Below are positions 1-64,000 of a stretch of 64,000 nt of DNA, piece by piece. The stretch lies in NCBI RefSeq assembly GCF_900105985.1, contig NZ_FNUB01000005.1:2542001-2606000 (forward strand), in the 5' to 3' direction. The first letter of the stretch is position 1. Every line of letters starts with the position of its first letter. Position numbers and translations under genes: made by a program. The stretch comes from Tenacibaculum sp. MAR_2010_89 (GTDB lineage Bacteria > Bacteroidota > Bacteroidia > Flavobacteriales > Flavobacteriaceae). Under the pieces are notes generated by a model, which saw only the letters and a list, made by a program, of their open reading frames with translations, made no database searches and was not told the origin of the DNA.

Positions 1-104
1 TATTTATCTATTTTTAGTGTAAAAGAATAATCACTACAAACCGCTTCAAAAACATCTTCAGATTCAATTTTTAAAACTATTTGTTCAATGGTTAACTTTT
101 CCAT
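1..104 (-). CDS. N-formylglutamate amidohydrolase-like protein, N-terminal fragment
   Basis: Only the first 34 or so codons lie in the window; the gene runs off the left edge. The visible start (MEKLTIEQIVLKIE, then SEDVFEAVCSDYSFTLKI) resembles what I remember of N-terminal segments of flavobacterial N-formylglutamate amidohydrolase family proteins. That family is often encoded beside an ATP-grasp glutathione-synthetase-like gene, which is present here four genes upstream in the same direction. The ATG overlaps the TGA of the preceding small gene by one base (TGATG), so the two are probably translationally coupled. No catalytic residue is visible, so the call rests on a short similarity and on context. 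Confidence 0.4.
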   Translation of the reverse strand, partial: MEKLTIEQIVLKIESEDVFEAVCSDYSFTLKIDK

Positions 105-427
105 CAACTTAAAATTTTCTTTAAAAAAGCATATGTCTTCTTTTCTAATATATCAACAGTTCCATCTGCAAAAATTACTTTCTTAATATCTTCAAGTAGT
201 AATTTTTTATCATTTTCAGAGTAACTATTATCTTCTAAATATTCACGTACCTTTAGCAATTTGACTTCTTCATCAGCATCCATTACTATTTCAGTATGAA
301 TTTTATTATATAAATCCTCATTAATAGTTGAAATTATATATTCACTTTCTTCTTTTGTTTCTATATAGTTACAATGGGCTACAAACAATAGCACATAGGT
401 TCTAAATTCTTCTTTAGTCCAACTCAT
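104..427 (-). CDS. small acidic TerB-like helical protein
   Basis: A protein of about 107 residues, acidic and predicted all-helical, with no signal peptide or membrane segment. The pattern (MSWTKEEF, then E/K-rich helices and a late FADGTVDILEKK turn) resembles small TerB-like proteins of Bacteroidota whose function is unknown. In TerB folds an acidic D-G loop between helices can bind metal, and the ADGTVD segment near residue 90 could be that loop. I chose the MSW start; an in-frame ATG two codons upstream (433) is possible. It lies two bases after the stop of the sulfurtransferase and touches the next gene, so it is part of the same transcript. No resistance function is implied. Confidence 0.5.
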   Translation of the reverse strand: MSWTKEEFRTYVLLFVAHCNYIETKEESEYIISTINEDLYNKIHTEIVMDADEEVKLLKVREYLEDNSYSENDKKLLLEDIKKVIFADGTVDILEKKTYAFLKKILS

Positions 428-435
428 AATCATTA

Positions 436-1279
436 TTATTTTTCAATAGGTAACTCTAATCTACTAGCCCATTCCGTCCATGAACCATCATATATAGTAT
501 AATTTTTAATTTCTGCTATATCTGCAGCCAAAGCTAATATACAAGCAGTTATTCCTGAACCACAAGTAAAAATTATTGGAAAATCATTATTATTTTTTTT
601 AACAAAAAGAACTTTAAGTTCATCTTTACTTTTCATTTTACCATTCTTTTGTACCTCAGTATATGGTAAACTATAGGATGTTGGTATATGTCCCCCTCTT
701 AAATCTGCTCTAGGTTCAGGTTCATTAGCTTCAAATCTACCTTTCGAACGAGCATCTAAAATAAATTTTTTATTATTTACTGAGGCTTCTATAACTTCTT
801 CAGTATAACTAACTTTATCTGGTTGAAAATTGGCTTGAAAATCTCCAATAAAAAGTTCTCTTTCTTTAGGTTTTTCTGTTATTAAACCAGCTTTTTTCCA
901 AGCTGGTAAACCACCATTTAAAACAGTTATATTGTTAAAACCAAAAGTTTTAAACAGCCACCAAACTCTAGGAGATGAATACATTCCTATATCGTCATAA
1001 ACCACAATACAACTATTATTATTTATCCCAAGTTTACGAACCTCTTTTTCAAAATTTTCTTCAGAAGGTAAGGTATTAGGGTATTTAGCTTCTTTTTTTA
1101 AGAATACATTTTTAAGATCAAAAAAAACAGCATTTACAATCTGTTTTTTTTTGATCTATCATCTTATTTTTAGTTGTAACTTTTTTAATTGTTGCGTCTA
1201 AAATTATTAAATTTTCAGCGGTAAAATTATTTTGTAACCATTCAACCTCTACTATAGGCTGATTAATTTTAAGCTTCAT
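436..1279 (-). pseudogene. 3-mercaptopyruvate/thiosulfate sulfurtransferase, disrupted by a +1 frameshift
   Basis: A two-domain rhodanese of the SseA type, which moves sulfur from mercaptopyruvate or thiosulfate onto a cysteine persulfide. The C-terminal half reads cleanly and keeps the active-site loop CGSGITAC typical of mercaptopyruvate sulfurtransferases. The N-terminal half (MKLKINQPIVEVEWLQNNF...LDATIKKV) starts at the ATG at 1279, which overlaps the end of the glutathione-synthetase-like gene by 11 bases. The frame breaks at a run of nine T on the + strand (1144-1152, nine A in the gene). Eight A would restore one frame of about 280 codons, the normal family length. The run lies in an inverted repeat. 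This could be a real lesion, a slippage-prone expressed gene, or a homopolymer sequencing error. Confidence 0.8.
1115..1157. repeat. quasi-perfect inverted repeat with the frameshift in one arm
   Basis: The arms are AGATC-A8-CAG (1115-1130) and CTG-T9-GATCT (1141-1157), separated by the 10-base loop CATTTACAAT. They match except that one arm carries one extra base in its homopolymer, and that base is exactly what breaks the sulfurtransferase frame. With eight bases in both arms the repeat would be a perfect 16-bp stem inside an intact reading frame. Confidence 0.85.
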
Positions 1280-2300
1280 CTACTCTACGCTTTAAATCTG
1301 TCATTCTTCTGAATGATGCATTTTTTTCTAACACTTTACTTTCTAAAAAATCAATTACTTTTTCTTGAATTTTTACTTTTGACACTTTATTTATGTAGGT
1401 AATACCTCCTGGGCTCATTACATTAACCTCTACAAGTTTACCTCCAATTACATCGATACCTACAAAATACAATCCGTCTTTTACCAATTTTGGGCCTATT
1501 TTATTACATAAAACTTTTTCTGCTGCCGTAAGTTTATGTTTTTCTACCCTTCCACCTGCTGTAATATTAGAACGATGATCTTTATCACCAGGAATCCGTT
1601 TCATTGAACCTATAGGTTTTCCATTAAGTAATAATATTCTTACATCCCCTTTATCAGCTCCTTCAATATAATCTTGAAGTATTACATAATCAGAAGATCC
1701 ATCACTTTTGTATATATAAAAATCAAGTAACGAATTAATATTACTCATTGCCGATTTTTCTATTAAAATAACTCCAGAACCACCATAACCATTTAAAGGT
1801 TTTAAAATCATTTTATCGCAAGGTGATTCTTCAATCATTTTAATTAAATAATCTTTGTTTTTAGATACATGAGTAACAGGTATTATTTCATTATTTGGAT
1901 CTTCAAAAACTGCAGTATATAACTTATTATTAGCTTCCCGCATTCCTTCTACAGAATTAATTATAAAGACATCATCTTTAACAGAATCAAGAAAATTTAG
2001 CATTAAAGGATCTAAAGGTGGATTTCCTCTCATGAAAATAGCATCAAAGCCAGCTAAGGGAAGCATTTCCTCTCTAAGTGTAACTTTTTTATAAAATGAC
2101 TTTATACTTGATGGTACTTTTTCTAGTCTATTAATAATTGAACAAAATGCATTTGTAACACTATTACGTATAGTTAAATTTGAGGGTGTACAAATTGCTA
2201 CTCCATGCCCTCTTTTCACACATTCATGTATTAGTGTTAAAGTTGAGTCTTTCTCAGGATCTATTTCTTCCCAAGAATACATTAAAAAGCATATATTCAT
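1269..2300 (-). CDS. glutathione-synthetase-like ATP-grasp enzyme
   Basis: 343 residues with the layout of prokaryotic glutathione synthetase: an N-terminal substrate domain (NICFLMYSWEEIDPEKDST), a RGNPPLDP-like segment near residue 91, and an ATP-grasp domain with the glycine-rich loop KPLNGYGGSGVILI at 167-180. Near the C-terminus VGIDVIGGKLVEVNVMSPGG supplies the usual acidic/Asn metal ligands. GshB joins glycine to gamma-glutamylcysteine, but many Bacteroidota with this gene lack a clear GshA, so the true substrate is uncertain. The stop overlaps the sulfurtransferase start by 11 bases. The link to a sulfurtransferase suggests thiol or sulfur metabolism. Confidence 0.8.
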   Translation of the reverse strand: MNICFLMYSWEEIDPEKDSTLTLIHECVKRGHGVAICTPSNLTIRNSVTNAFCSIINRLEKVPSSIKSFYKKVTLREEMLPLAGFDAIFMRGNPPLDPLMLNFLDSVKDDVFIINSVEGMREANNKLYTAVFEDPNNEIIPVTHVSKNKDYLIKMIEESPCDKMILKPLNGYGGSGVILIEKSAMSNINSLLDFYIYKSDGSSDYVILQDYIEGADKGDVRILLLNGKPIGSMKRIPGDKDHRSNITAGGRVEKHKLTAAEKVLCNKIGPKLVKDGLYFVGIDVIGGKLVEVNVMSPGGITYINKVSKVKIQEKVIDFLESKVLEKNASFRRMTDLKRRVDEA

Positions 2301-2335
2301 TTTGATTAACTTGTAATGTTATATATTAATTATAA

Positions 2336-3661
2336 TTACTTAACTTGTTCATAATGATCATCCCAATTTTTTGGTTTCGGATCACCTAACTTTCCAACAG
2401 ATTTAGCTACAATCATAGAAACTGTTGCATCACCAGTTACGTTTATTGTTGTACGTAACATATCTAAAGGCCTGTCAACTGCAAAAATCAATGCTAAAGC
2501 TACTGGATATAAATCTTTTGGAAATCCTATAGATTCTAATACTATAACTAGCATTACCATACCTGCACCTGGAACTGCAGCACTTCCTATTGAGGCTAAT
2601 AAAGCTGTTAATACAATAGACATTTGATTTGCAAATCCTAATCCTTCTGGCCACAATACTTGCATAACAAATACAGCTGCAACAGCTTGATATAAACTTG
2701 TTCCATCCATATTAATAGTTGCCCCAACTGGTAATACAAAACTAGATACCTCTTTATCTACTCCTATATGTTCTTCAACACGTTCCATAGTAACTGGTAA
2801 TGTTGCTGCACTTGAACTTGTTGAAAAAGCTAATAATTGAGCAGGACTCAATTGTTTTAAAAACCACAATGGGCTTTTCTTCGTATACACACTAACTAAA
2901 ACACAGTAGAAAACAATCATTATTAATAATCCAAATACTACTACACCTGCATATTTTAATAATGCTAATAATATATCTGGGTCACCTGAAGTAACTACTA
3001 CATTTGCTAATAACGCAAAAACAGCAAATGGTGATATTAACATAATTAAATCTACCATTTTAAGAATCGCATCATTTAAACTATCAAAAAAATCTTTTAA
3101 TGGTTTTGCTTTCTTCTCTCCTATCAATAACATAGATATACCTAAAAAGATAGTAAAAAAGATAACTTGAAGCATTGCTTTATTATTACCCATAGCTTTC
3201 ATAGCATTATCAGGCACCATATCTACAACAAATTGTAATGGACCACTATTCTTTTGCTTTCCTGCTTCAGTTATTTTTGCAGTAATACTTGAGCTTTTAG
3301 CATATGTATTTGTTAATTTATCAACTGTTTCTTGTGAGATACCATCACCAGGCTCAATTACATTAACTAAAACTAAACCTATAGTAATTGCTGCTACAGT
3401 TGTACCTATATAAATTATAATTGTTCTAACTCCTATATTTTTAAACTTAGAAATATCTTTTAAATCAGATATACCTTTAATAAGAGATGCTACTATTAAT
3501 GGAACAGCTATTAATTTTAATAGTTTTACAAAAATAGTTCCGAGAGGCTTTATCCAATCAGACACAAAATTGTTCCATCCTAATTGTAATGCTAAAAATC
3601 CGAAAAGAATTCCTAAAAGCATACCTATTAAGATTTGCCAATGTAGCGCTAATTTTTTCAT
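2336..3661 (-). CDS. dicarboxylate/amino acid:cation symporter (DAACS family)
   Basis: 441 residues with about eight membrane helices and two re-entrant hairpins, in the inner membrane. Family signatures are present: the serine-rich hairpin SSSAATLPVT (282-291), NMDGTSLY (317-324) and the last substrate/cation helix DRPLDMLRTTINVTGD (396-411). The arginine in the last motif usually signals an acidic substrate (glutamate, aspartate or C4-dicarboxylates) taken up with Na+ or H+. The gene has its own spacing of 35 bases before the ATP-grasp gene and could share its transcript. The exact substrate cannot be read from the sequence. Confidence 0.9.
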   Translation of the reverse strand: MKKLALHWQILIGMLLGILFGFLALQLGWNNFVSDWIKPLGTIFVKLLKLIAVPLIVASLIKGISDLKDISKFKNIGVRTIIIYIGTTVAAITIGLVLVNVIEPGDGISQETVDKLTNTYAKSSSITAKITEAGKQKNSGPLQFVVDMVPDNAMKAMGNNKAMLQVIFFTIFLGISMLLIGEKKAKPLKDFFDSLNDAILKMVDLIMLISPFAVFALLANVVVTSGDPDILLALLKYAGVVVFGLLIMIVFYCVLVSVYTKKSPLWFLKQLSPAQLLAFSTSSSAATLPVTMERVEEHIGVDKEVSSFVLPVGATINMDGTSLYQAVAAVFVMQVLWPEGLGFANQMSIVLTALLASIGSAAVPGAGMVMLVIVLESIGFPKDLYPVALALIFAVDRPLDMLRTTINVTGDATVSMIVAKSVGKLGDPKPKNWDDHYEQVK

Positions 3662-3793
3662 ATAAGTTTAAGTTATTTATTCTAGATGCTAAAAGTATAA
3701 ATAATTATTTAAAAAAAGTGTGACTTTAAATTTGTATCTTGTGTCTCAGTATATAGAAACAATTTTTAACATTTTAAATAAATCAAACAAGAA

Positions 3794-4447
3794 ATGGCAG
3801 GTATTTTAGACTTATTAGGCAGTGACTTAGGTAAAACAATTATATCAGGTGTTGCTGGATCTACAGGACAAGACACTAATAAAACTAGTAGTGTTTTAAC
3901 TATGGCATTACCAGTTTTAATGAAAGCAATGCAACGAAATGCGTCAACTCCTGAAGGAGCTGAAGGTTTAATGGGGGCCATTACGAAAAAACATGATGGA
4001 AGTATTTTAGATAATCTTGGTGATTTATTTAATGGTGGTGTTGATAAAAATGTAGTTCAAGATGGTGGTAATATACTAGGTCATATCTTAGGGAATAAAC
4101 AACAAGGTGTTGAACAAGTTATTGGCCAAAAAGCAGGAATAGATTCTGGATCTGTTGCTAATATTTTAAAAGTAGCTGCCCCTATTTTAATGGGTGTTTT
4201 AGGTAAACAATCTCGCCAAAATGGAGTTAGTAACTCTGGTGATTTAGGAGGTTTACTTGGTGGTTTATTAGGAGGAAACTCAACTCAAAAAGAACAAAGC
4301 TTCCTAGAAAAAATATTAGATGCTGATGGTGATGGTAGTGTAATTGATGATGTTGCTGGAATGGTATTAGGTGGTGGTAATCAACAAAAATCTTCTGGTG
4401 GAGGACTGTTAGGTGGTTTACTAGGTGGTTTATTTGGAAAAAAATAG
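3794..4447 (+). CDS. DUF937 domain protein with EF-hand-like loop and glycine-rich tail
   Basis: 217 residues without a signal peptide. The first 150 are the DUF937 domain (MAGILDLLGSDLG; repeated AxxILMGVLGKQ-type helices), a family of unknown function common in environmental bacteria. The C-terminal third is low complexity with repeated GGLLGGLLGG blocks. Between two such blocks residues 176-186 read DADGDGSVIDD, a good match to an EF-hand or dockerin-type calcium loop (DxDxDGxxxDD). A TAnnTTTG-type -7 element (TAAATTTG) lies at 3727-3734, about 60 bases upstream. A perfect palindromic terminator follows. The gene stands alone. Confidence 0.8.
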   Translation: MAGILDLLGSDLGKTIISGVAGSTGQDTNKTSSVLTMALPVLMKAMQRNASTPEGAEGLMGAITKKHDGSILDNLGDLFNGGVDKNVVQDGGNILGHILGNKQQGVEQVIGQKAGIDSGSVANILKVAAPILMGVLGKQSRQNGVSNSGDLGGLLGGLLGGNSTQKEQSFLEKILDADGDGSVIDDVAGMVLGGGNQQKSSGGGLLGGLLGGLFGKK

Positions 4448-4468
4448 AAACTAATTTTATATTTACTG

Positions 4469-4496
4469 AAAAGAGAGCTCAATTGAGCTCTCTTTT
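4469..4496. terminator. bidirectional palindromic terminator
   Basis: A fully palindromic 28-base segment: arms AAAAGAGAGCTCAA and its complement with no loop bases to spare, followed by T-runs on both strands. It sits between the DUF937 gene (+) and the convergent anchor-protein gene (-), so it can end transcription both ways. Confidence 0.85.
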
Positions 4497-4530
4497 TTAT
4501 GTATTTAACCTTATTCTCTATAAGTTTTTA

Positions 4531-5157
4531 TTAATTGGACAATTCATATTCTCCTTTCAATTTAATAACAACAACAACATCATTGTCAATAAGGTTTTTA
4601 AAATACCAACCGTGTTTTCCTTCAAAAGGAGCTGTTAAAGTACCTCCCATATTGTTAGAGTATGCTACTGTATAACTTTCATAAAAAACATCTTTTGGGG
4701 GATTATCTTGTTTTACTTCTCCATGAAAATCAGTAAAAACAATTTGATCAGTTGTTGACCATTCATATTTCATACTTCCATATTTTAGCATTTTAACTTT
4801 GTACTCTATACCTTTCTTTGCTGGAACTATAACTTTAATAACATCTTCTCTTTTTGGCAATTGCTTTTCAGGAGGAGCATTATTTGCTTCGATAGGTTTT
4901 ATTATATCAGAACTAGAACCTACATCATCAAGTGTTATCTTATTAAAATTTAAACTTGAAGCAGAAGTAGTATTCATTTCAACTTCTTTTTTGTGTAACT
5001 TACTAAAGCCAAATAGTTTTCCTGTTCCTAAAGGGTCAATGCCATACTCAGCTGGTAAAACAGCTACTAAGAGTACTATACTCGCAATAAAGAAAGCTAT
5101 AATTAGTGATTTTAATATCTTTTTTTTACTGTTTAAAGATTGATTGTTTGTTGTCAT
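4531..5157 (-). CDS. single-pass membrane anchor protein linked to HupE
   Basis: 208 residues: a basic N-terminus, one membrane helix at about 17-35, then the conserved-looking AEYGIDPLGTGKLFGF segment, a linker, and a beta-rich periplasmic domain (about 105-205) ending in KLKGEYELSN. Proteins with this AEYGIDP-type membrane anchor are, as I recall, annotated as transmembrane anchor proteins and found next to HupE/UreJ genes. It starts nine bases after the HupE stop, so the pair is an operon. The function is unknown; an anchor or accessory role for the HupE protein is inference from linkage. Confidence 0.6.
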   Translation of the reverse strand: MTTNNQSLNSKKKILKSLIIAFFIASIVLLVAVLPAEYGIDPLGTGKLFGFSKLHKKEVEMNTTSASSLNFNKITLDDVGSSSDIIKPIEANNAPPEKQLPKREDVIKVIVPAKKGIEYKVKMLKYGSMKYEWSTTDQIVFTDFHGEVKQDNPPKDVFYESYTVAYSNNMGGTLTAPFEGKHGWYFKNLIDNDVVVVIKLKGEYELSN

Positions 5158-5166
5158 ACTTGTATT

Positions 5167-5856
5167 TTAAGAAGTTAAATATCCTGTTAATTGATACCCT
5201 AATAATAAAAATCCAGCTGCCATTAAAAGTACATTAGTAGTTTTAGAAAATTTTAGATAACTATCATATTGTCTCCAAAAAGAAATACACAATAAAACAA
5301 AACCTAAAGCTAAAAATTGACCTACTTCTACTCCTAGATTAAACCCTAATAAGTTTACAAAAAGGCCATCTTTATCAAACTCAAACTCTTGTAATTTAGA
5401 AGCTAATCCAAAACCATGAAATAAACCAAAAATTAATACTGCTTTTTTAGTATTAGGTTGTTTTCCTATAAAGGTTTTAAAACCTCCTAGGTTATCAAAT
5501 CCTTTATAAATTATTGACAATGCAATAATTGCATCTATCAAAAATATATTGATATTAATGCTAGCTAAAACCCCTATAAGAAGTGTTATACTATGTCCTA
5601 TAGTAAAAAAAGTAATGTAAGTTATAATTTCTTTTGTTTTGTACAAAAAGAATATCACTCCAATTAAAAAAAGTAAATGGTCATAACCTGTAACCATATG
5701 TTTAGCTCCTATATAGAGAAAAGGACCAAATGCTATTCCTTTATTATTTAATAAAAATATCTGTGTTTTATCATCTACACCATGAGCAAAACTTATTAAA
5801 GGAATAAAAATTAAAATAATTAATAACAGGATTGTTCGTTTACTTTTAAAATTCAT
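5167..5856 (-). CDS. HupE/UreJ-family membrane protein
   Basis: About 229 residues from the MNF start, which gives a standard signal peptide ending ISFAHG; an in-frame ATG 12 codons upstream would bury it. Six or seven membrane helices follow. The HupE/UreJ-type histidine motifs are present: GAKHMVTGYDHLLFL, FTIGHSITLL and FGLFHGFGLASKL. Family members are proposed nickel or cobalt permeases or hydrogenase accessory proteins, but no hydrogenase or urease gene is in the window. Histidines within the helices support metal handling. The upstream 299-base gap holds two palindromes that may be operators. Confidence 0.75.
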   Translation of the reverse strand: MNFKSKRTILLLIILIFIPLISFAHGVDDKTQIFLLNNKGIAFGPFLYIGAKHMVTGYDHLLFLIGVIFFLYKTKEIITYITFFTIGHSITLLIGVLASININIFLIDAIIALSIIYKGFDNLGGFKTFIGKQPNTKKAVLIFGLFHGFGLASKLQEFEFDKDGLFVNLLGFNLGVEVGQFLALGFVLLCISFWRQYDSYLKFSKTTNVLLMAAGFLLLGYQLTGYLTS

Positions 5857-6097
5857 TTTTATTTTTTTAATGTATGTATCATATGATAACATCTGCTTGT
5901 TTTAAGAACTCTCATTTTTTTAAATGGAGTAGATTTAACATCGATTTCTACTACAAATATAAAATTTTCACTGTCATTTTTATAATTACTTCTTCTTATA
6001 AAACAACGTTTTTTTATCTTATAAGATAATATACTCATAAACAAATATTTCTAATTTCTGAAATATTTGTAATTTATAGTTATGTTCTTTTAGCATC
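5857..6097 (-). promoter_or_regulatory. intergenic region with two palindromes upstream of hupE-like gene
   Basis: About 300 bases between the HupE-like start and the TonB-receptor stop hold no convincing gene. They contain a perfect 16-base palindrome TTATCTTATAAGATAA (6014-6029) and an inverted repeat CAAATATTT / AAATATTTG (6042-6050 and 6061-6069, 10-base spacer). Both lie 158-213 bases before the start of the HupE operon and could be operator sites or parts of a long leader. AT-richness makes chance palindromes more likely than usual. Confidence 0.4.
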
Positions 6098-6130
6098 AAA
6101 AAAAGTCCACAAAAATTAATTTTATGGACT
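6098..6130 (-). terminator. terminator of the TonB-receptor gene
   Basis: On the minus strand the six-base arms AGTCCA and TGGACT plus pairing AT bases form a hairpin directly followed by a run of seven T. It lies 26 bases past the receptor stop. Confidence 0.75.
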
Positions 6131-6155
6131 CAATAATATAGAAATTAATATTATT

Positions 6156-8543
6156 TTAATTCCTATTGCTTCTATTAGCACTTCTATTTTTGTCTGAAGG
6201 TTTTTGATTAAATTTATAAACAAAACTTAGACTAAATCTCTGAGCATTTCTATTTCTTATTTGATTTATTTTATAATTACTTCCTACAATATTTTCTCTA
6301 ACCTTACTACTATTAAATGGATTTGAAATATTTAATATAAGATTACCATTATTTTTAAATAAACTTTTACTAACTGCAAAGTTCATATAAGTTATTGGTA
6401 ATGTAGTAGTTTGTACATTTACTCTTTTTCCAATATGATACATTCTTGTTTGTAGCCTTACCCCTTTTGGTATTTGTATACTTGTTGAAAGATTTACAAA
6501 CCAAGTTTTATCAGAAATAGTTGCATCTGAAGAATTTATAATTCCTGTTTGTTTATAATTATAAGCATTAAAATCTCCCGAAAAGCGTAACCACTTTAAT
6601 GGATTATATGACCCAGAAAGCTCAAAACCATAGCGTTTTTCATTTTCTAAATTAATTGGAGATTGAACAAATACACCTTGAGAATCTTCAACAGTTTCAT
6701 ACTGAAAAACATCTTTTGTATCAGAATAATAAAGAGATGGACTCAATCTAAATTTCTTTTTTCTATAGTTAAAAGATAGTTCAAATGAATCTGTATAACT
6801 TGGTTGTAACAAAGGATTACCAGTAAAGCGTGCTGTAAAATCTTTTAACTCCAAAAAGGGATTTAATTGCCACAAAGAAGGTCTTCTAATTCTTTTACTA
6901 TAACTAAGTTGCCCTGATAAGTTATTTTTAAACTCATACCCAATAGTTGCTGAAGGAAATAAATTCGTATAATTATTTTTTAAATTTAATTGTTTAATTT
7001 CACTACCTATAGATACTTTTGTTGCTTCTAAACGCAAACCGAATTGAAAATTAAATTTATTAATTTTAGTATTATATTGAGTGTAAGCTGCAATTATCTT
7101 CTCTTTATAATTTAATTTATTATTGATCCCATTAATAATTTCAAAACTTCCATTTTTTAATTCTTCAGCTAAAAATTCATTTACAATTTTTCTATTTTCA
7201 TACTTTCCTCCAAACTCTAAATGCCCTTTTTTTCCAGTAGTAGTTGTGTAATCAGTTTGAATGGTAATATCATCAGTATTTGTTATACCACTAGTTTGAA
7301 TTGTTGCTATTGGAGCTTTTATTGGATAGGTTTGTTCAGTTTCCAAATTCCAAATTTTATTACTGTTCCAAAAGTCGTATTGAAAATCTATAGTGAATTT
7401 AGTGTTACTCGAATCGAATTCTTTAGTGTAATTGGCTTCTAATTGATTATAATCTCTTTTTTCTTTTGAATTTCCAAGGGTGGAAATTGAGTTTTTAATA
7501 TTCATAGATGTTGAAATATCATAATCTAATGATGTTGTATCAGTATCTTCAGTTTCATTCCTGTAATAAGCTAGAGTTATCGTGTTCTGTGCATTTAAAT
7601 AATAATCGGTTCCAAAATAAAATAACTTCCCATCATCATGTCTATTTTCATCTTCATTTTGAGTTAAATATGTTGTAACTCCATTTTTTATTGTTTCCTG
7701 CTTTTTTGAATAATCTCCTTCATAATTTGTATAACGAATTCCTAAGTTTGTAAAAAAATTAAACTTTTTAGTTTTGAAATTCACATTTCCTAAAGCTCTA
7801 TAATCATCTGGAATTCCTACTACCAACCGTACCTGACCATTTAAACCTGATTTTCTATTTTTCTTTAGAATTATATTAATAATACCAGCTCCACCTGAAG
7901 CATCATACTTTGCTGAAGGATTTGTTATTACCTCTATTTTTTCTATAACATCTGCAGATAACTGCTCTAATGCTTGCGTCTGAGTTAAACCTGATCTTCT
8001 TCCATTAATTAAAATTTGAACATTTGAATTTCCTCGTAAACTTATAGTACCATTAGGGCTTACATTAACGGAAGGAACATTGTTAAGAACATCTGTTGCA
8101 ACTCCTCCTTGTGTAGTAATGTCTTTACCTACCCTAAATACTTTTTTACCCAATTTTAAAGAAACTTCAGACGCTTCTCCTTTTACAATAACCTCTTCTA
8201 ATGTCTTAGAGTCTTCTTTCAGTGCAATACTACCTAGATCAATGCTTTTTTTATTATCAGAAATTTTTATTGATTTTTCTATAGAAATGAAACCTATATA
8301 TTGAATTTCTAAAAAATACTCACCTTTATTTAATTTAGTAAAAACAAAATTTCCTCTTTCTTCAGTTACAGTTCCTTCAATAATTTCTTTTTTAATATTT
8401 TTTAATACAACTGTAGCATAGGGTAAAGGTTCATTTATACTGTCTGTTATTATACCTGATATTTGTCCTATGCCGGTATTTTTTTGAGCATAAATTGAAA
8501 AACTAATAAACAAAAAACTTAAAAACGTAATAAGTAACTTCAT
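6156..8543 (-). CDS. TonB-dependent outer-membrane receptor, CarboxypepD_reg type
   Basis: 795 residues. Signal peptide MKLLITFLSFLFISFSIYA, a carboxypeptidase-regulatory-like beta sandwich (about 28-110; GQISGIITDSINEPLPYATV), a plug domain (about 125-225; VSLRGNSNVQILINGRRSGL, ASGGAGIINIILKK) and a long beta-barrel ending RFSLSFVYKF plus a basic tail. This matches the outer-membrane beta-barrel family of Bacteroidota rather than SusC. The cargo cannot be told. It is divergent from a LytS/LytTR two-component system, with a direct repeat between them oriented toward this gene, so it is a plausible target of that system. Confidence 0.85.
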   Translation of the reverse strand: MKLLITFLSFLFISFSIYAQKNTGIGQISGIITDSINEPLPYATVVLKNIKKEIIEGTVTEERGNFVFTKLNKGEYFLEIQYIGFISIEKSIKISDNKKSIDLGSIALKEDSKTLEEVIVKGEASEVSLKLGKKVFRVGKDITTQGGVATDVLNNVPSVNVSPNGTISLRGNSNVQILINGRRSGLTQTQALEQLSADVIEKIEVITNPSAKYDASGGAGIINIILKKNRKSGLNGQVRLVVGIPDDYRALGNVNFKTKKFNFFTNLGIRYTNYEGDYSKKQETIKNGVTTYLTQNEDENRHDDGKLFYFGTDYYLNAQNTITLAYYRNETEDTDTTSLDYDISTSMNIKNSISTLGNSKEKRDYNQLEANYTKEFDSSNTKFTIDFQYDFWNSNKIWNLETEQTYPIKAPIATIQTSGITNTDDITIQTDYTTTTGKKGHLEFGGKYENRKIVNEFLAEELKNGSFEIINGINNKLNYKEKIIAAYTQYNTKINKFNFQFGLRLEATKVSIGSEIKQLNLKNNYTNLFPSATIGYEFKNNLSGQLSYSKRIRRPSLWQLNPFLELKDFTARFTGNPLLQPSYTDSFELSFNYRKKKFRLSPSLYYSDTKDVFQYETVEDSQGVFVQSPINLENEKRYGFELSGSYNPLKWLRFSGDFNAYNYKQTGIINSSDATISDKTWFVNLSTSIQIPKGVRLQTRMYHIGKRVNVQTTTLPITYMNFAVSKSLFKNNGNLILNISNPFNSSKVRENIVGSNYKINQIRNRNAQRFSLSFVYKFNQKPSDKNRSANRSNRN

Positions 8544-8610
8544 AACTTGAATATTTTAATTTTCTTCAAAATTCAATACTTTAACTACTTCTTTTTTATA
8601 TTCTTATGTA

Positions 8611-8640
8611 AACTGCTCTATTGTTTTGTCAACTACTCTA
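8611..8640 (-). promoter_or_regulatory. candidate LytTR-type direct repeat
   Basis: On the + strand AACTGCTCTA (8611-8620) and AACTACTCTA (8631-8640) match at nine of ten positions with a 20-base period. On the minus strand they read TAGAGTAGTT and TAGAGCAGTT. LytTR regulators usually bind two imperfect direct repeats about two helical turns apart. The site lies 68-97 bases before the TonB-receptor start and just before the divergent sensor gene. Assignment to the neighbouring regulator is inference. Confidence 0.45.
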
Positions 8641-8685
8641 AAAACACCTTTATTTACTATATTTTTACAGTAAGAAATATGTCAT

Positions 8686-10380
8686 ATGAAAAAAGCACTT
8701 TACATAATTATCTTTCTTCTTTTTAGCTCATGCTATCATACAAAAAATGATAGTAGATATATTATGACAGATGTCTCGGAAACTTTATTTAAAATTGGAG
8801 ACAATAGTTTATGGGCTAAAAAAAATTATGATGACAGCGATTGGAGTACACAAAAGATAATTCCAAAAAAGGATAAAATATTTTGGGCTAGAAAAGAAAT
8901 TAATATCACAAAATCTCCAGATTCTCTTCAGGTAATTGGTTTAGGTATTCATTCTTTTGGTGCCTACGAAGTTTATTGGGATGGAATTTTTATTGGTAGA
9001 AATGGGCTGCCTGGAAATGAACTTAAAAGAGAAAAAATAGGGACAACCAATGAAAGTTTTATTATACCCAATAGCTTACTTAATAAAGGTAATCATTCTA
9101 TAGCCTTAAGAATGTCTCAACTTTATGAAAAAAAAGATACACGAAATGTTTATACGTATATATTAGAATATGATTACCTAATAACATATAAATTAAAAGA
9201 TACTATTTATATAAACATTTTAGCAGGAGCATTTTTGCTCACTTGTATTTACTATCTTTTTTTATTCATTAATGATAAAAAACAATATACAATGTTGCTA
9301 TTCAGTTTATCTAGCCTTTTGTTTTTTCTCTTAATTATTATGGAATATATTAAGTTTTACATACCTATCCATTATTCAAGTTTCATACTTCGTTTAAAAG
9401 TAATTGGTGTCTTAACCTTATTAATTTCTTTTTTGGTTCCTTATTATTTTTCTATTCAGTTTCCTTTCAAACATTTTAAAAAACTTATAGTAGTGTATGC
9501 TATTTTCTTATTGTTAATCTATAGGTTTTATTCTCATTCATTTGATTTAACAGCTCTTTTTCTATCACAGATGATGTGGCTATCTTCAACTATGATAATT
9601 TCTTATGCTATCTATAAAAAGCAAAAAAGTGCTATTATTATTTTAATAGGTTTGATATTAAGTTTTATCATTTATAAAATTTCAATTTATGATGTTAGTT
9701 TATTTGTTAGTTTTAGTATCATTTCTTTATGTATGTTTTATTTATTGTCTGTAAAACTAAAAGATCAAAGAGTAGCCTTTGAGTATTCAATAGCTGAGTC
9801 TACACGATTGAAATATGAATTACTTAAAAAGAATATTCAACCTCACTTTTTAATGAATACATTAACATCTTTAATAGATTGGGTAGAAGAATCTCCTGAA
9901 AAAGGTGTGGAATTTATTGAAGCACTAGCAGAAGAATTTGATGTATTAAATCAAGTTGAAAATGAAAAATTAATTCCTATATCACAAGAAATAAAGCTAT
10001 GTAAAAGTCATTTAAATGTTATGAAATATAGAAAAGAAGTCGATTATATTTGGGAAGATGAAGGCGTATTAAATGATAAAAACCAAACCATTCCTCCTGC
10101 AGTTATTCACACACTTCTTGAGAATGGAATTACACACTGCTCTCCTTTAAATAACAATACTATGAAATTTAAATTAAGTGTAAAATCAACTAATGAAAAT
10201 TTAATATATACATTTATAACCTATGGAGAAGTACGAAATAAAATTAAAAATAAGACTGGAGGTACAGGGTTTAAATATGTAAAAGCAAGATTAACTGAAA
10301 GCTATGGTCAATCATGGGAGTTTACCTCTAACTCTATAAATAATGGTTGGGAAAATGTAATTAAAATAAACAACATATGA
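8686..10380 (+). CDS. lipoprotein-anchored LytS-family sensor histidine kinase
   Basis: 564 residues. A lipoprotein-like signal (LLFSSC, Cys16) precedes a periplasmic jelly-roll-like domain (about 30-165; WAKKNYDDSDW and GAYEVYWDGIFIGRNG), then about seven membrane helices (175-360, 7TM-DISM-like) and a LytS-type kinase. The phospho-acceptor motif is QPHFLMNTL with His387 and the N-box is LLENGITH (Asn480). The nucleotide-binding G-box is degenerate: TYGEVRNK stands where a DNGxG motif is expected, though a glycine-rich TGGTGFKYVKARL follows. It overlaps the regulator by ATGA, so the two are coupled. Ligand unknown; jelly-roll domains often bind sugars. Confidence 0.8.
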   Translation: MKKALYIIIFLLFSSCYHTKNDSRYIMTDVSETLFKIGDNSLWAKKNYDDSDWSTQKIIPKKDKIFWARKEINITKSPDSLQVIGLGIHSFGAYEVYWDGIFIGRNGLPGNELKREKIGTTNESFIIPNSLLNKGNHSIALRMSQLYEKKDTRNVYTYILEYDYLITYKLKDTIYINILAGAFLLTCIYYLFLFINDKKQYTMLLFSLSSLLFFLLIIMEYIKFYIPIHYSSFILRLKVIGVLTLLISFLVPYYFSIQFPFKHFKKLIVVYAIFLLLIYRFYSHSFDLTALFLSQMMWLSSTMIISYAIYKKQKSAIIILIGLILSFIIYKISIYDVSLFVSFSIISLCMFYLLSVKLKDQRVAFEYSIAESTRLKYELLKKNIQPHFLMNTLTSLIDWVEESPEKGVEFIEALAEEFDVLNQVENEKLIPISQEIKLCKSHLNVMKYRKEVDYIWEDEGVLNDKNQTIPPAVIHTLLENGITHCSPLNNNTMKFKLSVKSTNENLIYTFITYGEVRNKIKNKTGGTGFKYVKARLTESYGQSWEFTSNSINNGWENVIKINNI

Positions 10381-11075
10381 GGATTTTAATTATTGAAGAT
10401 GAATCAAGAATTGCAAAAAGAATTGAACGTATGACCAAAGAATTCTTTTTAAATACTTTAGAAAATATAACTTGTTTGTACTCATTACCTGAAGGACTAG
10501 ACTATATCAAAAAAAACAAACTTGATTTAGTTTTACTTGATTTGAATTTAAACGGTGAAAGTGGATTTAACATCTTAAAAAATAGTGTATCAGAAGATTT
10601 TCATACAATTATTATTTCTGCAAATAAACATGAAGCTTTAACTGCTTTTGAATACGGAGTATTAGATTTTATACCTAAACCGTTCAATAAATCTAGGTTA
10701 GATCAAGCTTTTAATAGAATTATTAAAAAAGAAGGGGTTACTACTGAAAATTTACAGTTTTTAGCAATAAAAAAAAGAAATGGGATTCAGTTAATTAATA
10801 TTAATGAAGTAATCTACATAAAGGGAGCAGGTGTATACACTGAGGTTTACCTAACAAATGGAGAAAAAGAGCTACATGATAAATCTTTAGAAAAACTTTC
10901 TCAACTATTACCTCAAACCTTTTACCGCATTCATAAATCTTATTTGGTTAAAATTATAGAGATTAAGGAAATAATAATACAGTCAGGAAGCAAATACTCT
11001 ATTGAGTTAAAAAACAATGATATCCTACCTGTAGGTAGAACAAGGTATAAAACATTAAAGGAATCATTATTATAA
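10377..11075 (+). CDS. LytTR-family response regulator
   Basis: 232 residues: a receiver domain (1-115) with the acidic pocket EDES and the phospho-acceptor Asp55 in LVLLDLNLNG, then a LytTR DNA-binding domain (about 130-232; FLAIKKRNGIQLININEVIYIKGAGVY is its start, split here only for description, and FYRIHKSYLVKI its core). It takes phosphate from the overlapping LytS-like kinase and should bind paired direct repeats. Such a repeat lies in the divergent promoter region at 8611-8640. Confidence 0.9.
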   Translation: MRILIIEDESRIAKRIERMTKEFFLNTLENITCLYSLPEGLDYIKKNKLDLVLLDLNLNGESGFNILKNSVSEDFHTIIISANKHEALTAFEYGVLDFIPKPFNKSRLDQAFNRIIKKEGVTTENLQFLAIKKRNGIQLININEVIYIKGAGVYTEVYLTNGEKELHDKSLEKLSQLLPQTFYRIHKSYLVKIIEIKEIIIQSGSKYSIELKNNDILPVGRTRYKTLKESLL

Positions 11076-11110
11076 AAAAACCTATTTCAGTTTTGAAATA
11101 GGTTTTTTTA
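11074..11110. terminator. bidirectional terminator between LytTR gene and fabG
   Basis: AAAAAACCTATTTCA and TGAAATAGGTTTTTT form a long stem with a small loop, starting at the last bases of the regulator gene. T-runs flank it on both strands, so it also serves the convergent fabG gene. Confidence 0.85.
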
Positions 11111-11149
11111 TAAAATTTTATTACAAATTGATAATTTGCAAATTTTATA

Positions 11150-11896
11150 CTATGTAAGCATTCCTCCATCAACTGATAATGTTTGCCCTGTAATATACGC
11201 ACTCATATCAGATGCTAAAAACACGCAAGCATTTGCTATATCTTTAGGACTTCCTCCTCTTTTTAAAGGAATTTCATTACGCCAGCCTTCAACTACTTTC
11301 TCGTCTAACTTAGCAGTCATTTCAGTTTCAATAAAACCAGGAGCAACTACATTACTTCTTATATTTCTAGAACCTAACTCTAATGCTACAGATTTAGAAA
11401 AACCTAAAATACCAGCTTTAGAAGCAGCATAATTTGCCTGCCCTGCATTTCCTTTTAAACCTACAACAGAACTCATATTAATAATTGAGCCTGCACGTTG
11501 TTTCATCATTGGACGAATTACAGCTTTTGTTAAATTAAAAACAGACTTTAAATTTACTTGTATAACCTTATCAAAATCATCTTCAGAAATACGCATTAAT
11601 AAATTATCTTTAGTAATACCTGCATTATTTACCAAAATATCTATTGTTCCAAATTCCTTTAAAACATCTTTAGCTAATTCTTGAGCTGCATCAAATTCAG
11701 CTGCATTAGATTGGTATCCTATAGCTTTTACACCTAAATCTGTTAATTCTTTTTCTAATGCTTTAGCAGCATCTACAGATGAACTGTACGTGAAAGCAAC
11801 ATTAGCTCCTTGTGCTGCAAATTCTAAGGCAATTCCTCTCCCAATACCTCTGGTTGCTCCAGTTATAATTGCTGTTTTATTTTCTAAAAGTTTCAT
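11150..11896 (-). CDS. fabG: 3-oxoacyl-[acyl-carrier-protein] reductase
   Basis: 248 residues, a classical short-chain dehydrogenase. It reduces 3-oxoacyl-ACP with NADPH in fatty-acid elongation. Visible are the cofactor motif TGATRGIGRGIA near the N-terminus, NNAGIT, the catalytic Ser in INMSSVVGLKGN, and YAASKAG with catalytic Tyr and Lys. The C-terminus ends in YITGQTLSVDGGMLT, the usual FabG ending. The length and motif spacing match FabG rather than a general sugar dehydrogenase. It is a single gene between two terminators. Confidence 0.92.
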   Translation of the reverse strand: MKLLENKTAIITGATRGIGRGIALEFAAQGANVAFTYSSSVDAAKALEKELTDLGVKAIGYQSNAAEFDAAQELAKDVLKEFGTIDILVNNAGITKDNLLMRISEDDFDKVIQVNLKSVFNLTKAVIRPMMKQRAGSIINMSSVVGLKGNAGQANYAASKAGILGFSKSVALELGSRNIRSNVVAPGFIETEMTAKLDEKVVEGWRNEIPLKRGGSPKDIANACVFLASDMSAYITGQTLSVDGGMLT

Positions 11897-11992
11897 TTAT
11901 TAGTTGTTTTAACTATAGCAAATATACTATAATACTCTTTAATCTATAATTTTCAAGTTTAAAAATATCACTTTGTAATTTCTCTTTTAGCT

Positions 11993-12034
11993 ATAAAAAA
12001 AACCATAGATTTTATATAATAAATCTATGGTTTT
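11993..12034 (-). terminator. terminator of the M16 peptidase gene
   Basis: Arms of 14 bases (AAAACCATAGATTT at 11999-12012 and its complement at 12021-12034) followed on the minus strand by about eight T. It lies 24 bases after the peptidase stop. Confidence 0.85.
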
Positions 12035-12057
12035 GAATAGTTTTAAGAAAGGTTAAC

Positions 12058-15027
12058 TTATTGCTTCACCTCTTTTTTATCTACGTAATTAAATAATTTA
12101 TCTACATCTAACTCAGTAATTTTACCTAATTTTTGTAACGATTTAACATCTAAATCTTTCTTATTTCCTATTACCATTACGTTATATGATTCTCCTTTAA
12201 CATTTTTATCAAAGAACGATTTTAAATCAGTTATAGTCATATTTTTAATCGTGTTATACATTTCTTCACGATTATCATTATCAATACCTAAATTCTTTAA
12301 TCTTTCATAAGACCAAAAGATACTAGATTTTGTAATTCTTTGAGCTGCAATTTTCTTTAATGTAGCTTCTTTTGCTGCATTAAATTGCTTTTCAGCTTCT
12401 GGCATATTATTCATTAAATCCATCATAGCATCAACTGCTTGTGATAATTTATTTGCTTGAGTACCTACATACGCCATTACATAATTTGAATCATCTTTTT
12501 TACTTGCATTACTATAAGATGCGAATGCAGAATAAGCTAAAGACTTACTTTCTCTAATCTCTTGGAATACAATTGATGATAATCCGCTACCAAAATAAGT
12601 GTTGAACAATGTTGATGCTGCTAAGTTTTTAGGATCAAACGGAGCACCTTTTGCTAAAAATAATAGCTCACTTTGAACCATATCATAGTTAGTAAAAAAT
12701 ACATTACCTCCTGTTTCTGTTTCTTTATATACTTTTTTCTCAGGGTAATCTTTTAATTCTCCATATAATTTATGGTGAGTATTTAAAGCAGAAACAGCAG
12801 CATCAACATCTTTTCCGTAATAAAAAATACGTTGCTTATAGTTTTTCATATCTTTTACAATATTCACTAACTCTTCTGGATTGATTGCTTTTAACTCGTC
12901 TATTTGCATAATATCACGTAAACGAGAGTTTTCACCATATTTACCATAGTTCATTAATCCACCCCATAGAATATTCCCTTTTTGAGTTTTACCATCTTGA
13001 CGTCCTTTGTAAATTTTTTCTACATACTTAGCATATGCTTCTGGATCAGCTTTGGCATTATCCCATAAATGTTCAAGTAATTCAAGTCCTTTTGACAGGT
13101 TCTCTTTCAATCCTCTTAAACCTACATACGTTTTATCATTTTGAGCACTTACATAATAGTTAATACCTAATTTATAAAACTCTTTTTTAATTTCTTCAGC
13201 TGAATACTTATCAGTACCAATGTATTCTAGATAACCAGCAGCTAAGCTTAATTTCTTATTATGATCTCCCCCCATATCAAAAATGATATTTAAATCAAAT
13301 AAATCATTCTTTTGATTAGTTATATAAGAAACATTTATATCGTTTGCTGTTTTAGTTTCCTTGATTGCAGTTTTATAATCTATAAATTTAGGTTCTAAAG
13401 TAGCTGATTCAACTTTATTAAAAGCTTGAATAAACTCAGAACTTTTACCTCTATTTAAATTTACAGGAGTTATTCCAGGGTTTTCAACTTTTACGATATT
13501 CTTATCTTCCCCTTTTCTTTTATAAGTAACTACATAATTATTTTGGTAGAACTTATTAGCAAAGTCTACTAATTCTTTTTTAGTTACTTTCTTTAAGTCG
13601 TTTAAAAACTTAACTTTATTTTCCCATTTTTCATGGTGAATAAATGCATTATAATATGCACTTGCTAATGCAGTATTATTTTCATATTGACGTGTTTGAC
13701 TTAATTTTAAATCATTTACAACGGCTTCAATCATCCACTCGTCAAACTCTCCTTTTTTCAATTTTTCGATTTGCTCAAGTAATAAATCTTTAACTTCTTC
13801 TAAAGTTTGCCCTGATTTAGGATTACCAGTAAAATTATGGTATCCATAATCATTTAAAAATGTAGGAGAACAACCAGCTCTTTGAACAACCTGCTTTTGA
13901 TTTAAGTTTAAATCTAATAAACCTGCATTTCCATTAGCCATAATCATATCACATAAAGTAACTAACTTCTCTTCTTCAGAATTTACTCCTTTAGAACGAT
14001 ACGCTATAGAAACACTTTCTGATGTTGGACCAAAAACCTCGTTTATAACCGGTTGAGTTATTGCATCCTCTTTTGGTAACACTGGATGTGTTAATTCTTT
14101 TTTCTCGAATTTCCCAAAATTATCGTTTACCTTTTTAATTGTAGCATCAAAATCAAGATCTCCAACTAACACTACTGCCATATTATTAGGTACATAATAT
14201 TTGTCAAAATAATTATTGATATCAACTAAAGAAGGATTTTTTAAATGTTCAGCTGTTCCAATAGTTTTTTGTTGTCCGTAAGGGTGCTTAGGAAATAACC
14301 CTTCTAACATTGCAGCATAACGTTTTCTAAAGTCATTATCTTGTCCTCTATTAAACTCTTCAAATACAGCTTCTAATTCTGTATGAAATAAACGTAGAAC
14401 TAACGTACTAAAACGCTCTGACTCTAAGCTTAACCACTTATCTAATTCATTTGCAGGAATTTTATTTTTATATACAGTTTCTTCAAACCATGTATGTGCA
14501 TTAGTACCTGTTGCACCTAATGAACTAGTCATTTTATCATATTCATTAGCGATAGAAAAATTAGATGCTTCTAAAGAAACTTTATCAATTTCTTTATAAA
14601 TAGCTTTCTTTTTTTCAAGGTCTTCTTCTGTTCTGTGCTGCTCATATAAGTCAGAAATTTTTTTCAAATATTCTTTTTCTTTTTCCCAATCTAAAGTTCC
14701 TATTTTATGAGTTCCTTTAAATACCATATGCTCTAAATAGTGAGCTAAACCAGTAGATTCTTTTGGATCATAATTTGATCCTGCACGAACTGCAATATAA
14801 GTTTGAATTTTAGGCTCATCAGTATTTTTACTTAAATATACTTTTAAACCATTCTTTAGTGTGTACAAACGAAGTCCTGTAGGATCATTTGCAACAGTTT
14901 CATATGCAAAACCATTTGCATCTGTTTTTTGTTCTGTTTTTACTTCATTATTTGTAGTAGTTGATTGTTTACAACTCGACACAAATACAAGTAACATGCT
15001 AACTAATAGCAACTTAAATTTCATCAT
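12058..15027 (-). CDS. M16-family zinc metallopeptidase, lipoprotein
   Basis: 989 residues, the length of a two-module pitrilysin-like protein with N- and C-terminal M16 halves. A lipoprotein signal (LVFVSSC, Cys19) places it at the inner or outer membrane facing the periplasm. The inverted zinc motif HYLEH is at 96-100 and a downstream glutamate in ELEAVFEEFNRG (about 218-227) is the likely third ligand. The second half (from about 560) keeps the fold, with an RxxY-like substrate segment SLAYSAFASYS, but no zinc site, which is normal for the family. It probably degrades peptides in the envelope. Confidence 0.88.
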   Translation of the reverse strand: MMKFKLLLVSMLLVFVSSCKQSTTTNNEVKTEQKTDANGFAYETVANDPTGLRLYTLKNGLKVYLSKNTDEPKIQTYIAVRAGSNYDPKESTGLAHYLEHMVFKGTHKIGTLDWEKEKEYLKKISDLYEQHRTEEDLEKKKAIYKEIDKVSLEASNFSIANEYDKMTSSLGATGTNAHTWFEETVYKNKIPANELDKWLSLESERFSTLVLRLFHTELEAVFEEFNRGQDNDFRKRYAAMLEGLFPKHPYGQQKTIGTAEHLKNPSLVDINNYFDKYYVPNNMAVVLVGDLDFDATIKKVNDNFGKFEKKELTHPVLPKEDAITQPVINEVFGPTSESVSIAYRSKGVNSEEEKLVTLCDMIMANGNAGLLDLNLNQKQVVQRAGCSPTFLNDYGYHNFTGNPKSGQTLEEVKDLLLEQIEKLKKGEFDEWMIEAVVNDLKLSQTRQYENNTALASAYYNAFIHHEKWENKVKFLNDLKKVTKKELVDFANKFYQNNYVVTYKRKGEDKNIVKVENPGITPVNLNRGKSSEFIQAFNKVESATLEPKFIDYKTAIKETKTANDINVSYITNQKNDLFDLNIIFDMGGDHNKKLSLAAGYLEYIGTDKYSAEEIKKEFYKLGINYYVSAQNDKTYVGLRGLKENLSKGLELLEHLWDNAKADPEAYAKYVEKIYKGRQDGKTQKGNILWGGLMNYGKYGENSRLRDIMQIDELKAINPEELVNIVKDMKNYKQRIFYYGKDVDAAVSALNTHHKLYGELKDYPEKKVYKETETGGNVFFTNYDMVQSELLFLAKGAPFDPKNLAASTLFNTYFGSGLSSIVFQEIRESKSLAYSAFASYSNASKKDDSNYVMAYVGTQANKLSQAVDAMMDLMNNMPEAEKQFNAAKEATLKKIAAQRITKSSIFWSYERLKNLGIDNDNREEMYNTIKNMTITDLKSFFDKNVKGESYNVMVIGNKKDLDVKSLQKLGKITELDVDKLFNYVDKKEVKQ

Positions 15028-15053
15028 GATAATTAATAGTGTTTGATTAAAAT

Positions 15054-15089
15054 AAAAAATCCGTTGAATTTACAAATTCAACGGATTTT
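15054..15089 (-). terminator. terminator of the sucD operon
   Basis: Two perfect 16-base arms (AAAATCCGTTGAATTT and its complement) with a two-base loop and a following T-run on the minus strand, 50 bases past the sucD stop. It ends the long lipid A operon. Confidence 0.85.
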
Positions 15090-15139
15090 ATTTAGTTAAA
15101 TTATGTTAATTCAACATTTTTTTTTGATTTATGGTTAAA

Positions 15140-16015
15140 TTAAGCTAAAACCTTAGCTACCATTTCACCTATTTTAGCTGGAGATTCAACAACGTGAACT
15201 CCGTTTTCAGCTAATATTTTCATTTTTGCTTGAGCAGTATCATCATCACCACCTACAATAGCTCCTGCATGTCCCATTGTTCTTCCAGCTGGTGCAGTTT
15301 GTCCTGCTATAAAACCTACAACAGGTTTTCTATTACCATCAGCTTTAATCCAACGAGCAGCTTCAGCTTCTAAGTTACCACCTATTTCACCAATCATTAC
15401 GATTGCTTCAGTTTCTTCGTCATTCATTAATAGCTCAACAGCTTCCTTTGTTGTAGTTCCAATAATAGGATCTCCTCCAATACCAATAGCTGTAGTTATT
15501 CCAAAACCTTGTTTTACAACTTGATCAGCTGCTTCATATGTTAATGTTCCTGATTTAGAAACAATACCAACTTTTCCTTTTTTGAAAATAAACCCTGGCA
15601 TAATTCCTACTTTAGCTTCATCAGGAGTAATAACTCCAGGACAGTTAGGTCCTACCAAAGTACAATCTTCCTTAGCGTCGATATAAGCTTTTACTTTTAC
15701 CATATCAGCGGTAGGAATACCTTCAGTAATACAAATAATTACTTTAATTCCTGCTTCAGCTGATTCCATAATAGCGTCAGCAGCAAATGCTGGTGGCACA
15801 AAAATAATAGAAGTATCAGCTCCTGCTTTTTGTACAGCTTCATCTACTGTATTAAAAACTGGTTTACCTAAATGCTCTTGACCTCCTTTACCTGGTGTAA
15901 CACCTCCAACAATGTTGGTTCCATAATCTATCATTTGACCAGCATGAAAAGTTCCTTCACTACCAGTAAATCCTTGTACTATAATTTTTGAATCCTTATT
16001 TACTAAAACACTCAT
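15140..16015 (-). CDS. sucD: succinyl-CoA synthetase alpha subunit
   Basis: 291 residues, the usual length of SucD. With SucC it converts succinyl-CoA, phosphate and ADP to succinate, CoA and ATP in the TCA cycle. The N-terminus has the CoA-binding fold ([17 protein letters not shown]), followed by [10 protein letters not shown] and SKSGTLTYE. The phospho-histidine is His249 in [13 protein letters not shown]. It is the last gene of the lipid A operon, 66 bases after the second lpxD-like gene; sucC is not in the window. Confidence 0.95.
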
Positions 16016-16081
16016 TGGTTTGTTTTTATTTTTAAATTTGCTATGACAAAAATAGTTTTTTAGAACTTATTTTTGAAACTT

Positions 16082-17008
16082 TTATTTCTTTTTTTGTTCT
16101 TTTAAGAAACGTTTAATTTCTGCGATCTCTTTTAACTTTTCTCTAGACTCTGAAATTGGGGTTCCAAAATACGATTTACCACCTTTAATAGATTTAGTTA
16201 CTCCTGTTTGTCCTAGAATAACAGCTCCTTTACCAATGGTAATTCCGCTATTTGTACCAACTTGCCCCCAAATAGTTACTTCATCTTCTATTATTACGCA
16301 ACCTGCAATCCCAGTTTGTGAGGCTATTAAACATTTTTTTCCAACAACAGTATCATGACCAATATGAACTTGGTTGTCAATTTTTGTACCTTCTTTAATA
16401 GTAGTATTACCTGTTACTCCTCTATCTATAGTACATGATGCTCCTAAATCTACATTATTTTCAAGAATAACAGTTCCTCCTGAAATTAACTTATCAAATC
16501 CTTCTGGCCTGTTTTTATAATAAAAAGCATCTGCTCCTATAACAGTATTAGCATGGATCGTTACATTATCACCTATACTACAATTGCTATAAATTGTTAC
16601 ATTAGGGTGAATTATACAATTTTTACCTATAGAAACATTTTCTCCGATAAAAACATTTGGTTGAATTATTGTCCCCTCTCCTATTATTGAAGTTTCTGAA
16701 ACAATTGTTTTTGAAGCTATAAAAGGGTTAAAATACTTTATTATTTTATTAAAATCACGAAAAGGATCATCAGAAATCAATAACGATTTTCCTTCAGGAC
16801 ATTCTACCTTTTTATTAATTAAAACAGTAGTTGCTTTTGACTTTAAAGCTTTATCATAGTACTTAGGATGATCAACGAAAACAATATCACCTTTTTCTAC
16901 AACATGAATTTCATTGATTCCTGTTATAGTAAAGTTTTTTTCGCCAACATATTCAATATTTAATAATGTAGCTATTTGCTCTAAAGTTTGTGCTTTTTTA
17001 AATTTCAT
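16082..17008 (-). CDS. LpxD-like UDP-3-O-acylglucosamine N-acyltransferase paralogue
   Basis: 308 residues: an N-terminal UDP-binding-like domain (about 1-95; ITGINEIHVVEKGDIVFVDH) and a left-handed beta-helix of hexapeptide repeats (100-275), then a short helical tail. The layout is that of LpxD, but it is shorter and differs clearly from the lpxD four genes upstream. The segment TVIGADAFYYKN replaces the usual IGSDGFGF region. LpxD transfers a 3-hydroxyacyl chain from ACP to UDP-3-O-acylglucosamine; this copy may use a different acyl chain or sugar. A hairpin lies just before its start. Confidence 0.75.
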   Translation of the reverse strand: MKFKKAQTLEQIATLLNIEYVGEKNFTITGINEIHVVEKGDIVFVDHPKYYDKALKSKATTVLINKKVECPEGKSLLISDDPFRDFNKIIKYFNPFIASKTIVSETSIIGEGTIIQPNVFIGENVSIGKNCIIHPNVTIYSNCSIGDNVTIHANTVIGADAFYYKNRPEGFDKLISGGTVILENNVDLGASCTIDRGVTGNTTIKEGTKIDNQVHIGHDTVVGKKCLIASQTGIAGCVIIEDEVTIWGQVGTNSGITIGKGAVILGQTGVTKSIKGGKSYFGTPISESREKLKEIAEIKRFLKEQKKK

Positions 17009-17010
17009 TT

Positions 17011-17039
17011 TAAAAAGAAATTCCCGCCTTAGCGGGAAT
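17011..17039 (-). terminator. hairpin between efp and second lpxD-like gene
   Basis: ATTCCCGC (17020-17027) and GCGGGAAT (17032-17039) form a GC-rich 8-bp stem with a four-base loop, the most stable small hairpin of this operon. On the minus strand it is followed by TTTCTTTTT and then, within three bases of that, the ATG at 17008. It may be a leaky terminator, an attenuator, or an mRNA processing site. Confidence 0.6.
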
Positions 17040-17044
17040 ATTAA

Positions 17045-17611
17045 TTATTCTTTTATACGCTCTTGGTATGTACCTTTAGTCGTTTCAATCTTTATTTTAT
17101 CTCCTTCATTTATAAATAAAGGAACATTTACTCTTGCACCAGTTTCAACTGTAGCTGGCTTAGTTGCATTCGTTGCTGTGTTTCCTTTAACACCTGGTTC
17201 AGTATGTGTTACTTCTAAGATAACACTTGCTGGCATATCTACTGATAAAGGCATATCATCTTCTGAATTAATAATAATAGTTACAACTTCTCCTTCTTTC
17301 ATTAAATCTGGAGCATCTAAAGTGCTTTTTTCTAATGTAATTTGAGAATAGTCAACTTGATTCATAAAATGAAATGTTTCACCTTCACTATACAAATATT
17401 GGAATTTGTGAGTTTCAACTCTAACATCATCAATCTTTCTTCCTGAAGGGAAAGTGTTATCTATTACTTTACCACTAGTAACACTTTTTAATTTTGTTCT
17501 AACAAATGCAGGTCCTTTTCCTGGCTTAACATGCAAAAATTCAACAACTTTATAAATGTCATTGTTATATCTCATGCATAATCCGTTTTTAATATCTGAT
17601 GTTGTTGCCAT
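17045..17611 (-). CDS. efp: elongation factor P
   Basis: 188 residues, three beta-barrel domains. EF-P enters the E-site of ribosomes stalled at proline stretches and speeds peptide bond formation. The tip loop reads VKPGKGPAFVR, with Lys32 at the place that is post-translationally modified in other bacteria. The C-terminal region has VKGNTATNATKPATVETGA and VPLFINEGDKIKIET, the classical EF-P signature. It sits between lpxA and the second lpxD-like gene, an arrangement I recall in flavobacteria. Confidence 0.95.
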   Translation of the reverse strand: MATTSDIKNGLCMRYNNDIYKVVEFLHVKPGKGPAFVRTKLKSVTSGKVIDNTFPSGRKIDDVRVETHKFQYLYSEGETFHFMNQVDYSQITLEKSTLDAPDLMKEGEVVTIIINSEDDMPLSVDMPASVILEVTHTEPGVKGNTATNATKPATVETGARVNVPLFINEGDKIKIETTKGTYQERIKE

Positions 17612-17663
17612 TTTATATTCTTATGTTTTTATTAGTTCTTAAATTATTAACAATTCTATATTG

Positions 17664-18449
17664 TTAACTCGCTTTAAAATATCCTTTCATGATACCTCTA
17701 TGAGAATCTTTTACAAATTGTAAAATTTCATCTCTTTCAGAAGTTGCTTGCATTTCAGCTTCAATGATCTCAACTCCTTGAGTATTATTATAATTTTTCT
17801 GATACAAAATTCTATAAATATCCTGTATCTCTCTTATTTTTTCTGTTGAAAAACCTCTTCTTCTTAAACCTACTGAATTAATTCCTACATATGACAAAGG
17901 TTCACGTGCAGCCTTAACAAAAGGTGGTACATCCTTTCTAACTAATGACCCTCCTGTTACAAAAGCATGCTTTCCTACAGAAGCAAATTGATGAACTGCT
18001 ACCATTCCTGCTAATACAACATTATCTCCTACTGTTACATGCCCAGCTAATGTAGTATTATTAGAAAAAATACAATTATCACCAACAATACAGTCATGTG
18101 CAATATGGCAATATGCCATTATTAAACAATTATTACCTATAACTGTTTTCATTCTATCAGAAGTTCCTCTGTTTATGGTTACACACTCTCTTATAGTAAC
18201 ATTATCACCTATAATAACAGTTGTTTCTTCATCATCAAACTTTAAATCTTGGGGTATTGCAGAAACTACAGACCCAGGGAAAATACGACAATTTTTACCT
18301 ATACGTGCTCCTTCCATTATAGTAACATTTGATCCTATCCAAGTTCCTGATCCAATTTCTACATTTGCATGTATTGTTGTAAAAGGTTCAATAACTACAT
18401 TTCTTGCAATTTTTGCTTGAGGGTGTACGTATGCTAGAGGTTGATTCAT
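17664..18449 (-). CDS. lpxA: UDP-N-acetylglucosamine acyltransferase
   Basis: 261 residues. LpxA adds a 3-hydroxyacyl chain from ACP to UDP-GlcNAc, the first step of lipid A synthesis, in the cytoplasm. Hexapeptide repeats run from about 8 to 185 and include the catalytic histidine region MAYCHIAHDCIVGDN. The C-terminal helical domain (VGLRRRGFSTEKIREIQ) is characteristic of LpxA. Only three bases separate it from the lpxC-fabZ stop. Confidence 0.94.
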   Translation of the reverse strand: MNQPLAYVHPQAKIARNVVIEPFTTIHANVEIGSGTWIGSNVTIMEGARIGKNCRIFPGSVVSAIPQDLKFDDEETTVIIGDNVTIRECVTINRGTSDRMKTVIGNNCLIMAYCHIAHDCIVGDNCIFSNNTTLAGHVTVGDNVVLAGMVAVHQFASVGKHAFVTGGSLVRKDVPPFVKAAREPLSYVGINSVGLRRRGFSTEKIREIQDIYRILYQKNYNNTQGVEIIEAEMQATSERDEILQFVKDSHRGIMKGYFKAS

Positions 18450-18452
18450 AAT

Positions 18453-19844
18453 TTATTTCACTTTAGAAATTTGAGCCATTAATTCGGCTTCACATACTAA
18501 TTTACCATTAGCATATGCATAAGATTGCATATGACAAATACCTCTACGTATTGGTCCTATCAATTCTGCTTTAAATGTTAAAGTATCACCTGGTAATACT
18601 TTCTGTTTAAACTTAACATTATCCATTTTCATAAAATAAGTTAAGTAGTTTTCTGGATCAGGAACCGTATTTAAAACTAATACTCCTCCACATTGAGCCA
18701 TTGCCTCAACTTGTAAAACTCCAGGCATTACCGGTGCACCAGGAAAATGTCCAACAAAGAAATTTTCATTCATTGTTACATTTTTCATCCCAACAACATG
18801 AGTGTCTGATAATTCAATAATTCTATCTATCAATAAAAATGGTGGACGATGCGGTAAAATATCCATTATTTGGTGGATATCCATTAAAGGAGGTTGATCT
18901 AAATCATATTTAGGAACATTGTTTCGCTTTTCTAACTTTATGATTTTAGCTAACTTCTTTGCAAAAAGAGTATTCACTAAATGCCCAGGCTTATTAGCTA
19001 TTACTTTTCCTTTAATACGAGTTCCAACAAGTGCTAAATCACCAATAACATCTAATAACTTATGCCTAGCTGCTTCATTTGCCCAATGCAAATTCAAATT
19101 ATCTAAAATACCATTTGACTTAACTGCTATATTATCCTTTTTAAAAGCCTTTTTTAACTTTTCCATTGTTGTATCTGATAACTCTTTATCAACATAAACA
19201 ATAGCATTGTTAAGATCTCCACCTTTAATTAAGTTGTTTTCTAATAACATTTCAATTTCATGTAAAAAACTAAATGTTCTAGCTGCTGAAATCTCTTCTT
19301 TAAAATCAGAAATTTTAGTTAATGTAGCATTTTGGGTACCTAATATCTTAGTTCCGAAATCTACCATAGTAGTTACTTGGTATTCATCAGCTGGCATTAA
19401 TATTATTTCACTACCAGATTCTTCATCTTTAAAAGATATTATATCTTTAACTACATATTCTTGTATTTCAGCATCTTGCTCAACTAATCCTGCAGTTTCT
19501 AGAGCTTCTACAAAAAATTTAGATGATCCATCCATTATTGGTGGTTCAGAAGCATTAATTTCAATAATTAAATTATCTATATCTAAACCTACTGCAGCTG
19601 CTAAAACATGTTCAGAAGTTTGAATTTGCACTCCTTTCTTCTCAAGATTAGTCCCTCTTTGAGTATTTGTAACATACTCAGCTTTTGCTTCAATTGTTGG
19701 CTTTCCTTCTAAATCAACACGAACGAATGAATATCCGTTATTTACTGGCGCTGGTTTAAAAGTCATTGTTACCTCATTACCAGTATGTAACCCTACACCC
19801 GATAATGTTATTTCATTCTTTATTGTTGTTTGTTTTTTACTCAT
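18453..19844 (-). CDS. lpxC-fabZ: LpxC-FabZ fusion: UDP-3-O-acyl-GlcNAc deacetylase / 3-hydroxyacyl-ACP dehydratase
   Basis: 463 residues, a fusion typical of Bacteroidota. Residues 1-305 are LpxC, the zinc deacetylase that commits UDP-acyl-GlcNAc to lipid A. Likely zinc ligands are His79 (TSEHVLAA), His261 and Asp265 (ARHKLLDVIGD), with catalytic His288 in NKPGHLV. Residues from about 315 are FabZ: LPHRPPFLLIDRI, then GHFPGAPVMPG with His366 and QVEAMAQ with Glu380. FabZ dehydrates 3-hydroxyacyl-ACP, so the fusion joins enzymes that compete for the same acyl pool. It overlaps lpxD by eight bases. Confidence 0.95.
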   Translation of the reverse strand: MSKKQTTIKNEITLSGVGLHTGNEVTMTFKPAPVNNGYSFVRVDLEGKPTIEAKAEYVTNTQRGTNLEKKGVQIQTSEHVLAAAVGLDIDNLIIEINASEPPIMDGSSKFFVEALETAGLVEQDAEIQEYVVKDIISFKDEESGSEIILMPADEYQVTTMVDFGTKILGTQNATLTKISDFKEEISAARTFSFLHEIEMLLENNLIKGGDLNNAIVYVDKELSDTTMEKLKKAFKKDNIAVKSNGILDNLNLHWANEAARHKLLDVIGDLALVGTRIKGKVIANKPGHLVNTLFAKKLAKIIKLEKRNNVPKYDLDQPPLMDIHQIMDILPHRPPFLLIDRIIELSDTHVVGMKNVTMNENFFVGHFPGAPVMPGVLQVEAMAQCGGVLVLNTVPDPENYLTYFMKMDNVKFKQKVLPGDTLTFKAELIGPIRRGICHMQSYAYANGKLVCEAELMAQISKVK

Positions 19845-20877
19845 TTTTGTTTTGTCGAGTATTCAACTCTTTTTCAATTTTATGAATAGTAGTTGCTATG
19901 TTTGGTAAATTTTTAAAATGTACGTAAGATTTATTATAATCTGAATAATTAAAAGCTGGGGTACCTTGAACTACGTCTCCATCTTTTAAACTTTTTCCAA
20001 TACCAGATTGTGCTTGTATTCTAACCTTATTGCCTATCGTTATATGTCCAACAATTCCAACTTGTCCTCCAATCATACAATACTCTCCAATTTTAGTAGA
20101 ACCAGCTACACCAGTTTGAGAAGCAATAACCGTATGTTTACCTATTTCAACATTATGTGCTATTTGAATTTGATTATCCAATTTAACACCTTTTCTTATA
20201 ATTGTAGAACCTAAAGTAGCTCTATCAATTGTTGAATTAGAACCAATATCAACATTATCTTCAATAATAACATTTCCTATTTGAGGAACAGCTTTATATT
20301 CACCGTTTTCATCTGGTACAAAACCAAATCCATCAGAACCAATTACACAACCTGAATGAATTTTACAATTATTTCCTATTTGGGTTTCAGAATATACTTT
20401 TACACCCGAAAATAATGTACAATTATCTCCTATAGTAACGTTATCTCCTATATAAGAATTAGGGTAGATTTTTACATTTTCTCCTATGCTTACATTTTCT
20501 CCTATATAACTATAAGCTCCAATATACTCTTTAGCACCTATTTTTGCTGAATCAGCTATTGAATGAGGGTTCTCTCTTCCTTCTTTATTATTTTTTACTT
20601 CATTATAAAATTCTAATAATTTAGAGAAAGCTTTATAAGCATCTTCAACCTTAATTAGAGTTGTGCTAATTTCTTTTTCAGGCTCAAAATTTTTATTTAC
20701 AATCGCTATACTAGCTTCAGTAGTATATAAATATGAATTATATTTAGGATTTGATAAAAAGGTTAATGAACCTGATTCACCTTCTTCAATTTTAGATAAC
20801 TTTGATACTTCGGCTTCTGGATTACCTACAATCTCTCCTTCTAAAATTTCGGCTATTTGTTTTGCTTTGAATTTCAT
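19837..20877 (-). CDS. lpxD: UDP-3-O-(3-hydroxyacyl)glucosamine N-acyltransferase
   Basis: About 346 residues from the ATG at 20877 (a TTG three codons upstream is less likely). An N-terminal uridine-binding domain (1-100) is followed by hexapeptide repeats from about 110 to 320. VIGSDGFGFVPDENGEYKAV and VDIGSNSTIDRATLGST are LpxD signatures, with the catalytic histidine in LDNQIQIAHNVEIGKH. It adds the N-linked acyl chain in lipid A synthesis. It is the first of two lpxD-type genes in the operon and closer to canonical LpxD. Confidence 0.94.
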   Translation of the reverse strand: MKFKAKQIAEILEGEIVGNPEAEVSKLSKIEEGESGSLTFLSNPKYNSYLYTTEASIAIVNKNFEPEKEISTTLIKVEDAYKAFSKLLEFYNEVKNNKEGRENPHSIADSAKIGAKEYIGAYSYIGENVSIGENVKIYPNSYIGDNVTIGDNCTLFSGVKVYSETQIGNNCKIHSGCVIGSDGFGFVPDENGEYKAVPQIGNVIIEDNVDIGSNSTIDRATLGSTIIRKGVKLDNQIQIAHNVEIGKHTVIASQTGVAGSTKIGEYCMIGGQVGIVGHITIGNKVRIQAQSGIGKSLKDGDVVQGTPAFNYSDYNKSYVHFKNLPNIATTIHKIEKELNTRQNKNE

Positions 20878-20931
20878 TAATCGCAAAAGTAATTATTTTT
20901 GTTTAATTACATCTTTTAATAACAAGATCAT

Positions 20932-22188
20932 TTAACTTTGAACAAGTATTTTAGGGTAACAAAGGTAATATTTCACCACTGGTTTGGTTAAAGCTAAAAC
21001 ATTTAATTGATCTGATGCTTTAGCAATATCTTTCAATTTCCCTTTTTTTGTGTATATTTTTATAGGTTTTTCGGTGTTGTATGCTTGATTTGAAATTTTA
21101 TTAGAAAACACAAAGTAATTAAGTGCTTCTTTATTTAAGTTAAGCCTATCATTTACTATGGTTATTGTTTCTTTTATCGACTTATCAGTAAATGGAGTTT
21201 CTTGAATTTTAATCTTGAGTAACTCTCTATTAACAATCATTTTAGATAAATTTGATAAAATAAAATCGTCATGATTTATCCATTCTTTAATAGCTGATAA
21301 AATATCATAATCATCTAATCTAGAAAATATTTTTAAAGTTTCTTTAGTAAAATTATTACTTGATATTGTATTATAAAGAAAATGTTTTAACGCTTTACTT
21401 CCAAACAATTCTACTCCATTAGATGCTAACTCTTTTGCTCTTTTTAATACATTGACTAAAATACTTTCAGCAACGATTCCTGTTTTATGTAAATATACTT
21501 GCCAATACATTAAGCGTCTGGCAATAATAAACTTTTCAACAGAATAAATCCCTTTTTCTTCTATCACTAGCTCATCATCAATTACATTCATCATAGCTAT
21601 TAACCTATCAGACGAAATATTTCCTTCAGTAACACCTGTGTAAAAACTATCTCTTTTTAAATAATCTAACCTGTCAATATCTAACTGACTTGATATTAAT
21701 TGGTATAAAAACTTTCTATGATATCTCCCTTCAAAAACTTCAATAGCCAAACTTAATTTCCCATTAAACTCTTCGTTTAATTCTCTCATAAATTTTAATG
21801 AAATTTCTTCATGAGATATTCCATTAACAATACTGTGCTCTAATGCATGAGAAAATGCTCCATGACCAATATCATGTAGCAAAATTGCTATACATAAGGC
21901 ATTCTCTTCTGCTTCAGAAATTTCAACATTTTTTGTTCTTAATACAAGAACTGCTTTTTGCATTAAATGCATGCATCCTATTGCATGATGAAAACGAGTA
22001 TGATTTGCTCCTGGGTACACCAAATTTGATAATCCCATTTGAGTAATTCTCCTTAATCGTTGAAAAAAAGGATGCTCAATAATGTCAAAAATTAACGTGT
22101 TAGGTATAGATATAAATCCATAAATTGGATCATTTAATATTTTTAATTTATTTGTTTGTGGCTTATTCAAAATAGATAATTGCTTCAA
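20932..22188 (-). CDS. HD-domain phosphohydrolase (dGTPase-like)
   Basis: 418 residues. The HD core is clear: a first histidine in TRFHHAIGCMHLM, the HD pair in ILLHDIGHGAFSHALEH, and a distal aspartate in SSQLDIDRLDYLKRD, the metal ligands of dNTP triphosphohydrolase-type HD enzymes. The N-terminal NDPIYGFISIP is typical of the family often found before lpxD in Bacteroidota. It may cleave dNTPs or another nucleotide. The spacing of 54 bases to lpxD suggests it leads the operon. Its substrate cannot be read from sequence. Confidence 0.85.
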   Translation of the reverse strand: MKQLSILNKPQTNKLKILNDPIYGFISIPNTLIFDIIEHPFFQRLRRITQMGLSNLVYPGANHTRFHHAIGCMHLMQKAVLVLRTKNVEISEAEENALCIAILLHDIGHGAFSHALEHSIVNGISHEEISLKFMRELNEEFNGKLSLAIEVFEGRYHRKFLYQLISSQLDIDRLDYLKRDSFYTGVTEGNISSDRLIAMMNVIDDELVIEEKGIYSVEKFIIARRLMYWQVYLHKTGIVAESILVNVLKRAKELASNGVELFGSKALKHFLYNTISSNNFTKETLKIFSRLDDYDILSAIKEWINHDDFILSNLSKMIVNRELLKIKIQETPFTDKSIKETITIVNDRLNLNKEALNYFVFSNKISNQAYNTEKPIKIYTKKGKLKDIAKASDQLNVLALTKPVVKYYLCYPKILVQS

Positions 22189-22277
22189 TTTTAAGCAAAA
22201 GAATTATAATTTATTAACAAAACCAAATAACCGATAGCTTTATTAACGTATTTTTAGCTTTTACAAATACAACAAAA

Positions 22278-22301
22278 CTTATATTTAGCGTTAAATATAA
22301 G
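22278..22301. promoter_or_regulatory. 24-base palindrome upstream of porX
   Basis: CTTATATTTA and TAAATATAAG flank the four bases GCGT. The palindrome ends 20 bases before the porX ATG. It could be an operator overlapping the promoter or a hairpin in the leader. Confidence 0.5.
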
Positions 22302-22321
22302 CTAACACGATAAAAAAACAT

Positions 22322-23869
22322 ATGCGAAATATAGATATACTTTGGGTTGATGATGAAATAGATTTACTAAAACCACACATTTTATTTTTAGAAAAGAAAA
22401 ATTATAAAGTAACATCGTGTACTAACGGTACAGATGCTATAGACTTAGTAAACGAAGAAAATTTTGACATTGTTTTTTTAGATGAAAATATGCCAGGAAT
22501 TACTGGTTTAGAAACTTTAGCTGCTATTAAACAAATAAACGCAAATCTTCCAGTAGTTATGATTACTAAAAGTGAAGAAGAGTATATTATGGAAGAAGCT
22601 ATAGGTTCAAAAATTGCTGATTATCTAATTAAACCCGTGAACCCTAATCAAATACTATTAAGCTTAAAAAAGAATTTAGATCATTCTCGATTAGTATCAG
22701 AAAAAACTACTTCTAGTTACCAACAAGAATTTAGGAAAATCTCTATGGATTTAGCTATGGTTAATACATATGATGACTGGACTGATTTATACAAAAAACT
22801 TGTACATTGGGAACTTGAACTTGAAAACATTAACGATACTGGAATGCTTGAAATTTTAGAATCGCAAAAAACAGAAGCTAATACTCAGTTTTTCAAATTT
22901 ATTAAGAAGAACTATCAGGATTGGTTAACTAATGATGATAAACCCACATTTTCTCACACACTTTTTAAAGATTACATTATACCTAATTTAAGTGAAGACC
23001 AAGGTGTTTTATGGGTTGTAATTGATAATCTTCGTTATGATCAATATCGAGTGTTAGAACCATTTATCAACAACTATTATAAAAAAGAAGAAGAACATTC
23101 ATACTATAGTATTTTACCAACTGCTACTCAATATGCAAGAAATGCAATATTTTCAGGTTTAATGCCTTCTGAGATGGAAAAATTACATCCTGAATTTTGG
23201 AAAAATGATACTGATGAAGGTGGTAAAAACCTATATGAATCTGACTTTTTAACATCACAAATTCAACGTTTAAACTTATCATTACAGCACGAATACTACA
23301 AAATTGTTTCTTTAAAAAGTGGTAAAGATTTAGCTGATAATTATAATGGAACTAAACAAAATGATTTGACTGTGATAGTTTATAATTTTGTAGACATGCT
23401 TTCACATGCAAAAACAGAAATGGAAGTTATAAAAGAACTTGCAGGTGACGATAAAGCTTATAGATCATTAACTGTAAGTTGGTTCAAAAATTCACCTTTA
23501 TATGAAATCATTCAAAAAGCACAAAAATTAGGACAAAAGTTAATTATTACTACTGATCATGGTACTATTAACTCTAAAACTCCTACCAAAGTAATTGGAG
23601 ATAAAAATATTAGTTCTAACTTACGTTATAAAACAGGAAGAAGCTTAAGCTATGAAGATAAAGATGTTTTTGCTGTAAAAAATCCAAAAGATATTTTTTT
23701 ACCATCTGTAGCTATAAACAGTCCTTTTATTTTCGCTAAAGAGGATTTATTTTTTGCTTATCCTAATAACTATAATCACTTTGTTAAATATTATAAAAAT
23801 ACGTATCAACATGGTGGTATCTCATTAGAAGAAATAATTATACCTTGTGGTGTTTACAATCCTAAATAA
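22322..23869 (+). CDS. porX: PorX, response regulator with PglZ-like phosphoesterase domain
   Basis: 515 residues. An N-terminal receiver domain (1-120) with Asp54 in VFLDENMPG is followed by a helical linker and an alkaline-phosphatase-superfamily PglZ domain (about 205-515). Metal and catalytic candidates are Asp235 (WVVIDNLRYD), the Thr pair in LPTATQYARN (267 and 269) and ITTDHGT. PorX is the known regulator of the type IX secretion system, acting with kinase PorY and an ECF sigma factor; its phosphoesterase domain has been reported to act on oligonucleotides. PorY is not in the window. The gene leads a short + strand run of genes. Confidence 0.92.
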   Translation: MRNIDILWVDDEIDLLKPHILFLEKKNYKVTSCTNGTDAIDLVNEENFDIVFLDENMPGITGLETLAAIKQINANLPVVMITKSEEEYIMEEAIGSKIADYLIKPVNPNQILLSLKKNLDHSRLVSEKTTSSYQQEFRKISMDLAMVNTYDDWTDLYKKLVHWELELENINDTGMLEILESQKTEANTQFFKFIKKNYQDWLTNDDKPTFSHTLFKDYIIPNLSEDQGVLWVVIDNLRYDQYRVLEPFINNYYKKEEEHSYYSILPTATQYARNAIFSGLMPSEMEKLHPEFWKNDTDEGGKNLYESDFLTSQIQRLNLSLQHEYYKIVSLKSGKDLADNYNGTKQNDLTVIVYNFVDMLSHAKTEMEVIKELAGDDKAYRSLTVSWFKNSPLYEIIQKAQKLGQKLIITTDHGTINSKTPTKVIGDKNISSNLRYKTGRSLSYEDKDVFAVKNPKDIFLPSVAINSPFIFAKEDLFFAYPNNYNHFVKYYKNTYQHGGISLEEIIIPCGVYNPK

Positions 23870-23870
23870 A

Positions 23871-24449
23871 ATGAGAAAAACATTTTTTTTTATTTTATTA
23901 TTTACTTTATGTTTAAACATTTTTTCTCAAAACCAATACGACAAACTCAGTAAAGCTGCCATGAAGTTAACTGAACAAAAAGTAACTTATGATCCTAGCT
24001 ATTTTTCAATATCTTATCCCAATGGGGATACTCCTAAAGATAAAGGTGTTTGTACAGACGTAGTTATTCGTACCTATAGAATTCTTGGTATTGATTTACA
24101 AAAAGAAATTCATCTAGATATGAAATCTAATTTTAATCTATACCCAAAAATCTGGGGATTAAGAAAAACTGACACCAACATTGACCATAGAAGGGTTCCA
24201 AATTTAATGACATTTTTTAAACGAAAGGGCACTATAAAAACAAATTCTACAAATGCTAAAGATTATCTTCCTGGAGATATTGTTTGTTGGAATTTACATG
24301 GAGGAGTTACTCATATTGGGATAGTTGTTAATAAAAAATCAAATAATAAAAAACGTTTTATGATTGTTCATAACATAGGTGCTGGCCAAATACTTGAAGA
24401 TTGCTTATTTAATTTTAAAATTATTGGTCATTATAGATATAAAAACTAA
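23871..24449 (+). CDS. DUF1287 secreted protein
   Basis: 192 residues from the ATG one base after the porX stop. The signal peptide RKTFFFILLFTLCLNIFSQ is followed by a DUF1287 domain: YPNGDTPKDKGVCTDVVIRTYR carries a cysteine, and a late THIGIVV plus IVHNIG supply histidines. This Cys-His-His layout is like NlpC/P60 cysteine peptidases, so a wall- or peptide-hydrolase role in the periplasm is plausible but unproven. Tight coupling to porX suggests shared expression. Confidence 0.8.
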   Translation: MRKTFFFILLFTLCLNIFSQNQYDKLSKAAMKLTEQKVTYDPSYFSISYPNGDTPKDKGVCTDVVIRTYRILGIDLQKEIHLDMKSNFNLYPKIWGLRKTDTNIDHRRVPNLMTFFKRKGTIKTNSTNAKDYLPGDIVCWNLHGGVTHIGIVVNKKSNNKKRFMIVHNIGAGQILEDCLFNFKIIGHYRYKN

Positions 24450-24474
24450 ATTTCTATACTCTCATAAAGTTCTT

Positions 24475-24482
24475 TATTTTTG
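24475..24482 (+). promoter_or_regulatory. -7 promoter element before tsaE
   Basis: TATTTTTG matches the Bacteroidota -7 consensus TAnnTTTG and lies only five bases before the tsaE ATG, so a transcript from it would have almost no leader. No clear -33 TTTG is seen. Confidence 0.35.
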
Positions 24483-24487
24483 TTTTT

Positions 24488-24901
24488 ATGGATAAAAATT
24501 ATTCTTTAAAAGAAATACCTTTAATAGCTGAAGAAGTTATTAAAAATTTACAAAACAAAATAGTTTTATTTCAAGGTGAAATGGGCGTTGGTAAAACTAC
24601 TTTAATCAAAGAAATTTGTAAGGTCTTAGGAGTTGAAGATGTGGCTCACTCCCCTACTTTTTCATTAGTAAATGAATATCATACTAATAATAATGGAATT
24701 GTATATCATTTTGATTTTTATAGAATTGAAACAGAAGAGGAGGCATACGATATGGGAATAGAAGATTATTTATACAGTAATCAATTGTGTTTAATTGAAT
24801 GGCCTGAAAATGTTAAAAATTTGCTACCTTTAGAAGCTACTACTATTCAACTTTCATTATTGGAAAGTGGTGAACGTAATATTCAACTAAAAACTAACTA
24901 A
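24488..24901 (+). CDS. tsaE: tRNA threonylcarbamoyladenosine biosynthesis ATPase TsaE
   Basis: 137 residues. TsaE is the ATPase that supports TsaB/TsaD in making the t6A modification next to the anticodon of ANN-reading tRNAs. Walker A is GEMGVGKTT at 30-38; HSPTFSLVNEY and HFDFYRI are family motifs and LIEWPENV is the usual C-terminal motif. Its stop overlaps the alanine dehydrogenase start by one base (TAATG). Confidence 0.94.
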   Translation: MDKNYSLKEIPLIAEEVIKNLQNKIVLFQGEMGVGKTTLIKEICKVLGVEDVAHSPTFSLVNEYHTNNNGIVYHFDFYRIETEEEAYDMGIEDYLYSNQLCLIEWPENVKNLLPLEATTIQLSLLESGERNIQLKTN

Positions 24902-26100
24902 TGAGCTCTATTTCTTCGCCTTTTACTAAAGAACAATTAATGCCACAGCCTGAAATGCTTGAAATAAAAAAGCAAAAAGGAGAACTTTTTATAGGCTTAC
25001 CTAAAGAAACTCATTTTGAAGAAAAGCGAATTAGCTTAACCCCTGATGCTGTTTCTGCATTGGTTGCTCATGGGCACAGAATTGTTGTTGAAACTGGAGC
25101 TGGAGATGGTGCTAATTATTGTGATAAAGAATATTCAGATGCTGGAGCTAAAATTTCTTATGATATTAAAGAAGTTTTTGCTTGTAATATAGTTTTAAAA
25201 GTTGAGCCACCTTCTCTTGATGAAATTAAAATGCTTAATCCACAAGCTGTTCTTATTTCTGCTTTGCAATTAAAAACTCAAGATAAAAAATACTTTGAAG
25301 CATTAGCTAAAAAAAGAATTACTGCCATTGCTTTTGACTATATAAAAGATGATCATGGTGTATACCCTATTGTAAAATCACTTAGTGAAATCGCAGGAAT
25401 TGCCTCTATGCATATTGCTGCAGAACTAATGACTACAGCTAATGGTGGAAATGGTTTATTATTAGGTAATATTGGTGGCGTTCCTCCAAGTGACGTAGTA
25501 ATTATTGGTGCTGGTACTGTTGGTGAATTTGCTGCTAAATCTGCTATTGGATTGGGGGCTAGAGTTAAAGTTTTTGACAATTCTATAACTAAATTAAGAA
25601 AACTACAAAATTGCATTAATACTCCAATTTACACCTCTACTATTCAACCTAAAACATTAGCTAAAGCATTAATGCGATGTGATGTTGCTATAGGTGCTTT
25701 AAGAGGTAAAAATAGAGCGCCAGTAGTTGTTACTGAAACTATGATTGAACAAATGAAAAAAGGTGCTGTTATTGTTGATGTAAGTATAGACAGAGGTGGT
25801 TGTTTTGAAACTTCTAAAATTACTACACATAGTAAACCTACTTTTACAGATAGTGGTGTGATACATTATTGTGTTCCTAATATACCTTCAAGGTATTCTA
25901 GAACTGCTTCTTTTTCTATAAGTAACATTTTTACTCCTTACTTACTTGAAATTGCTGAAGAAGGTGGCTTTGAACATGCTGCTCGATTTGATAAAAGCTT
26001 ACGAAATGGAATGTATTTTTACCACGGTATTTTAACAAACAAAACAGTTGCTGATTGGTTTGATTTACCATATAGAGATATTAACTTATTGTTTCTATAA
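24901..26100 (+). CDS. ald: alanine dehydrogenase
   Basis: 399 residues. It interconverts L-alanine and pyruvate with NAD. Seen are the N-terminal GLPKETHFEEKRISLTPDAV with the substrate-binding Arg/Lys, the cofactor motif VVIIGAGTVGEFAAKSAIGLGA and the catalytic-region VDVSIDRGGCFETS. The first 20 residues extend beyond the classical start, as in Bacteroidota homologues. Transhydrogenase alpha subunits are related, but no beta subunit is near and the length fits Ald. It is coupled to tsaE. Confidence 0.88.
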   Translation: MSSISSPFTKEQLMPQPEMLEIKKQKGELFIGLPKETHFEEKRISLTPDAVSALVAHGHRIVVETGAGDGANYCDKEYSDAGAKISYDIKEVFACNIVLKVEPPSLDEIKMLNPQAVLISALQLKTQDKKYFEALAKKRITAIAFDYIKDDHGVYPIVKSLSEIAGIASMHIAAELMTTANGGNGLLLGNIGGVPPSDVVIIGAGTVGEFAAKSAIGLGARVKVFDNSITKLRKLQNCINTPIYTSTIQPKTLAKALMRCDVAIGALRGKNRAPVVVTETMIEQMKKGAVIVDVSIDRGGCFETSKITTHSKPTFTDSGVIHYCVPNIPSRYSRTASFSISNIFTPYLLEIAEEGGFEHAARFDKSLRNGMYFYHGILTNKTVADWFDLPYRDINLLFL

Positions 26101-26102
26101 AT

Positions 26103-27599
26103 CTAATTATTAATATTATAACTTGGTAAATTAAATTCAAAAACACTTCCTTTATTTACATAACTATTAACAGTTATTTCTGTTTTGTGAAGTTCCATTA
26201 TTTTTTTAACGATAGCTAAACCTAAACCAATACCTTGTTCCTTATTGGTTAATGTAGCCTTCATGTGTCGATCAAAAATTAATTCTTGATCATGCTCATA
26301 AATACCTGGTCCATTATCTTTAATTTTAACTGAAACATAACCTTGCTTATTAGATAAGTATATTGTTATTTTACCATTAATTGGTGTAAACTTTATCGCA
26401 TTATCCAATATATTCTGTATTGCTCTTTCAATTAATTTGACATCTGCCATTACCGGTGGTAATGATGTTTTAACAATCATAGATATTTTTATATTCTTGT
26501 TTTTTGCTAATATCTCATATCGTTGTTTAATATCTAACATTAAATTAGTCAGGTAAAATGGCTCTAAATTTATTTCAATTTGTTTTATTTCAAGTTTAGA
26601 ATACTCAAATAGTTGATTTACTAAGTTGGATAAATAACAAGCACTCTTTTCTATTATATCCATAAACTCTTTTCTATCATTAATAGCAATACTCCCTTCT
26701 TTTATTTTTAAAGTTTCTATATACCCTCTAATAGCTGTTAAAGGAGTTCTTAAATCATGTGAAACATTAGCTATTAGTTCTTTTCTAAAACTATTTATAG
26801 ACTCTTTTTCTTTAATATTATGCGATATCGTTTGAGCCATGTTATTATATGTAACAGCTAAAACAGATAAATCAGAATTATATGGGTTGGGTATTCTACT
26901 ACACAAATCTCCCTCCTTAAACTTATTTACATGATGAATGATTGTACGTAAACTTTTAGTTAAAAACCAAATACTTAACCAACCTATGAAAACAGCAAAA
27001 ATCATAGTTAATAAAGTTGTTCTAGTACATAACTTAAAAAAATAGTCGGTAAATAGTGAATCACAAATCTGTTGAAATTTTTGACTTGCCAATATTATAT
27101 ATATATAACCTTCCTTATTATTTTTCACAAAATGAGCTGCTGAAAATATTTTTTGTTTCCCAGCTTCTCTAGGGTCATCCCCCAATATATACTGCTCTTT
27201 ATTTTGTATAAACTTTTTTACAGGTAATAAACTAATCTTCTTTAATGGCTTATTCGGATTCGTATGATCTAATACTACTGAATACAAAATTTCTCCAGAT
27301 TCATTTAGTAAATACACTTCTATAGCTCTATTAACAGCCATCATATCATGCATTATATCGCCAAATAAACTTTTATTTACAGAGCCATCATCTAAAAAAG
27401 GAGAATTCTTTTTGAACTTCTCTTCTATTAAATGATTAGCAATATTAGCATTAAGTCTTTGAGTAGTTTCGCTATAAAACTTTTTAACTGAGAAAAACGT
27501 TAAAGAAATATACACTATTCCTACAATAAAAATTAGTGTTAAAAACGTAAATCCTAATTTTAAGATTAATTTATTCGATACTGCTTTGTGATTTTTCAT
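26103..27599 (-). CDS. OmpR-type system sensor histidine kinase
   Basis: 498 residues. One membrane helix at about 12-34, a periplasmic sensor domain (35-185), a second helix (about 193-213), a HAMP-like linker, then HisKA with His281 in NVSHDLRTPLTAIRG and a complete HATPase (N-box IQNILDNAIKF, G1 KIKDNGPGIYEHD, G2 GIGLGLAIVKKIM). The gene starts inside the regulator gene (29-base overlap). It probably controls the divergent adenylation/reductase cluster. The signal is unknown. Confidence 0.9.
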   Translation of the reverse strand: MKNHKAVSNKLILKLGFTFLTLIFIVGIVYISLTFFSVKKFYSETTQRLNANIANHLIEEKFKKNSPFLDDGSVNKSLFGDIMHDMMAVNRAIEVYLLNESGEILYSVVLDHTNPNKPLKKISLLPVKKFIQNKEQYILGDDPREAGKQKIFSAAHFVKNNKEGYIYIILASQKFQQICDSLFTDYFFKLCTRTTLLTMIFAVFIGWLSIWFLTKSLRTIIHHVNKFKEGDLCSRIPNPYNSDLSVLAVTYNNMAQTISHNIKEKESINSFRKELIANVSHDLRTPLTAIRGYIETLKIKEGSIAINDRKEFMDIIEKSACYLSNLVNQLFEYSKLEIKQIEINLEPFYLTNLMLDIKQRYEILAKNKNIKISMIVKTSLPPVMADVKLIERAIQNILDNAIKFTPINGKITIYLSNKQGYVSVKIKDNGPGIYEHDQELIFDRHMKATLTNKEQGIGLGLAIVKKIMELHKTEITVNSYVNKGSVFEFNLPSYNINN

Positions 27600-28311
27600 G
27601 GGAGGGTATCTTTAACTCATCGTTAAACTTATACCCTACCCCCCAAGTAGTTAATATAAATTTAGGGGTTACCATATTTTCTTCTATTTTACCTCTCAAT
27701 CTATTTATGTGTGAATTTACTGTATGCCTATAACCATCAAAGTCATATCCCCATACTAATTCTAATAATTTCTCTCTACTATAAACTTTACCTGCATTTG
27801 ACGCCATTAAAACAAGTAAGTCAAACTCTATTGGTGATAAGTTTATTTCTTTGTTTTTTAAAAGAACCTTGCGCTTATCTATATTTATAGATAACTCTTT
27901 AAATGTTAATTCATTGTTAGATTCAATTATTTTTTTGGTTCCCGAAGTATTTTCAAACCTCCTAGTTACAGCTTTCACTCTAGCAATAAATTCTCTTACG
28001 CTAAAAGGTTTTGTTATATAATCATCAGCTCCTAACTCTAAACTTAATACCTTATCTAGTTCCTCTGTTTTTGCAGTTAGCATTATTATTGGAGTTTGCT
28101 TTACTAACCTAATTTGTTTGCAAACCTCTATTCCATCAATATTAGGTAACGTAATATCTAATATTATTAATGTAAAATCATCATTTAAAGCTTTCTCTAA
28201 ACCTACATCTCCTTTAAAAGCCTTAATAATAGTATAATTAAGGTCTATTAAATGAAATTCTAACAATTTAGAAATTGCAACATCATCTTCAATAATAAGT
28301 ACTTTTTTCAT
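27571..28311 (-). CDS. OmpR-family response regulator
   Basis: 246 residues. Receiver domain with EDD near the N-terminus and phospho-acceptor Asp52 in LIILDITLPNIDG, the Lys switch in DYITKPFSVRE, and a winged-helix DNA-binding domain from about 140 (LSPIEFDLLVLMASN, VWGYDFDGYRHTVNSHINRL). It overlaps the kinase gene. OmpR-family regulators bind direct repeats about 10-11 bases apart; four TGAT boxes of 11-base period lie 57-93 bases before its start. Confidence 0.93.
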   Translation of the reverse strand: MKKVLIIEDDVAISKLLEFHLIDLNYTIIKAFKGDVGLEKALNDDFTLIILDITLPNIDGIEVCKQIRLVKQTPIIMLTAKTEELDKVLSLELGADDYITKPFSVREFIARVKAVTRRFENTSGTKKIIESNNELTFKELSINIDKRKVLLKNKEINLSPIEFDLLVLMASNAGKVYSREKLLELVWGYDFDGYRHTVNSHINRLRGKIEENMVTPKFILTTWGVGYKFNDELKIPSHEKSQSSIE

Positions 28312-28366
28312 TTACAAGTATAATAGCATAAAAAACTGGGGAAAGGCTAACATATAAAATTTAGTC

Positions 28367-28408
28367 GTGATATAAAAATGATTTTTCTGTGATACTTCCG
28401 TGATACTT
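28367..28408. promoter_or_regulatory. four TGAT boxes at 11-bp period, candidate OmpR-type operator
   Basis: TGAT occurs at 28368, 28379, 28390 and 28401, an exact 11-base spacing. The last two units are identical over nine bases (GTGATACTT); the first reads GTGATATAA and the second ATGATTTTT. The array lies between the divergent regulator gene and the adenylation gene, one helical turn per repeat, as OmpR-family dimers require. Confidence 0.65.
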
Positions 28409-28483
28409 ATAAAAGTTCTTTACCTCATTAAAATTAGCTGCAGCTTTTTTATACATCATAAATACTAACTTAAAAACTATTTT

Positions 28484-30118
28484 ATGAAAAAATCAGCTTT
28501 ATCACATAGTTCTAATTCTTTAGAATTATATAAACAAAGCAAAGAGGTAAACCAAATAAATAGAGAGTTTAACTTTAATGCTATTAGTAATTTGTCCCCT
28601 GAAAATCAAAACCTATTTATAGAATATGGTATTGCAAAAAAAACAACATCTACATTTAAAAGCGTTCTCAATGCTTTTGAATATTGGTTAGGAAAAACTC
28701 CTAATAATGTAGCTGCTTCATTTTTAAATGATACAATAACCTATAAAGAATTAGATAATGAAGCTACCATTTTAGCTCTTATTTTAAAACAAAAAGGAAT
28801 TAAATCTGGAGACACTATTGGTCTGTACACACATCGGTCTATTCATTTTCTAATTGGTATTGTTGCCGCACTTAAATTAGGGGCAATATATGTGCCTCAA
28901 GACCCACGGATTGTACCACCAAAAATGTTGAAAAACATTAGTGAATTAAGTAATCAAAAAATGATACTAACCTTTTCAAATTACAAAGAAAGTGTATCTT
29001 TTTTTTCTACTAAACAAACTATTCTAATTGATAAAGAATTAAAAAAGAAGATTTACAGAAATTTATATGGCAACATAAAACTTATTAATTATAAGAATGA
29101 TAATATTAATAAAATTTGCTTCATTTTATTTACATCTGGTACAACAGGGCTACCTAATGGAGTTCAAGTAACTCATAAAAACTTATGTAATATTCTTTTT
29201 AACTCTCCAGGTAACTTAGGAATAAAACCAGGTACAAAAGTAGCACAATTGCTAAATATTTCCTTTGATATGGCTGCTTGGGAAGTTTTAGGCTGCCTAG
29301 GTAATGGAGGCACTTTATTAATAAGAGATAAAGATATTAACGAAACAGCTCAAAAAGCTAATGTAATTATCGCTACACCAACTGTTTTAACTACAATTAA
29401 CTATAAAAAATGTAAAAATATAGAAACTGTGGCTGTTGCTGGAGAACCTTGTCCAGTTATACTTGCAAACACTTGGTCAAGAATTTGTAATTTTTACAAC
29501 TCTTGTGGCCCAACAGAAACTACTATTGTGAATACAATGAAAAAATGTATTCCAGGAACAAGTGAATTATCAATTGGTAAACCAACTCCTAATAACACTG
29601 TTTATATTTTAAATGAAGATATGAAACCAACAAAAATTGGTGAGGTTGGTATTATGTGGGCTGGTGGAGATTGCGTTACAAAAGGCTATTTAAATAACGA
29701 TATTTTAAATGCTAAAAAATATTTAGATGACCCTTTTTTGTCAAAAAAAAGTAAAATGTTTAATACTGGTGATTTAGGAAAATGGAATGAGGCTGGAGAA
29801 TTAATTCATTATGGAAGAGTTGATGATCAAGTAAAGATTAAAGGCTTTAGAGTAGAACTAGATGCTATTTCAAAAATAATTGAAGGTTTTAAAGAAGTTA
29901 AAAGAGCAGTAACATTAAAACATCAAAACTTTCTAGTTTCATTTATTGGATTACAAGCAAAAACTAAAACTAATCTTACTGAGCTTATAAAAAAAGCAAT
30001 AGAGAAAGAACTACCATATTACTATGTACCCAATGAATTTATCTTTTTAAATGAACTTCCTAAAACTTCTAGAGGGAAAATTGATAAAAGGGAGTTAAAA
30101 AAATCTTTAAATAAATAA
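28484..30118 (+). CDS. stand-alone amino-acid adenylation enzyme (NRPS-type A domain without carrier)
   Basis: 544 residues. An 55-residue N-terminal extension precedes a full adenylation domain: A3 FTSGTTGLPNG (216-226; the usual Lys is Asn), A4 with Asp262 in ISFDMAAWEVLG, A5 CGPTE (341-345), A7 NTGDLG (427-432), A8 GRVDDQVKIKGFRVELD (444-460) and A10 with Lys532 in SRGKIDK. In NRPS domains the A4 aspartate holds the substrate amino group, so an amino-acid-like substrate is likely. There is no carrier or condensation domain, and none is nearby. Three bases separate it from a membrane reductase, which together resemble fungal TmpL. Confidence 0.8.
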   Translation: MKKSALSHSSNSLELYKQSKEVNQINREFNFNAISNLSPENQNLFIEYGIAKKTTSTFKSVLNAFEYWLGKTPNNVAASFLNDTITYKELDNEATILALILKQKGIKSGDTIGLYTHRSIHFLIGIVAALKLGAIYVPQDPRIVPPKMLKNISELSNQKMILTFSNYKESVSFFSTKQTILIDKELKKKIYRNLYGNIKLINYKNDNINKICFILFTSGTTGLPNGVQVTHKNLCNILFNSPGNLGIKPGTKVAQLLNISFDMAAWEVLGCLGNGGTLLIRDKDINETAQKANVIIATPTVLTTINYKKCKNIETVAVAGEPCPVILANTWSRICNFYNSCGPTETTIVNTMKKCIPGTSELSIGKPTPNNTVYILNEDMKPTKIGEVGIMWAGGDCVTKGYLNNDILNAKKYLDDPFLSKKSKMFNTGDLGKWNEAGELIHYGRVDDQVKIKGFRVELDAISKIIEGFKEVKRAVTLKHQNFLVSFIGLQAKTKTNLTELIKKAIEKELPYYYVPNEFIFLNELPKTSRGKIDKRELKKSLNK

Positions 30119-30121
30119 ATC

Positions 30122-31435
30122 ATGGAAAATATCATATTACCTCCAAAAAAAAGTTTTCTATATAGATTAGGAAAACATCCTTGGTTAATACCATATCATC
30201 GTTTATTTATACTTATTTCATTAATAAATATTGGTATTTTTATAAAGGCATATACCACTTGGAATTGGTTTAAAGCAGAAGGAATTGAAATTGATAAAAT
30301 AGCCCAGATAATTATATTCAATTTTGCCTTAGGAATTTTAATTAGACAACAATATGTTATTAATTTATTATTTAAGATCGCAACTAGTCCACCTAAAAAT
30401 TGGCCTTTATTTATAAGGAGAATTTGTGCTAAAGTATACCACTTTGGTGGCATACATAGTTCTTCCACATCAATGGGAACTCTTTGGTATTTAATTTTTG
30501 TAGGTTCACTATACTACCATTATTTAAATTATTTGCCAGGTGTTAATATTGAAATTATCATCATAACCACTATGATCTTGGCTCTATTAATTGTAATCAT
30601 TCTTATGGCTTTACCTCAAATTAGAGCAAAATACCATAATCAATTTGAATTAACTCATAGATTAGGTGGATGGACAGTGCTGATTTTATTTTGGGTACAA
30701 ATGTTTTTGTTTATTAATATTCAAAATACTCACAATACACTTTTTTACAGTTCTGATTTCTGGATATTAATCACTCTAACAATAAGCGTTATTTTACCTT
30801 GGTTACGACTTAAAAAAGTAGATATCGAAATAGTGAAACCTTCTAACCATGTAGCGCTTACATCTTTTAACTATGGGGTTACTCCTTTTGCAGGTTCATC
30901 TACTGCTTTAAGTAAAAACCCTTTATTAGAATGGCATTCTTTTGCTAATGTTCCTGCTCCTGATAAAGATGGATTTAGATTAACCATATCTAGAGCTGGA
31001 GATTGGACTGGTAACTTCATTTCTGATAAACCTGAAAAAATTTGGGTTAAAGGTATACCAACTGCTGGAGTTGGTAACGTAGATAAACTATTTAAAAAAA
31101 TTATTTGGGTTGCTACAGGAAGTGGAATAGGTCCTTGTATTCCACATTTACTATTAAATGAAACTCCATCCGTTCTTATTTGGGCTACAAGAAATCCAGA
31201 AAAAACATATGGTGAAAAATTAGTAAATGAAATTAAAGCAGTTCAACCTAATGCTATTATATGGGATACAGATGCTAATGGAAAACCCGATCTAGTTAAG
31301 CTTGCTTATAAAGCATATAGTGACTTTAAAGCTGAAGCTGTAATATGTATATCTAACCAAAAACTTACTCAAAAAGTTGTTCATAATATGGAATCTAGAG
31401 GAATTCCTGCTTATGGAGCTATTTGGGATTCTTAA
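30122..31435 (+). CDS. six-TM membrane protein with FAD/NAD(P) reductase domain, TmpA/TmpL-like
   Basis: 437 residues. Six membrane helices (about 28-45, 61-79, 119-138, 143-163, 180-200, 213-228) carry several histidines (His26, His107, His112, His133, His179) that could hold haem, though this is only a guess. The cytoplasmic half is ferredoxin-reductase-like: an FAD segment GFRLTISRAGDWTGNFI (284-300), a nucleotide loop WVATGSGIGPCIPHLL (329-344) and the end VVHNMESRGIPAYGAIWDS. This ending and the TSPPKNWPLFIRR loop match what I remember of fungal TmpA/TmpL proteins. It is coupled to the adenylation gene. Confidence 0.75.
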   Translation: MENIILPPKKSFLYRLGKHPWLIPYHRLFILISLINIGIFIKAYTTWNWFKAEGIEIDKIAQIIIFNFALGILIRQQYVINLLFKIATSPPKNWPLFIRRICAKVYHFGGIHSSSTSMGTLWYLIFVGSLYYHYLNYLPGVNIEIIIITTMILALLIVIILMALPQIRAKYHNQFELTHRLGGWTVLILFWVQMFLFINIQNTHNTLFYSSDFWILITLTISVILPWLRLKKVDIEIVKPSNHVALTSFNYGVTPFAGSSTALSKNPLLEWHSFANVPAPDKDGFRLTISRAGDWTGNFISDKPEKIWVKGIPTAGVGNVDKLFKKIIWVATGSGIGPCIPHLLLNETPSVLIWATRNPEKTYGEKLVNEIKAVQPNAIIWDTDANGKPDLVKLAYKAYSDFKAEAVICISNQKLTQKVVHNMESRGIPAYGAIWDS

Positions 31436-31458
31436 AAATTAATTTAAACATAATAAAA

Positions 31459-32241
31459 ATGAACGTACTATTTGAACAAATAGGAAGGGTTGTTGTTGCC
31501 AAGCTAAATCGACCTAGCGCATTAAATGCGTTAAATACTGAAACCATGTATGAGCTAATATCTAAACTAGAAAAATTTGATAAATCACCTTCAGTAGGCT
31601 GTATAATTATCACTGGAAGCGAAAATATTTTTTGTGCTGGTGCAGACATTAAAGAAATGGCATCTAAAAATTTTTCTCAAATGTTTGAAGAAGATTATTT
31701 TGGATATTGGGAAGTATTTTCAAAAATAAAAACCCCTATAATAGCTGCTGTTTCAGGCTACGCTCTTGGTGGAGGCTGCGAATTAGCAATGATGTGTGAT
31801 ACAATTCTTGCTTCAGAAAATGCAGTATTTGGTCAACCAGAAATAAAATTAGGAGTTATACCTGGTATTGGTGGTACTCAAAGGCTTACTTCCTTGGTAG
31901 GTAAATCTAAAGCTATGGACATTATCCTTTCAGGAAGAAATATTGAAGCTAAAGAAGCAGAGAACATTGGATTAGCTTCCAAAATTATTTCACAAAACAA
32001 CTTCTTAAACAAGGTCATAAAATACGCCCAAAACATTGCTAATTATTCTAAAACTGCATTAATAGCTTCGAAAGAAGCTATTAATCAATCATTAGAATGC
32101 AGTTTAAAAGATGGAATTGTATTTGAACGAAGAGTATTTCATTCTCTATTCAATACTCAAGATCAAAAAGAAGGAATGGATGCTTTTTTAGAAAAGCGAA
32201 TAGCAAATTTTAACTCAATTTATCAACCAATTAAAAAATAA
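31459..32241 (+). CDS. enoyl-CoA hydratase/isomerase family protein
   Basis: 260 residues from the ATG at 31459; 12 upstream in-frame codons look spurious. Crotonase fold with both catalytic glutamates of true hydratases in place: GGGCELAMMCD and FGQPEIKLGVIPGIGGTQRL. The oxyanion-hole segment is FCAGADIKEMA. It would hydrate a 2-enoyl-CoA or a related thioester. It follows the membrane reductase by 23 bases, so it belongs to the cluster, where the adenylation enzyme could supply an acyl-adenylate or CoA ester. It could also be an ordinary beta-oxidation enzyme. Confidence 0.88.
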   Translation: MNVLFEQIGRVVVAKLNRPSALNALNTETMYELISKLEKFDKSPSVGCIIITGSENIFCAGADIKEMASKNFSQMFEEDYFGYWEVFSKIKTPIIAAVSGYALGGGCELAMMCDTILASENAVFGQPEIKLGVIPGIGGTQRLTSLVGKSKAMDIILSGRNIEAKEAENIGLASKIISQNNFLNKVIKYAQNIANYSKTALIASKEAINQSLECSLKDGIVFERRVFHSLFNTQDQKEGMDAFLEKRIANFNSIYQPIKK

Positions 32242-32248
32242 CTTTACC

Positions 32249-32959
32249 ATGAAAAATTTAATAATATCATTTGTAGTACTTACTATATCTGTACTTAACA
32301 TTTACAGTCAAGAAGAAAAAGAAAATAAAACAAGTTTTGCAATTATGCCTATACATAATAGTGGCGCAGGATTTAATAATGTTTTCTTAGGATCACATCA
32401 AATAAAACCAAAAACAAATTTAACTTTTTATAGTGTTTTTTGGGTAAATCCATCTTTTGGTAATCAAGGTAAAGATTTATTTTTAGAAACTGGTATTGGT
32501 TTAGGCTACTCTTTAGCTAATAATAAGCTTTATTTAAACCCTAGCTTAGGTTTTGGTCATGGAAAGTTACTATCAGGTGCTGCTGAAACTAAAATTGCTG
32601 AAAGTATAATACCTAGTTTGTTTATGATTTATAATTCTGGTAGATTTGAATTTGAAGCATATACCGCTTATTATAAAAGTTTAAGAGGTGAAGGTAACTC
32701 ACAAGACTTAATGCTTAATTGGGTTATACCAGGGTTTAAAATTAATAAGAGTTTATCTATTGGAGGGTTTTATGAACATCTAGGTCAAACAAGAGCAGAT
32801 AGTGGAAATACAATTACCTTATACCAATACTTAGGTGCTTATATTAAAACTACTCTTAATAATGGTGTTTGGTTTAGATTCGCAGCTGGACCAAATATTT
32901 CTGGTGATCGTGTAAACTCAAAAGAATTTTATAAAATACAAGCTTTTATACCTATATAA
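32249..32959 (+). CDS. outer-membrane-type beta-barrel protein of unknown function
   Basis: 236 residues. Signal peptide (MKNLIISFVVLTISVLNIYSQ), then alternating aromatic and glycine-rich strands typical of a small beta-barrel or porin-like protein (YSVFWVNPSFGNQG, ETGIGLGYSLA, NPSLGFGHGKLLSG) with a final FYKIQAFIPI strand. I do not recognise a named family with confidence. It starts seven bases after the hydratase gene and is followed by a terminator, so it is the last gene of the four-gene cluster. An envelope component of that pathway is inference. Confidence 0.55.
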   Translation: MKNLIISFVVLTISVLNIYSQEEKENKTSFAIMPIHNSGAGFNNVFLGSHQIKPKTNLTFYSVFWVNPSFGNQGKDLFLETGIGLGYSLANNKLYLNPSLGFGHGKLLSGAAETKIAESIIPSLFMIYNSGRFEFEAYTAYYKSLRGEGNSQDLMLNWVIPGFKINKSLSIGGFYEHLGQTRADSGNTITLYQYLGAYIKTTLNNGVWFRFAAGPNISGDRVNSKEFYKIQAFIPI

Positions 32960-32987
32960 AATTAACTTTTACTGATTTATAACTTGA

Positions 32988-33023
32988 AAAACCAAAGAGA
33001 ATAATATCTTTGGTTTTCTTTTT
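32988..33023 (+). terminator. terminator of the adenylation/reductase cluster
   Basis: Arms AAAACCAAAGA (32988-32998) and TCTTTGGTTTT (33007-33017) with an eight-base loop, followed by TTCTTTTT. It lies 29 bases after the last gene. Confidence 0.8.
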
Positions 33024-33077
33024 AATAAAAATCACAAGAATCTAATATTATTTTATAACTCTAACCTTAATTATCTC

Positions 33078-33085
33078 TACTTTTG
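33078..33085 (+). promoter_or_regulatory. -7 promoter element before the DUF4258 gene
   Basis: TACTTTTG matches TAnnTTTG and lies 20 bases before the ATG at 33106. A -33 TTTG is not clear. Confidence 0.4.
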
Positions 33086-33105
33086 CATTCAGAAAAAATT
33101 TAATT

Positions 33106-33477
33106 ATGCAGTTATTAAAACGTTTTGGATATTACCTTATAGGATTAGCATTAGGCTCAGTTGCTGTATTGTTTTTTTGGAAAAACAAAAATGTCTCTTT
33201 TGATTATGGTATGGATGCAAGAACTTTAAAATCTATAAGAATTAAAAAACGTCTATTTTCTAACGATGTTAAACAAATACTAGCTACAAAAAAAATTGAT
33301 ACTTCATATATTTCTCAAATTTTAAAAAATGGAGATGTTGATTTTGGCAAAAGTAAAGCAAGACAAAAACCTTGTGCTGAATATTATATTACTGGTAAAG
33401 ACAGTTTAAAAAACATGAGTTTATACGTAACACGTTGTGATTCTACTTCAACTATTGATAAAATATTTATCAATTAA
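33106..33477 (+). CDS. DUF4258 membrane-anchored protein
   Basis: 123 residues with one N-terminal membrane helix (about 9-25) and a small soluble domain. The pattern FDYGMDARTLKSIRIKK, ILKNGDVDFGKSKARQKPC and LYVTRCDSTSTIDKI matches flavobacterial DUF4258 proteins as I recall them, with two conserved cysteines. Function unknown. Its stop overlaps the convergent gene's stop codon. Confidence 0.65.
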   Translation: MQLLKRFGYYLIGLALGSVAVLFFWKNKNVSFDYGMDARTLKSIRIKKRLFSNDVKQILATKKIDTSYISQILKNGDVDFGKSKARQKPCAEYYITGKDSLKNMSLYVTRCDSTSTIDKIFIN

Positions 33478-34061
33478 CGATATTTATCATGTAAACCTAT
33501 ACCTTTTAATATCATAGGTATTATTTTTTCTAAACGCTTTTGTTTTGTAGTTTCACGTTTAGCTTCTATTAAATAATTTACATATTCTCGTTGTTTACTT
33601 AAACTGAAAGAATCAAATTTTTCTAGAAGTAATGAATTACTATCCAATTCATTTTGTAATTGTTGAGGAATTATAATAGGTGTTTTATTTTTTTGTGGTT
33701 TTATTGCTTTTCCTTTTTCAGCATTATCAATAGCTTCTAGAACATAACTTTTTACTAGTTCAACATCAATATCTTTTAATGAATTAAATCTCCACTGTCT
33801 CATTGCTTTTGTTTTTCCCTCTTGTGCGTTTATAAGTAATTTGTTTTCATCTTTCAAAAATATTCCTTGATGAAACCATAAACCACAATAATTTTTAAAA
33901 GCCGACATCCCTATTATGTTTTTCCCTTTATATAAATAAGCTGGAATTCCCCATTTTATATCTTCCTCTAATGGTAATTCTTGTAAAGCAGAACGCAAGA
34001 GTTTTAACTCTTGCGTCCATTTATTTTTGTCTTGTATATATTCTGTTACTTTTAAATTCAT
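33474..34061 (-). CDS. DUF1801/YdeI-type protein
   Basis: About 195 residues from the MNLKV start; an ATG seven codons upstream would overlap the VOC gene. The first 115 residues are a DUF1801 domain (EDIKWGIPAYLYKGKNIIGMSAFKNYCGLWF), and the C-terminal 70 the YdeI/OmdA-associated helical region (SLSKQREYVNYLIEAKRETTKQKRLEK). Related proteins have been linked to resistance to antimicrobial peptides, but the role here is unknown. It follows the VOC protein closely in a small accessory pair behind recQ. Confidence 0.75.
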   Translation of the reverse strand: MNLKVTEYIQDKNKWTQELKLLRSALQELPLEEDIKWGIPAYLYKGKNIIGMSAFKNYCGLWFHQGIFLKDENKLLINAQEGKTKAMRQWRFNSLKDIDVELVKSYVLEAIDNAEKGKAIKPQKNKTPIIIPQQLQNELDSNSLLLEKFDSFSLSKQREYVNYLIEAKRETTKQKRLEKIIPMILKGIGLHDKYR

Positions 34062-34065
34062 TTTT

Positions 34066-34491
34066 TTAAATAGAGTTATCACCTAAGGACATCATCCAAC
34101 TAACACCATATTTATCTTTTAGCATTCCAAATTTACCTCCCCAAAAAGCTTCCGCAAAAGGCATTAAAATAGTACCTTCTTCAGCTAATCCATTAAAAAC
34201 AGTTAACGCTTCATTTTCATCTTCTGCATTTAAACTAATTGCAAAATTATTTCCAGCTTTAAAATCCTCCTTTTCATTTAAGAAGTCAGAAGCTAAAATA
34301 GCCATATTTCCAACCTCCAAAGTACAGTGCATAATAAGTTCTTTTGCAAAGTCAGGAATCATATTGCATATTTCTTCAGGTGCTTCTTTAAATTGCATTA
34401 GCATTGTTATTTCACCACCTAAAATATCTGCATAATACTTCATTGCCTCTCCACAATTACCGTTAAAATGTAAATACGTACTAGTTTTCAT
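34066..34491 (-). CDS. VOC-family (PhnB-like) protein
   Basis: 141 residues. The sequence STYLHFNGNCGEAMKYYADILGG and the ending FGMLKDKYGVSWMMSLGDN are typical of PhnB/DUF1338-like glyoxalase-superfamily proteins, which are dimers of beta-alpha-beta-beta-beta units. Metal-site residues are not obvious, and the substrate is unknown. It lies 11 bases after recQ and leads into the DUF1801 gene. Confidence 0.82.
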   Translation of the reverse strand: MKTSTYLHFNGNCGEAMKYYADILGGEITMLMQFKEAPEEICNMIPDFAKELIMHCTLEVGNMAILASDFLNEKEDFKAGNNFAISLNAEDENEALTVFNGLAEEGTILMPFAEAFWGGKFGMLKDKYGVSWMMSLGDNSI

Positions 34492-34502
34492 ACTTTTTTA
34501 AA

Positions 34503-36701
34503 TTAGTTTGCTACTTCACTCATAAACCTAATTCTCATCAATCGTAATTCATCTTCATCATAATCTCCATCAAACTCATCAAGTGCATCTTGTATTTTAT
34601 CCGTTTCAGCCTCCATGAAATATTCACTTATCTCTTCTTGCTGATCTTCATCTAATAAATCTTCTATTGCATAATCAATATTAAGTTTAGTTCCAGAAAA
34701 TACAATAGCTTCCATTTCCTTAATTAATTCAGGCATTTCTAACCCTTTTGATTTTGCTATGTCATCTAATGGTAATTTCCTGTCAGTATTTTGAATAATG
34801 TATAACTTTAATCCAGAGTTTACTCCAGTACTTTTTACTATTAAGTCATCAGGCCGCATTACATCGTTTTCTTCAACATAATTCGCTATCAATTTTACAA
34901 AATCTTTACCATATTTTTTAGCTTTACCTTCTCCAACACCGTGAACCTTCGATAACTCTTCTAAGTTTATTGGATACTTTAAGGCCATATCATCAATTGA
35001 AGGATCTTGAAAAACAGCAAATGGAGGTACTCCTAATTTCTTACCAACATTTTTCCTCAAGTCTTTAAGCATTGCTACTAACTTATTATCTACACCAGCA
35101 CCATTAGATTTAGTATTAGTGATAATAGTACCATCGTCATCAGTAGCATATACATGATTCTCTGTCATCATAAATGATGTTGGACTACCTATAAACTCTT
35201 TTCCTTTTTTGGTTAATTTTAAAACACCGTATTGTTCAATTTCTTTTTTAATTAAATCTACTACTAATACTTGACGTATTAAAGCCATCCAATAATGATT
35301 ATCTTTATCTTTTCCTATTCCAAAAAATGGTTGTTGTGTGGTTTTATGAGATTTTAATAATGCGTTTTCCTTACCTATTATAGTATTTACCACTTCTTTA
35401 GGTTTGTACATTTCATTAGTATCTCTAATTACTGAAAGTAGCTTTACTACTTCATTTTCTGCTTCATGTTTCTTTTTAGGGTTACGCATGTTATCATCCA
35501 AATCTGCACCTTCTCCATTTACAGCGTCAAACTCTTCTCCAAAATAATGCAATAAATATTTACGCCTATTCATTGATGTTTCTGCATAACCTACAACTTC
35601 TTGTAATAAAGCATGCCCTACTTCTTGTTCAGCTACAGGTTTATTTGCCATAAACTTCTCTAACTTTTCAATATCTTTATACGAATAGAAAGTTAAACAG
35701 TAACCCTCTCCTCCATCTCTACCTGCTCTACCAGTTTCTTGATAATAACTCTCTAAACTTTTTGGTATATCATGATGGATAACAAAACGAACATCTGGTT
35801 TATCTATTCCCATTCCGAAGGCAATGGTAGCAACAACAACATCACAATCTTCCATCAAAAACATATCTTGATGTTTAACCCTTGTTTTTGCATCTAATCC
35901 AGCATGATAAGGCACCGCATTTATACCATTAACCTGTAATACTTGTGCTATTTCTTCTACTTTCTTACGGCTAAGACAATAAATAATTCCTGATTTACCT
36001 ATTCTAGTTTTGATAAATCTAATTATATCTTTTTCTATTTCCTTTGTTTTTGGACGTACTTCATAAAATAAATTTGCCCTGTTAAAGGAAGCTTTAAAAA
36101 CATTGGCATCACTCATACCAAGCGTTTTTAATATATCTTCTTGTACTTTTTCTGTAGCTGTAGCTGTTAAACCTATTATTGGAACATTATCAATTTGTTT
36201 AATAATCGCTCTAAGGTTTCTATACTCAGGTCTGAAATCATGCCCCCACTCTGAAATACAATGGGCTTCATCAATTGCCACAAAAGAAATTTTTTGTTGC
36301 CTTAAAAAGGTTACATATTCCTCCTTAATAAGTGATTCAGGAGCAACGTATAACAACTTTGTTATTCCGCTTTCTATATCAGATTTTACTTGGCTTATTT
36401 CTGTTTTATTCAAAGATGAATTTAAAACATGTGCTATTCCTTTATTTTCTGAAATCCCCCTTATAGCATCAACTTGATTTTTCATCAAAGCAATTAATGG
36501 AGAAACAACAATAGCTGTTCCTTCTTTCATTAGTGCTGGTAATTGATAACATAATGATTTACCTCCCCCCGTAGGCATGATCACAAACGTGTTCTCATTA
36601 TTTAAAATGCTATTTACTACATTTTCTTGTAAACCTTTAAACTTATTAAATCCAAAGATTTTCTTTAATGCTTCATATAAATCCGACTGCTCTATACTCA
36701 T
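34503..36701 (-). CDS. recQ: ATP-dependent DNA helicase RecQ
   Basis: 732 residues. SF2 helicase with Walker A TGGGKSLCYQLP near 43-54, the DEAH box in VAIDEAHCISEWGHDFRP, motif VI SYYQETGRAGRDG, an RQC region (RRKYLLHYFGEEF, though zinc cysteines are not evident) and an HRDC domain (about 525-600; VPPFAVFQDPSIDDMALKYP). The C-terminal tail is long and very acidic (DLLDEDQQEEISEYFMEAE). RecQ unwinds 3'-tailed DNA in recombination and fork repair. It is divergent from kdsD. Confidence 0.93.
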   Translation of the reverse strand: MSIEQSDLYEALKKIFGFNKFKGLQENVVNSILNNENTFVIMPTGGGKSLCYQLPALMKEGTAIVVSPLIALMKNQVDAIRGISENKGIAHVLNSSLNKTEISQVKSDIESGITKLLYVAPESLIKEEYVTFLRQQKISFVAIDEAHCISEWGHDFRPEYRNLRAIIKQIDNVPIIGLTATATEKVQEDILKTLGMSDANVFKASFNRANLFYEVRPKTKEIEKDIIRFIKTRIGKSGIIYCLSRKKVEEIAQVLQVNGINAVPYHAGLDAKTRVKHQDMFLMEDCDVVVATIAFGMGIDKPDVRFVIHHDIPKSLESYYQETGRAGRDGGEGYCLTFYSYKDIEKLEKFMANKPVAEQEVGHALLQEVVGYAETSMNRRKYLLHYFGEEFDAVNGEGADLDDNMRNPKKKHEAENEVVKLLSVIRDTNEMYKPKEVVNTIIGKENALLKSHKTTQQPFFGIGKDKDNHYWMALIRQVLVVDLIKKEIEQYGVLKLTKKGKEFIGSPTSFMMTENHVYATDDDGTIITNTKSNGAGVDNKLVAMLKDLRKNVGKKLGVPPFAVFQDPSIDDMALKYPINLEELSKVHGVGEGKAKKYGKDFVKLIANYVEENDVMRPDDLIVKSTGVNSGLKLYIIQNTDRKLPLDDIAKSKGLEMPELIKEMEAIVFSGTKLNIDYAIEDLLDEDQQEEISEYFMEAETDKIQDALDEFDGDYDEDELRLMRIRFMSEVAN

Positions 36702-36844
36702 TTCTTTTAATATAAAATTAAAAACAGAAATCTAATTTATAAAAAAACTATTAATAAAAGATATAAACTTTCTTTTTATTAAAAGATTTTGTACCTAAAA
36801 TATTTCTATTTTTACACTTTTAAATTATACTTAAACTATTAAAC

Positions 36845-37816
36845 TTGAAAAACTCAAGCGATATCCTTTCAATTGCTAAAGAAACATTACTTTCTCAAAG
36901 TAATGCTATTGCTAATTTAGCAAATTTATTAAATAACTCGTTTATAAATGCTGTAAACTTTATACTAAATTCTAAAGGACGTGTAATTGTTACTGGTATT
37001 GGTAAAAGTGCTAACATAGCTTCTAAAATTGTTGCCACCTTAAATTCAACTGGAACTCCTGCTGTTTTTATGCATGCAGCTGATGCTATACATGGTGATT
37101 TAGGAAATGTTCAACAAAATGATACAGTTATTTGTATTTCTAAAAGCGGAAATACTCCTGAAATAAAAGTGTTAGTACCTTTAATAAAAAATTCTAATAA
37201 TAAAATAATAGCAATAACAGGAAATCCAGACTCTTTTCTAGGAAAAAGTGCAGACTTTTTGTTAAATTCTTATGTTGAAAAAGAAGTGTGTCCTAATAAC
37301 TTAGCTCCAACCTCTAGTACTACCGCCCAATTGGTGTTGGGAGATGCTTTAGCTGTTTGTTTGCTTGAGTTAAGAGGATTTACTAGTAGTGATTTTGCTA
37401 AATATCACCCAGGCGGTGCTTTAGGTAAACGCTTATACTTACGTGTTTCTGACCTTGTTAAAAATAACGAATTACCTAAAGTGAATATTTCTGACCCTTT
37501 AACAAGGGTTATTATTGAAATATCAGAAAAAAGATTAGGTGTAACAGCAGTAGTTGATAAAAATGGTTCTATCGTTGGAATTATTACTGATGGAGATATT
37601 AGGCGTATGCTTGCTAAGACTACTAAAATTGATGAGCTAATTGCTAATGATATAATGAGTAAAAACCCAAAAACAATACACATAGATGCTATGGCTATTG
37701 ATGCATTAGATGCACTTGAAAACAATAGTATTACACAAATATTAGCTATTGATGATTCAAATAAGTATGTTGGTGTTGTACATTTACATGATTTAATAAA
37801 AGAAGGAATATTTTAA
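36845..37816 (+). CDS. kdsD: arabinose-5-phosphate isomerase (KpsF/GutQ family)
   Basis: 323 residues starting at a TTG: the family start (KNSSDILSIAKETL) reads directly from it and no ATG is nearby upstream. An SIS domain (about 35-180; VTGIGKSANIASKIVATLNSTG, ISKSGNTPE) is followed by two CBS domains (205-320). It interconverts ribulose-5-phosphate and arabinose-5-phosphate, the first step to the Kdo sugar of LPS. TatC follows two bases later. The link to lptB and lipid A genes in this region fits LPS synthesis. Confidence 0.9.
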   Translation: MKNSSDILSIAKETLLSQSNAIANLANLLNNSFINAVNFILNSKGRVIVTGIGKSANIASKIVATLNSTGTPAVFMHAADAIHGDLGNVQQNDTVICISKSGNTPEIKVLVPLIKNSNNKIIAITGNPDSFLGKSADFLLNSYVEKEVCPNNLAPTSSTTAQLVLGDALAVCLLELRGFTSSDFAKYHPGGALGKRLYLRVSDLVKNNELPKVNISDPLTRVIIEISEKRLGVTAVVDKNGSIVGIITDGDIRRMLAKTTKIDELIANDIMSKNPKTIHIDAMAIDALDALENNSITQILAIDDSNKYVGVVHLHDLIKEGIF

Positions 37817-37818
37817 CA

Positions 37819-38640
37819 ATGGCTACCAAAGAAATGTCTTTTTTAGACCATCTTGAAGAATTAAGATGGCATTTAGTTAGAAGTTTTGCTGCAATATTTA
37901 TTTTAGCAATCGTAATATTTGTTAATATTAATTTCATTTTTAATGAATTCTTATTAGCCCATTTAAAACCTGATTTTACAACATATCAATTTTTTTGTAA
38001 AATTTTTTCTGCTATTGGAATAGATAGTAGTTTTTGTAACATAGAGTTTGCTCAAGAACTACAAGTACTTAATCCAACTGAAGAATTAATGACAGGTATA
38101 TGGTCTTCATTAATTCTAGGTTTTGTTATTGCTTTTCCTTATGTTTTATGGGAGTTTTGGCGTTTTATAGCACCTGGTTTACACAGTACAGAAAGAAAAA
38201 AGTCTCGAGGGTTTATTTTTACTTCTTCACTATTATTCTTTTTAGGTGTACTATTTAGTTATTATGTAATTTTACCTATGTCAGTTTTTTTCTTTTATAA
38301 CTTTTCCATTGGAGATTCTATTGTTAAGAATTTTAAATTAGGAGCCTATATTAGTTTAATTACAAATACGTTACTGGGGGTAGCTGTATTTTTCGAATTA
38401 CCGGTTGTAATTTTTTTCTTATCAAAAATAGGACTTATAACGCCTCAATTTTTACGTAAATACCGTAAACATGCATTAGTAGTAGTATTAATTTTATCAG
38501 CTATTATTACACCTCCTGATGTTGCTAGTCAAGTGATAGTATCAGTGCCAATTATGATTCTATACGAAGTAAGTATTTATGTTTCAAAATATGTAATAAA
38601 AAAACAACAAAAAAATGTCTCAAAAAGTCCAAGAGTTTAA
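37819..38640 (+). CDS. tatC: Sec-independent protein translocase TatC
   Basis: 273 residues, six membrane helices. The N-terminal FLDHLEELRWHLVRSF is the conserved signal-peptide-binding segment, and EFWRFIAPGLHSTERK is the second cytoplasmic signature. A longer first periplasmic loop with two cysteines (FFCKIFSAIGIDSSFCN) is common in Bacteroidota. TatC receives twin-arginine signal peptides of folded proteins. The 3' end overlaps the next gene by 26 bases. Confidence 0.95.
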   Translation: MATKEMSFLDHLEELRWHLVRSFAAIFILAIVIFVNINFIFNEFLLAHLKPDFTTYQFFCKIFSAIGIDSSFCNIEFAQELQVLNPTEELMTGIWSSLILGFVIAFPYVLWEFWRFIAPGLHSTERKKSRGFIFTSSLLFFLGVLFSYYVILPMSVFFFYNFSIGDSIVKNFKLGAYISLITNTLLGVAVFFELPVVIFFLSKIGLITPQFLRKYRKHALVVVLILSAIITPPDVASQVIVSVPIMILYEVSIYVSKYVIKKQQKNVSKSPRV

Positions 38641-38959
38641 TGAATACCGTTCTAAAATGAACGAAAAAATATTATCCAATGATAATAAAATAATTAAACG
38701 TATTTTTAATTTAGATACTAACGCTTTTAAAGAAGGTCATTTACCTGTAAAAACTAAAGAATTACTTGGTTTAGTTGCTTCTGCAGTTTTACGTTGTGAT
38801 GATTGTATAGCTTACCACTTAGAAACAGCACATAAAAGTGGTGTTACTAAAGAAGAAGTAATGGAAACATTAAGTATTGCTACTTTAGTTGGAGGTACCA
38901 TTGTTATTCCACATTTACGTAAAGCATACGAGTACTGGGAAGTATTAGAAAGTAATTAA
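38615..38959 (+). CDS. carboxymuconolactone decarboxylase-family (AhpD-like) protein
   Basis: 114 residues. The redox motif is CDDCIAYHL, a Cys-x-x-Cys with a following histidine as in AhpD-like alkylhydroperoxidases, followed by ATLVGGTIVIPHLRKA. All-helical; likely a hexamer. Such proteins reduce peroxides or peroxiredoxin partners, but the partner is unknown here. The start inside tatC (26-base overlap) implies coupled translation. Confidence 0.9.
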   Translation: MSQKVQEFNEYRSKMNEKILSNDNKIIKRIFNLDTNAFKEGHLPVKTKELLGLVASAVLRCDDCIAYHLETAHKSGVTKEEVMETLSIATLVGGTIVIPHLRKAYEYWEVLESN

Positions 38960-39043
38960 ACAATTTAACAATGTTTTAATGATGCTAGTAATATCTTTTA
39001 TATACTTTTAAGAAATTAAAACATTGAACTTTTAAACTCACAA

Positions 39044-39778
39044 ATGAAATTAAAAGCAGATAACATACAAAAGCTTTACGGTAGTAGAAAAGTTGTAAAA
39101 GGAATTTCTTTAGAAGTAGAACAAGGGGAAATTATAGGATTATTAGGTCCAAATGGAGCTGGAAAAACTACTTCTTTCTATATGATTGTTGGAATGATAA
39201 AGCCTAATGGTGGAGCTATTTTCTTAGATGATGAAGAAATTACCGAAGATGCTATGTATAAGCGCTCTCAAAAAGGAATTGGTTATTTAGCACAAGAAGC
39301 TTCAGTTTTTAGAAAACTTTCTGTAGAAGATAATATTATGTCTGTTTTAGAATTTACAGATAGAAATAAAGAGCAAAGAAAAGCACGTTTAGAAGAACTA
39401 ATCGAGGAATTTAGTTTAGGTCATGTTCGCAAAAATAGAGGAGATTTACTTTCAGGAGGTGAACGCAGGAGAACCGAAATTGCTCGTTGTTTAGCTTCTG
39501 ACCCTAAATTCATACTATTAGACGAGCCTTTTGCTGGTGTTGATCCTATTGCTGTAGAGGATATCCAAGGAATTGTAGCTCAATTAAAAAATAAAAACAT
39601 CGGTATTTTAATTACTGATCATGATGTTCAAGCTACTTTAGCTATCACAGATAGAACATACTTAATGTTTAATGGAGGTATACTTAAAGAAGGAACACCT
39701 GAAGAATTAGCAGAAGATGAAACTGTTCGTAGAGTATATTTAGGTAAAGATTTTGAATTAAAGAAAAAGAAGTTTTAA
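39044..39778 (+). CDS. lptB: LPS export ABC transporter ATP-binding protein
   Basis: 244 residues. Walker A GPNGAGKTTSF, signature LSGGERRRTEIAR, Walker B FILLDEPFAGVDP and the switch ITDHDVQATL. The Q-loop segment YLAQEASVFRKLSVEDN is characteristic of LptB, which powers LPS extraction from the inner membrane with LptF and LptG. Those partners are not in the window. The stop overlaps the convergent gene by four bases. Confidence 0.93.
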   Translation: MKLKADNIQKLYGSRKVVKGISLEVEQGEIIGLLGPNGAGKTTSFYMIVGMIKPNGGAIFLDDEEITEDAMYKRSQKGIGYLAQEASVFRKLSVEDNIMSVLEFTDRNKEQRKARLEELIEEFSLGHVRKNRGDLLSGGERRRTEIARCLASDPKFILLDEPFAGVDPIAVEDIQGIVAQLKNKNIGILITDHDVQATLAITDRTYLMFNGGILKEGTPEELAEDETVRRVYLGKDFELKKKKF

Positions 39779-40224
39779 ATCACTAAAATCCTATTTACAA
39801 ACACAATAGACAAAACAAAACTACTTATTACGAGTAATGAAAAAAATGTTTTTTCTAAGTTTTTGATTACTTCTTTATTCATTCTATTTACCATTCCAAA
39901 AGGGATACGAATAAGAAGCATATAAAATAACACATAAAGTATAACTCTAAAATATACTGATAAATTTAAAATTAATAATTTTAATAAATTCCCAGTAACT
40001 AAACCTAAAGTTCCCAATACAATAATTCCCGAAAAAAGAAAAAAAGAGTAACTTAGTTTATTAATTATAATTGATTCTCTATTACTTATCTTTTCATTTT
40101 CTCCTTCATTAATTTCGTTATTGGTTAATAAGCTCACTTTTTTAAAAACTACTATCTTTTTATATAAAAACATTGCTAAGAATGAAAAAAAGAAAATCAA
40201 AAACAGTCTTGTAATAAAAATCAT
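39775..40224 (-). CDS. small four-TM membrane protein, unknown
   Basis: 149 residues with four predicted membrane helices (about 3-25, 57-78, 82-103, 127-147) and a charged cytoplasmic or periplasmic loop between the first two (NEINEGENEKISNRES). No family recognised. It overlaps the acetyltransferase by ATGA, so it is the last of a three-gene transcript with pssA and that gene. Possibly a membrane-lipid accessory, but only context suggests this. Confidence 0.6.
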   Translation of the reverse strand: MIFITRLFLIFFFSFLAMFLYKKIVVFKKVSLLTNNEINEGENEKISNRESIIINKLSYSFFLFSGIIVLGTLGLVTGNLLKLLILNLSVYFRVILYVLFYMLLIRIPFGMVNRMNKEVIKNLEKTFFSLLVISSFVLSIVFVNRILVI

Positions 40225-40646
40225 AAAGCTTTTTTTAAAAATAGAAAGTTCTGACCTTTTTTAGGGAAATTTTCAATTTTACCGAAATTTTCGTAGCCTT
40301 GTTTTAAATAAAACCCTTCTGCTTGAAATGAAAATGTTTCTAATATTGCTAGCTTTGCCCCTTTCTCTATAGCAATTTCTTCAGCTTGTTTTAAAAGTTT
40401 TCCTCCTAAACCTTTTTTCCGTTCACTTTCATCAACCCAAAGTATTTTTATCATAAAACCAGCATAATAACCAACCCCACCTATAACACCTCCAACAATT
40501 TCTCTTTTATTATTTTTTGCTATTAACTCAATAGGAATCCAAACATCAGGTAATATACGTTCAGTTTGACTATCATTATAATGATTTATTTCAGAAATAA
40601 TTTTTTCTATTTCATCCTTATTTTGACATTCTTCTATTGTGTTCAT
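40221..40646 (-). CDS. GNAT-family N-acetyltransferase
   Basis: 141 residues, a single GNAT domain. The acetyl-CoA loop is WVDESERKKGLGGKLLKQAEE (R/Q-x-x-G-x-G/A) and the C-terminal FSFQAEGFYLKQGYENFG is the usual beta-bulge region. Substrate unknown. It overlaps pssA by one base and the small membrane gene by four, so the three are translated together. Confidence 0.85.
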   Translation of the reverse strand: MNTIEECQNKDEIEKIISEINHYNDSQTERILPDVWIPIELIAKNNKREIVGGVIGGVGYYAGFMIKILWVDESERKKGLGGKLLKQAEEIAIEKGAKLAILETFSFQAEGFYLKQGYENFGKIENFPKKGQNFLFLKKAL

Positions 40647-41386
40647 TACTTATTTATTAAGTTTTGAAGTAATGAAACTACGATGTATAATAAAATAATT
40701 ATAGGAATAGCTACAAATTTCAAAGCAACAAGTAGTATTAGTGAGGCTATTAAAAATAAATACTTAACTATATTCTCTTTAAAAGAAAAAGTTTTAAACT
40801 TTAAAGAAAACAACGGTAATTCTGTATTCATAATAAAAGTTAGTAATACTGTTATAACTATTAAAAAATATTTATTTTGAACAATATTATTAAAAAATGA
40901 ATATCCTGAATATTCAAGTATAAGTGGTAATGAAATAACAAATAAACTCATTGCTGGAGTTGGTAAACCTATAAAACTATCGGATTGACGTTCATCAATA
41001 TTAAATTTAGCTAAACGATATCCAGCACCTAATGTTAATAATAAACCTAAATAAGGTAAATTACTTCCAGATCTTCCATATTCATCAATACCAAAATACC
41101 CAACTGCATCAATATCTATTGCATTTACTAATAACTGTAACATTACTATACCTGGTACTACTCCACTTGTTACCATATCTGCCAAGGAATCTAACTGCTT
41201 CCCCAACTCTCCTTGTACTTTTAATAACCTAGCAGCAAATCCATCAAAAAAATCTAACCCAATACCAATAATTACTAAAACTGCTGTACCTACAAAATCT
41301 CCTTTAACTGCAAAAATTGTAGCAATTGTTCCACATAATAAATTTCCTAAAGTAATTAAATTAGGTATCTGTTTTTTAATATTCAT
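40646..41386 (-). CDS. pssA: CDP-diacylglycerol-serine O-phosphatidyltransferase
   Basis: 246 residues, seven to eight membrane helices. The CDP-alcohol transferase motif is DFFDGFAARLLKVQG...GKQLDSLADM, carrying the D-G-x2-A-R-x8-G-x3-D-x3-D pattern. PssA makes phosphatidylserine, the precursor of phosphatidylethanolamine. KIKKQIPNLITLGNLLCG is the typical start. It heads a three-gene transcript and is divergent from a YheT hydrolase. Confidence 0.92.
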   Translation of the reverse strand: MNIKKQIPNLITLGNLLCGTIATIFAVKGDFVGTAVLVIIGIGLDFFDGFAARLLKVQGELGKQLDSLADMVTSGVVPGIVMLQLLVNAIDIDAVGYFGIDEYGRSGSNLPYLGLLLTLGAGYRLAKFNIDERQSDSFIGLPTPAMSLFVISLPLILEYSGYSFFNNIVQNKYFLIVITVLLTFIMNTELPLFSLKFKTFSFKENIVKYLFLIASLILLVALKFVAIPIIILLYIVVSLLQNLINK

Positions 41387-41489
41387 AGTATATAGAATTT
41401 AAAGGCGAAAATAAGAAATCATTTTATCAGTTTTACTTTTTCATTGTTTTTTGTCATATTTGTTAAAAATAGCTAATCAATAAAATCAA

Positions 41490-42464
41490 ATGCCAAAAAT
41501 CACAACTAACTTTACACCAAATTTACCTTTTAGAAATCCTCATTTTAATACAATTTATCGTCCATTATTCATGAGAGATACTATTAGTTATGAAAGAAAA
41601 AGGGTTATAACATGGGATAATGACTTTATAGATTTAGATTTTTCATGTATTGGTTCAGATACTCTTGTTTTATTAATTCATGGTTTAGAAGGCAGCTCCA
41701 ATTCAAACTATATGATCACTACTTCTAAACAACTTAATAAAAATGGATATGATACTGTTTGCATGAATTTAAGAGGATGTAGTGGTGAAGATAACTTATT
41801 ATTAGGAACTTACCATAGTGGTAAAACTGATGATGTAGATTTTATTATAAATTATTTATGCCAAGAATATCAATACAAAAATATTCTTATTATTGGATTT
41901 AGTTTAGGCGGAAATTTAGCTTTAAAATATTTAGGTGAATATGATGCTATACCTGAACAAATAAAAGGAGGAATTGCTATTTCAGTTCCTATTGATTTAA
42001 CAGCTTCTCAAGCTGAACTTGCTAAATTTAAAAATAAAATATATTTAACAGAGTTTTTGAGAACTATGAAATTAAAACTCCTTAAAAAATCTGAAAAATT
42101 TCCTGATTTTAAGCTTGATAAAAAATTATTATTCAAAGCAACTCGTTTTAGACATATTGAGAAGCAATATACAGTTCCTGTTTTTGGATTTGAAAGTTCA
42201 GAAGATTATTGGAAAAAAGCAAGCTCTAAACCTTATATACCTAACATAAAGCACACCACACTATTAATAAACTCATTAGATGATAGTTTTTTAACAAAAG
42301 AGTGTTACCCTTATAGTGAAGCTGAAAATTCTACTAATTTTTATTTATTAACTCCAAACTATGGAGGTCATGTTGGTTTTTTATCTTCTTTTTCTAATTC
42401 ACATAATTATTGGTTAGAACAAAAAATTATTGATTTTATCAATGAAAAAGTTATTTTAACTTAG
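41490..42464 (+). CDS. YheT-family alpha/beta hydrolase
   Basis: 324 residues. The family start (NPHFNTIYRPLFM, then a HGLEGSSNSNYM oxyanion region) and the nucleophile elbow IGFSLGGNLALKYLGE are clear. Likely triad: Ser of GFSLGG, Asp in INSLDDSFL and His in NYGGHVGFL. YheT proteins are hydrolases of unclear natural substrate. Single gene with its own promoter region. Confidence 0.9.
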   Translation: MPKITTNFTPNLPFRNPHFNTIYRPLFMRDTISYERKRVITWDNDFIDLDFSCIGSDTLVLLIHGLEGSSNSNYMITTSKQLNKNGYDTVCMNLRGCSGEDNLLLGTYHSGKTDDVDFIINYLCQEYQYKNILIIGFSLGGNLALKYLGEYDAIPEQIKGGIAISVPIDLTASQAELAKFKNKIYLTEFLRTMKLKLLKKSEKFPDFKLDKKLLFKATRFRHIEKQYTVPVFGFESSEDYWKKASSKPYIPNIKHTTLLINSLDDSFLTKECYPYSEAENSTNFYLLTPNYGGHVGFLSSFSNSHNYWLEQKIIDFINEKVILT

Positions 42465-42562
42465 GTTTTAAGTAAGTTAAATATGTTAAAAACAATATCT
42501 ATTAAAAATGATAGTTATGTTCTTAGTATTTTAGATATTTGTATATCATTCAACCTTAAATA

Positions 42563-43630
42563 TTGAAAACACGTTTTTTATTTTTTATTGTACTATTTAC
42601 AAGTACATTACAAGCTCAATTCAGAAATTATTCAAATGAATTTTTAAGTATTGGTGTAGATGCTGGCGCTTTAGGTATGAGTAAATCTGTAGTAGCATCT
42701 ACTAATGATGTCAATTCTATTTATTGGAATCCAGCTGGATTAGTAGCTGTTGAAGATTATCAAGGCTCCTTAATGCATGCTTCCTATTTTGCTGGAATTG
42801 CAAATTATAACTTTGCTGGTTTTGCAATGCCTATAGATCAAAGGAGTGCTTTAGGTATAGCTATAATTCGTTTTGGTGTAGATGACATTTTAAACACAAC
42901 AGAATTAATTGATAATCAAGGAAATATTGATTATAATAGAATAAGTCTTTTTTCTGCTGCTGATTATGCTTTTAATATTGGTTATGCGAGAAAAATGATA
43001 TTAGATGGTTTTCAACTTGGTATAAATGCTAAAATTGTACGTAGGGTTATTGGTGATTTCGCAACTTCTTGGGGATTTGGTTTTGATGCAGGAGTTCAAT
43101 TTGAAAGAAATAATTGGAAATTTGGTTTAATGGTTCGAGATATTACCACAACTTTTAACACTTGGGCTATTAATAAAACAGAATTTGAAAAAATTAAAAA
43201 TGCTATTCCAGGAAAAAACCAAGAATTACCAGAAACTACAGAAATAACAAAACCAAAAGCTCAATTAGGTATTGCTAAAAGTTTTTCTATTAATCGTTTT
43301 TTTAGCTTACTTGCTGAAATTGATTTAAACATGAGGTTTACTAAAACAAACGATATCATTGCTTCTGATTTTGTTAGTATAGACCCTTCTTTGGGATTAC
43401 AATTAGATTATGAAAAAATGGTGTTCTTACGTTTAGGTATTGGAAACATTCAAAATACTACTGAATTTGACGGAAGTAAATCCACAGCAATTCAGCCTAA
43501 TTTGGGTGTTGGTTTTAATTACAAAGGCATTCAAATTGATTATGCTTTAACAAATATTGGTAGTATTGGTAATGCTTTATATTCTAATATTTTTTCTATT
43601 AAGTTTGATTACAGTTTTTTTAGACAATAA
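42563..43630 (+). CDS. PorV/PorQ-family outer-membrane protein
   Basis: 355 residues from a TTG start, chosen because it gives a complete signal peptide (KTRFLFFIVLFTSTLQAQ) and there is no ATG until well inside the barrel. The early segment FLSIGVDAGALGMSKSVVASTNDVNSIYWNPAGL is the classical PorV/PorQ (UPF0164) signature, related to FadL barrels. PorV shuttles cargo at the type IX translocon and PorQ acts at the attachment complex; which role, if any, applies here is not clear. Two bases separate it from the DUF4105 gene. Confidence 0.82.
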   Translation: MKTRFLFFIVLFTSTLQAQFRNYSNEFLSIGVDAGALGMSKSVVASTNDVNSIYWNPAGLVAVEDYQGSLMHASYFAGIANYNFAGFAMPIDQRSALGIAIIRFGVDDILNTTELIDNQGNIDYNRISLFSAADYAFNIGYARKMILDGFQLGINAKIVRRVIGDFATSWGFGFDAGVQFERNNWKFGLMVRDITTTFNTWAINKTEFEKIKNAIPGKNQELPETTEITKPKAQLGIAKSFSINRFFSLLAEIDLNMRFTKTNDIIASDFVSIDPSLGLQLDYEKMVFLRLGIGNIQNTTEFDGSKSTAIQPNLGVGFNYKGIQIDYALTNIGSIGNALYSNIFSIKFDYSFFRQ

Positions 43631-43632
43631 CT

Positions 43633-44817
43633 ATGCTTAAAAAATACCTTATTCTATTTTTTGTTTTATTTGTTTTTAATTTTTCAAATGCCCAACAAGG
43701 CATTAAACTTTCTGCTTACGCTGAAGTAAGTGTGCTAACTTATGGTCCAGGTTATGCCCTGTATGAAAAATTTGGTCATACAGCTATTAGAATACAAGAT
43801 CCTGTTTTACAATTAGATTTAATCTATAATTACGGTTTTTTTGATTTAACTGAAAGTAATTTTTATGTAAACTTTACAAAAGGCTACATGAAATATAAAT
43901 TAGTTCGCTATTCCTTCCCTCCTTCTTTAAGAGGCTATAATGAAGATCAAAGATGGGCAAAAGAGCAAATTTTAAACCTTACTAATAAACAAAAAAATAG
44001 TTTTTTTAGCTATTTAGAAAATAATGCTCTTCCAAGCAATGCTAGTTATTTTTATGATCCTTTTTTTAATAATTGTTCAACAAAACCAGCAGATATTATT
44101 AAAAATGTGTTAGGAGATAATGTAATTTTTAAAGATGATTTTGTTATTGAAAATTCCTCTATTAGACAACTCATGAATAATGAAATACATACAAATACAT
44201 GGGGAAGTTTGGGTATTAATATTGCCTTAGGCAGTAAACTAGATAAAATAGCTACTTCAAAAGAATATTTATACTTACCTGACTACGTTTTTAAATCTTT
44301 AGCCTGCTCAAAAGTTATTAAAAACGGAAAAGAGGAAGACCTTGTTATTACCACTAAAAACCTTTTAAATTACCCTGAGAAAAAGTTAAAATCAGATGCT
44401 ATTAGCCCTTTTATAATCTTTTTTATACTGTTCCTTATTGGTTTAATTATAACCATTAAAGATTTTAAAAATAACTCACGATCAAAATGGTTAGACTTTT
44501 TAATTTTTTTTACAACTGGCGTTTTTGGAATCTTAATTATTTTCTTGTGGTTTTTCACTAATCATTCAACAGCTCCTAATAATTTTAATATTCTTTGGGC
44601 TTTTGCTCCTAACATTATAATTTCTTTTCTTATAAATAGAAAAAATCCACCAAGGTGGATTTCTAAATACATTTTACTATTACTAATTTTACTCGTATTA
44701 ATTCCAATTATATGGATATTTAGAATTCAACTTTTTCCTATTGAATTACTAAGCTTTTTTATTCTACTTCTAATTAGATATACTTATTTATTAAAGTTTA
44801 CAAAAAACTTTGAATAG
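43633..44817 (+). CDS. DUF4105 / Lnb-type N-terminal domain membrane protein
   Basis: 394 residues: a signal peptide (to about 20), a periplasmic DUF4105 domain (21-245) and four C-terminal membrane helices (about 256-275, 287-308, 312-325, 345-390). Candidate catalytic residues are His49 (YEKFGHTAIRI) and Cys148 (FFNNCSTKPADI). DUF4105 resembles the periplasmic domain of Lnb, a lipoprotein N-acyltransferase found in some Gram-positive bacteria and used as a name in Bacteroidota annotations. A cysteine enzyme acting on lipoproteins is plausible but unproven. Convergent overlap of 20 bases with aroQ. Confidence 0.8.
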   Translation: MLKKYLILFFVLFVFNFSNAQQGIKLSAYAEVSVLTYGPGYALYEKFGHTAIRIQDPVLQLDLIYNYGFFDLTESNFYVNFTKGYMKYKLVRYSFPPSLRGYNEDQRWAKEQILNLTNKQKNSFFSYLENNALPSNASYFYDPFFNNCSTKPADIIKNVLGDNVIFKDDFVIENSSIRQLMNNEIHTNTWGSLGINIALGSKLDKIATSKEYLYLPDYVFKSLACSKVIKNGKEEDLVITTKNLLNYPEKKLKSDAISPFIIFFILFLIGLIITIKDFKNNSRSKWLDFLIFFTTGVFGILIIFLWFFTNHSTAPNNFNILWAFAPNIIISFLINRKNPPRWISKYILLLLILLVLIPIIWIFRIQLFPIELLSFFILLLIRYTYLLKFTKNFE

Positions 44818-45214
44818 CTAACTCATAACTTTGTAAACCAAAGCCTGTAATTATTCCTTTAACATTAGGAGCTAAATAACTTTTATGTCTATACTCTTCC
44901 CTTGAATAAACATTAGAAATATGCACTTCAATTACTGGAGTATTTATTGCTTTAATAGCATCAGCTATTGCTACAGATGTATGAGTATAAGCAGCAGCAT
45001 TTAAAATTATTCCATCATAATCAAAACCTACTTTATGTAACTTATTGATAAGTTCACCTTCAATATTTGATTGATAATAGCTCAAATTTAAAGATGTAAA
45101 TTTTTTTTGTAAACTTTCGTAAAACTCATCAAAAGAGTTATCTCCATAAATAGTAGGTTCTCTCTTTCCCAATAAATTTAAATTGGGGCCATTTATAATA
45201 AGTACTTTTTTCAT
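44798..45214 (-). CDS. aroQ: type II 3-dehydroquinate dehydratase
   Basis: 138 residues, the length of dodecameric type II enzymes. It dehydrates 3-dehydroquinate in the shikimate pathway. Motifs: NGPNLNLLGKREPTIYG with the catalytic Tyr, YQSNIEGELINKLH, NAAAYTHTSVAIADAI and EVHISNVYSREEYRHKSYL with the catalytic His. The gene is single, with its 3' end overlapping the DUF4105 gene. Confidence 0.95.
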   Translation of the reverse strand: MKKVLIINGPNLNLLGKREPTIYGDNSFDEFYESLQKKFTSLNLSYYQSNIEGELINKLHKVGFDYDGIILNAAAYTHTSVAIADAIKAINTPVIEVHISNVYSREEYRHKSYLAPNVKGIITGFGLQSYELAIQSFL

Positions 45215-45274
45215 TTCTTTCTTTAAATAAAAAGTAAAGTTAGCAATTGTTATTTACATTTACCTTTAACTAAA

Positions 45275-45311
45275 CAAAAAACCGTTGAATATTTAAAATA
45301 CTCAACGGTTT
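45275..45311 (-). terminator. terminator of guaB
   Basis: On the minus strand AAACCGTTGA and TCAACGGTTT pair, with further AT pairing in the loop, followed by a T-run. It lies 22 bases after the guaB stop. Confidence 0.85.
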
Positions 45312-45333
45312 AGTGATTTTTATATAGATTTTA

Positions 45334-46821
45334 TTATCTTCTACTATAATTAGGAGCCTCTTTAGTAATAGCTACATCATGTGGATGACTTTCATTAATT
45401 CCTGATGCTGTAATTCTAACAAACTTACCCGTGTTTTTAAGTGTTTCAATGTCTTTAGAACCACAATAACCCATTCCTGCACGTAAACCTCCTATAAATT
45501 GATGAATACTTTCAAATAACTCACCTTTGTATGGTACACGCCCAACAATACCTTCAGGTACTAATTTTTTAATATCATCTTCTACATCTTGGAAGTAACG
45601 ATCTTTCGAACCTTTTTTCATTGCTTCTACTGATCCCATTCCTCTATACGACTTAAATTTACGTCCTTCATAGATAATTGTTTCTCCTGGCGATTCTTTA
45701 GTTCCTGCTAATAAAGATCCTAACATTACACAATCTGCGCCTGCTGCAATTGCTTTTGGAATATCACCTGTATAACGAATACCACCATCAGCAATTACTG
45801 GTATTCCAGAACCTTTTATAGCCGCAGCAACTTCTAATACTGCTGAAAACTGTGGAAAACCAACACCTGCAACTACACGTGTTGTACAAATAGAACCTGG
45901 TCCTATACCAACTTTAACAGCATCTGCACCAGCATCAACCAAGTATTTTGCTGCTTCAGCAGTAGCTACATTACCTACTACTACATCTAATTCTGGAAAC
46001 TTTTCTTTAACCGATTTTAATGCAGCTACAACAGTTTTTGTATGTCCGTGGGCTGTATCTATAATAACAGCATCAACACCTGCTTTAACTAAAGCTTCTG
46101 CTCTATCTACAACATCAGCTGTAACTCCTAATGCAGCTGCTACACGTAAACGTCCAAAAGTATCTTTGTTAGCTATTGGCTTTTGAGTTACTTTAGTTAT
46201 ATCTCTAAAAGTAATTAAACCAGTAAGCTTATAGTTTTCATCTACAATTAATAATTTTTCAATCTTATTTTGTTGGAGAATTTTCTCAGCATCTTTTAAC
46301 GATGTACCAACATTAGCAGTAACTAAATTTTCAAAAGTCATTACTTCTACAATTGGCCTATTATTTTTATGTTCGAAACGTAAATCTCTATTGGTTACGA
46401 TTCCTTTAAGAGTGCCATTATTATCTATTACTGGTATACCTCCTATCCTATGCTCTTTCATTAATCTTTTAGCATCTGATACTGTAGCTTCTAGAGATAA
46501 AGTTACAGGGTCAATAATCATACCACTCTCAGCTCTTTTTACTTTTCTTACCTCCTGAGCTTGTTGCTCAATAGTCATATTCTTATGTAATACTCCAATA
46601 CCACCCTCTCTTGCGATTGCTATTGCCATTGCAGACTCAGTTACTGTATCCATTGCAGCAGATACAATAGGAACGTTTATTGTTATATTTTTAGTAAATT
46701 TTGTTTGAATTGAAACTTCTCTTGGAAGAATTTCTGAATATGCAGGAACTAATAAAACATCATCATATGTTAAACCTTCTCCTACAATTTTTGACTGGTG
46801 AGCATCCATAAATGTAATCAA
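45334..46821 (-). CDS. guaB: IMP dehydrogenase
   Basis: 495 residues (491 if the ATG at 46809 is used). It oxidises IMP to XMP with NAD, the committed step of GMP synthesis. The TIM barrel is split by two CBS domains (about 95-210). Catalytic Cys is in [15 protein letters not shown], the flap region carries [11 protein letters not shown] and the mobile loop [17 protein letters not shown]. The start [19 protein letters not shown]-like region ([12 protein letters not shown]) is intact. Divergent from the first imelysin gene. Confidence 0.96.
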
Positions 46822-46931
46822 TTTTACTCTTTAAAAAGAGCGTTTAGTTGTTAAAAATTAATTACGTGCAAATATACTATAATTATTCTTAAACTATAAT
46901 TTAAGTTTATGTTAAGTTTCTTTGGTAATTA

Positions 46932-46957
46932 TTTAAATTAAATCTAAATTAACTTTG
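46932..46957 (+). promoter_or_regulatory. candidate iron-responsive operator and -7 element of imelysin/di-haem operon
   Basis: TTTAAATTAAATCTAAA (46932-46948) fits the pattern TTTA-R-A, five bases, TCTAAA, an approximate dyad. It runs directly into TAACTTTG (46950-46957), a perfect TAnnTTTG -7 element. A second, related stretch AAATCTAAATAAA (47000-47012) abuts the start codon. The same two elements in the same order precede the DUF4856 gene. Confidence 0.5.
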
Positions 46958-47012
46958 TAAAGTTTAAAAAAGTTTATTCCTTTGTTGATTAATTATATTA
47001 AATCTAAATAAA

Positions 47013-48236
47013 ATGAAGGTTATATTAAAAGCATCTCTGCTAATATTAGTAGCTATAGTTCTAAAGTCATGTTCCTCAGAAAACGACGAACTTCCACAAA
47101 ATAAAGTAACAGTAAAAGAAGTGATTGCAAATTATGCAAAATTAGTACACCAAAATTACTTAGACAGTTATAATGCTGCTGTTAAAATGCAAAACACAAT
47201 TAGCTCATTTACAAGTACCCCCTCACAAGCTGGTTTTGATAGTTCAAAAAAAGAATGGTTAGCAGCTAGAGATATTTATGGTCAAACTGAAGTGTTTAGA
47301 GGGTCAAATGGTCCTGTTGATTCTGAAGGTAGCGAAACATGGGTAATAAATAATGAAGGACAAATGAATGCTTGGCCTTTAGATGAAGGGTATATTGATT
47401 ATGTAACAGCTAGTTCTGATGCATATGCTGGATACACAGCTTATAGTGGTGGTGTTATTGCAGGAACTGATGCTATTACAGAAGCTTTTTTAATTGGTAA
47501 AAATGAAAAAGAAAATGATAAATCAATTTCTACAGGATGGCACGCTATCGAATTTCTTTTATGGGGACAAGATGAAACAAACCCTAAAGACCTAAAAGCA
47601 GGACAAAGATCTGTAACAGATTACACTACTGATTCTAAAAAAGAGAGAAGAAAAACATACTTAAATGTAGTTACTTCAATTTTAGTTAAGGATTTAAAAA
47701 AATTAGTTGATACATGGGCAACAGGAGGTGAATACTACAAAGTATTTATGGCTTTATCTGAAAAAGATGCATTAAAAAATATTATTTCTGGCCCTTTCTT
47801 TTTAGCAAATGAAGAATTATCAGAAGAGAGAATGCTAAAACCTGTTGATTTAACAGACGGAATAGATCAATCTGGACAAGAAGATGAACACTCTTGTTTT
47901 TCTGACAATACGCATAGAGATGTAGTTACAAATGCCCAAGGAATTATTAATGTTCTTTTTGGAAAATACGGAACTATTTCAGGTGCATCTGTTTATGATT
48001 TAATTAATCAACAAGATAACACAATCGCAAAAAAGTTTAAAGATGCTACAGATCAAATGATGTCAAAAATTAATGATATTGATACGAAAGCTAACAATAA
48101 AAAACCTTTTGATTTATTGCTATTAGAAGAATCTACTTCTAATCCAGGAACTATTGTTGCTGCAGGTCAATCTTTAAAAGATCTTGGAGGAAATATTAGT
48201 GAAGTAGCTGTTAAAATAGGAGCTCCAGTTCAATAA
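47013..48236 (+). CDS. imelysin-family lipoprotein (M75 peptidase-like)
   Basis: 407 residues with a lipoprotein signal (LVAIVLKSC, Cys20). The imelysin motif GxHxxE is intact in STGWHAIEFLLWGQD (Gly175, His177, Glu180), and the N-terminal helical repeat continues in two related halves. Imelysins are related to EfeO and are thought to bind iron or haem rather than to cleave peptides. NAWPLDEGYIDYV and DEHSCFSDNTHRDVV are typical. It heads the di-haem oxidoreductase operon in the iron region. Confidence 0.9.
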   Translation: MKVILKASLLILVAIVLKSCSSENDELPQNKVTVKEVIANYAKLVHQNYLDSYNAAVKMQNTISSFTSTPSQAGFDSSKKEWLAARDIYGQTEVFRGSNGPVDSEGSETWVINNEGQMNAWPLDEGYIDYVTASSDAYAGYTAYSGGVIAGTDAITEAFLIGKNEKENDKSISTGWHAIEFLLWGQDETNPKDLKAGQRSVTDYTTDSKKERRKTYLNVVTSILVKDLKKLVDTWATGGEYYKVFMALSEKDALKNIISGPFFLANEELSEERMLKPVDLTDGIDQSGQEDEHSCFSDNTHRDVVTNAQGIINVLFGKYGTISGASVYDLINQQDNTIAKKFKDATDQMMSKINDIDTKANNKKPFDLLLLEESTSNPGTIVAAGQSLKDLGGNISEVAVKIGAPVQ

Positions 48237-48256
48237 ACATCTTTTTAATAATCAAA

Positions 48257-48300
48257 AAGAAAAAGGTCTATTAACTTAGGTCTTTTTCTTCTTTATTTTA
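48257..48300 (+). terminator. hairpin after the first imelysin gene
   Basis: AGAAAAAGGTCT (48258-48269) pairs with AGGTCTTTTTCT (48278-48289), using two G-U pairs in RNA, followed by a pyrimidine-rich run. It may be only a partial terminator, since the next gene follows in the same direction. Confidence 0.5.
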
Positions 48301-48333
48301 ATTCATATTAAATTATAAAGTCATATTAAAAAA

Positions 48334-49767
48334 ATGAAATACATAAGAGTAAAGAAGAATATAAGAATCAAATTGCTTTGCATTTTCTGTATAAGATTCT
48401 TCTTTTCATCATGTTCTAAAGATAATTTATCTAATGAATATCTACCAGTAAATCAATATGAACAAGGAGAAGAAAATTTAACTGATAACTTAAGTGTTGC
48501 TACAACAAATAATAATTCTTTTGGAAAAGAGATACCCGGATTAAATAGAACTGATAAAATTCGTTTTGCTTCTGGTAATTCATTATTTAATCAATCATGG
48601 GTTTCTGCACCAGCGTCAACAACTGGTTTAGACGGTTTAGGTCCAACTTTTAACTCCAGAGCATGTGCTAGTTGTCACTTTAAAGATGGTAGAGGGAAAC
48701 CGTTTGAGCCTTCTAATATAGGATCAAAAGGTTTTTTAATTCGTTTAAGTATCCCTGGAAGAAATCCTCATGGAGGACCTTTAGCAGTTCCAAATTATGG
48801 AGATCAACTTCAAAATCATGCAAATTTAAATATTAAAAAAGAGGCTGATATTAATGTTACATATACTTATATCGAAGAAACATATCCCGATGGAACTAAA
48901 TATCAATTAAGAAAACCGAGCTATTCAATTATAAATGAAAATTTTGGATCATTAACCGGTGTGTTAATTTCCCCTAGAATTGGCCAACAAACAATTGGGT
49001 TAGGATTAATAGATGCACTGCCTGATAATGAAATATTAAAAAATGAAGATGAATTTGATACTAACAAAGATGGTATTTCCGGTAAGGCAAATTATGTTTG
49101 GAATGCCATTGAAAATAAAACATCATTAGGTAAATTTGGGTGGAAAGCAAATCAACCTTCTTTAAAACAACAAATTGCTGGAGCTTTTTTTGGTGATCTA
49201 GGTTTAACAACTTCTATTTTTAACAATAACCCTTGTCCATCCCCTCAAAAAGATTGTTACGATGCTCCAGATGGTGGAAATCCTGAAGTTACAGAAAAAC
49301 AAATGGATAGAGTTTTATTATATCAAACTTCTTTAGCTGTTCCTAAAAGACGAAATTATAAAGAACAAAATGTATTAAACGGAAAAGCTACATTTAATAA
49401 CTTAAAATGTATTAGTTGTCATTCTACTAACTTTAAAACTGGTAGCTATAGTTTTAACCCTTTATTAGAAAATAAAAATATTAAACCATATTCTGATTTT
49501 TTATTACATGATATGGGAGAAGGATTGGCTGATAATAGGCCTGATTTTTTAGCAAATGGAAAAGAATGGAGAACACAGCCATTATGGGGTATTGGACTTA
49601 TAAATACCGTAAATAAACACACATTTTTATTACATGATGGAAGAGCTAGGAATATTGAAGAAGCTATTTTGTGGCATGGTGGTGAAGCTGAAAAATCAAA
49701 AAATGAATTTAAAAAATTATCAAAACAACAAAGAGAAGAACTCTTAAGCTTTGTTGAATCTCTTTAA
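48334..49767 (+). CDS. di-haem oxidoreductase-family lipoprotein
   Basis: 477 residues. A probable lipoprotein signal (RFFFSSC, Cys27) and two c-type haem motifs: CASCH at 111-115 and CISCH at 359-363. LDGLGPTFNSRACASCHFKDGRG is the family signature. These proteins are annotated as thiol oxidoreductases or di-haem peroxidase relatives, and in Bacteroidota they are commonly placed between imelysin genes in iron clusters. Possible role: electron transfer during iron release. The stop lies ten bases before the next imelysin gene. Confidence 0.88.
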   Translation: MKYIRVKKNIRIKLLCIFCIRFFFSSCSKDNLSNEYLPVNQYEQGEENLTDNLSVATTNNNSFGKEIPGLNRTDKIRFASGNSLFNQSWVSAPASTTGLDGLGPTFNSRACASCHFKDGRGKPFEPSNIGSKGFLIRLSIPGRNPHGGPLAVPNYGDQLQNHANLNIKKEADINVTYTYIEETYPDGTKYQLRKPSYSIINENFGSLTGVLISPRIGQQTIGLGLIDALPDNEILKNEDEFDTNKDGISGKANYVWNAIENKTSLGKFGWKANQPSLKQQIAGAFFGDLGLTTSIFNNNPCPSPQKDCYDAPDGGNPEVTEKQMDRVLLYQTSLAVPKRRNYKEQNVLNGKATFNNLKCISCHSTNFKTGSYSFNPLLENKNIKPYSDFLLHDMGEGLADNRPDFLANGKEWRTQPLWGIGLINTVNKHTFLLHDGRARNIEEAILWHGGEAEKSKNEFKKLSKQQREELLSFVESL

Positions 49768-49777
49768 TATTATATTT

Positions 49778-50851
49778 ATGAAAAAAGCAATTTTATTACT
49801 TGCAATTATATCATTTTTTTATGTATCGTGCTCAAATGACAACACAGTAACACCTGATTATAAACATGAAATTGTTACTTCAGTCACTGATCAAATTATT
49901 TTACCTAATTTAAATACAATACTTGAAAAATCTATAGCTTTAAAAAATTCTGTAGAGCAATTCTCAAAAGATCAAACTACAAATAACTTATTAGATGTTA
50001 GAAGTAAACTAACAAATATTACTGAGTTTTATGCTAAAATGTATGTTTTTAACATTGGACAAGCAAAAAGTAATTTTATGAATCGTAAAATTAATTTTTG
50101 GCCTGTTTATAATATTTCAATCGAAAAGAATATTAGTGAAGGTACTTTTACAAAGTCTTCTATTTTAAATTTAGGAAGCGCTGCTAAAAACTTACCTGGT
50201 TTAAATTATTTAGTATTTAAAAAACAGAATACTACTGATTTATTAAAGGAATATAACGCAAACATAAATAGAGTTAGATATTTAAAACTCATTACAAATG
50301 AGTTTCATAACAATATAATACAAGTATCTTCTATTTGGTCTTCTACTGGGAATAATTATGCTGAAAGCTTTAAAAGTAATAATGAAAAAGGATTATTAAG
50401 CTCTTTTAATTTACTATATAATGGTATGTACAATGTTATAGATAACTGTAAAGTTACTAAAGTTGGTAAACCTGGTGGGCTTGAAAAATCTTCACATACA
50501 AACCCTGAGATAGTAGAAAACTTTTACACTGGAAATTCTTTAAATTTAATATACAACAATATAACTTCAGTAGAAGAAATACTATTTTCTGATAAAATAA
50601 CTTCAGTGTCTACTTATATTAAATCGATTACAAAAAATGATGATTTAAACAATCAAATTAAAAATAAAATTAAGACTATAAAAGAAACTATAAAATCAAT
50701 AAAAAAACCATTAAAAGAAGCTGTAAATACAGATAAAACTAATATTAAAAAGCTTCACGTTAGTTTGAAAGAATTACTTGTACTATTTCACACTGATGTG
50801 CGTAGTATACTATCTATTATTATTACAGGAACTGATAATGATGGAGATTAA
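49778..50851 (+). CDS. imelysin-family lipoprotein, motif degenerate
   Basis: About 357 residues from the ATG at 49778, which gives a lipoprotein signal (SFFYVSC); an upstream in-frame ATG lies inside the di-haem gene. The overall helical pattern matches imelysin (YAKMYVFNIGQAKSNF; NLPGLNYLVFKKQ; final TDNDGD). At the usual H-x-x-E/D-x-hydrophobic-G site, where the related gene at 58196-59299 has GFPALDFLLHG, this protein has GLNYLVFKK, lacking the acidic residue and glycine. It may have lost a ligand or bind a different partner. Confidence 0.82.
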   Translation: MKKAILLLAIISFFYVSCSNDNTVTPDYKHEIVTSVTDQIILPNLNTILEKSIALKNSVEQFSKDQTTNNLLDVRSKLTNITEFYAKMYVFNIGQAKSNFMNRKINFWPVYNISIEKNISEGTFTKSSILNLGSAAKNLPGLNYLVFKKQNTTDLLKEYNANINRVRYLKLITNEFHNNIIQVSSIWSSTGNNYAESFKSNNEKGLLSSFNLLYNGMYNVIDNCKVTKVGKPGGLEKSSHTNPEIVENFYTGNSLNLIYNNITSVEEILFSDKITSVSTYIKSITKNDDLNNQIKNKIKTIKETIKSIKKPLKEAVNTDKTNIKKLHVSLKELLVLFHTDVRSILSIIITGTDNDGD

Positions 50852-50892
50852 AAACAAAAAGCGGATATATTAAATATCCGCTTTTTGTTTTT
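50850..50892. terminator. strong bidirectional terminator
   Basis: Arms of 19 bases (AAAAACAAAAAGCGGATAT and its complement) with a short loop, T-rich on both flanks. It separates the imelysin operon (+) from the convergent Fe ABC genes (-). Confidence 0.9.
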
Positions 50893-51616
50893 ATATTGAA
50901 TCTAGTAGTAACCTTACATATTCATTTGTTGACTCTTTGAATACTTTTTTTGTTTTTCCTTGTTCTAACACTACTCCTTTTTGTAATACAATAATTTCAT
51001 CAGAAATAGCTATTGCATCTTTTATATCATGAGTTACAAAGATTGCTGTACAATTCGTCTTTTTTAATATTTGATGTAAATCTTTTCTTAATTGATTTCT
51101 TAATACTACATCTAAATTACTAAAAGGTTCGTCTAAAATTAACAATTCTGGTTTCGGTGCTAATGCTCTTGCTAAAGCAACTCTCTGTTGCTGCCCTCCT
51201 GAAAGTTCATGAGGGTACCTAGTATTCATACCTTCTAGGCCTACCAACGATAAAACTTCAGAAACTCTTTCTTTTTTATCTGATTTCTTTGATATTCCAT
51301 ACACAACATTTTGAAAAACTGTTAAATGAGGAAAAAGAGCATAATCTTGAAATACCATTCCTACATTACGTTTTTCAGGTTCAATAAATATTGATTTAGA
51401 TGAAACTACTTTTTGATTTAGCTTTATCTCTCCGTTATTTAAAACTTCAAGTCCCGATATTAATCGTATTAATGTTGTTTTTCCACTTCCACTCTCTCCT
51501 ACTATAGATACTATCTTTCCTTTTTCTAAAGAGTATGTAATGTTATTTAAAGCTATAACTTTACCATTGTTAAATGATTTACTTAATTTATTTATTTCTA
51601 AAATTTTAGTATTCAT
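50891..51616 (-). CDS. fbpC: Fe(III) ABC transporter ATP-binding protein
   Basis: 241 residues. Walker A GESGSGKTTLIRLISG, Q-loop VFQDYALFPHLTV, signature LSGGQQQRVALARAL, Walker B LLILDEPFSNLD and switch FVTHDIKDAI. It groups with the FbpC/PotA type. The C-terminal regulatory domain of full-length FbpC is missing, as in many Bacteroidota. It overlaps the permease by one base. It energises iron import with the two preceding genes. Confidence 0.88.
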   Translation of the reverse strand: MNTKILEINKLSKSFNNGKVIALNNITYSLEKGKIVSIVGESGSGKTTLIRLISGLEVLNNGEIKLNQKVVSSKSIFIEPEKRNVGMVFQDYALFPHLTVFQNVVYGISKKSDKKERVSEVLSLVGLEGMNTRYPHELSGGQQQRVALARALAPKPELLILDEPFSNLDVVLRNQLRKDLHQILKKTNCTAIFVTHDIKDAIAISDEIIVLQKGVVLEQGKTKKVFKESTNEYVRLLLDSI

Positions 51617-53232
51617 TATTTTGCTTTAGATATTAGTCTGTTTAAAAATATAATTGGTAATACACCTGTTAATACTATAAATAATGAAGGTAATGAAGCT
51701 TCGGCTACTAACTCATCACTTGCATATTCATATGCTTTTACGGCTAGTGTATTAATTTGATAAGGCTTTAGTATTAAGGTTAAGGGTAATTCTTTCATTA
51801 CATCAACAAAAACTAAGATAAATCCACTTAAAATGGCTGGTTTCAATAAAGGTAATTCAATTTTAAAAAAAGTCCCTAAATTACTTTTTCCTAACATTTT
51901 TGAAACTTCAGATATAGATTTACCCATTTTTAATGAGGTTGCCTCAATTGGGTTATATGCTACGGCAATATACCTTACCACATATGCATATACTAATGCT
52001 ATAATTGTTCCATTTATTATGAATCCTATTTTTAAATCAAAACTATTTTTAAAAAAAGTAATTAACCATTTATCTAATGACAAAGTAGGAATTAAAACGC
52101 CTACAGCAATTACAGCTCCTGGTATTGCATAACCAAGTGTTCCTATTCTAGTTATAGCGTTAATTATAGATAACTTATTCCATTTAGCCATAAAAATTAA
52201 AGCTAAAGCAAAAATAATTGCAAAAAAAGCTGACACTAAAGAAAGAGTAAAACTTTGAAAGGCTACATGCAAAAAATCGGTTGTAAATACTTCTTTATAT
52301 GTTAAAATAGCCCAGTAAATTAATTGTGAAACAGGAAAAATAAAACCACATAAAACTGGAATTAATACAATTGTAAAAAACAATGTTTTAATTCGTTTAT
52401 TAATAGGATGCTTTTTTAAATTTTGATGATTCTTAGAAGAATTAAAGTACCCTATTCGTTTACGTTGTCTTTTTTCTATAACAATTAAAATAAATATAAT
52501 AGCAACTAAAATAGCAGACAAATAAATAGCCGTTTCTGGCTCTTCTAAAGAAAACCAAGCTCGAAAAATCCCTGTTGTAAATGTGTTTACTCCATAATAT
52601 TTAGCCGCACCATAATCATTTAACACTTCCATTAGTACTAAAATTAATCCGCCTACAAATGCTGGACGAGCTAATGGTAAAATAAGTTTAAAGAATGTTC
52701 TTCTTTCACTACCTCCTAAAATTTTAGAGGCTTCAATTATATTGTTTGATTGGTTTATAAAGAATGCTCTTGATGCTACATAAACATAAGGATATAATGA
52801 TGCGCTTAAAACAAATATTAGTCCAAATTGATTCATTATATCAAACTTCACTGGTAATAACTTATCAATAACACCTCCATAATCAAAAATCCCAGCATAT
52901 GCATATGCTGTTATATATGAAGGTATAGCTAAAGGTAAAATTAACAACCACTCTAGCTGTTTTTTTAATGGTATTTCATATCTAGAAACTATCCAAGCTG
53001 ATGATATCCCAAATACTAAGGTTAAAATACTGGTACCAATAATAAGAACTAAAGAATTACCAATATAATTTGGTAAAAGAGTTACTACTAAATGATTCCA
53101 AGTATCACCTGGCCCATAAAATAAATTAAAAAAGATTGTACCAATGGGAATTGCTACAAACAAAACAATGGTCAATAATAATATTGACCATTTATTTGTA
53201 TCTCTCTTTATGTTTTGAAATCTAATTTTCAC
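51616..53232 (-). CDS. fbpB: Fe(III) ABC transporter permease
   Basis: 538 residues with about 12 membrane helices: a fused pair of FbpB-type permease domains. Each half has an EAA-like loop contacting the ATPase (EASKILGGSERRTFFKLILPLARP and EVSKMLGKSNLGTFFKIELPLLKP, described here as two halves). It passes ferric iron from the periplasmic binding protein into the cytoplasm. It lies between fbpC (one-base overlap) and fbpA. Confidence 0.9.
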   Translation of the reverse strand: MKIRFQNIKRDTNKWSILLLTIVLFVAIPIGTIFFNLFYGPGDTWNHLVVTLLPNYIGNSLVLIIGTSILTLVFGISSAWIVSRYEIPLKKQLEWLLILPLAIPSYITAYAYAGIFDYGGVIDKLLPVKFDIMNQFGLIFVLSASLYPYVYVASRAFFINQSNNIIEASKILGGSERRTFFKLILPLARPAFVGGLILVLMEVLNDYGAAKYYGVNTFTTGIFRAWFSLEEPETAIYLSAILVAIIFILIVIEKRQRKRIGYFNSSKNHQNLKKHPINKRIKTLFFTIVLIPVLCGFIFPVSQLIYWAILTYKEVFTTDFLHVAFQSFTLSLVSAFFAIIFALALIFMAKWNKLSIINAITRIGTLGYAIPGAVIAVGVLIPTLSLDKWLITFFKNSFDLKIGFIINGTIIALVYAYVVRYIAVAYNPIEATSLKMGKSISEVSKMLGKSNLGTFFKIELPLLKPAILSGFILVFVDVMKELPLTLILKPYQINTLAVKAYEYASDELVAEASLPSLFIVLTGVLPIIFLNRLISKAK

Positions 53233-53266
53233 TTACTATTTGTATAAAAACTACAAATATATTTCT

Positions 53267-54301
53267 TTATTTCCAGCCAGCCCTATCAAAAGTTAAAACA
53301 GCTTTCTTATTATTTTTTCCTAACTGAGTTAATGATAAACCATCTTCTTTAAACGTACCCCAAGAAGCTAATAAATCAGACGGTGCAATTTTTGTATTTA
53401 CAGGATACTCATAATTAGCCTTAGCAAAAACTTTTTGTGCTTTTTCACTTGCTAAAAACTCAATAAACTTTATTGCGTTTTCTTTATTAGGAGCATATTT
53501 AGCTATCCCAGCACCACTTACATTAATATGAGTTCCTCTTCCTTCTTGATTTGGAAAAAATATTTTAATTCCTTTCCCAGCTTTTACTTCCTCTGGATCT
53601 TTTGAATTTAATAATTTCCCTATATAATAAGTATTAACAATTGCTACATCACCTTCACCTGCAACAACAGCCTTTACCTGATCACGATCATTTCCTTTTG
53701 GTGAACGTGCCATGTTAGCTACAATGCCCTTTGCCCATGTTTCAGCTTTTTCTTCTCCTAAATTAGCTATAATTGAAGCTAATAATGATTGATTATATAT
53801 ATTTCCTGAAGAACGTATTAATACTCTTTTATTCCATTTTTCATTAGTTAAATCTTCATAAGAAGATAACTCATTTTCTTTTACTTTTTCAGGATTATAT
53901 ACCATAACTCTAGCTCTTTTTGTTAATGCAAACCAATTGTTATCAACATCTTTTAAATGTGAAGGTATTGTATTGTTCAAAAATTCAGAAGTAGCTGATT
54001 GTAACAATCCTTTATCTTTAGCTCTTACTAAACGACCAGCATCAACAGTAATTAAAACATCAGCTGGAGATTGCTCTCCTTCAATTGTCATTTTTTGAAT
54101 TAATTCATCTGCTTTTGCATTGACAACATTTACTTTTATACCTGATTCTTTTTCAAATTGAGCAAATAATTCTTGATCTGCCTTATAATGACGGTGTGTA
54201 TATACATTTACTTCTTGTTGCTTTTTCTCTTCTTTTTTAGCTTCTTTTTTGCAACTTAACACTAGTAACGCTATAACAAAAACACTTATTATTTTTTTCA
54301 T
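53267..54301 (-). CDS. fbpA: Fe(III) ABC transporter substrate-binding lipoprotein
   Basis: 344 residues. Lipoprotein signal (ALLVLSC, Cys17) then a charged Lys/Glu linker. The FbpA/FutA fold starts at VNVYTHRHYKADQELF, with the Tyr ligands in VAIVNTYYIGKLL and an early HRHY segment that may also contact iron. It captures periplasmic ferric iron for FbpB/FbpC. It follows the TonB receptor by 54 bases, so outer- and inner-membrane steps are encoded together. Confidence 0.92.
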   Translation of the reverse strand: MKKIISVFVIALLVLSCKKEAKKEEKKQQEVNVYTHRHYKADQELFAQFEKESGIKVNVVNAKADELIQKMTIEGEQSPADVLITVDAGRLVRAKDKGLLQSATSEFLNNTIPSHLKDVDNNWFALTKRARVMVYNPEKVKENELSSYEDLTNEKWNKRVLIRSSGNIYNQSLLASIIANLGEEKAETWAKGIVANMARSPKGNDRDQVKAVVAGEGDVAIVNTYYIGKLLNSKDPEEVKAGKGIKIFFPNQEGRGTHINVSGAGIAKYAPNKENAIKFIEFLASEKAQKVFAKANYEYPVNTKIAPSDLLASWGTFKEDGLSLTQLGKNNKKAVLTFDRAGWK

Positions 54302-54355
54302 TCTATTTCGGGTATTAATCTCTTAAAAAGAGTATTTATTTAACTTTAAATAATA

Positions 54356-56785
54356 TTATATTTTAATTTCTAAGGTAACATAATAACTTCTAGGGGCTGA
54401 TGGTATAATACCAGGACCAGGATAACCAGTAGCTCTTCTAGTAAAATATTTTTCATCAAGCATATTATTAACTCCTGCTTCTAGCTTAAACATTTTATAT
54501 TTATAAGAAGTTGAAAAATCCAGTACATTGTAACTTGGTATAATTCCATTAACACCACTTAAACTTGGGGTTACAGAGTTAGAAGCATCAGTAAATTGCT
54601 TAGATAAATAGGTATATTGAATATTTGACGAAAAATTTTGATAACCAAATTTAAGTCCCGTCTTTAAATTTAAATCTGGAACAAATTCTACTTGATTATT
54701 TATGACACCTGGAACTTCAGATCTTGTATACTTTGATTTTATAAATGAAGCATTAATAAAATAACTAAAACTATAATCATTTTGTATTTTTAAAATTCTT
54801 CTTAAATCAAAATCAAATAAACTTTCAACACCTAATATTCTAGCATCTCCTACGTTTCCTCTTTCTTGAATAACTCTTCCATCTGCTAAACCTTTAGATA
54901 CTAAACCTATTCTGTCGTTATAAAACAGCCCAAAAGCACCGAAATCATAAGAAATATACTTATTTATATTTCCTCTAACCCCAATATCAGTAGTGTAACC
55001 TTTTTCATCATCTAAATTACCAATTCTAAATGATGGATTAACAATATTTAAATCTGAAAAAGTAACCGAACGATAATTTTGTGATATATTTCCGTAAAGT
55101 TCAAAACTTTTTGATGCTTTATAACTTAATCCAAGTCCTAATAATAAAAATGACCTTGTATTATTTTTATTACTAGTAATAGTTTCATTCAATATTACAT
55201 TACCAGCTCCATCTGTATTTATTTTTTTAAAATACCCTTCACTTTCTGTTTTGATATACTCAAATCGTATACCAGGTGTAACAGAAATTTTATCATTGAT
55301 ATAAAATATGTTTTCACCAAAAACAGCTATATTTAAATTAGGATTAAGGTAATTAGATTGATTGCCATAATTTGGATATTGGCCCAAAGCTGAACTAAAG
55401 TTTGCATCGGTACCTTTCGTACCTGGACCTTGAATAGAAGTATTATTAGCCTTATAAAACTTAGTTCCTACTAAAAAAGTAGCTTCTCTATTAAAAATAT
55501 TGTAGCTACTTAACAATCTTGCTTCAAAACCAAAATTTTTAAAGTCGCCTTCTATTAAATCTCTTTCATCTCCAGGATCTACTTGATTTACCCTATTGGT
55601 TCTAAACCCTAAAGCTTTTCTTGTAGCATCTAAACCAAAGAAATTAAAAGTAAAAGTAGTTTTTTCAGAAAATTCATGAGACAATTTAAAATTGTACAAA
55701 AACCAATCAATTTTAAACCAGTTTCTAGCTCTATTGCTTTGATAAGGATTTTCATTAAACATAATATCTGTTAACCCTCCTGCTTGCTGTGCTAAATAAT
55801 TAAGATATGTTACCTCAAACTCTAAATTTGTTTTATCATTTACTTCATAACCTAGGTGAAAAAACGCATTTTTAGAATCGAACTTTGAATTTGGTCTAAA
55901 ACCATCACCTTGCTTGTAATTATAATAGGCTAAATAACTCCATTTATTTTTTGTTCCATTTATGCTTGTAAAATTTGTAAAAAGGCTATTACTTCCAATA
56001 GTATTCCTAGTTAAAATTTCTAATGATTTATTCGCGTTTGGCTTTTTTAGTACAAAATTCACCAATCCTCCAAACTGCGTTCCGTATTGTAATGAAGCTG
56101 CTCCCCTTACTATTTGAATTTGTTCAATTGCTTCTGCTGGCGGAGAATAATAACTTTCAGGATATCCTAGTACATCTGCACTAATATCATATCCATTTTG
56201 TCGTGTATTAAAGTTAGATGTTCTATTCGGGTCTAAACCTCTTCCCCCAATATTTAATTGTAACCCTGCATCATCATTTTCAAAAATATTTAATCCAGCT
56301 ACTTGACTATATATCTGTCTTGCATTATTTGACGCTAAGTTTACTGTAGACTGATTTAATAATACAACTTCTGTTTTTTTTCCTGCATAAATAGCTGTTT
56401 TAACAACATCTTTTAATCTAGATAACTCAAAAACTTTTCTTTTTTGTGCCTGAATTACTATCTCAGATAATTCTTCAGTAAAAGAATTTAAAGTAATGTT
56501 AAGTATAGTTTCTTTTTGAGAAAAAGAAACTGTTTTTTCTAATAATTGATAATTATCTACATAAAATACAATATTCAATTGGCTTTTATCAGTTTCAAAA
56601 GAATAACTTCCATCAATTCCCGATTTTGCTAATACTCCTCCATTACTATTAAATATTTCAACCTTATTTAAAGGTTTATTCTCTTCAGAAGTAACAATTC
56701 CTGTTACTTTAAATTGAGAAAAAACAGATGAAGAAATCATCAATAACAATACTAATAATCTATAATCCTTTAATTTTAATTTCAT
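54356..56785 (-). CDS. TonB-dependent siderophore-type receptor
   Basis: 809 residues: signal peptide to about 24, a carboxypeptidase-regulatory-like domain (24-110), a plug (about 130-260; LQLNIGGRGLDPNRTSNF, IEQIQIVRGAASLQYGTQFGGLVNFVLKKP) and a FecA/FhuA-type barrel ending YYVTLEIKI. The placement with fbpABC and imelysins supports import of a ferric chelate. It starts 26 bases inside the HTTM gene. The chelate is unknown. Confidence 0.9.
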   Translation of the reverse strand: MKLKLKDYRLLVLLLMISSSVFSQFKVTGIVTSEENKPLNKVEIFNSNGGVLAKSGIDGSYSFETDKSQLNIVFYVDNYQLLEKTVSFSQKETILNITLNSFTEELSEIVIQAQKRKVFELSRLKDVVKTAIYAGKKTEVVLLNQSTVNLASNNARQIYSQVAGLNIFENDDAGLQLNIGGRGLDPNRTSNFNTRQNGYDISADVLGYPESYYSPPAEAIEQIQIVRGAASLQYGTQFGGLVNFVLKKPNANKSLEILTRNTIGSNSLFTNFTSINGTKNKWSYLAYYNYKQGDGFRPNSKFDSKNAFFHLGYEVNDKTNLEFEVTYLNYLAQQAGGLTDIMFNENPYQSNRARNWFKIDWFLYNFKLSHEFSEKTTFTFNFFGLDATRKALGFRTNRVNQVDPGDERDLIEGDFKNFGFEARLLSSYNIFNREATFLVGTKFYKANNTSIQGPGTKGTDANFSSALGQYPNYGNQSNYLNPNLNIAVFGENIFYINDKISVTPGIRFEYIKTESEGYFKKINTDGAGNVILNETITSNKNNTRSFLLLGLGLSYKASKSFELYGNISQNYRSVTFSDLNIVNPSFRIGNLDDEKGYTTDIGVRGNINKYISYDFGAFGLFYNDRIGLVSKGLADGRVIQERGNVGDARILGVESLFDFDLRRILKIQNDYSFSYFINASFIKSKYTRSEVPGVINNQVEFVPDLNLKTGLKFGYQNFSSNIQYTYLSKQFTDASNSVTPSLSGVNGIIPSYNVLDFSTSYKYKMFKLEAGVNNMLDEKYFTRRATGYPGPGIIPSAPRSYYVTLEIKI

Positions 56786-58127
56786 GATTAAAAGGTATAA
56801 TCCACTTTTTATGTTTAAAACTCTCTTTTTGTTTCATTAGATCTGTCTTTGGATCTATGTATAATTGACTCATTCTTCCATTTAAAGCTACATAACTGTC
56901 TACATATACTTCTACATTTTTATGCCCCTGACTTTTAAAATGATTTCCTAAATAATGTGCATATTCTAAAATAAAATCTGGCTGAAAACTCATTTGTTTT
57001 TCCTGAAAAGAAGTTAAAAAATCATCATTTTCAACATAAAAAAACTTTCCTGATTCTCCATCTACTATTTTAAAAACTGAGTAACCAGCTTTTTCAATTA
57101 ACATTACTCTCCATGAAAATCGAAACCCCTCTTCTGTCCAAAATAACTCACCTGGATATAATAAATATCTCCATGGCAATATTATTTGAAAAGTTAAAAA
57201 TAATCCTACTCCAACTAATAATAAACTCTTCTTAATTTTTGAATAATTATAATTTGTTATTGAAGTAATGGAAATAGTTTTTTTATTATTTAATAGTTTT
57301 TTTAATTTATTTATAATTTTTTGATGAAAACTATCATCAAAAAAGATTAATGTACCTACTATCATTATAAAAGGAAACATCCCAATAGGAAATAAAATCC
57401 TAGTAAATACATGAAAGAAAACTACTAAAACAAATGCATATGTTCTTGTTTTCTTAGCTAATAATAAAAAAGGTATTGTTAAGTCATATATTGCTCCTGA
57501 CCAACTCATACTGTAATGAAACCATTCCAGTTGCATCAAATTATTACCTATAATTGGCAAATCATATTTTGATGGCAGCCATATTTTTAAAGGCATGGCC
57601 CTTAATAACCAGTCAGAATTTAATTTTGCTAACCCCGCATAAAAATAAACTATTCCTAACAAAATCTTAATACTATCTACAGTCCATTTAGGTATATTTA
57701 CATACCTTGTTTTCTTTAGATAACTATCTAATGAAAAAGATTTATTAGCAGGTAAAAAACATAATAAAAAGCTCATTAAACTGATAAAATAATAATGATT
57801 AAGATATGTTGTCTTATCCATTAATTCAATAAAAGTAAAGCTTAGAAAAAAAGTAATAATAGAAATTCGGTATTTAAATCCGATTGCAATAAACAAAGCA
57901 GATAAACCGCAAATAAAAAAAATAACATAAGTAAAATTACCTACAGGTTTTACCCACTCAAAACCGTAATACGAAAAATGAAATGTTGGTTCTAAATACA
58001 ATTTTTCAATCCAACCATTTAACCAAAACCTAATTATACTCAATAACATCATTACTCCAAAAAATAGTCTAAATACTATTAATGGAGCAATGTTTGTTTG
58101 TTTTGATAAATATTTTTTTAAAAGCAT
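56760..58127 (-). CDS. HTTM-domain membrane protein
   Basis: 455 residues with about eight to nine membrane helices in the first 330, then a soluble C-terminal part with no helix. The HTTM domain is shared with vitamin K-dependent gamma-carboxylase; WNGWIEKLYLEPTFHFSYYGFEW, a similar helix pattern and VYFYAGLAKLNSDWLLRAMPL are typical. No carboxylation substrate is known in bacteria of this kind. It is embedded in an iron-uptake operon, which recurs in flavobacteria. Its function in iron uptake is not established. Confidence 0.85.
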   Translation of the reverse strand: MLLKKYLSKQTNIAPLIVFRLFFGVMMLLSIIRFWLNGWIEKLYLEPTFHFSYYGFEWVKPVGNFTYVIFFICGLSALFIAIGFKYRISIITFFLSFTFIELMDKTTYLNHYYFISLMSFLLCFLPANKSFSLDSYLKKTRYVNIPKWTVDSIKILLGIVYFYAGLAKLNSDWLLRAMPLKIWLPSKYDLPIIGNNLMQLEWFHYSMSWSGAIYDLTIPFLLLAKKTRTYAFVLVVFFHVFTRILFPIGMFPFIMIVGTLIFFDDSFHQKIINKLKKLLNNKKTISITSITNYNYSKIKKSLLLVGVGLFLTFQIILPWRYLLYPGELFWTEEGFRFSWRVMLIEKAGYSVFKIVDGESGKFFYVENDDFLTSFQEKQMSFQPDFILEYAHYLGNHFKSQGHKNVEVYVDSYVALNGRMSQLYIDPKTDLMKQKESFKHKKWIIPFNHEIKIKGL

Positions 58128-58195
58128 TTGTTGACAAAAAACTGTCTATATCTTACCTGGTGCTATTCTTTTTTAACAATTATGATTAATAATTA

Positions 58196-59299
58196 TTAAT
58201 CACCATCAGCATCAACATAGTCAACATTTACATTAAAAGCTTGTAACATATCAACTTTTAATAATACAACAGCTTTTTGAAGTTCATCATAAGCTTTTGT
58301 CATTTTTGTATTATCGTCTGCTATTTGTTGATTAAAATTTGAGTTTAATGTATTAATCTGAGCTTTAGCGGCATCAAATTGAGCGTTAATTTTAGTAGCC
58401 AAATCATTTTTATTTAGTGCATTTAAATACGCTTTAAAGCTACTACCTTCAGTACTTGATTTAAAGTAAGTACCATTAAATAAAGCTTTCACAGCAAACA
58501 ATGATTCTAAAGCTAACTCTTTAGATATTGTTTTTTTATAAAAAGCTTCAACTTTTTCAGGTAATACAGTTGAAGAAAAATTTCCAGCTGGAATACCTAT
58601 TTTAACTGCTCGTAATCTTTTTTCGTAGTAAAAGATATAATCATTTACAAATTTGTTTAAAGAACTAGTTGCTGTGTTCCCTGTACTTGTAACAAATTTT
58701 TCTCTATAAGTTCCTTCCCAATCATTTACTACTGCAACTGCAGTTTCATTAATTTTTTGAACTACATCCGTTACATATTTTTTATAATTAGCAGCTTTAG
58801 AATTTGTTGTATATTTTTCTAAAATTTCAGTATCATTAACTCCTGTTCCATGTAATAAAAAATCTAATGCAGGAAAGCCTTGTGCATCATGATTGTTTGG
58901 ATGTGTAAAATCATATCCTCCATTAGTAATATTACTTTCTATATCAGCTTTAGAAACAGGATATATATTAATAAAATTAACAAACTCTAATTCTTCTGCT
59001 TTACCAATATTAAACATAGCTACATACTGCCATGATTTATAGGCATTGTACCAAGATGTTCTCAAATTATCAAGAGTTGACTGAGTAGGACTGTTTGTAA
59101 AAGCAGAAGATTTAGTTTTTAAATCAACAACTTTATTTTTAAATTCTTTAAACGAAGGTATAATAATGTTATCAGCTACATTCGTTAAAATTTTGCTTCT
59201 ATCAAAAGTATCATCTGTTTTATTATCTGGATTGTCAGAACTTGAACTACATGCTACCCCCAACATTGTAAGCACTAGTATAAATAAACCTTTCTTCAT
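58196..59299 (-). CDS. imelysin-family lipoprotein
   Basis: 367 residues with a lipoprotein signal (TMLGVACSSS). Same layout as the gene at 49778: FNIGKAEELEFVNFINIYPVS, NHDAQGFPALDFLLHGTG and a C-terminus ending DADGD. The metal-site-like HGTG and acidic residues are kept here. A palindrome-like iron-box candidate lies at its promoter. It begins the run that continues with HTTM, TonB receptor and fbpABC. Confidence 0.9.
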   Translation of the reverse strand: MKKGLFILVLTMLGVACSSSSDNPDNKTDDTFDRSKILTNVADNIIIPSFKEFKNKVVDLKTKSSAFTNSPTQSTLDNLRTSWYNAYKSWQYVAMFNIGKAEELEFVNFINIYPVSKADIESNITNGGYDFTHPNNHDAQGFPALDFLLHGTGVNDTEILEKYTTNSKAANYKKYVTDVVQKINETAVAVVNDWEGTYREKFVTSTGNTATSSLNKFVNDYIFYYEKRLRAVKIGIPAGNFSSTVLPEKVEAFYKKTISKELALESLFAVKALFNGTYFKSSTEGSSFKAYLNALNKNDLATKINAQFDAAKAQINTLNSNFNQQIADDNTKMTKAYDELQKAVVLLKVDMLQAFNVNVDYVDADGD

Positions 59300-59307
59300 T
59301 ATAATTA

Positions 59308-59324
59308 TTTCTATTTATTCTAAA
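59308..59324 (-). promoter_or_regulatory. candidate operator of the third imelysin gene
   Basis: On the minus strand TTTAGAATAAATAGAAA has the same 6-5-6 layout as the elements at 46932 and 60656. A perfect -7 element TATATTTG lies just upstream (59331-59338), so the element sits at the expected transcription start, where a repressor would block elongation or initiation. Confidence 0.45.
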
Positions 59325-59335
59325 TAAGTGCAAAT

Positions 59336-59370
59336 ATATAAAAAAAGTAGCTGAGTAAACAGCTACTTTT
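59336..59370 (-). terminator. terminator of the DUF4856 gene
   Basis: AAAAGTAGCTG (59343-59353) and CAGCTACTTTT (59360-59370) with a six-base loop, followed by T7 on the minus strand, 26 bases after the stop. It separates DUF4856 from the next gene's promoter. Confidence 0.85.
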
Positions 59371-59395
59371 AATATCATTTAACGAGACTTAAATA

Positions 59396-60583
59396 TTATT
59401 TTGCTTGATCTACAGTAAAACCATAAACAGCAGCTATTCTAGTAGACATATCATCTAACGTTTTAGTTGTTAGTGTCCAAAAACCATTACCCGCTTGTAA
59501 CGCTGTTAAGAAACCTTCTATTTCTGCTACTGGTAAATGAGCTTTTCCAGATGTATCTTGAGTGAAACGTAAAGAGTGAACAAACCCGTAACCTTCAGAT
59601 AAATCATGAAATGCTGAAGCTTTATCTGTTGCTAAAGTAGCTTTACCTGCTTGTAAATAATGTACAGCTCTAACTGCAATTACTTTAGAGACAGCTTTCT
59701 TAAGAATAACTATTTGTTGATCTCTTAATGTATAATTTTTTGCAACAATTGCAGCTCTTCCTAATTTAAAAGCTTCATAAATTTCTTTAGCAATACCTTT
59801 AAAATTAGAATTTCCATCAACTTTAGCTAAATACTTGTTTAAAAAGCTATCTGCACCTAATTTTGGAGATGCACCATCAACTTCTGCACCATATAAATAT
59901 CCATAAGCTTCATCCCACTTATGCTCCATGGTAGTATAATTTTTACCTGTAGCTAAAGTTCCCGCATCATTATCAGCTACATTAGTAGCTTCATCTAACA
60001 CTTTCTTACTTAAATAATTATTCAACATTTGATCTACCATTAATGCACCTATTAATGATTTAGCAAATGCTTGATTATATTCTAATCCTTTAGCATTAAC
60101 ATAACGAGTAGATCCTCCTCCAGCTTCTTGAATTTTACCGGCAGTTCCTGCTACTGCATTTGTTGCCCAATTAGGGAATACTTCAGATACTTGACTAGAA
60201 ATATAACCGTCAAATTTAGCTTTAATAGCATTTGCCTCCGTAGTATTCGACGCAAAATAATCAGCAGAAGCAGCAGTTTTACTCCTAACATTTTTAGAAG
60301 AAGTGTTTAAAGTTGCATCAGTAAAATCATTATTTCCTGCTGCATGTGTAAACATTCCATCTAACTTAGCCTTTGTATTAGTTGATACTTTTAATGCACT
60401 AACCAATTCTTCAGCCATTTTAATTCTAGTTGTTTGACCCGAATAACTAACACTCGTATTCCCTCCCCTATTGAATACATAAGTTGCAGGAGCTTCTACT
60501 GGTGGTGTTACTACTTCATCACTTGAACATGAAGAAAACATAATAGCAAAAATAGCTACTGCTGAAAATATAACCCTTTTCAT
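59396..60583 (-). CDS. DUF4856 lipoprotein
   Basis: 395 residues with a lipoprotein signal (FAIMFSSC, Cys19) followed by DUF4856, a family recurrently found with imelysins, di-haem proteins and HTTM proteins in Bacteroidota. Recognisable segments are TTRIKMAEELVSALK, YTTMEHKWDEAYGYLYGAEVDG and HDLSEGYGFVHSLRF. The histidine and acidic pairs could bind metal, as in imelysin. Its promoter carries the same tandem elements as the first imelysin operon, so both are likely co-regulated by iron. Confidence 0.85.
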   Translation of the reverse strand: MKRVIFSAVAIFAIMFSSCSSDEVVTPPVEAPATYVFNRGGNTSVSYSGQTTRIKMAEELVSALKVSTNTKAKLDGMFTHAAGNNDFTDATLNTSSKNVRSKTAASADYFASNTTEANAIKAKFDGYISSQVSEVFPNWATNAVAGTAGKIQEAGGGSTRYVNAKGLEYNQAFAKSLIGALMVDQMLNNYLSKKVLDEATNVADNDAGTLATGKNYTTMEHKWDEAYGYLYGAEVDGASPKLGADSFLNKYLAKVDGNSNFKGIAKEIYEAFKLGRAAIVAKNYTLRDQQIVILKKAVSKVIAVRAVHYLQAGKATLATDKASAFHDLSEGYGFVHSLRFTQDTSGKAHLPVAEIEGFLTALQAGNGFWTLTTKTLDDMSTRIAAVYGFTVDQAK

Positions 60584-60655
60584 CTTTATTTAGATTTAGT
60601 TTTAATAAATATTTGACGACAAAAATACAATACTAAGCAAAACACACAAAGTTTA

Positions 60656-60672
60656 ATTAGATTTATTTTAAA
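60656..60672 (-). promoter_or_regulatory. candidate operator of the DUF4856 gene
   Basis: On the minus strand TTTAAAATAAATCTAAT, followed at once by TAAACTTTG, matches the imelysin-operon element and -7 box at 46932-46957 in order and spacing. A second stretch AAATCTAAATAAA directly precedes the ATG (60585-60597), again as in front of the first imelysin gene. Confidence 0.45.
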
Positions 60673-60784
60673 TAAAAACAACAAAGGCTCTATCACTCAT
60701 ACTTATTTTACTGACGTTCATGACATTAAACCTATTAATTAAAACTAAAAAAAGTATATTTAGAATACATTATTAACTAACTAA

Positions 60785-61210
60785 ATGTTTTTTAAAGCTA
60801 TGAATACTTCTAACGACATCTTCATTAAAAGAAAAGCTATAGTAAAAACATATAAAATAAAAGGAACCATTGGTGAAGTTAACAACCCAAAAGCTTTTGT
60901 TATACACTTTTCATTAACGGTATCCCCTTCTAAAAATATAGTTTCAGGTATAGTAAAGATTAGGCAAGAAATAAACAAACAATGTATTAAACTTAATGTT
61001 GTAGGAAAGATAGAAGCATCTAATTATTATACAAATAATAACGTTGTTCATTTATTTGGTGAGTATTTAGTATCTCTCCCCCCTTTAACTATAGGATGTT
61101 ATTTAGAAAAGTTTACTGCTTGCTTAGAAGTTGACAATAATTGGAATGGTATAGGTAGTTTTATTAGTGGGGCAAAAAATGAAAATAATATCCCTGTAAA
61201 GTCAATTTGA
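60785..61210 (+). CDS. unknown beta-rich protein, possibly DUF1842-like
   Basis: 141 residues, no signal peptide, predicted beta-sandwich. The run PKAFVIHFSLTVSPSKNIVSG, then GKIEASNYY, LFGEYLVSLPPLTIG and EKFTACLEVDNNWNGIGSF, fits my memory of DUF1842 domains (strand, G-x-G turn, G-x-(F/Y) strand, late W-x-x-G). Not verified. An ATG five codons downstream (60800) is an alternative start. First of four same-strand small genes with no recognisable partner outside. Confidence 0.5.
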   Translation: MFFKAMNTSNDIFIKRKAIVKTYKIKGTIGEVNNPKAFVIHFSLTVSPSKNIVSGIVKIRQEINKQCIKLNVVGKIEASNYYTNNNVVHLFGEYLVSLPPLTIGCYLEKFTACLEVDNNWNGIGSFISGAKNENNIPVKSI

Positions 61211-61364
61211 TTTTTATTGCTATAAAACGATATCCACCTTTTGTTAATCAATCTTTTATAACCTTTAAAATTACGCTTGCCATTGTTTTTATATCACTTA
61301 AGGTAAAATTACAGCTATAACTAGCTATTAATTATACTTTTATATTAACGTTTAACCTACTCAA

Positions 61365-62117
61365 ATGACTACAGTAAAAACTGATCAAAAAAAAGTACCC
61401 AAAGAAAATACTGAAGGTATTTCTCCGAAAGTTATTAGCGAATTAAGCAAAGAAATTAATAATATGCTATCTTATGCTATATACAATGGCATAATAATTA
61501 ATACCCAAATAAATAATTTAATACAAAACAGTAGCGTTGATGATTTAATTAATGCTCATAATTTATTATCCAAAAATATAGCGCCAGCTACGCCAAAATC
61601 TATAGAATTTACAAAAAAACTACGTTCATCAGAAAGTGGAAAATCAATATTCAATAAACTACCTTTAGTACGTAATTTAATTTTACTAGCTCTTTTATTT
61701 TTAATTCTTTTCATTATTACTGGCTTGTCTCCTAAAGTAAATAATCACTCACTTGATGAAGGCATAATGAATAACAATGGTTTTTCATTACTACTAAATT
61801 TAACTTTTCTTTCATCAATATCTGGTTTAGGAGTCTTATTCTTTCTGTTAAAAAAGGTTAGTGACTCAATTAAAAACACAACTCTTGTTGCCGAAGAATC
61901 AATATCATATATAGCTCAAATAACATTAGGAATAATCGCAGGATTAATTATGTCAGAAATTATTTCTTTTTATTCCACCGATCCAAAAAACATTGATCTT
62001 TTTAGTAAAAGTATTTTAGCTTTAATTGGAGGCTTTTCATCTGATGCAATTTTCAGCGTTTTACAAGGAATAATTGATAGGATTAAATCAATTTTCACCT
62101 CTCCAATCATTAAATAA
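61365..62117 (+). CDS. unknown four-TM membrane protein
   Basis: 250 residues. A cytoplasmic helical N-terminal part (1-100) with AIYNGIIINTQINNLIQNSSVDDLIN and PATPKSIEF, two membrane helices (about 103-122 and 139-165), a coiled segment (167-182), then two more (about 183-205 and 220-235) and a basic amphipathic tail DRIKSIF. The pair of segments (KSILALIGGFSSDAIF and the basic tail) looks like a conserved C-terminal module I cannot name. Function unknown. Confidence 0.55.
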   Translation: MTTVKTDQKKVPKENTEGISPKVISELSKEINNMLSYAIYNGIIINTQINNLIQNSSVDDLINAHNLLSKNIAPATPKSIEFTKKLRSSESGKSIFNKLPLVRNLILLALLFLILFIITGLSPKVNNHSLDEGIMNNNGFSLLLNLTFLSSISGLGVLFFLLKKVSDSIKNTTLVAEESISYIAQITLGIIAGLIMSEIISFYSTDPKNIDLFSKSILALIGGFSSDAIFSVLQGIIDRIKSIFTSPIIK

Positions 62118-62143
62118 ATTTATAAAAAATTTTAGGGGAAATT

Positions 62144-62214
62144 GGGTAGATACAAACTAAGAACTACTTCAATTTTAAAAGTTTTCTTTATACTTTTAGT
62201 TATGATATCTACCC
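62144..62214 (+). promoter_or_regulatory. structured leader (long inverted repeat) before lipoprotein gene
   Basis: GGGTAGATA (62144-62152) pairs with TATCTACCC (62206-62214), and inside it AACTAA (62155-62160) pairs with TTAGTT (62196-62201). The stem ends 26 bases before the lipoprotein ATG. It could be a regulatory leader RNA, a processed small RNA, or an operator pair. Confidence 0.4.
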
Positions 62215-62240
62215 TTATTTTTTTATTAAAAACTTAAAAA

Positions 62241-62828
62241 ATGAAACTATCTATTTTAAAACTTTCTTTTATCTGCCTATTACTTACTGCATGTGCAACT
62301 GTGCCTAAATCAACCGTTACGCTAACTAAACAAGTAATTGACGAAGCAAATAGTATGCATAATTTAAATATAAGTTTAGTAAAACAACTTTTTAGTGAGC
62401 GTAAAGCACGGTTAAGTAATTTTATTGAAACTAAATATACTCCTACATTAATTAATAAATACAAAAAACTTTTGCCAGATTCAGTAAATTATAAAAACGA
62501 ATTAAGCAACATTATAAAAAGTATTTTACCTGTTATTGAAACTAAAAAAGATTCTTTAAATAATTTATTAGATGCACAAGAAAAAGTAATTATTTCTAAA
62601 CTAACTAATAACTATAAAACATATAGTAAAGCATCAACTTCTTTACAAAATTTAATCAATTCTATTGCAAAAGTAAATGCTACAGAAAAAGACGCTTTAT
62701 TAGCTATAGATAATTTAACTGGCAACAAAATTGATGTAACAAAAGTAGAAGATAATTTGAATGATTTTTTAAACAAAACATCGACTATTTTGAATAAACT
62801 AACTCCTTTTGAAAAATTATTAAAATAA
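62241..62828 (+). CDS. unknown helical lipoprotein
   Basis: 195 residues with a lipoprotein signal (LLLTAC, Cys18). The mature part is one long helical domain, with SMHNLNISLVKQLFSERKARLSNFIETKY near the start and a C-terminal SKASTSLQNLINSIA, suggesting coiled coils or a helical bundle. Charged and rich in Lys, Asn and Leu. No family recognised. It follows the four-TM gene and precedes the 89-residue gene by four bases, so at least these two are an operon. Confidence 0.6.
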   Translation: MKLSILKLSFICLLLTACATVPKSTVTLTKQVIDEANSMHNLNISLVKQLFSERKARLSNFIETKYTPTLINKYKKLLPDSVNYKNELSNIIKSILPVIETKKDSLNNLLDAQEKVIISKLTNNYKTYSKASTSLQNLINSIAKVNATEKDALLAIDNLTGNKIDVTKVEDNLNDFLNKTSTILNKLTPFEKLLK

Positions 62829-62832
62829 TATT

Positions 62833-63102
62833 ATGAGCACAATTAACTGGAATAAAATAGCAAATGAAGCAGCCTCACAAACTGACTCTGAATTCAATAC
62901 ACAAATAGCAAGTTTAACTAATTTAAATATTACAGAAGTAGATACATTTATTCAAGAAAGTAATATTTCTAATGCTAATGCATTAAAAGTATTAAAAATA
63001 ATAGACAATGCTACTGATAATAACAACAGTAAGGCTACTGCTATTTCTACAATTGAAAATGGTGTTAATTTCTTAGTTAAATTAGCTTCAAAAATAGTTT
63101 AA
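62833..63102 (+). CDS. small unknown helical protein
   Basis: 89 residues, acidic, no signal peptide or membrane segment. Asn/Thr/Ile-rich, with several likely helices (NWNKIANEAASQT; ALKVLKIIDNAT; GVNFLVKLASKIV). The amphipathic C-terminal helix could touch a membrane or protein partner. Four bases after the lipoprotein gene. No family recognised; the composition is similar to its neighbours, which argues against a spurious frame. Confidence 0.5.
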   Translation: MSTINWNKIANEAASQTDSEFNTQIASLTNLNITEVDTFIQESNISNANALKVLKIIDNATDNNNSKATAISTIENGVNFLVKLASKIV

Positions 63103-63146
63103 TCTCTATGAAAACTCCTTAAAACATAAAAACCTTAGAAATAAAA

Positions 63147-64000
63147 CTATATTTTTTGTTCTAATCTAAATTCATATTTCAATTTAAATATGCCCCTTTC
63201 AACCACAATTCTAATTCTCTTATTAGGTTTGGTTTGAAATAAATTTGCTATTTCATTAAGTGAATACTCATGAGCTTCCTTACCATTAAGCTGTTTTATA
63301 ATATCTCCTTCTATTATTCCAGCTTTCTCTGCTGGTGAATCTTTTACAATTTTATTAACTTTATAAGAAGGTTTAAACTTATAACTATAACTTGTAACAA
63401 AAGAAACTATGTGTCCCGGTTTAGAATCTTCTTTTCTAGAATATCCATTATGTTTCATTGAGTTCTTCTGTTCTTTTACTAATTCTTCTCCATTATAAAT
63501 TATCTGTAAACCACTCATATTATAATAAAACCCTTTTTTCAACGATCCATTCTTTTTTAGTATTACTTTTTTATTTGGGTAATCAATCCATACTTTAAAT
63601 CTTCTTAATATATTTCCTCCAATACTTCCATCTCGCTTTTTAAAACTTCTAGCATTAATTGTTGTAGCTGAATCTAAAAATGAAACTGTTGGTTCTTCTA
63701 TAATATACTTACCAATTTCTAACTTAGGCACTCTACTTCTTTTACCATAAATTGTTCCACTTAAACCTTCTCCTAGAATATCAACAAAAAACTTTTCAGG
63801 AACCTTTATTTCTTCTTTTGACCCTTCAAATAACCATAAAGCATCACTTCCTCCAGAATCTATAAGCATTTTTACAGGTATATTATTTCCTGCACTATCT
63901 ATTTTTATACTAACATTTATATAAGGTTTATTCCTATAAAACTCTACATCTAATTTTTCACAAGATCGACACTTAGGTTCTTTATACTTTTCAGGTTTAT
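63147..64000 (-). CDS. retropepsin-like aspartic protease with PDZ domain, 5'-truncated
   Basis: The reading frame is open to the window edge, so the true start lies outside; an internal ATG at 63869 would cut into the active site. The aspartic motif is VKMLIDSGGSDALWLF. After it come GTIYGKRSRVPKLEIGKY, SIGGNILRRFKVWIDYPNKKVIL (second-lobe and A-x-x-K pattern of clan AA proteases), and a PDZ domain from about 160 residues after the motif (VNKIVKDSPAEKAGIIEGDIIKQLNGKEA). Periplasmic location is likely for this type. Upstream CRSCEKLD adds a Cys-x-x-Cys near the edge. Confidence 0.82.
   Translation of the reverse strand, partial: KPEKYKEPKCRSCEKLDVEFYRNKPYINVSIKIDSAGNNIPVKMLIDSGGSDALWLFEGSKEEIKVPEKFFVDILGEGLSGTIYGKRSRVPKLEIGKYIIEEPTVSFLDSATTINARSFKKRDGSIGGNILRRFKVWIDYPNKKVILKKNGSLKKGFYYNMSGLQIIYNGEELVKEQKNSMKHNGYSRKEDSKPGHIVSFVTSYSYKFKPSYKVNKIVKDSPAEKAGIIEGDIIKQLNGKEAHEYSLNEIANLFQTKPNKRIRIVVERGIFKLKYEFRLEQKI

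Follow-up and report, generated by a model that had tools for sequence, protein, structure and literature searches.

A conserved bacterial trio of a carrier-less adenylation enzyme, an NADPH-oxidase-like membrane protein and an enoyl-CoA hydratase as a possible split counterpart of fungal TmpB/TmpL

The 64,000-nucleotide stretch of the Tenacibaculum sp. MAR_2010_89 genome analyzed here (the window) carries a run of co-directional genes in which an adenylation (A) enzyme, a membrane protein and an enoyl-CoA hydratase follow one another, with a divergent two-component system just upstream:

26103..27599, minus strand: sensor histidine kinase, divergent from the trio (HisKA and HATPase_c)
27571..28311, minus strand: OmpR-type response regulator (Response_reg and Trans_reg_C)
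28367..28410, plus strand: candidate operator, judged by its repeat pattern, with GTGATA boxes at 28367, 28389 and 28400 (22 and 11 bp apart)
28484..30118, plus strand: stand-alone, carrier-less adenylation enzyme of the NRPS type, 544 amino acids (AMP-binding and AMP-binding_C)
30122..31435, plus strand: six-helix membrane protein with an FAD/NAD(P)H domain and NADPH-oxidase fold, 437 amino acids (AlphaFold, Foldseek and profile)
31459..32241, plus strand: enoyl-CoA hydratase, 260 amino acids, third core gene (ECH_1, catalytic glutamates and gene neighbourhood)
32249..32959, plus strand: DUF6733 protein, probably of the outer membrane (PF20507; signal-peptide-like start, judged by eye)

All four plus-strand reading frames are open at the coordinates originally proposed, and the close coupling of the first two genes was borne out by a spacer of three bases (30119-30121). 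The hydratase starts at the ATG at 31459 and not at the TTG at 31423. No RNA family was found at positions 20000-42000 of the window, and a role in anti-phage defence was set aside, there being no PADLOC match at E 0.01.

The first protein gave Pfam matches to AMP-binding (E 1.1e-59) and AMP-binding_C, with no other domain above cut-off and neither a carrier nor a condensation domain within it, and in the PDB linear gramicidin synthetase and gramicidin synthetase 1 rank as its best relatives. Its NRPS-type adenylation domain is complete and, as the original prediction held, has no carrier attached. In comparison with NRPS A domains of the gramicidin/tyrocidine type (PheA), the trio enzyme has D235, W239, A301, I330 and K517 in common, but it stands alone, has M236, and is shorter between D235 and position 322, a stretch of 78 residues in all 68 rows that could be read and of 87 residues in PheA. 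Its pocket code, DMWTAASIVK with an ambiguous column 278, is near-invariant in the 82 readable rows of 83, with D235, M236, W239, A301, I330 and K517 kept in every one of the 82. Because this near-invariance extends across phyla, it points to one conserved substrate, which is probably aromatic.

The membrane protein alone had no Pfam match above cut-off, while a profile built on 64 relatives picks out NADPH oxidase 2 among the PDB entries (E 2e-4), and Ferric_reduct was found in 6 of the 64 with E values no higher than 1, the best being 2.4e-5. Its AlphaFold model (pLDDT 91.8) has six long helices and retrieves bacterial and mammalian NADPH oxidases in Foldseek (SpNOX, DUOX1 and NOX2; first five at E 2.4e-12 to 1.7e-11), with 12-16% sequence identity to the NOX/DUOX matches listed. 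It has the six helices, the FAD/NADPH domain and the overall fold in common with these NADPH oxidases and with ferric reductases, but differs from them in its coupling to an A domain, in close relatives nearly always together with a hydratase, and in its outer haem ligands, which are not conserved. The motif ATGSGIGP is present in 84 of 87 membrane proteins and ATGAGIAP in the other three. H112, H172 and H179 are invariant (87/87 rows), the motif RxxxxxxFExxH precedes helix 5 as it does in those enzymes, and H179 aligns with NOX2 H209 in a weak alignment, over a stretch that taken alone falls short of significance (4 bits). At the presumed outer ligand positions, assigned by spacing from the NOX2 residues, His never occurs at position 126, where 81 of 87 rows have F or L, and position 193 is Q in 70 and H in 10. 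The two histidine pairs that hold two stacked haems in NADPH oxidases are not found, and judging from the alignment the protein keeps the histidines for the inner haem only. The earlier label of six-transmembrane flavoreductase was right about the helices and the FAD/NAD(P) domain, but 'flavoreductase' is too narrow for an NADPH-oxidase fold of this kind.

The third protein (ECH_1, E 8.8e-78) resembles short-chain enoyl-CoA hydratases of the PRK05862 kind over its full length, and both catalytic glutamates are kept in all 79 rows covering them, but it lies under the cut-off of that family (361 of 396 bits) and is a separate paralogue tied to the trio. In a search of 59 related genomes, the hydratases of the three genomes with the trio are 74-100% identical, and the other hydratases of the 59 genomes reach at most 45% identity to the trio enzyme among the matches listed; a housekeeping bystander was rejected on these grounds. 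The fourth protein matches PF20507 (DUF6733; E 2.1e-82), and its gene is found in exactly the same three of the 59 genomes. Among trio loci it is present in 35 of 37 from Bacteroidota, the remaining two being cut by contig ends, and in none of 43 from elsewhere; the protein first described as of outer-membrane type and joined to the gene pair is limited to Bacteroidota among the 80 relatives surveyed.

That survey took in the loci of the best 80 of 352 relatives. An A domain lies directly upstream of the membrane gene in all 80, which argues that the coupling is not due to chance, and draws of whole genomes from four classes added nine hits, each with the complete trio (two of the draws supplied all nine, one of these being from the window's own genus); together these counts rule out a chance neighbourhood. 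The hydratase had been described as joined to the gene pair, but it comes directly after the membrane gene in 77 of the 80 and is instead the third core gene. Two of the three misses end near a contig edge; at locus L066 no such hydratase lies within about 8 kb downstream, and at loci L033 and L076 the hydratase is more distant (38-40%). In 19 of the 80 a single protein of 989-1045 residues unites the A and membrane parts, and a quick method gave at least six changes between the fused and split states on the tree of 80 scored rows. Pairwise identities of the three proteins correlate with one another (A-membrane r 0.86, A-hydratase 0.71, membrane-hydratase 0.65). The trio is spread over several bacterial phyla, with a rare and patchy distribution. 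The expectation that the first two genes would co-occur elsewhere holds for these close relatives; more distant, lone membrane proteins exist on Pantoea plasmids and on three cyanobacterial plasmids, whose fetched flanks gave no match to the A enzyme or the hydratase.

The nearest flanking genes are otherwise varied. Our scan covered 66 of them (65 of 91 candidates plus L054:3970, with 18 near-duplicate loci and DUF6733 left out beforehand, and with two-component genes, the majority of those from Tenacibaculum and a number of frames that were short or doubtful dropped from the 91), and a fourth core gene was rejected, the commonest families being Crp-like regulators (7/66, from Aquimarina-type loci) and the DNA polymerase III clamp-loader (4/66, from one synteny group). 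Further families include catalase and Gcw_chp, at 2/66 each.

In Tenacibaculum the divergent two-component system is part of the trio unit, and its kinase occurs in exactly the 3 trio-bearing genomes of 36 in the genus, some of the 36 being incomplete. The sensor part of this kinase has the motif GDDPR...K(I/V)FSAA...GYIYV in common with kinases adjoining the trio in Lewinella and gammaproteobacteria, and a two-component system with an 11-bp-repeat candidate operator is attached to the trio in Tenacibaculum and several gammaproteobacteria. The pattern GTGA-N7-GTGA, which was picked after the sequences had been seen, precedes the A gene in 21 of 23 loci that adjoin a kinase of this type (window included; 0.04 expected) and in 6 of 55 other loci (0.07 expected); a fuller operator pattern has one occurrence in 64 kb. 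A winged-helix response regulator and a direct-repeat candidate operator upstream of the putative target are both present, consistent with control of the OmpR type. The proposal that the kinase is a receptor dedicated to the trio product is weakened by two genomes (G037 and G048) that lack the trio but have a kinase of this type, its operator motif there adjoining lipoprotein-like genes.

According to their published descriptions, the fungal proteins TmpB (A. nidulans), TmpL (A. brassicicola, A. fumigatus) and ChNPS12 have in common with the window a PheA-like NRPS-type A domain that lacks both carrier and condensation domains, after which come six helices and an FAD/NAD(P) domain whose GSGIGP is identical. 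TmpB has a reported 989 residues and TmpL 1025 (PMC4804170, PMC2766074), and the fused bacterial relatives are single proteins of the same two parts, in agreement with the split TmpL-like architecture that was originally proposed. The pocket residues listed for TmpB, namely D, W, G, I and K (PMC4804170), are all found in the bacterial A enzyme; the spacing from D to position 322 is 69 residues in TmpB by that paper's numbering, against 78 in the 68 readable bacterial rows. At the FAD site, RLTIS in the window and RLHFD in the fungi are similar, not letter-identical. The fungal system further differs in being encoded by one gene instead of the window's two, whereas in the window the hydratase is an immediate operon neighbour and there is probable two-component control. 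An enoyl-CoA hydratase gene is also reported beside A. nidulans tmpB (PMC4804170), and this, with the conservation of the bacterial trio, indicates that the core consists of A enzyme, membrane protein and hydratase and is apparently shared with fungi. As to function, the published accounts describe altered sporulation in A. nidulans mutants (PMC4804170) and a need for TmpL in infection by two fungi (PMC2766074). For the bacterial trio we found no function in searches of one open-access library, as the original prediction had stated. Certain stand-alone A domains of bacteria (Hahella, Salinispora) were earlier assigned to the fungal NPS12 clade by Bushley and Turgeon (PMC2823734), and the genes concerned may or may not be members of the trio family.

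What the sequences show is the trio and its conservation, a repeated fusion or fission of its A and membrane parts, an intact and near-invariant pocket, intact catalytic residues in the hydratase, a NOX fold that keeps the inner histidines only and, where the two-component system is adjacent, a common operator motif; from these we infer a chemistry in which the trio most likely produces, with no carrier protein involved, one small compound derived from an amino acid. The A enzyme would adenylate one large, probably aromatic, L-amino acid and, being carrier-less, would hand the acyl group to CoA, a use of CoA suggested solely by the presence of the hydratase; the usual acceptor for an NRPS A domain is a carrier. 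At the inner membrane face the flavohaem protein would then alter the redox state of the aminoacyl group by means of NAD(P)H, FAD and one haem, most likely by forming an alpha,beta double bond. This desaturation is a guess, because flavoproteins of the FNR type as a rule supply electrons and do not oxidize a substrate. The hydratase would add water to give a beta-oxidized amino-acid derivative, which may leave the cell as a small metabolite or signal; in Bacteroidota the DUF6733 protein is perhaps its way out. Activation, oxidation and hydration would in this way mirror the first three steps of beta-oxidation. That the window carries the fungal TmpB/TmpL/NPS12 system in a split, bacterial version, as compared through published fungal architecture and residues, and that it also works by this mechanism, is a joint claim to which we give not quite an even chance.

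Other uses of the same proteins are conceivable, each of them unlikely. In a reductive route, the adenylate or a CoA ester would become an amino aldehyde or alcohol with NAD(P)H electrons passing through the flavohaem protein, and the hydratase would act on a later product. The NAD(P)H-dependent FNR-type domain suits such a route and activation without a carrier makes reduction of an adenylate conceivable, but known acyl reductases of NRPS-like enzymes are SDR-type domains acting on a thioester, with no haem pathway, and the conserved CoA-dependent hydratase would be left unexplained. We see just as little chance that the membrane protein yields superoxide or peroxide or reduces a metal while the A enzyme and the hydratase supply a ligand, cofactor or regulator. 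Its NOX fold and the catalase-family genes found as nearest neighbours, one of them directly after the hydratase in a Pseudomonas locus, would fit; the outer haem in NOX carries electrons across the membrane, however, and since its ligands are not conserved here, electron export is doubtful.

A slightly lower probability attaches to the A enzyme serving an NRPS in trans by loading a carrier encoded elsewhere, with the other two proteins tailoring the bound amino acid. Trans action of stand-alone A domains was proposed by Bushley and Turgeon (PMC2823734), and the genome has two NRPS regions (C5:0.9 and 1.2 Mb) as well as short carrier-bearing frames (for example 125 aa at C5:661525). All 23 PP-binding matches in the genome, however, lie outside the window, the nearest about 1.3 Mb away, in keeping with the original statement that no carrier is near; a search of the fetched flanks of 87 loci for a strict carrier motif gave nothing but a single antisense chance hit within an A gene, PP-binding does not figure in the 25 families most frequent in the 66 flanking genes, and fusion to the membrane protein ties the A domain to that partner. 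A carrier hidden at the wider gaps between the A and membrane genes was likewise rejected, the A proteins there being somewhat longer (632 aa in L022) and free of the strict motif. Least probable of all, in our view, is a catabolic side branch that breaks down one particular amino acid, or a derivative of it, via CoA esters. In its favour one could cite the beta-oxidation order of ligase, oxidoreductase and hydratase, the likeness of the last to short-chain enoyl-CoA hydratases and a thiolase-family gene two genes upstream in one Chloroflexi locus (L054). Thiolase is not among the 25 commonest flanking families, the distribution of the trio is rare and patchy, and the fungal mutants are reported to show developmental phenotypes (PMC4804170), all of which speak against it.

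The carrier-free synthesis preferred here would, in its broadest form, be a biosynthetic system common to bacteria and fungi, in which a single small signal is made from an amino acid at the inner membrane face, free of any carrier protein, by an A domain together with a hydratase and a relative of NADPH oxidases that has one haem. It would be under two-component control in some bacteria and would steer sporulation and oxidant tolerance in fungi; we put this forward tentatively, as a rather unlikely generalization. The bacterial trio suggests that the hydratase is a core part of the TmpB/TmpL-type system, that the substrate pocket is nearly identical over several phyla, and that the A enzyme and its membrane partner can be separate proteins, so that biochemical reconstitution should be straightforward in bacteria. 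It thus offers a simple setting for finding out what the poorly understood TmpL/TmpB system makes and, if the proposed mechanism is true, would be a case of the NADPH-oxidase fold being used in small-molecule synthesis.

The four reading frames named in the original prediction are open in the sequence, the start of the hydratase being reassigned to ATG 31459. They lie in a genome of 4.17 Mb, downstream of a divergent two-component system whose response regulator is 172 bp away:

28484-30118, (+), adenylation (A) enzyme
30122-31435, (+), membrane protein
31459-32241, (+), enoyl-CoA hydratase
32249-32959, (+), DUF6733 protein
27571-28311, (-), OmpR-type response regulator
26103-27599, (-), histidine kinase

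Elsewhere in the window, 22322-23869 encodes a PglZ domain fused to a response regulator, the layout of the type IX secretion protein PorX. The same genome also contains two large NRPS regions (G000:C5, ~905000-928500 and 1211000-1261400), both over 1 Mb away from the window.

Two peptide patterns scanned over a collection of 84,980 species genomes identified 352 encoded relatives of the membrane protein. Of these, the best 80 were taken forward, so that counts over 80 describe the closest relatives. Judged by record title, these loci, many of them metagenome bins, belong to Bacteroidota (37), Pseudomonadota (20), Actinomycetota (13), Chloroflexota (9) and Cyanobacteriota (1). On the tree, the closest relatives of the window's membrane protein with organism names are from Tenacibaculum. 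The claimed pairing holds throughout: an A gene lies upstream of the membrane gene in 80 of 80 loci (cut by contig ends in L042, L075 and L080). A hydratase follows in 77, including one cut locus (L013) and two with a more distant hydratase (L033 and L076, 38-40%). Among the three misses, the contigs of L055 and L068 stop 171 and 379 bases past the membrane gene, and L066 is a real absence. The pairing is thus real and nearly obligatory among the close relatives sampled, and the unit is a trio rather than a pair.

Whole-genome draws, each counting a centre genome known beforehand as a carrier, found the membrane-protein family to be rare (1/369, 2/395, 9/394 and 1/291). The trio is present in every one of the nine new hits, of which eight come from an actinomycete's class and one belongs to the genus of the window. 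The A enzyme and membrane protein are fused in 19 of the 80 loci, with at least six changes of fusion state on a tree that was built by a quick method and in which 29 of 82 inner branches are weak. The genes flanking the trio vary. Crp-like regulators make up 7 of 66 flanking genes scanned; one, in Aquimarina (L026, 5298-5948), is divergent from a fused gene. A catalase-family gene lies immediately 3' of the hydratase in a Pseudomonas locus (L087, 10242-11351), and in a Chloroflexi bin the second gene 5' of the trio encodes a thiolase-family protein (L054, 3970-5163). In a Chloroflexales MAG (L053), the complete trio (membrane protein at 3602-4918) is closely preceded by a partial second membrane-protein copy (2-757) that is truncated at the contig end, which may reflect a tandem duplication of the module. 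All three genes also occur on a 4.9-kb contig from human faeces deposited as an unverified bacteriophage (L134, MT838715.1); its longest DNA match among the fetched loci is L087, and it is probably mislabelled bacterial DNA.

Lone membrane proteins (28-48% identity) are carried by two Pantoea and three cyanobacterial plasmids, and resemble fungal TmpA in being without an A domain; the stretches fetched from four of these five plasmids gave no A or hydratase match. One is the Pantoea piersonii plasmid L004 (48% identity), whose fetched stretch matched neither and has aerobactin-type siderophore genes ~8 kb away. On the cyanobacterial plasmids (L005, L006 and L007), with neither gene near, the membrane protein is followed by a conserved ~415-aa protein that looks HlyD-like (membrane fusion) by eye.

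The A enzyme (544 residues) matches AMP-binding and AMP-binding_C, scores 292 bits against the amino-acid adenylation model TIGR01733 (cut-off 317), and has gramicidin synthetases as its closest PDB relatives; inspection by eye shows its ATP-binding motifs and catalytic lysine to be intact. The ten-letter pocket code DMWT(A/I)A(S/A/C/G)I(V/I)K, ambiguous at position 278 owing to an alignment gap, is found in all 82 readable rows of 83, the sequence of L042 falling short of that region. The code of PheA is DAWTIAAICK. A code so nearly fixed among proteins that, outside the genus, share 44-54% identity with the window copy implies a single shared substrate, which is predicted most likely to be a large aromatic or hydrophobic amino acid. 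TmpB is reported to have the same anchoring pocket residues, and a hydrophobic amino acid is proposed as its substrate (PMC4804170).

Against Pfam, the window's membrane protein has no match above a family cut-off. A profile of 64 relatives matches the PDB entries of NOX2 (E 2e-4) and DUOX1 (0.014). Its AlphaFold model (mean pLDDT 91.8) has six long helices followed by an FAD/NAD(P) domain, and top Foldseek matches are SpNOX (E 2.4e-12, TM 0.56/0.60), DUOX1 (1.0e-11) and NOX2 (ranks 4-6, TM by query 0.56-0.63). The high rmsd, 7-10 Å for SpNOX and NOX2 (ranks 1-6) and 16 Å for DUOX1, indicates a different domain orientation. All 87 rows keep H112, H172, H179, R168, E176 and R180 unchanged. H179 aligns, in a stretch that by itself scores only 4 bits, to NOX2 H209, an inner haem ligand; the outer ligand positions, assigned by spacing, have no conserved histidine. 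Our best guess is a protein with one inner haem.

Both catalytic glutamates are kept in all 79 hydratase rows covering them (of 80). Hydratases occur in all 59 related genomes; the trio copies, in three genomes, are 74-100% identical, and the others reach at most 45% identity to the trio copy among the matches listed, best first. DUF6733 occurs in exactly those three genomes and in 35 of 37 Bacteroidota trio loci, the remaining two being cut by contig ends; a gene of another uncharacterised family, Gcw_chp, takes its place in two gammaproteobacterial loci.

A two-component system whose kinase was assigned to one sensor type lies within 300 bp of the trio in 22 of 80 loci and in the window, in an order that varies between groups. 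In an alignment of 16 kinases, the sensor is shared by the window, three Tenacibaculum loci, L045 (cut), L048, L049, L051, L056, L060, L070 and L084, and by L065, but there 3.4 kb from the trio; the kinases of L069 and L077 belong to another type, and that of L073 is unrelated. For ten further Tenacibaculum loci and for L058, the assignment used only sequence cluster and position. GTGA-N7-GTGA, a pattern picked after the sequences had been viewed, occurs upstream of the A gene in 21 of 23 loci with this kinase (missing in L017 and L084; expected 0.04) and in 6 of 55 others (expected 0.07), the expectations coming from doublet-preserving shuffles where these succeeded. The 23 are not independent, since a single genus supplies 14 of them and three more are Vibrio loci that are nearly identical; the 55 include L065, L067, L069, L073 and L077, each with some two-component gene nearby, and three loci with a cut gene start were left out.

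Within the genus, the sensor is present in the three genomes with the trio and in 0 of 33 without it, and the kinase could be read as a dedicated receptor. Against this, two genomes that lack the trio (G037 and G048) also encode a kinase of this type and carry the operator motif. In L111 (~9764-11932) and L112 (~7440-10618), this kinase type and the same 11-bp-repeat operator lie by lipoprotein-like genes, one with RskA_C; a two-component unit of this sort with several targets is possible.

Published descriptions, from which the fungal side is taken, give TmpL the same domain order without a thiolation or condensation domain (PMC2766074). They place some bacterial stand-alone A domains in the NPS12 clade, the part available mentioning no neighbouring membrane gene (PMC2823734). 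Activation, oxidation and hydration would follow in that order in the proposed scheme. The existence of fused bacterial proteins (989-1045 residues), together with the GSGIGP motif and the hydratase neighbour that bacterial and fungal TmpL/TmpB-type systems share, makes their common descent likely.
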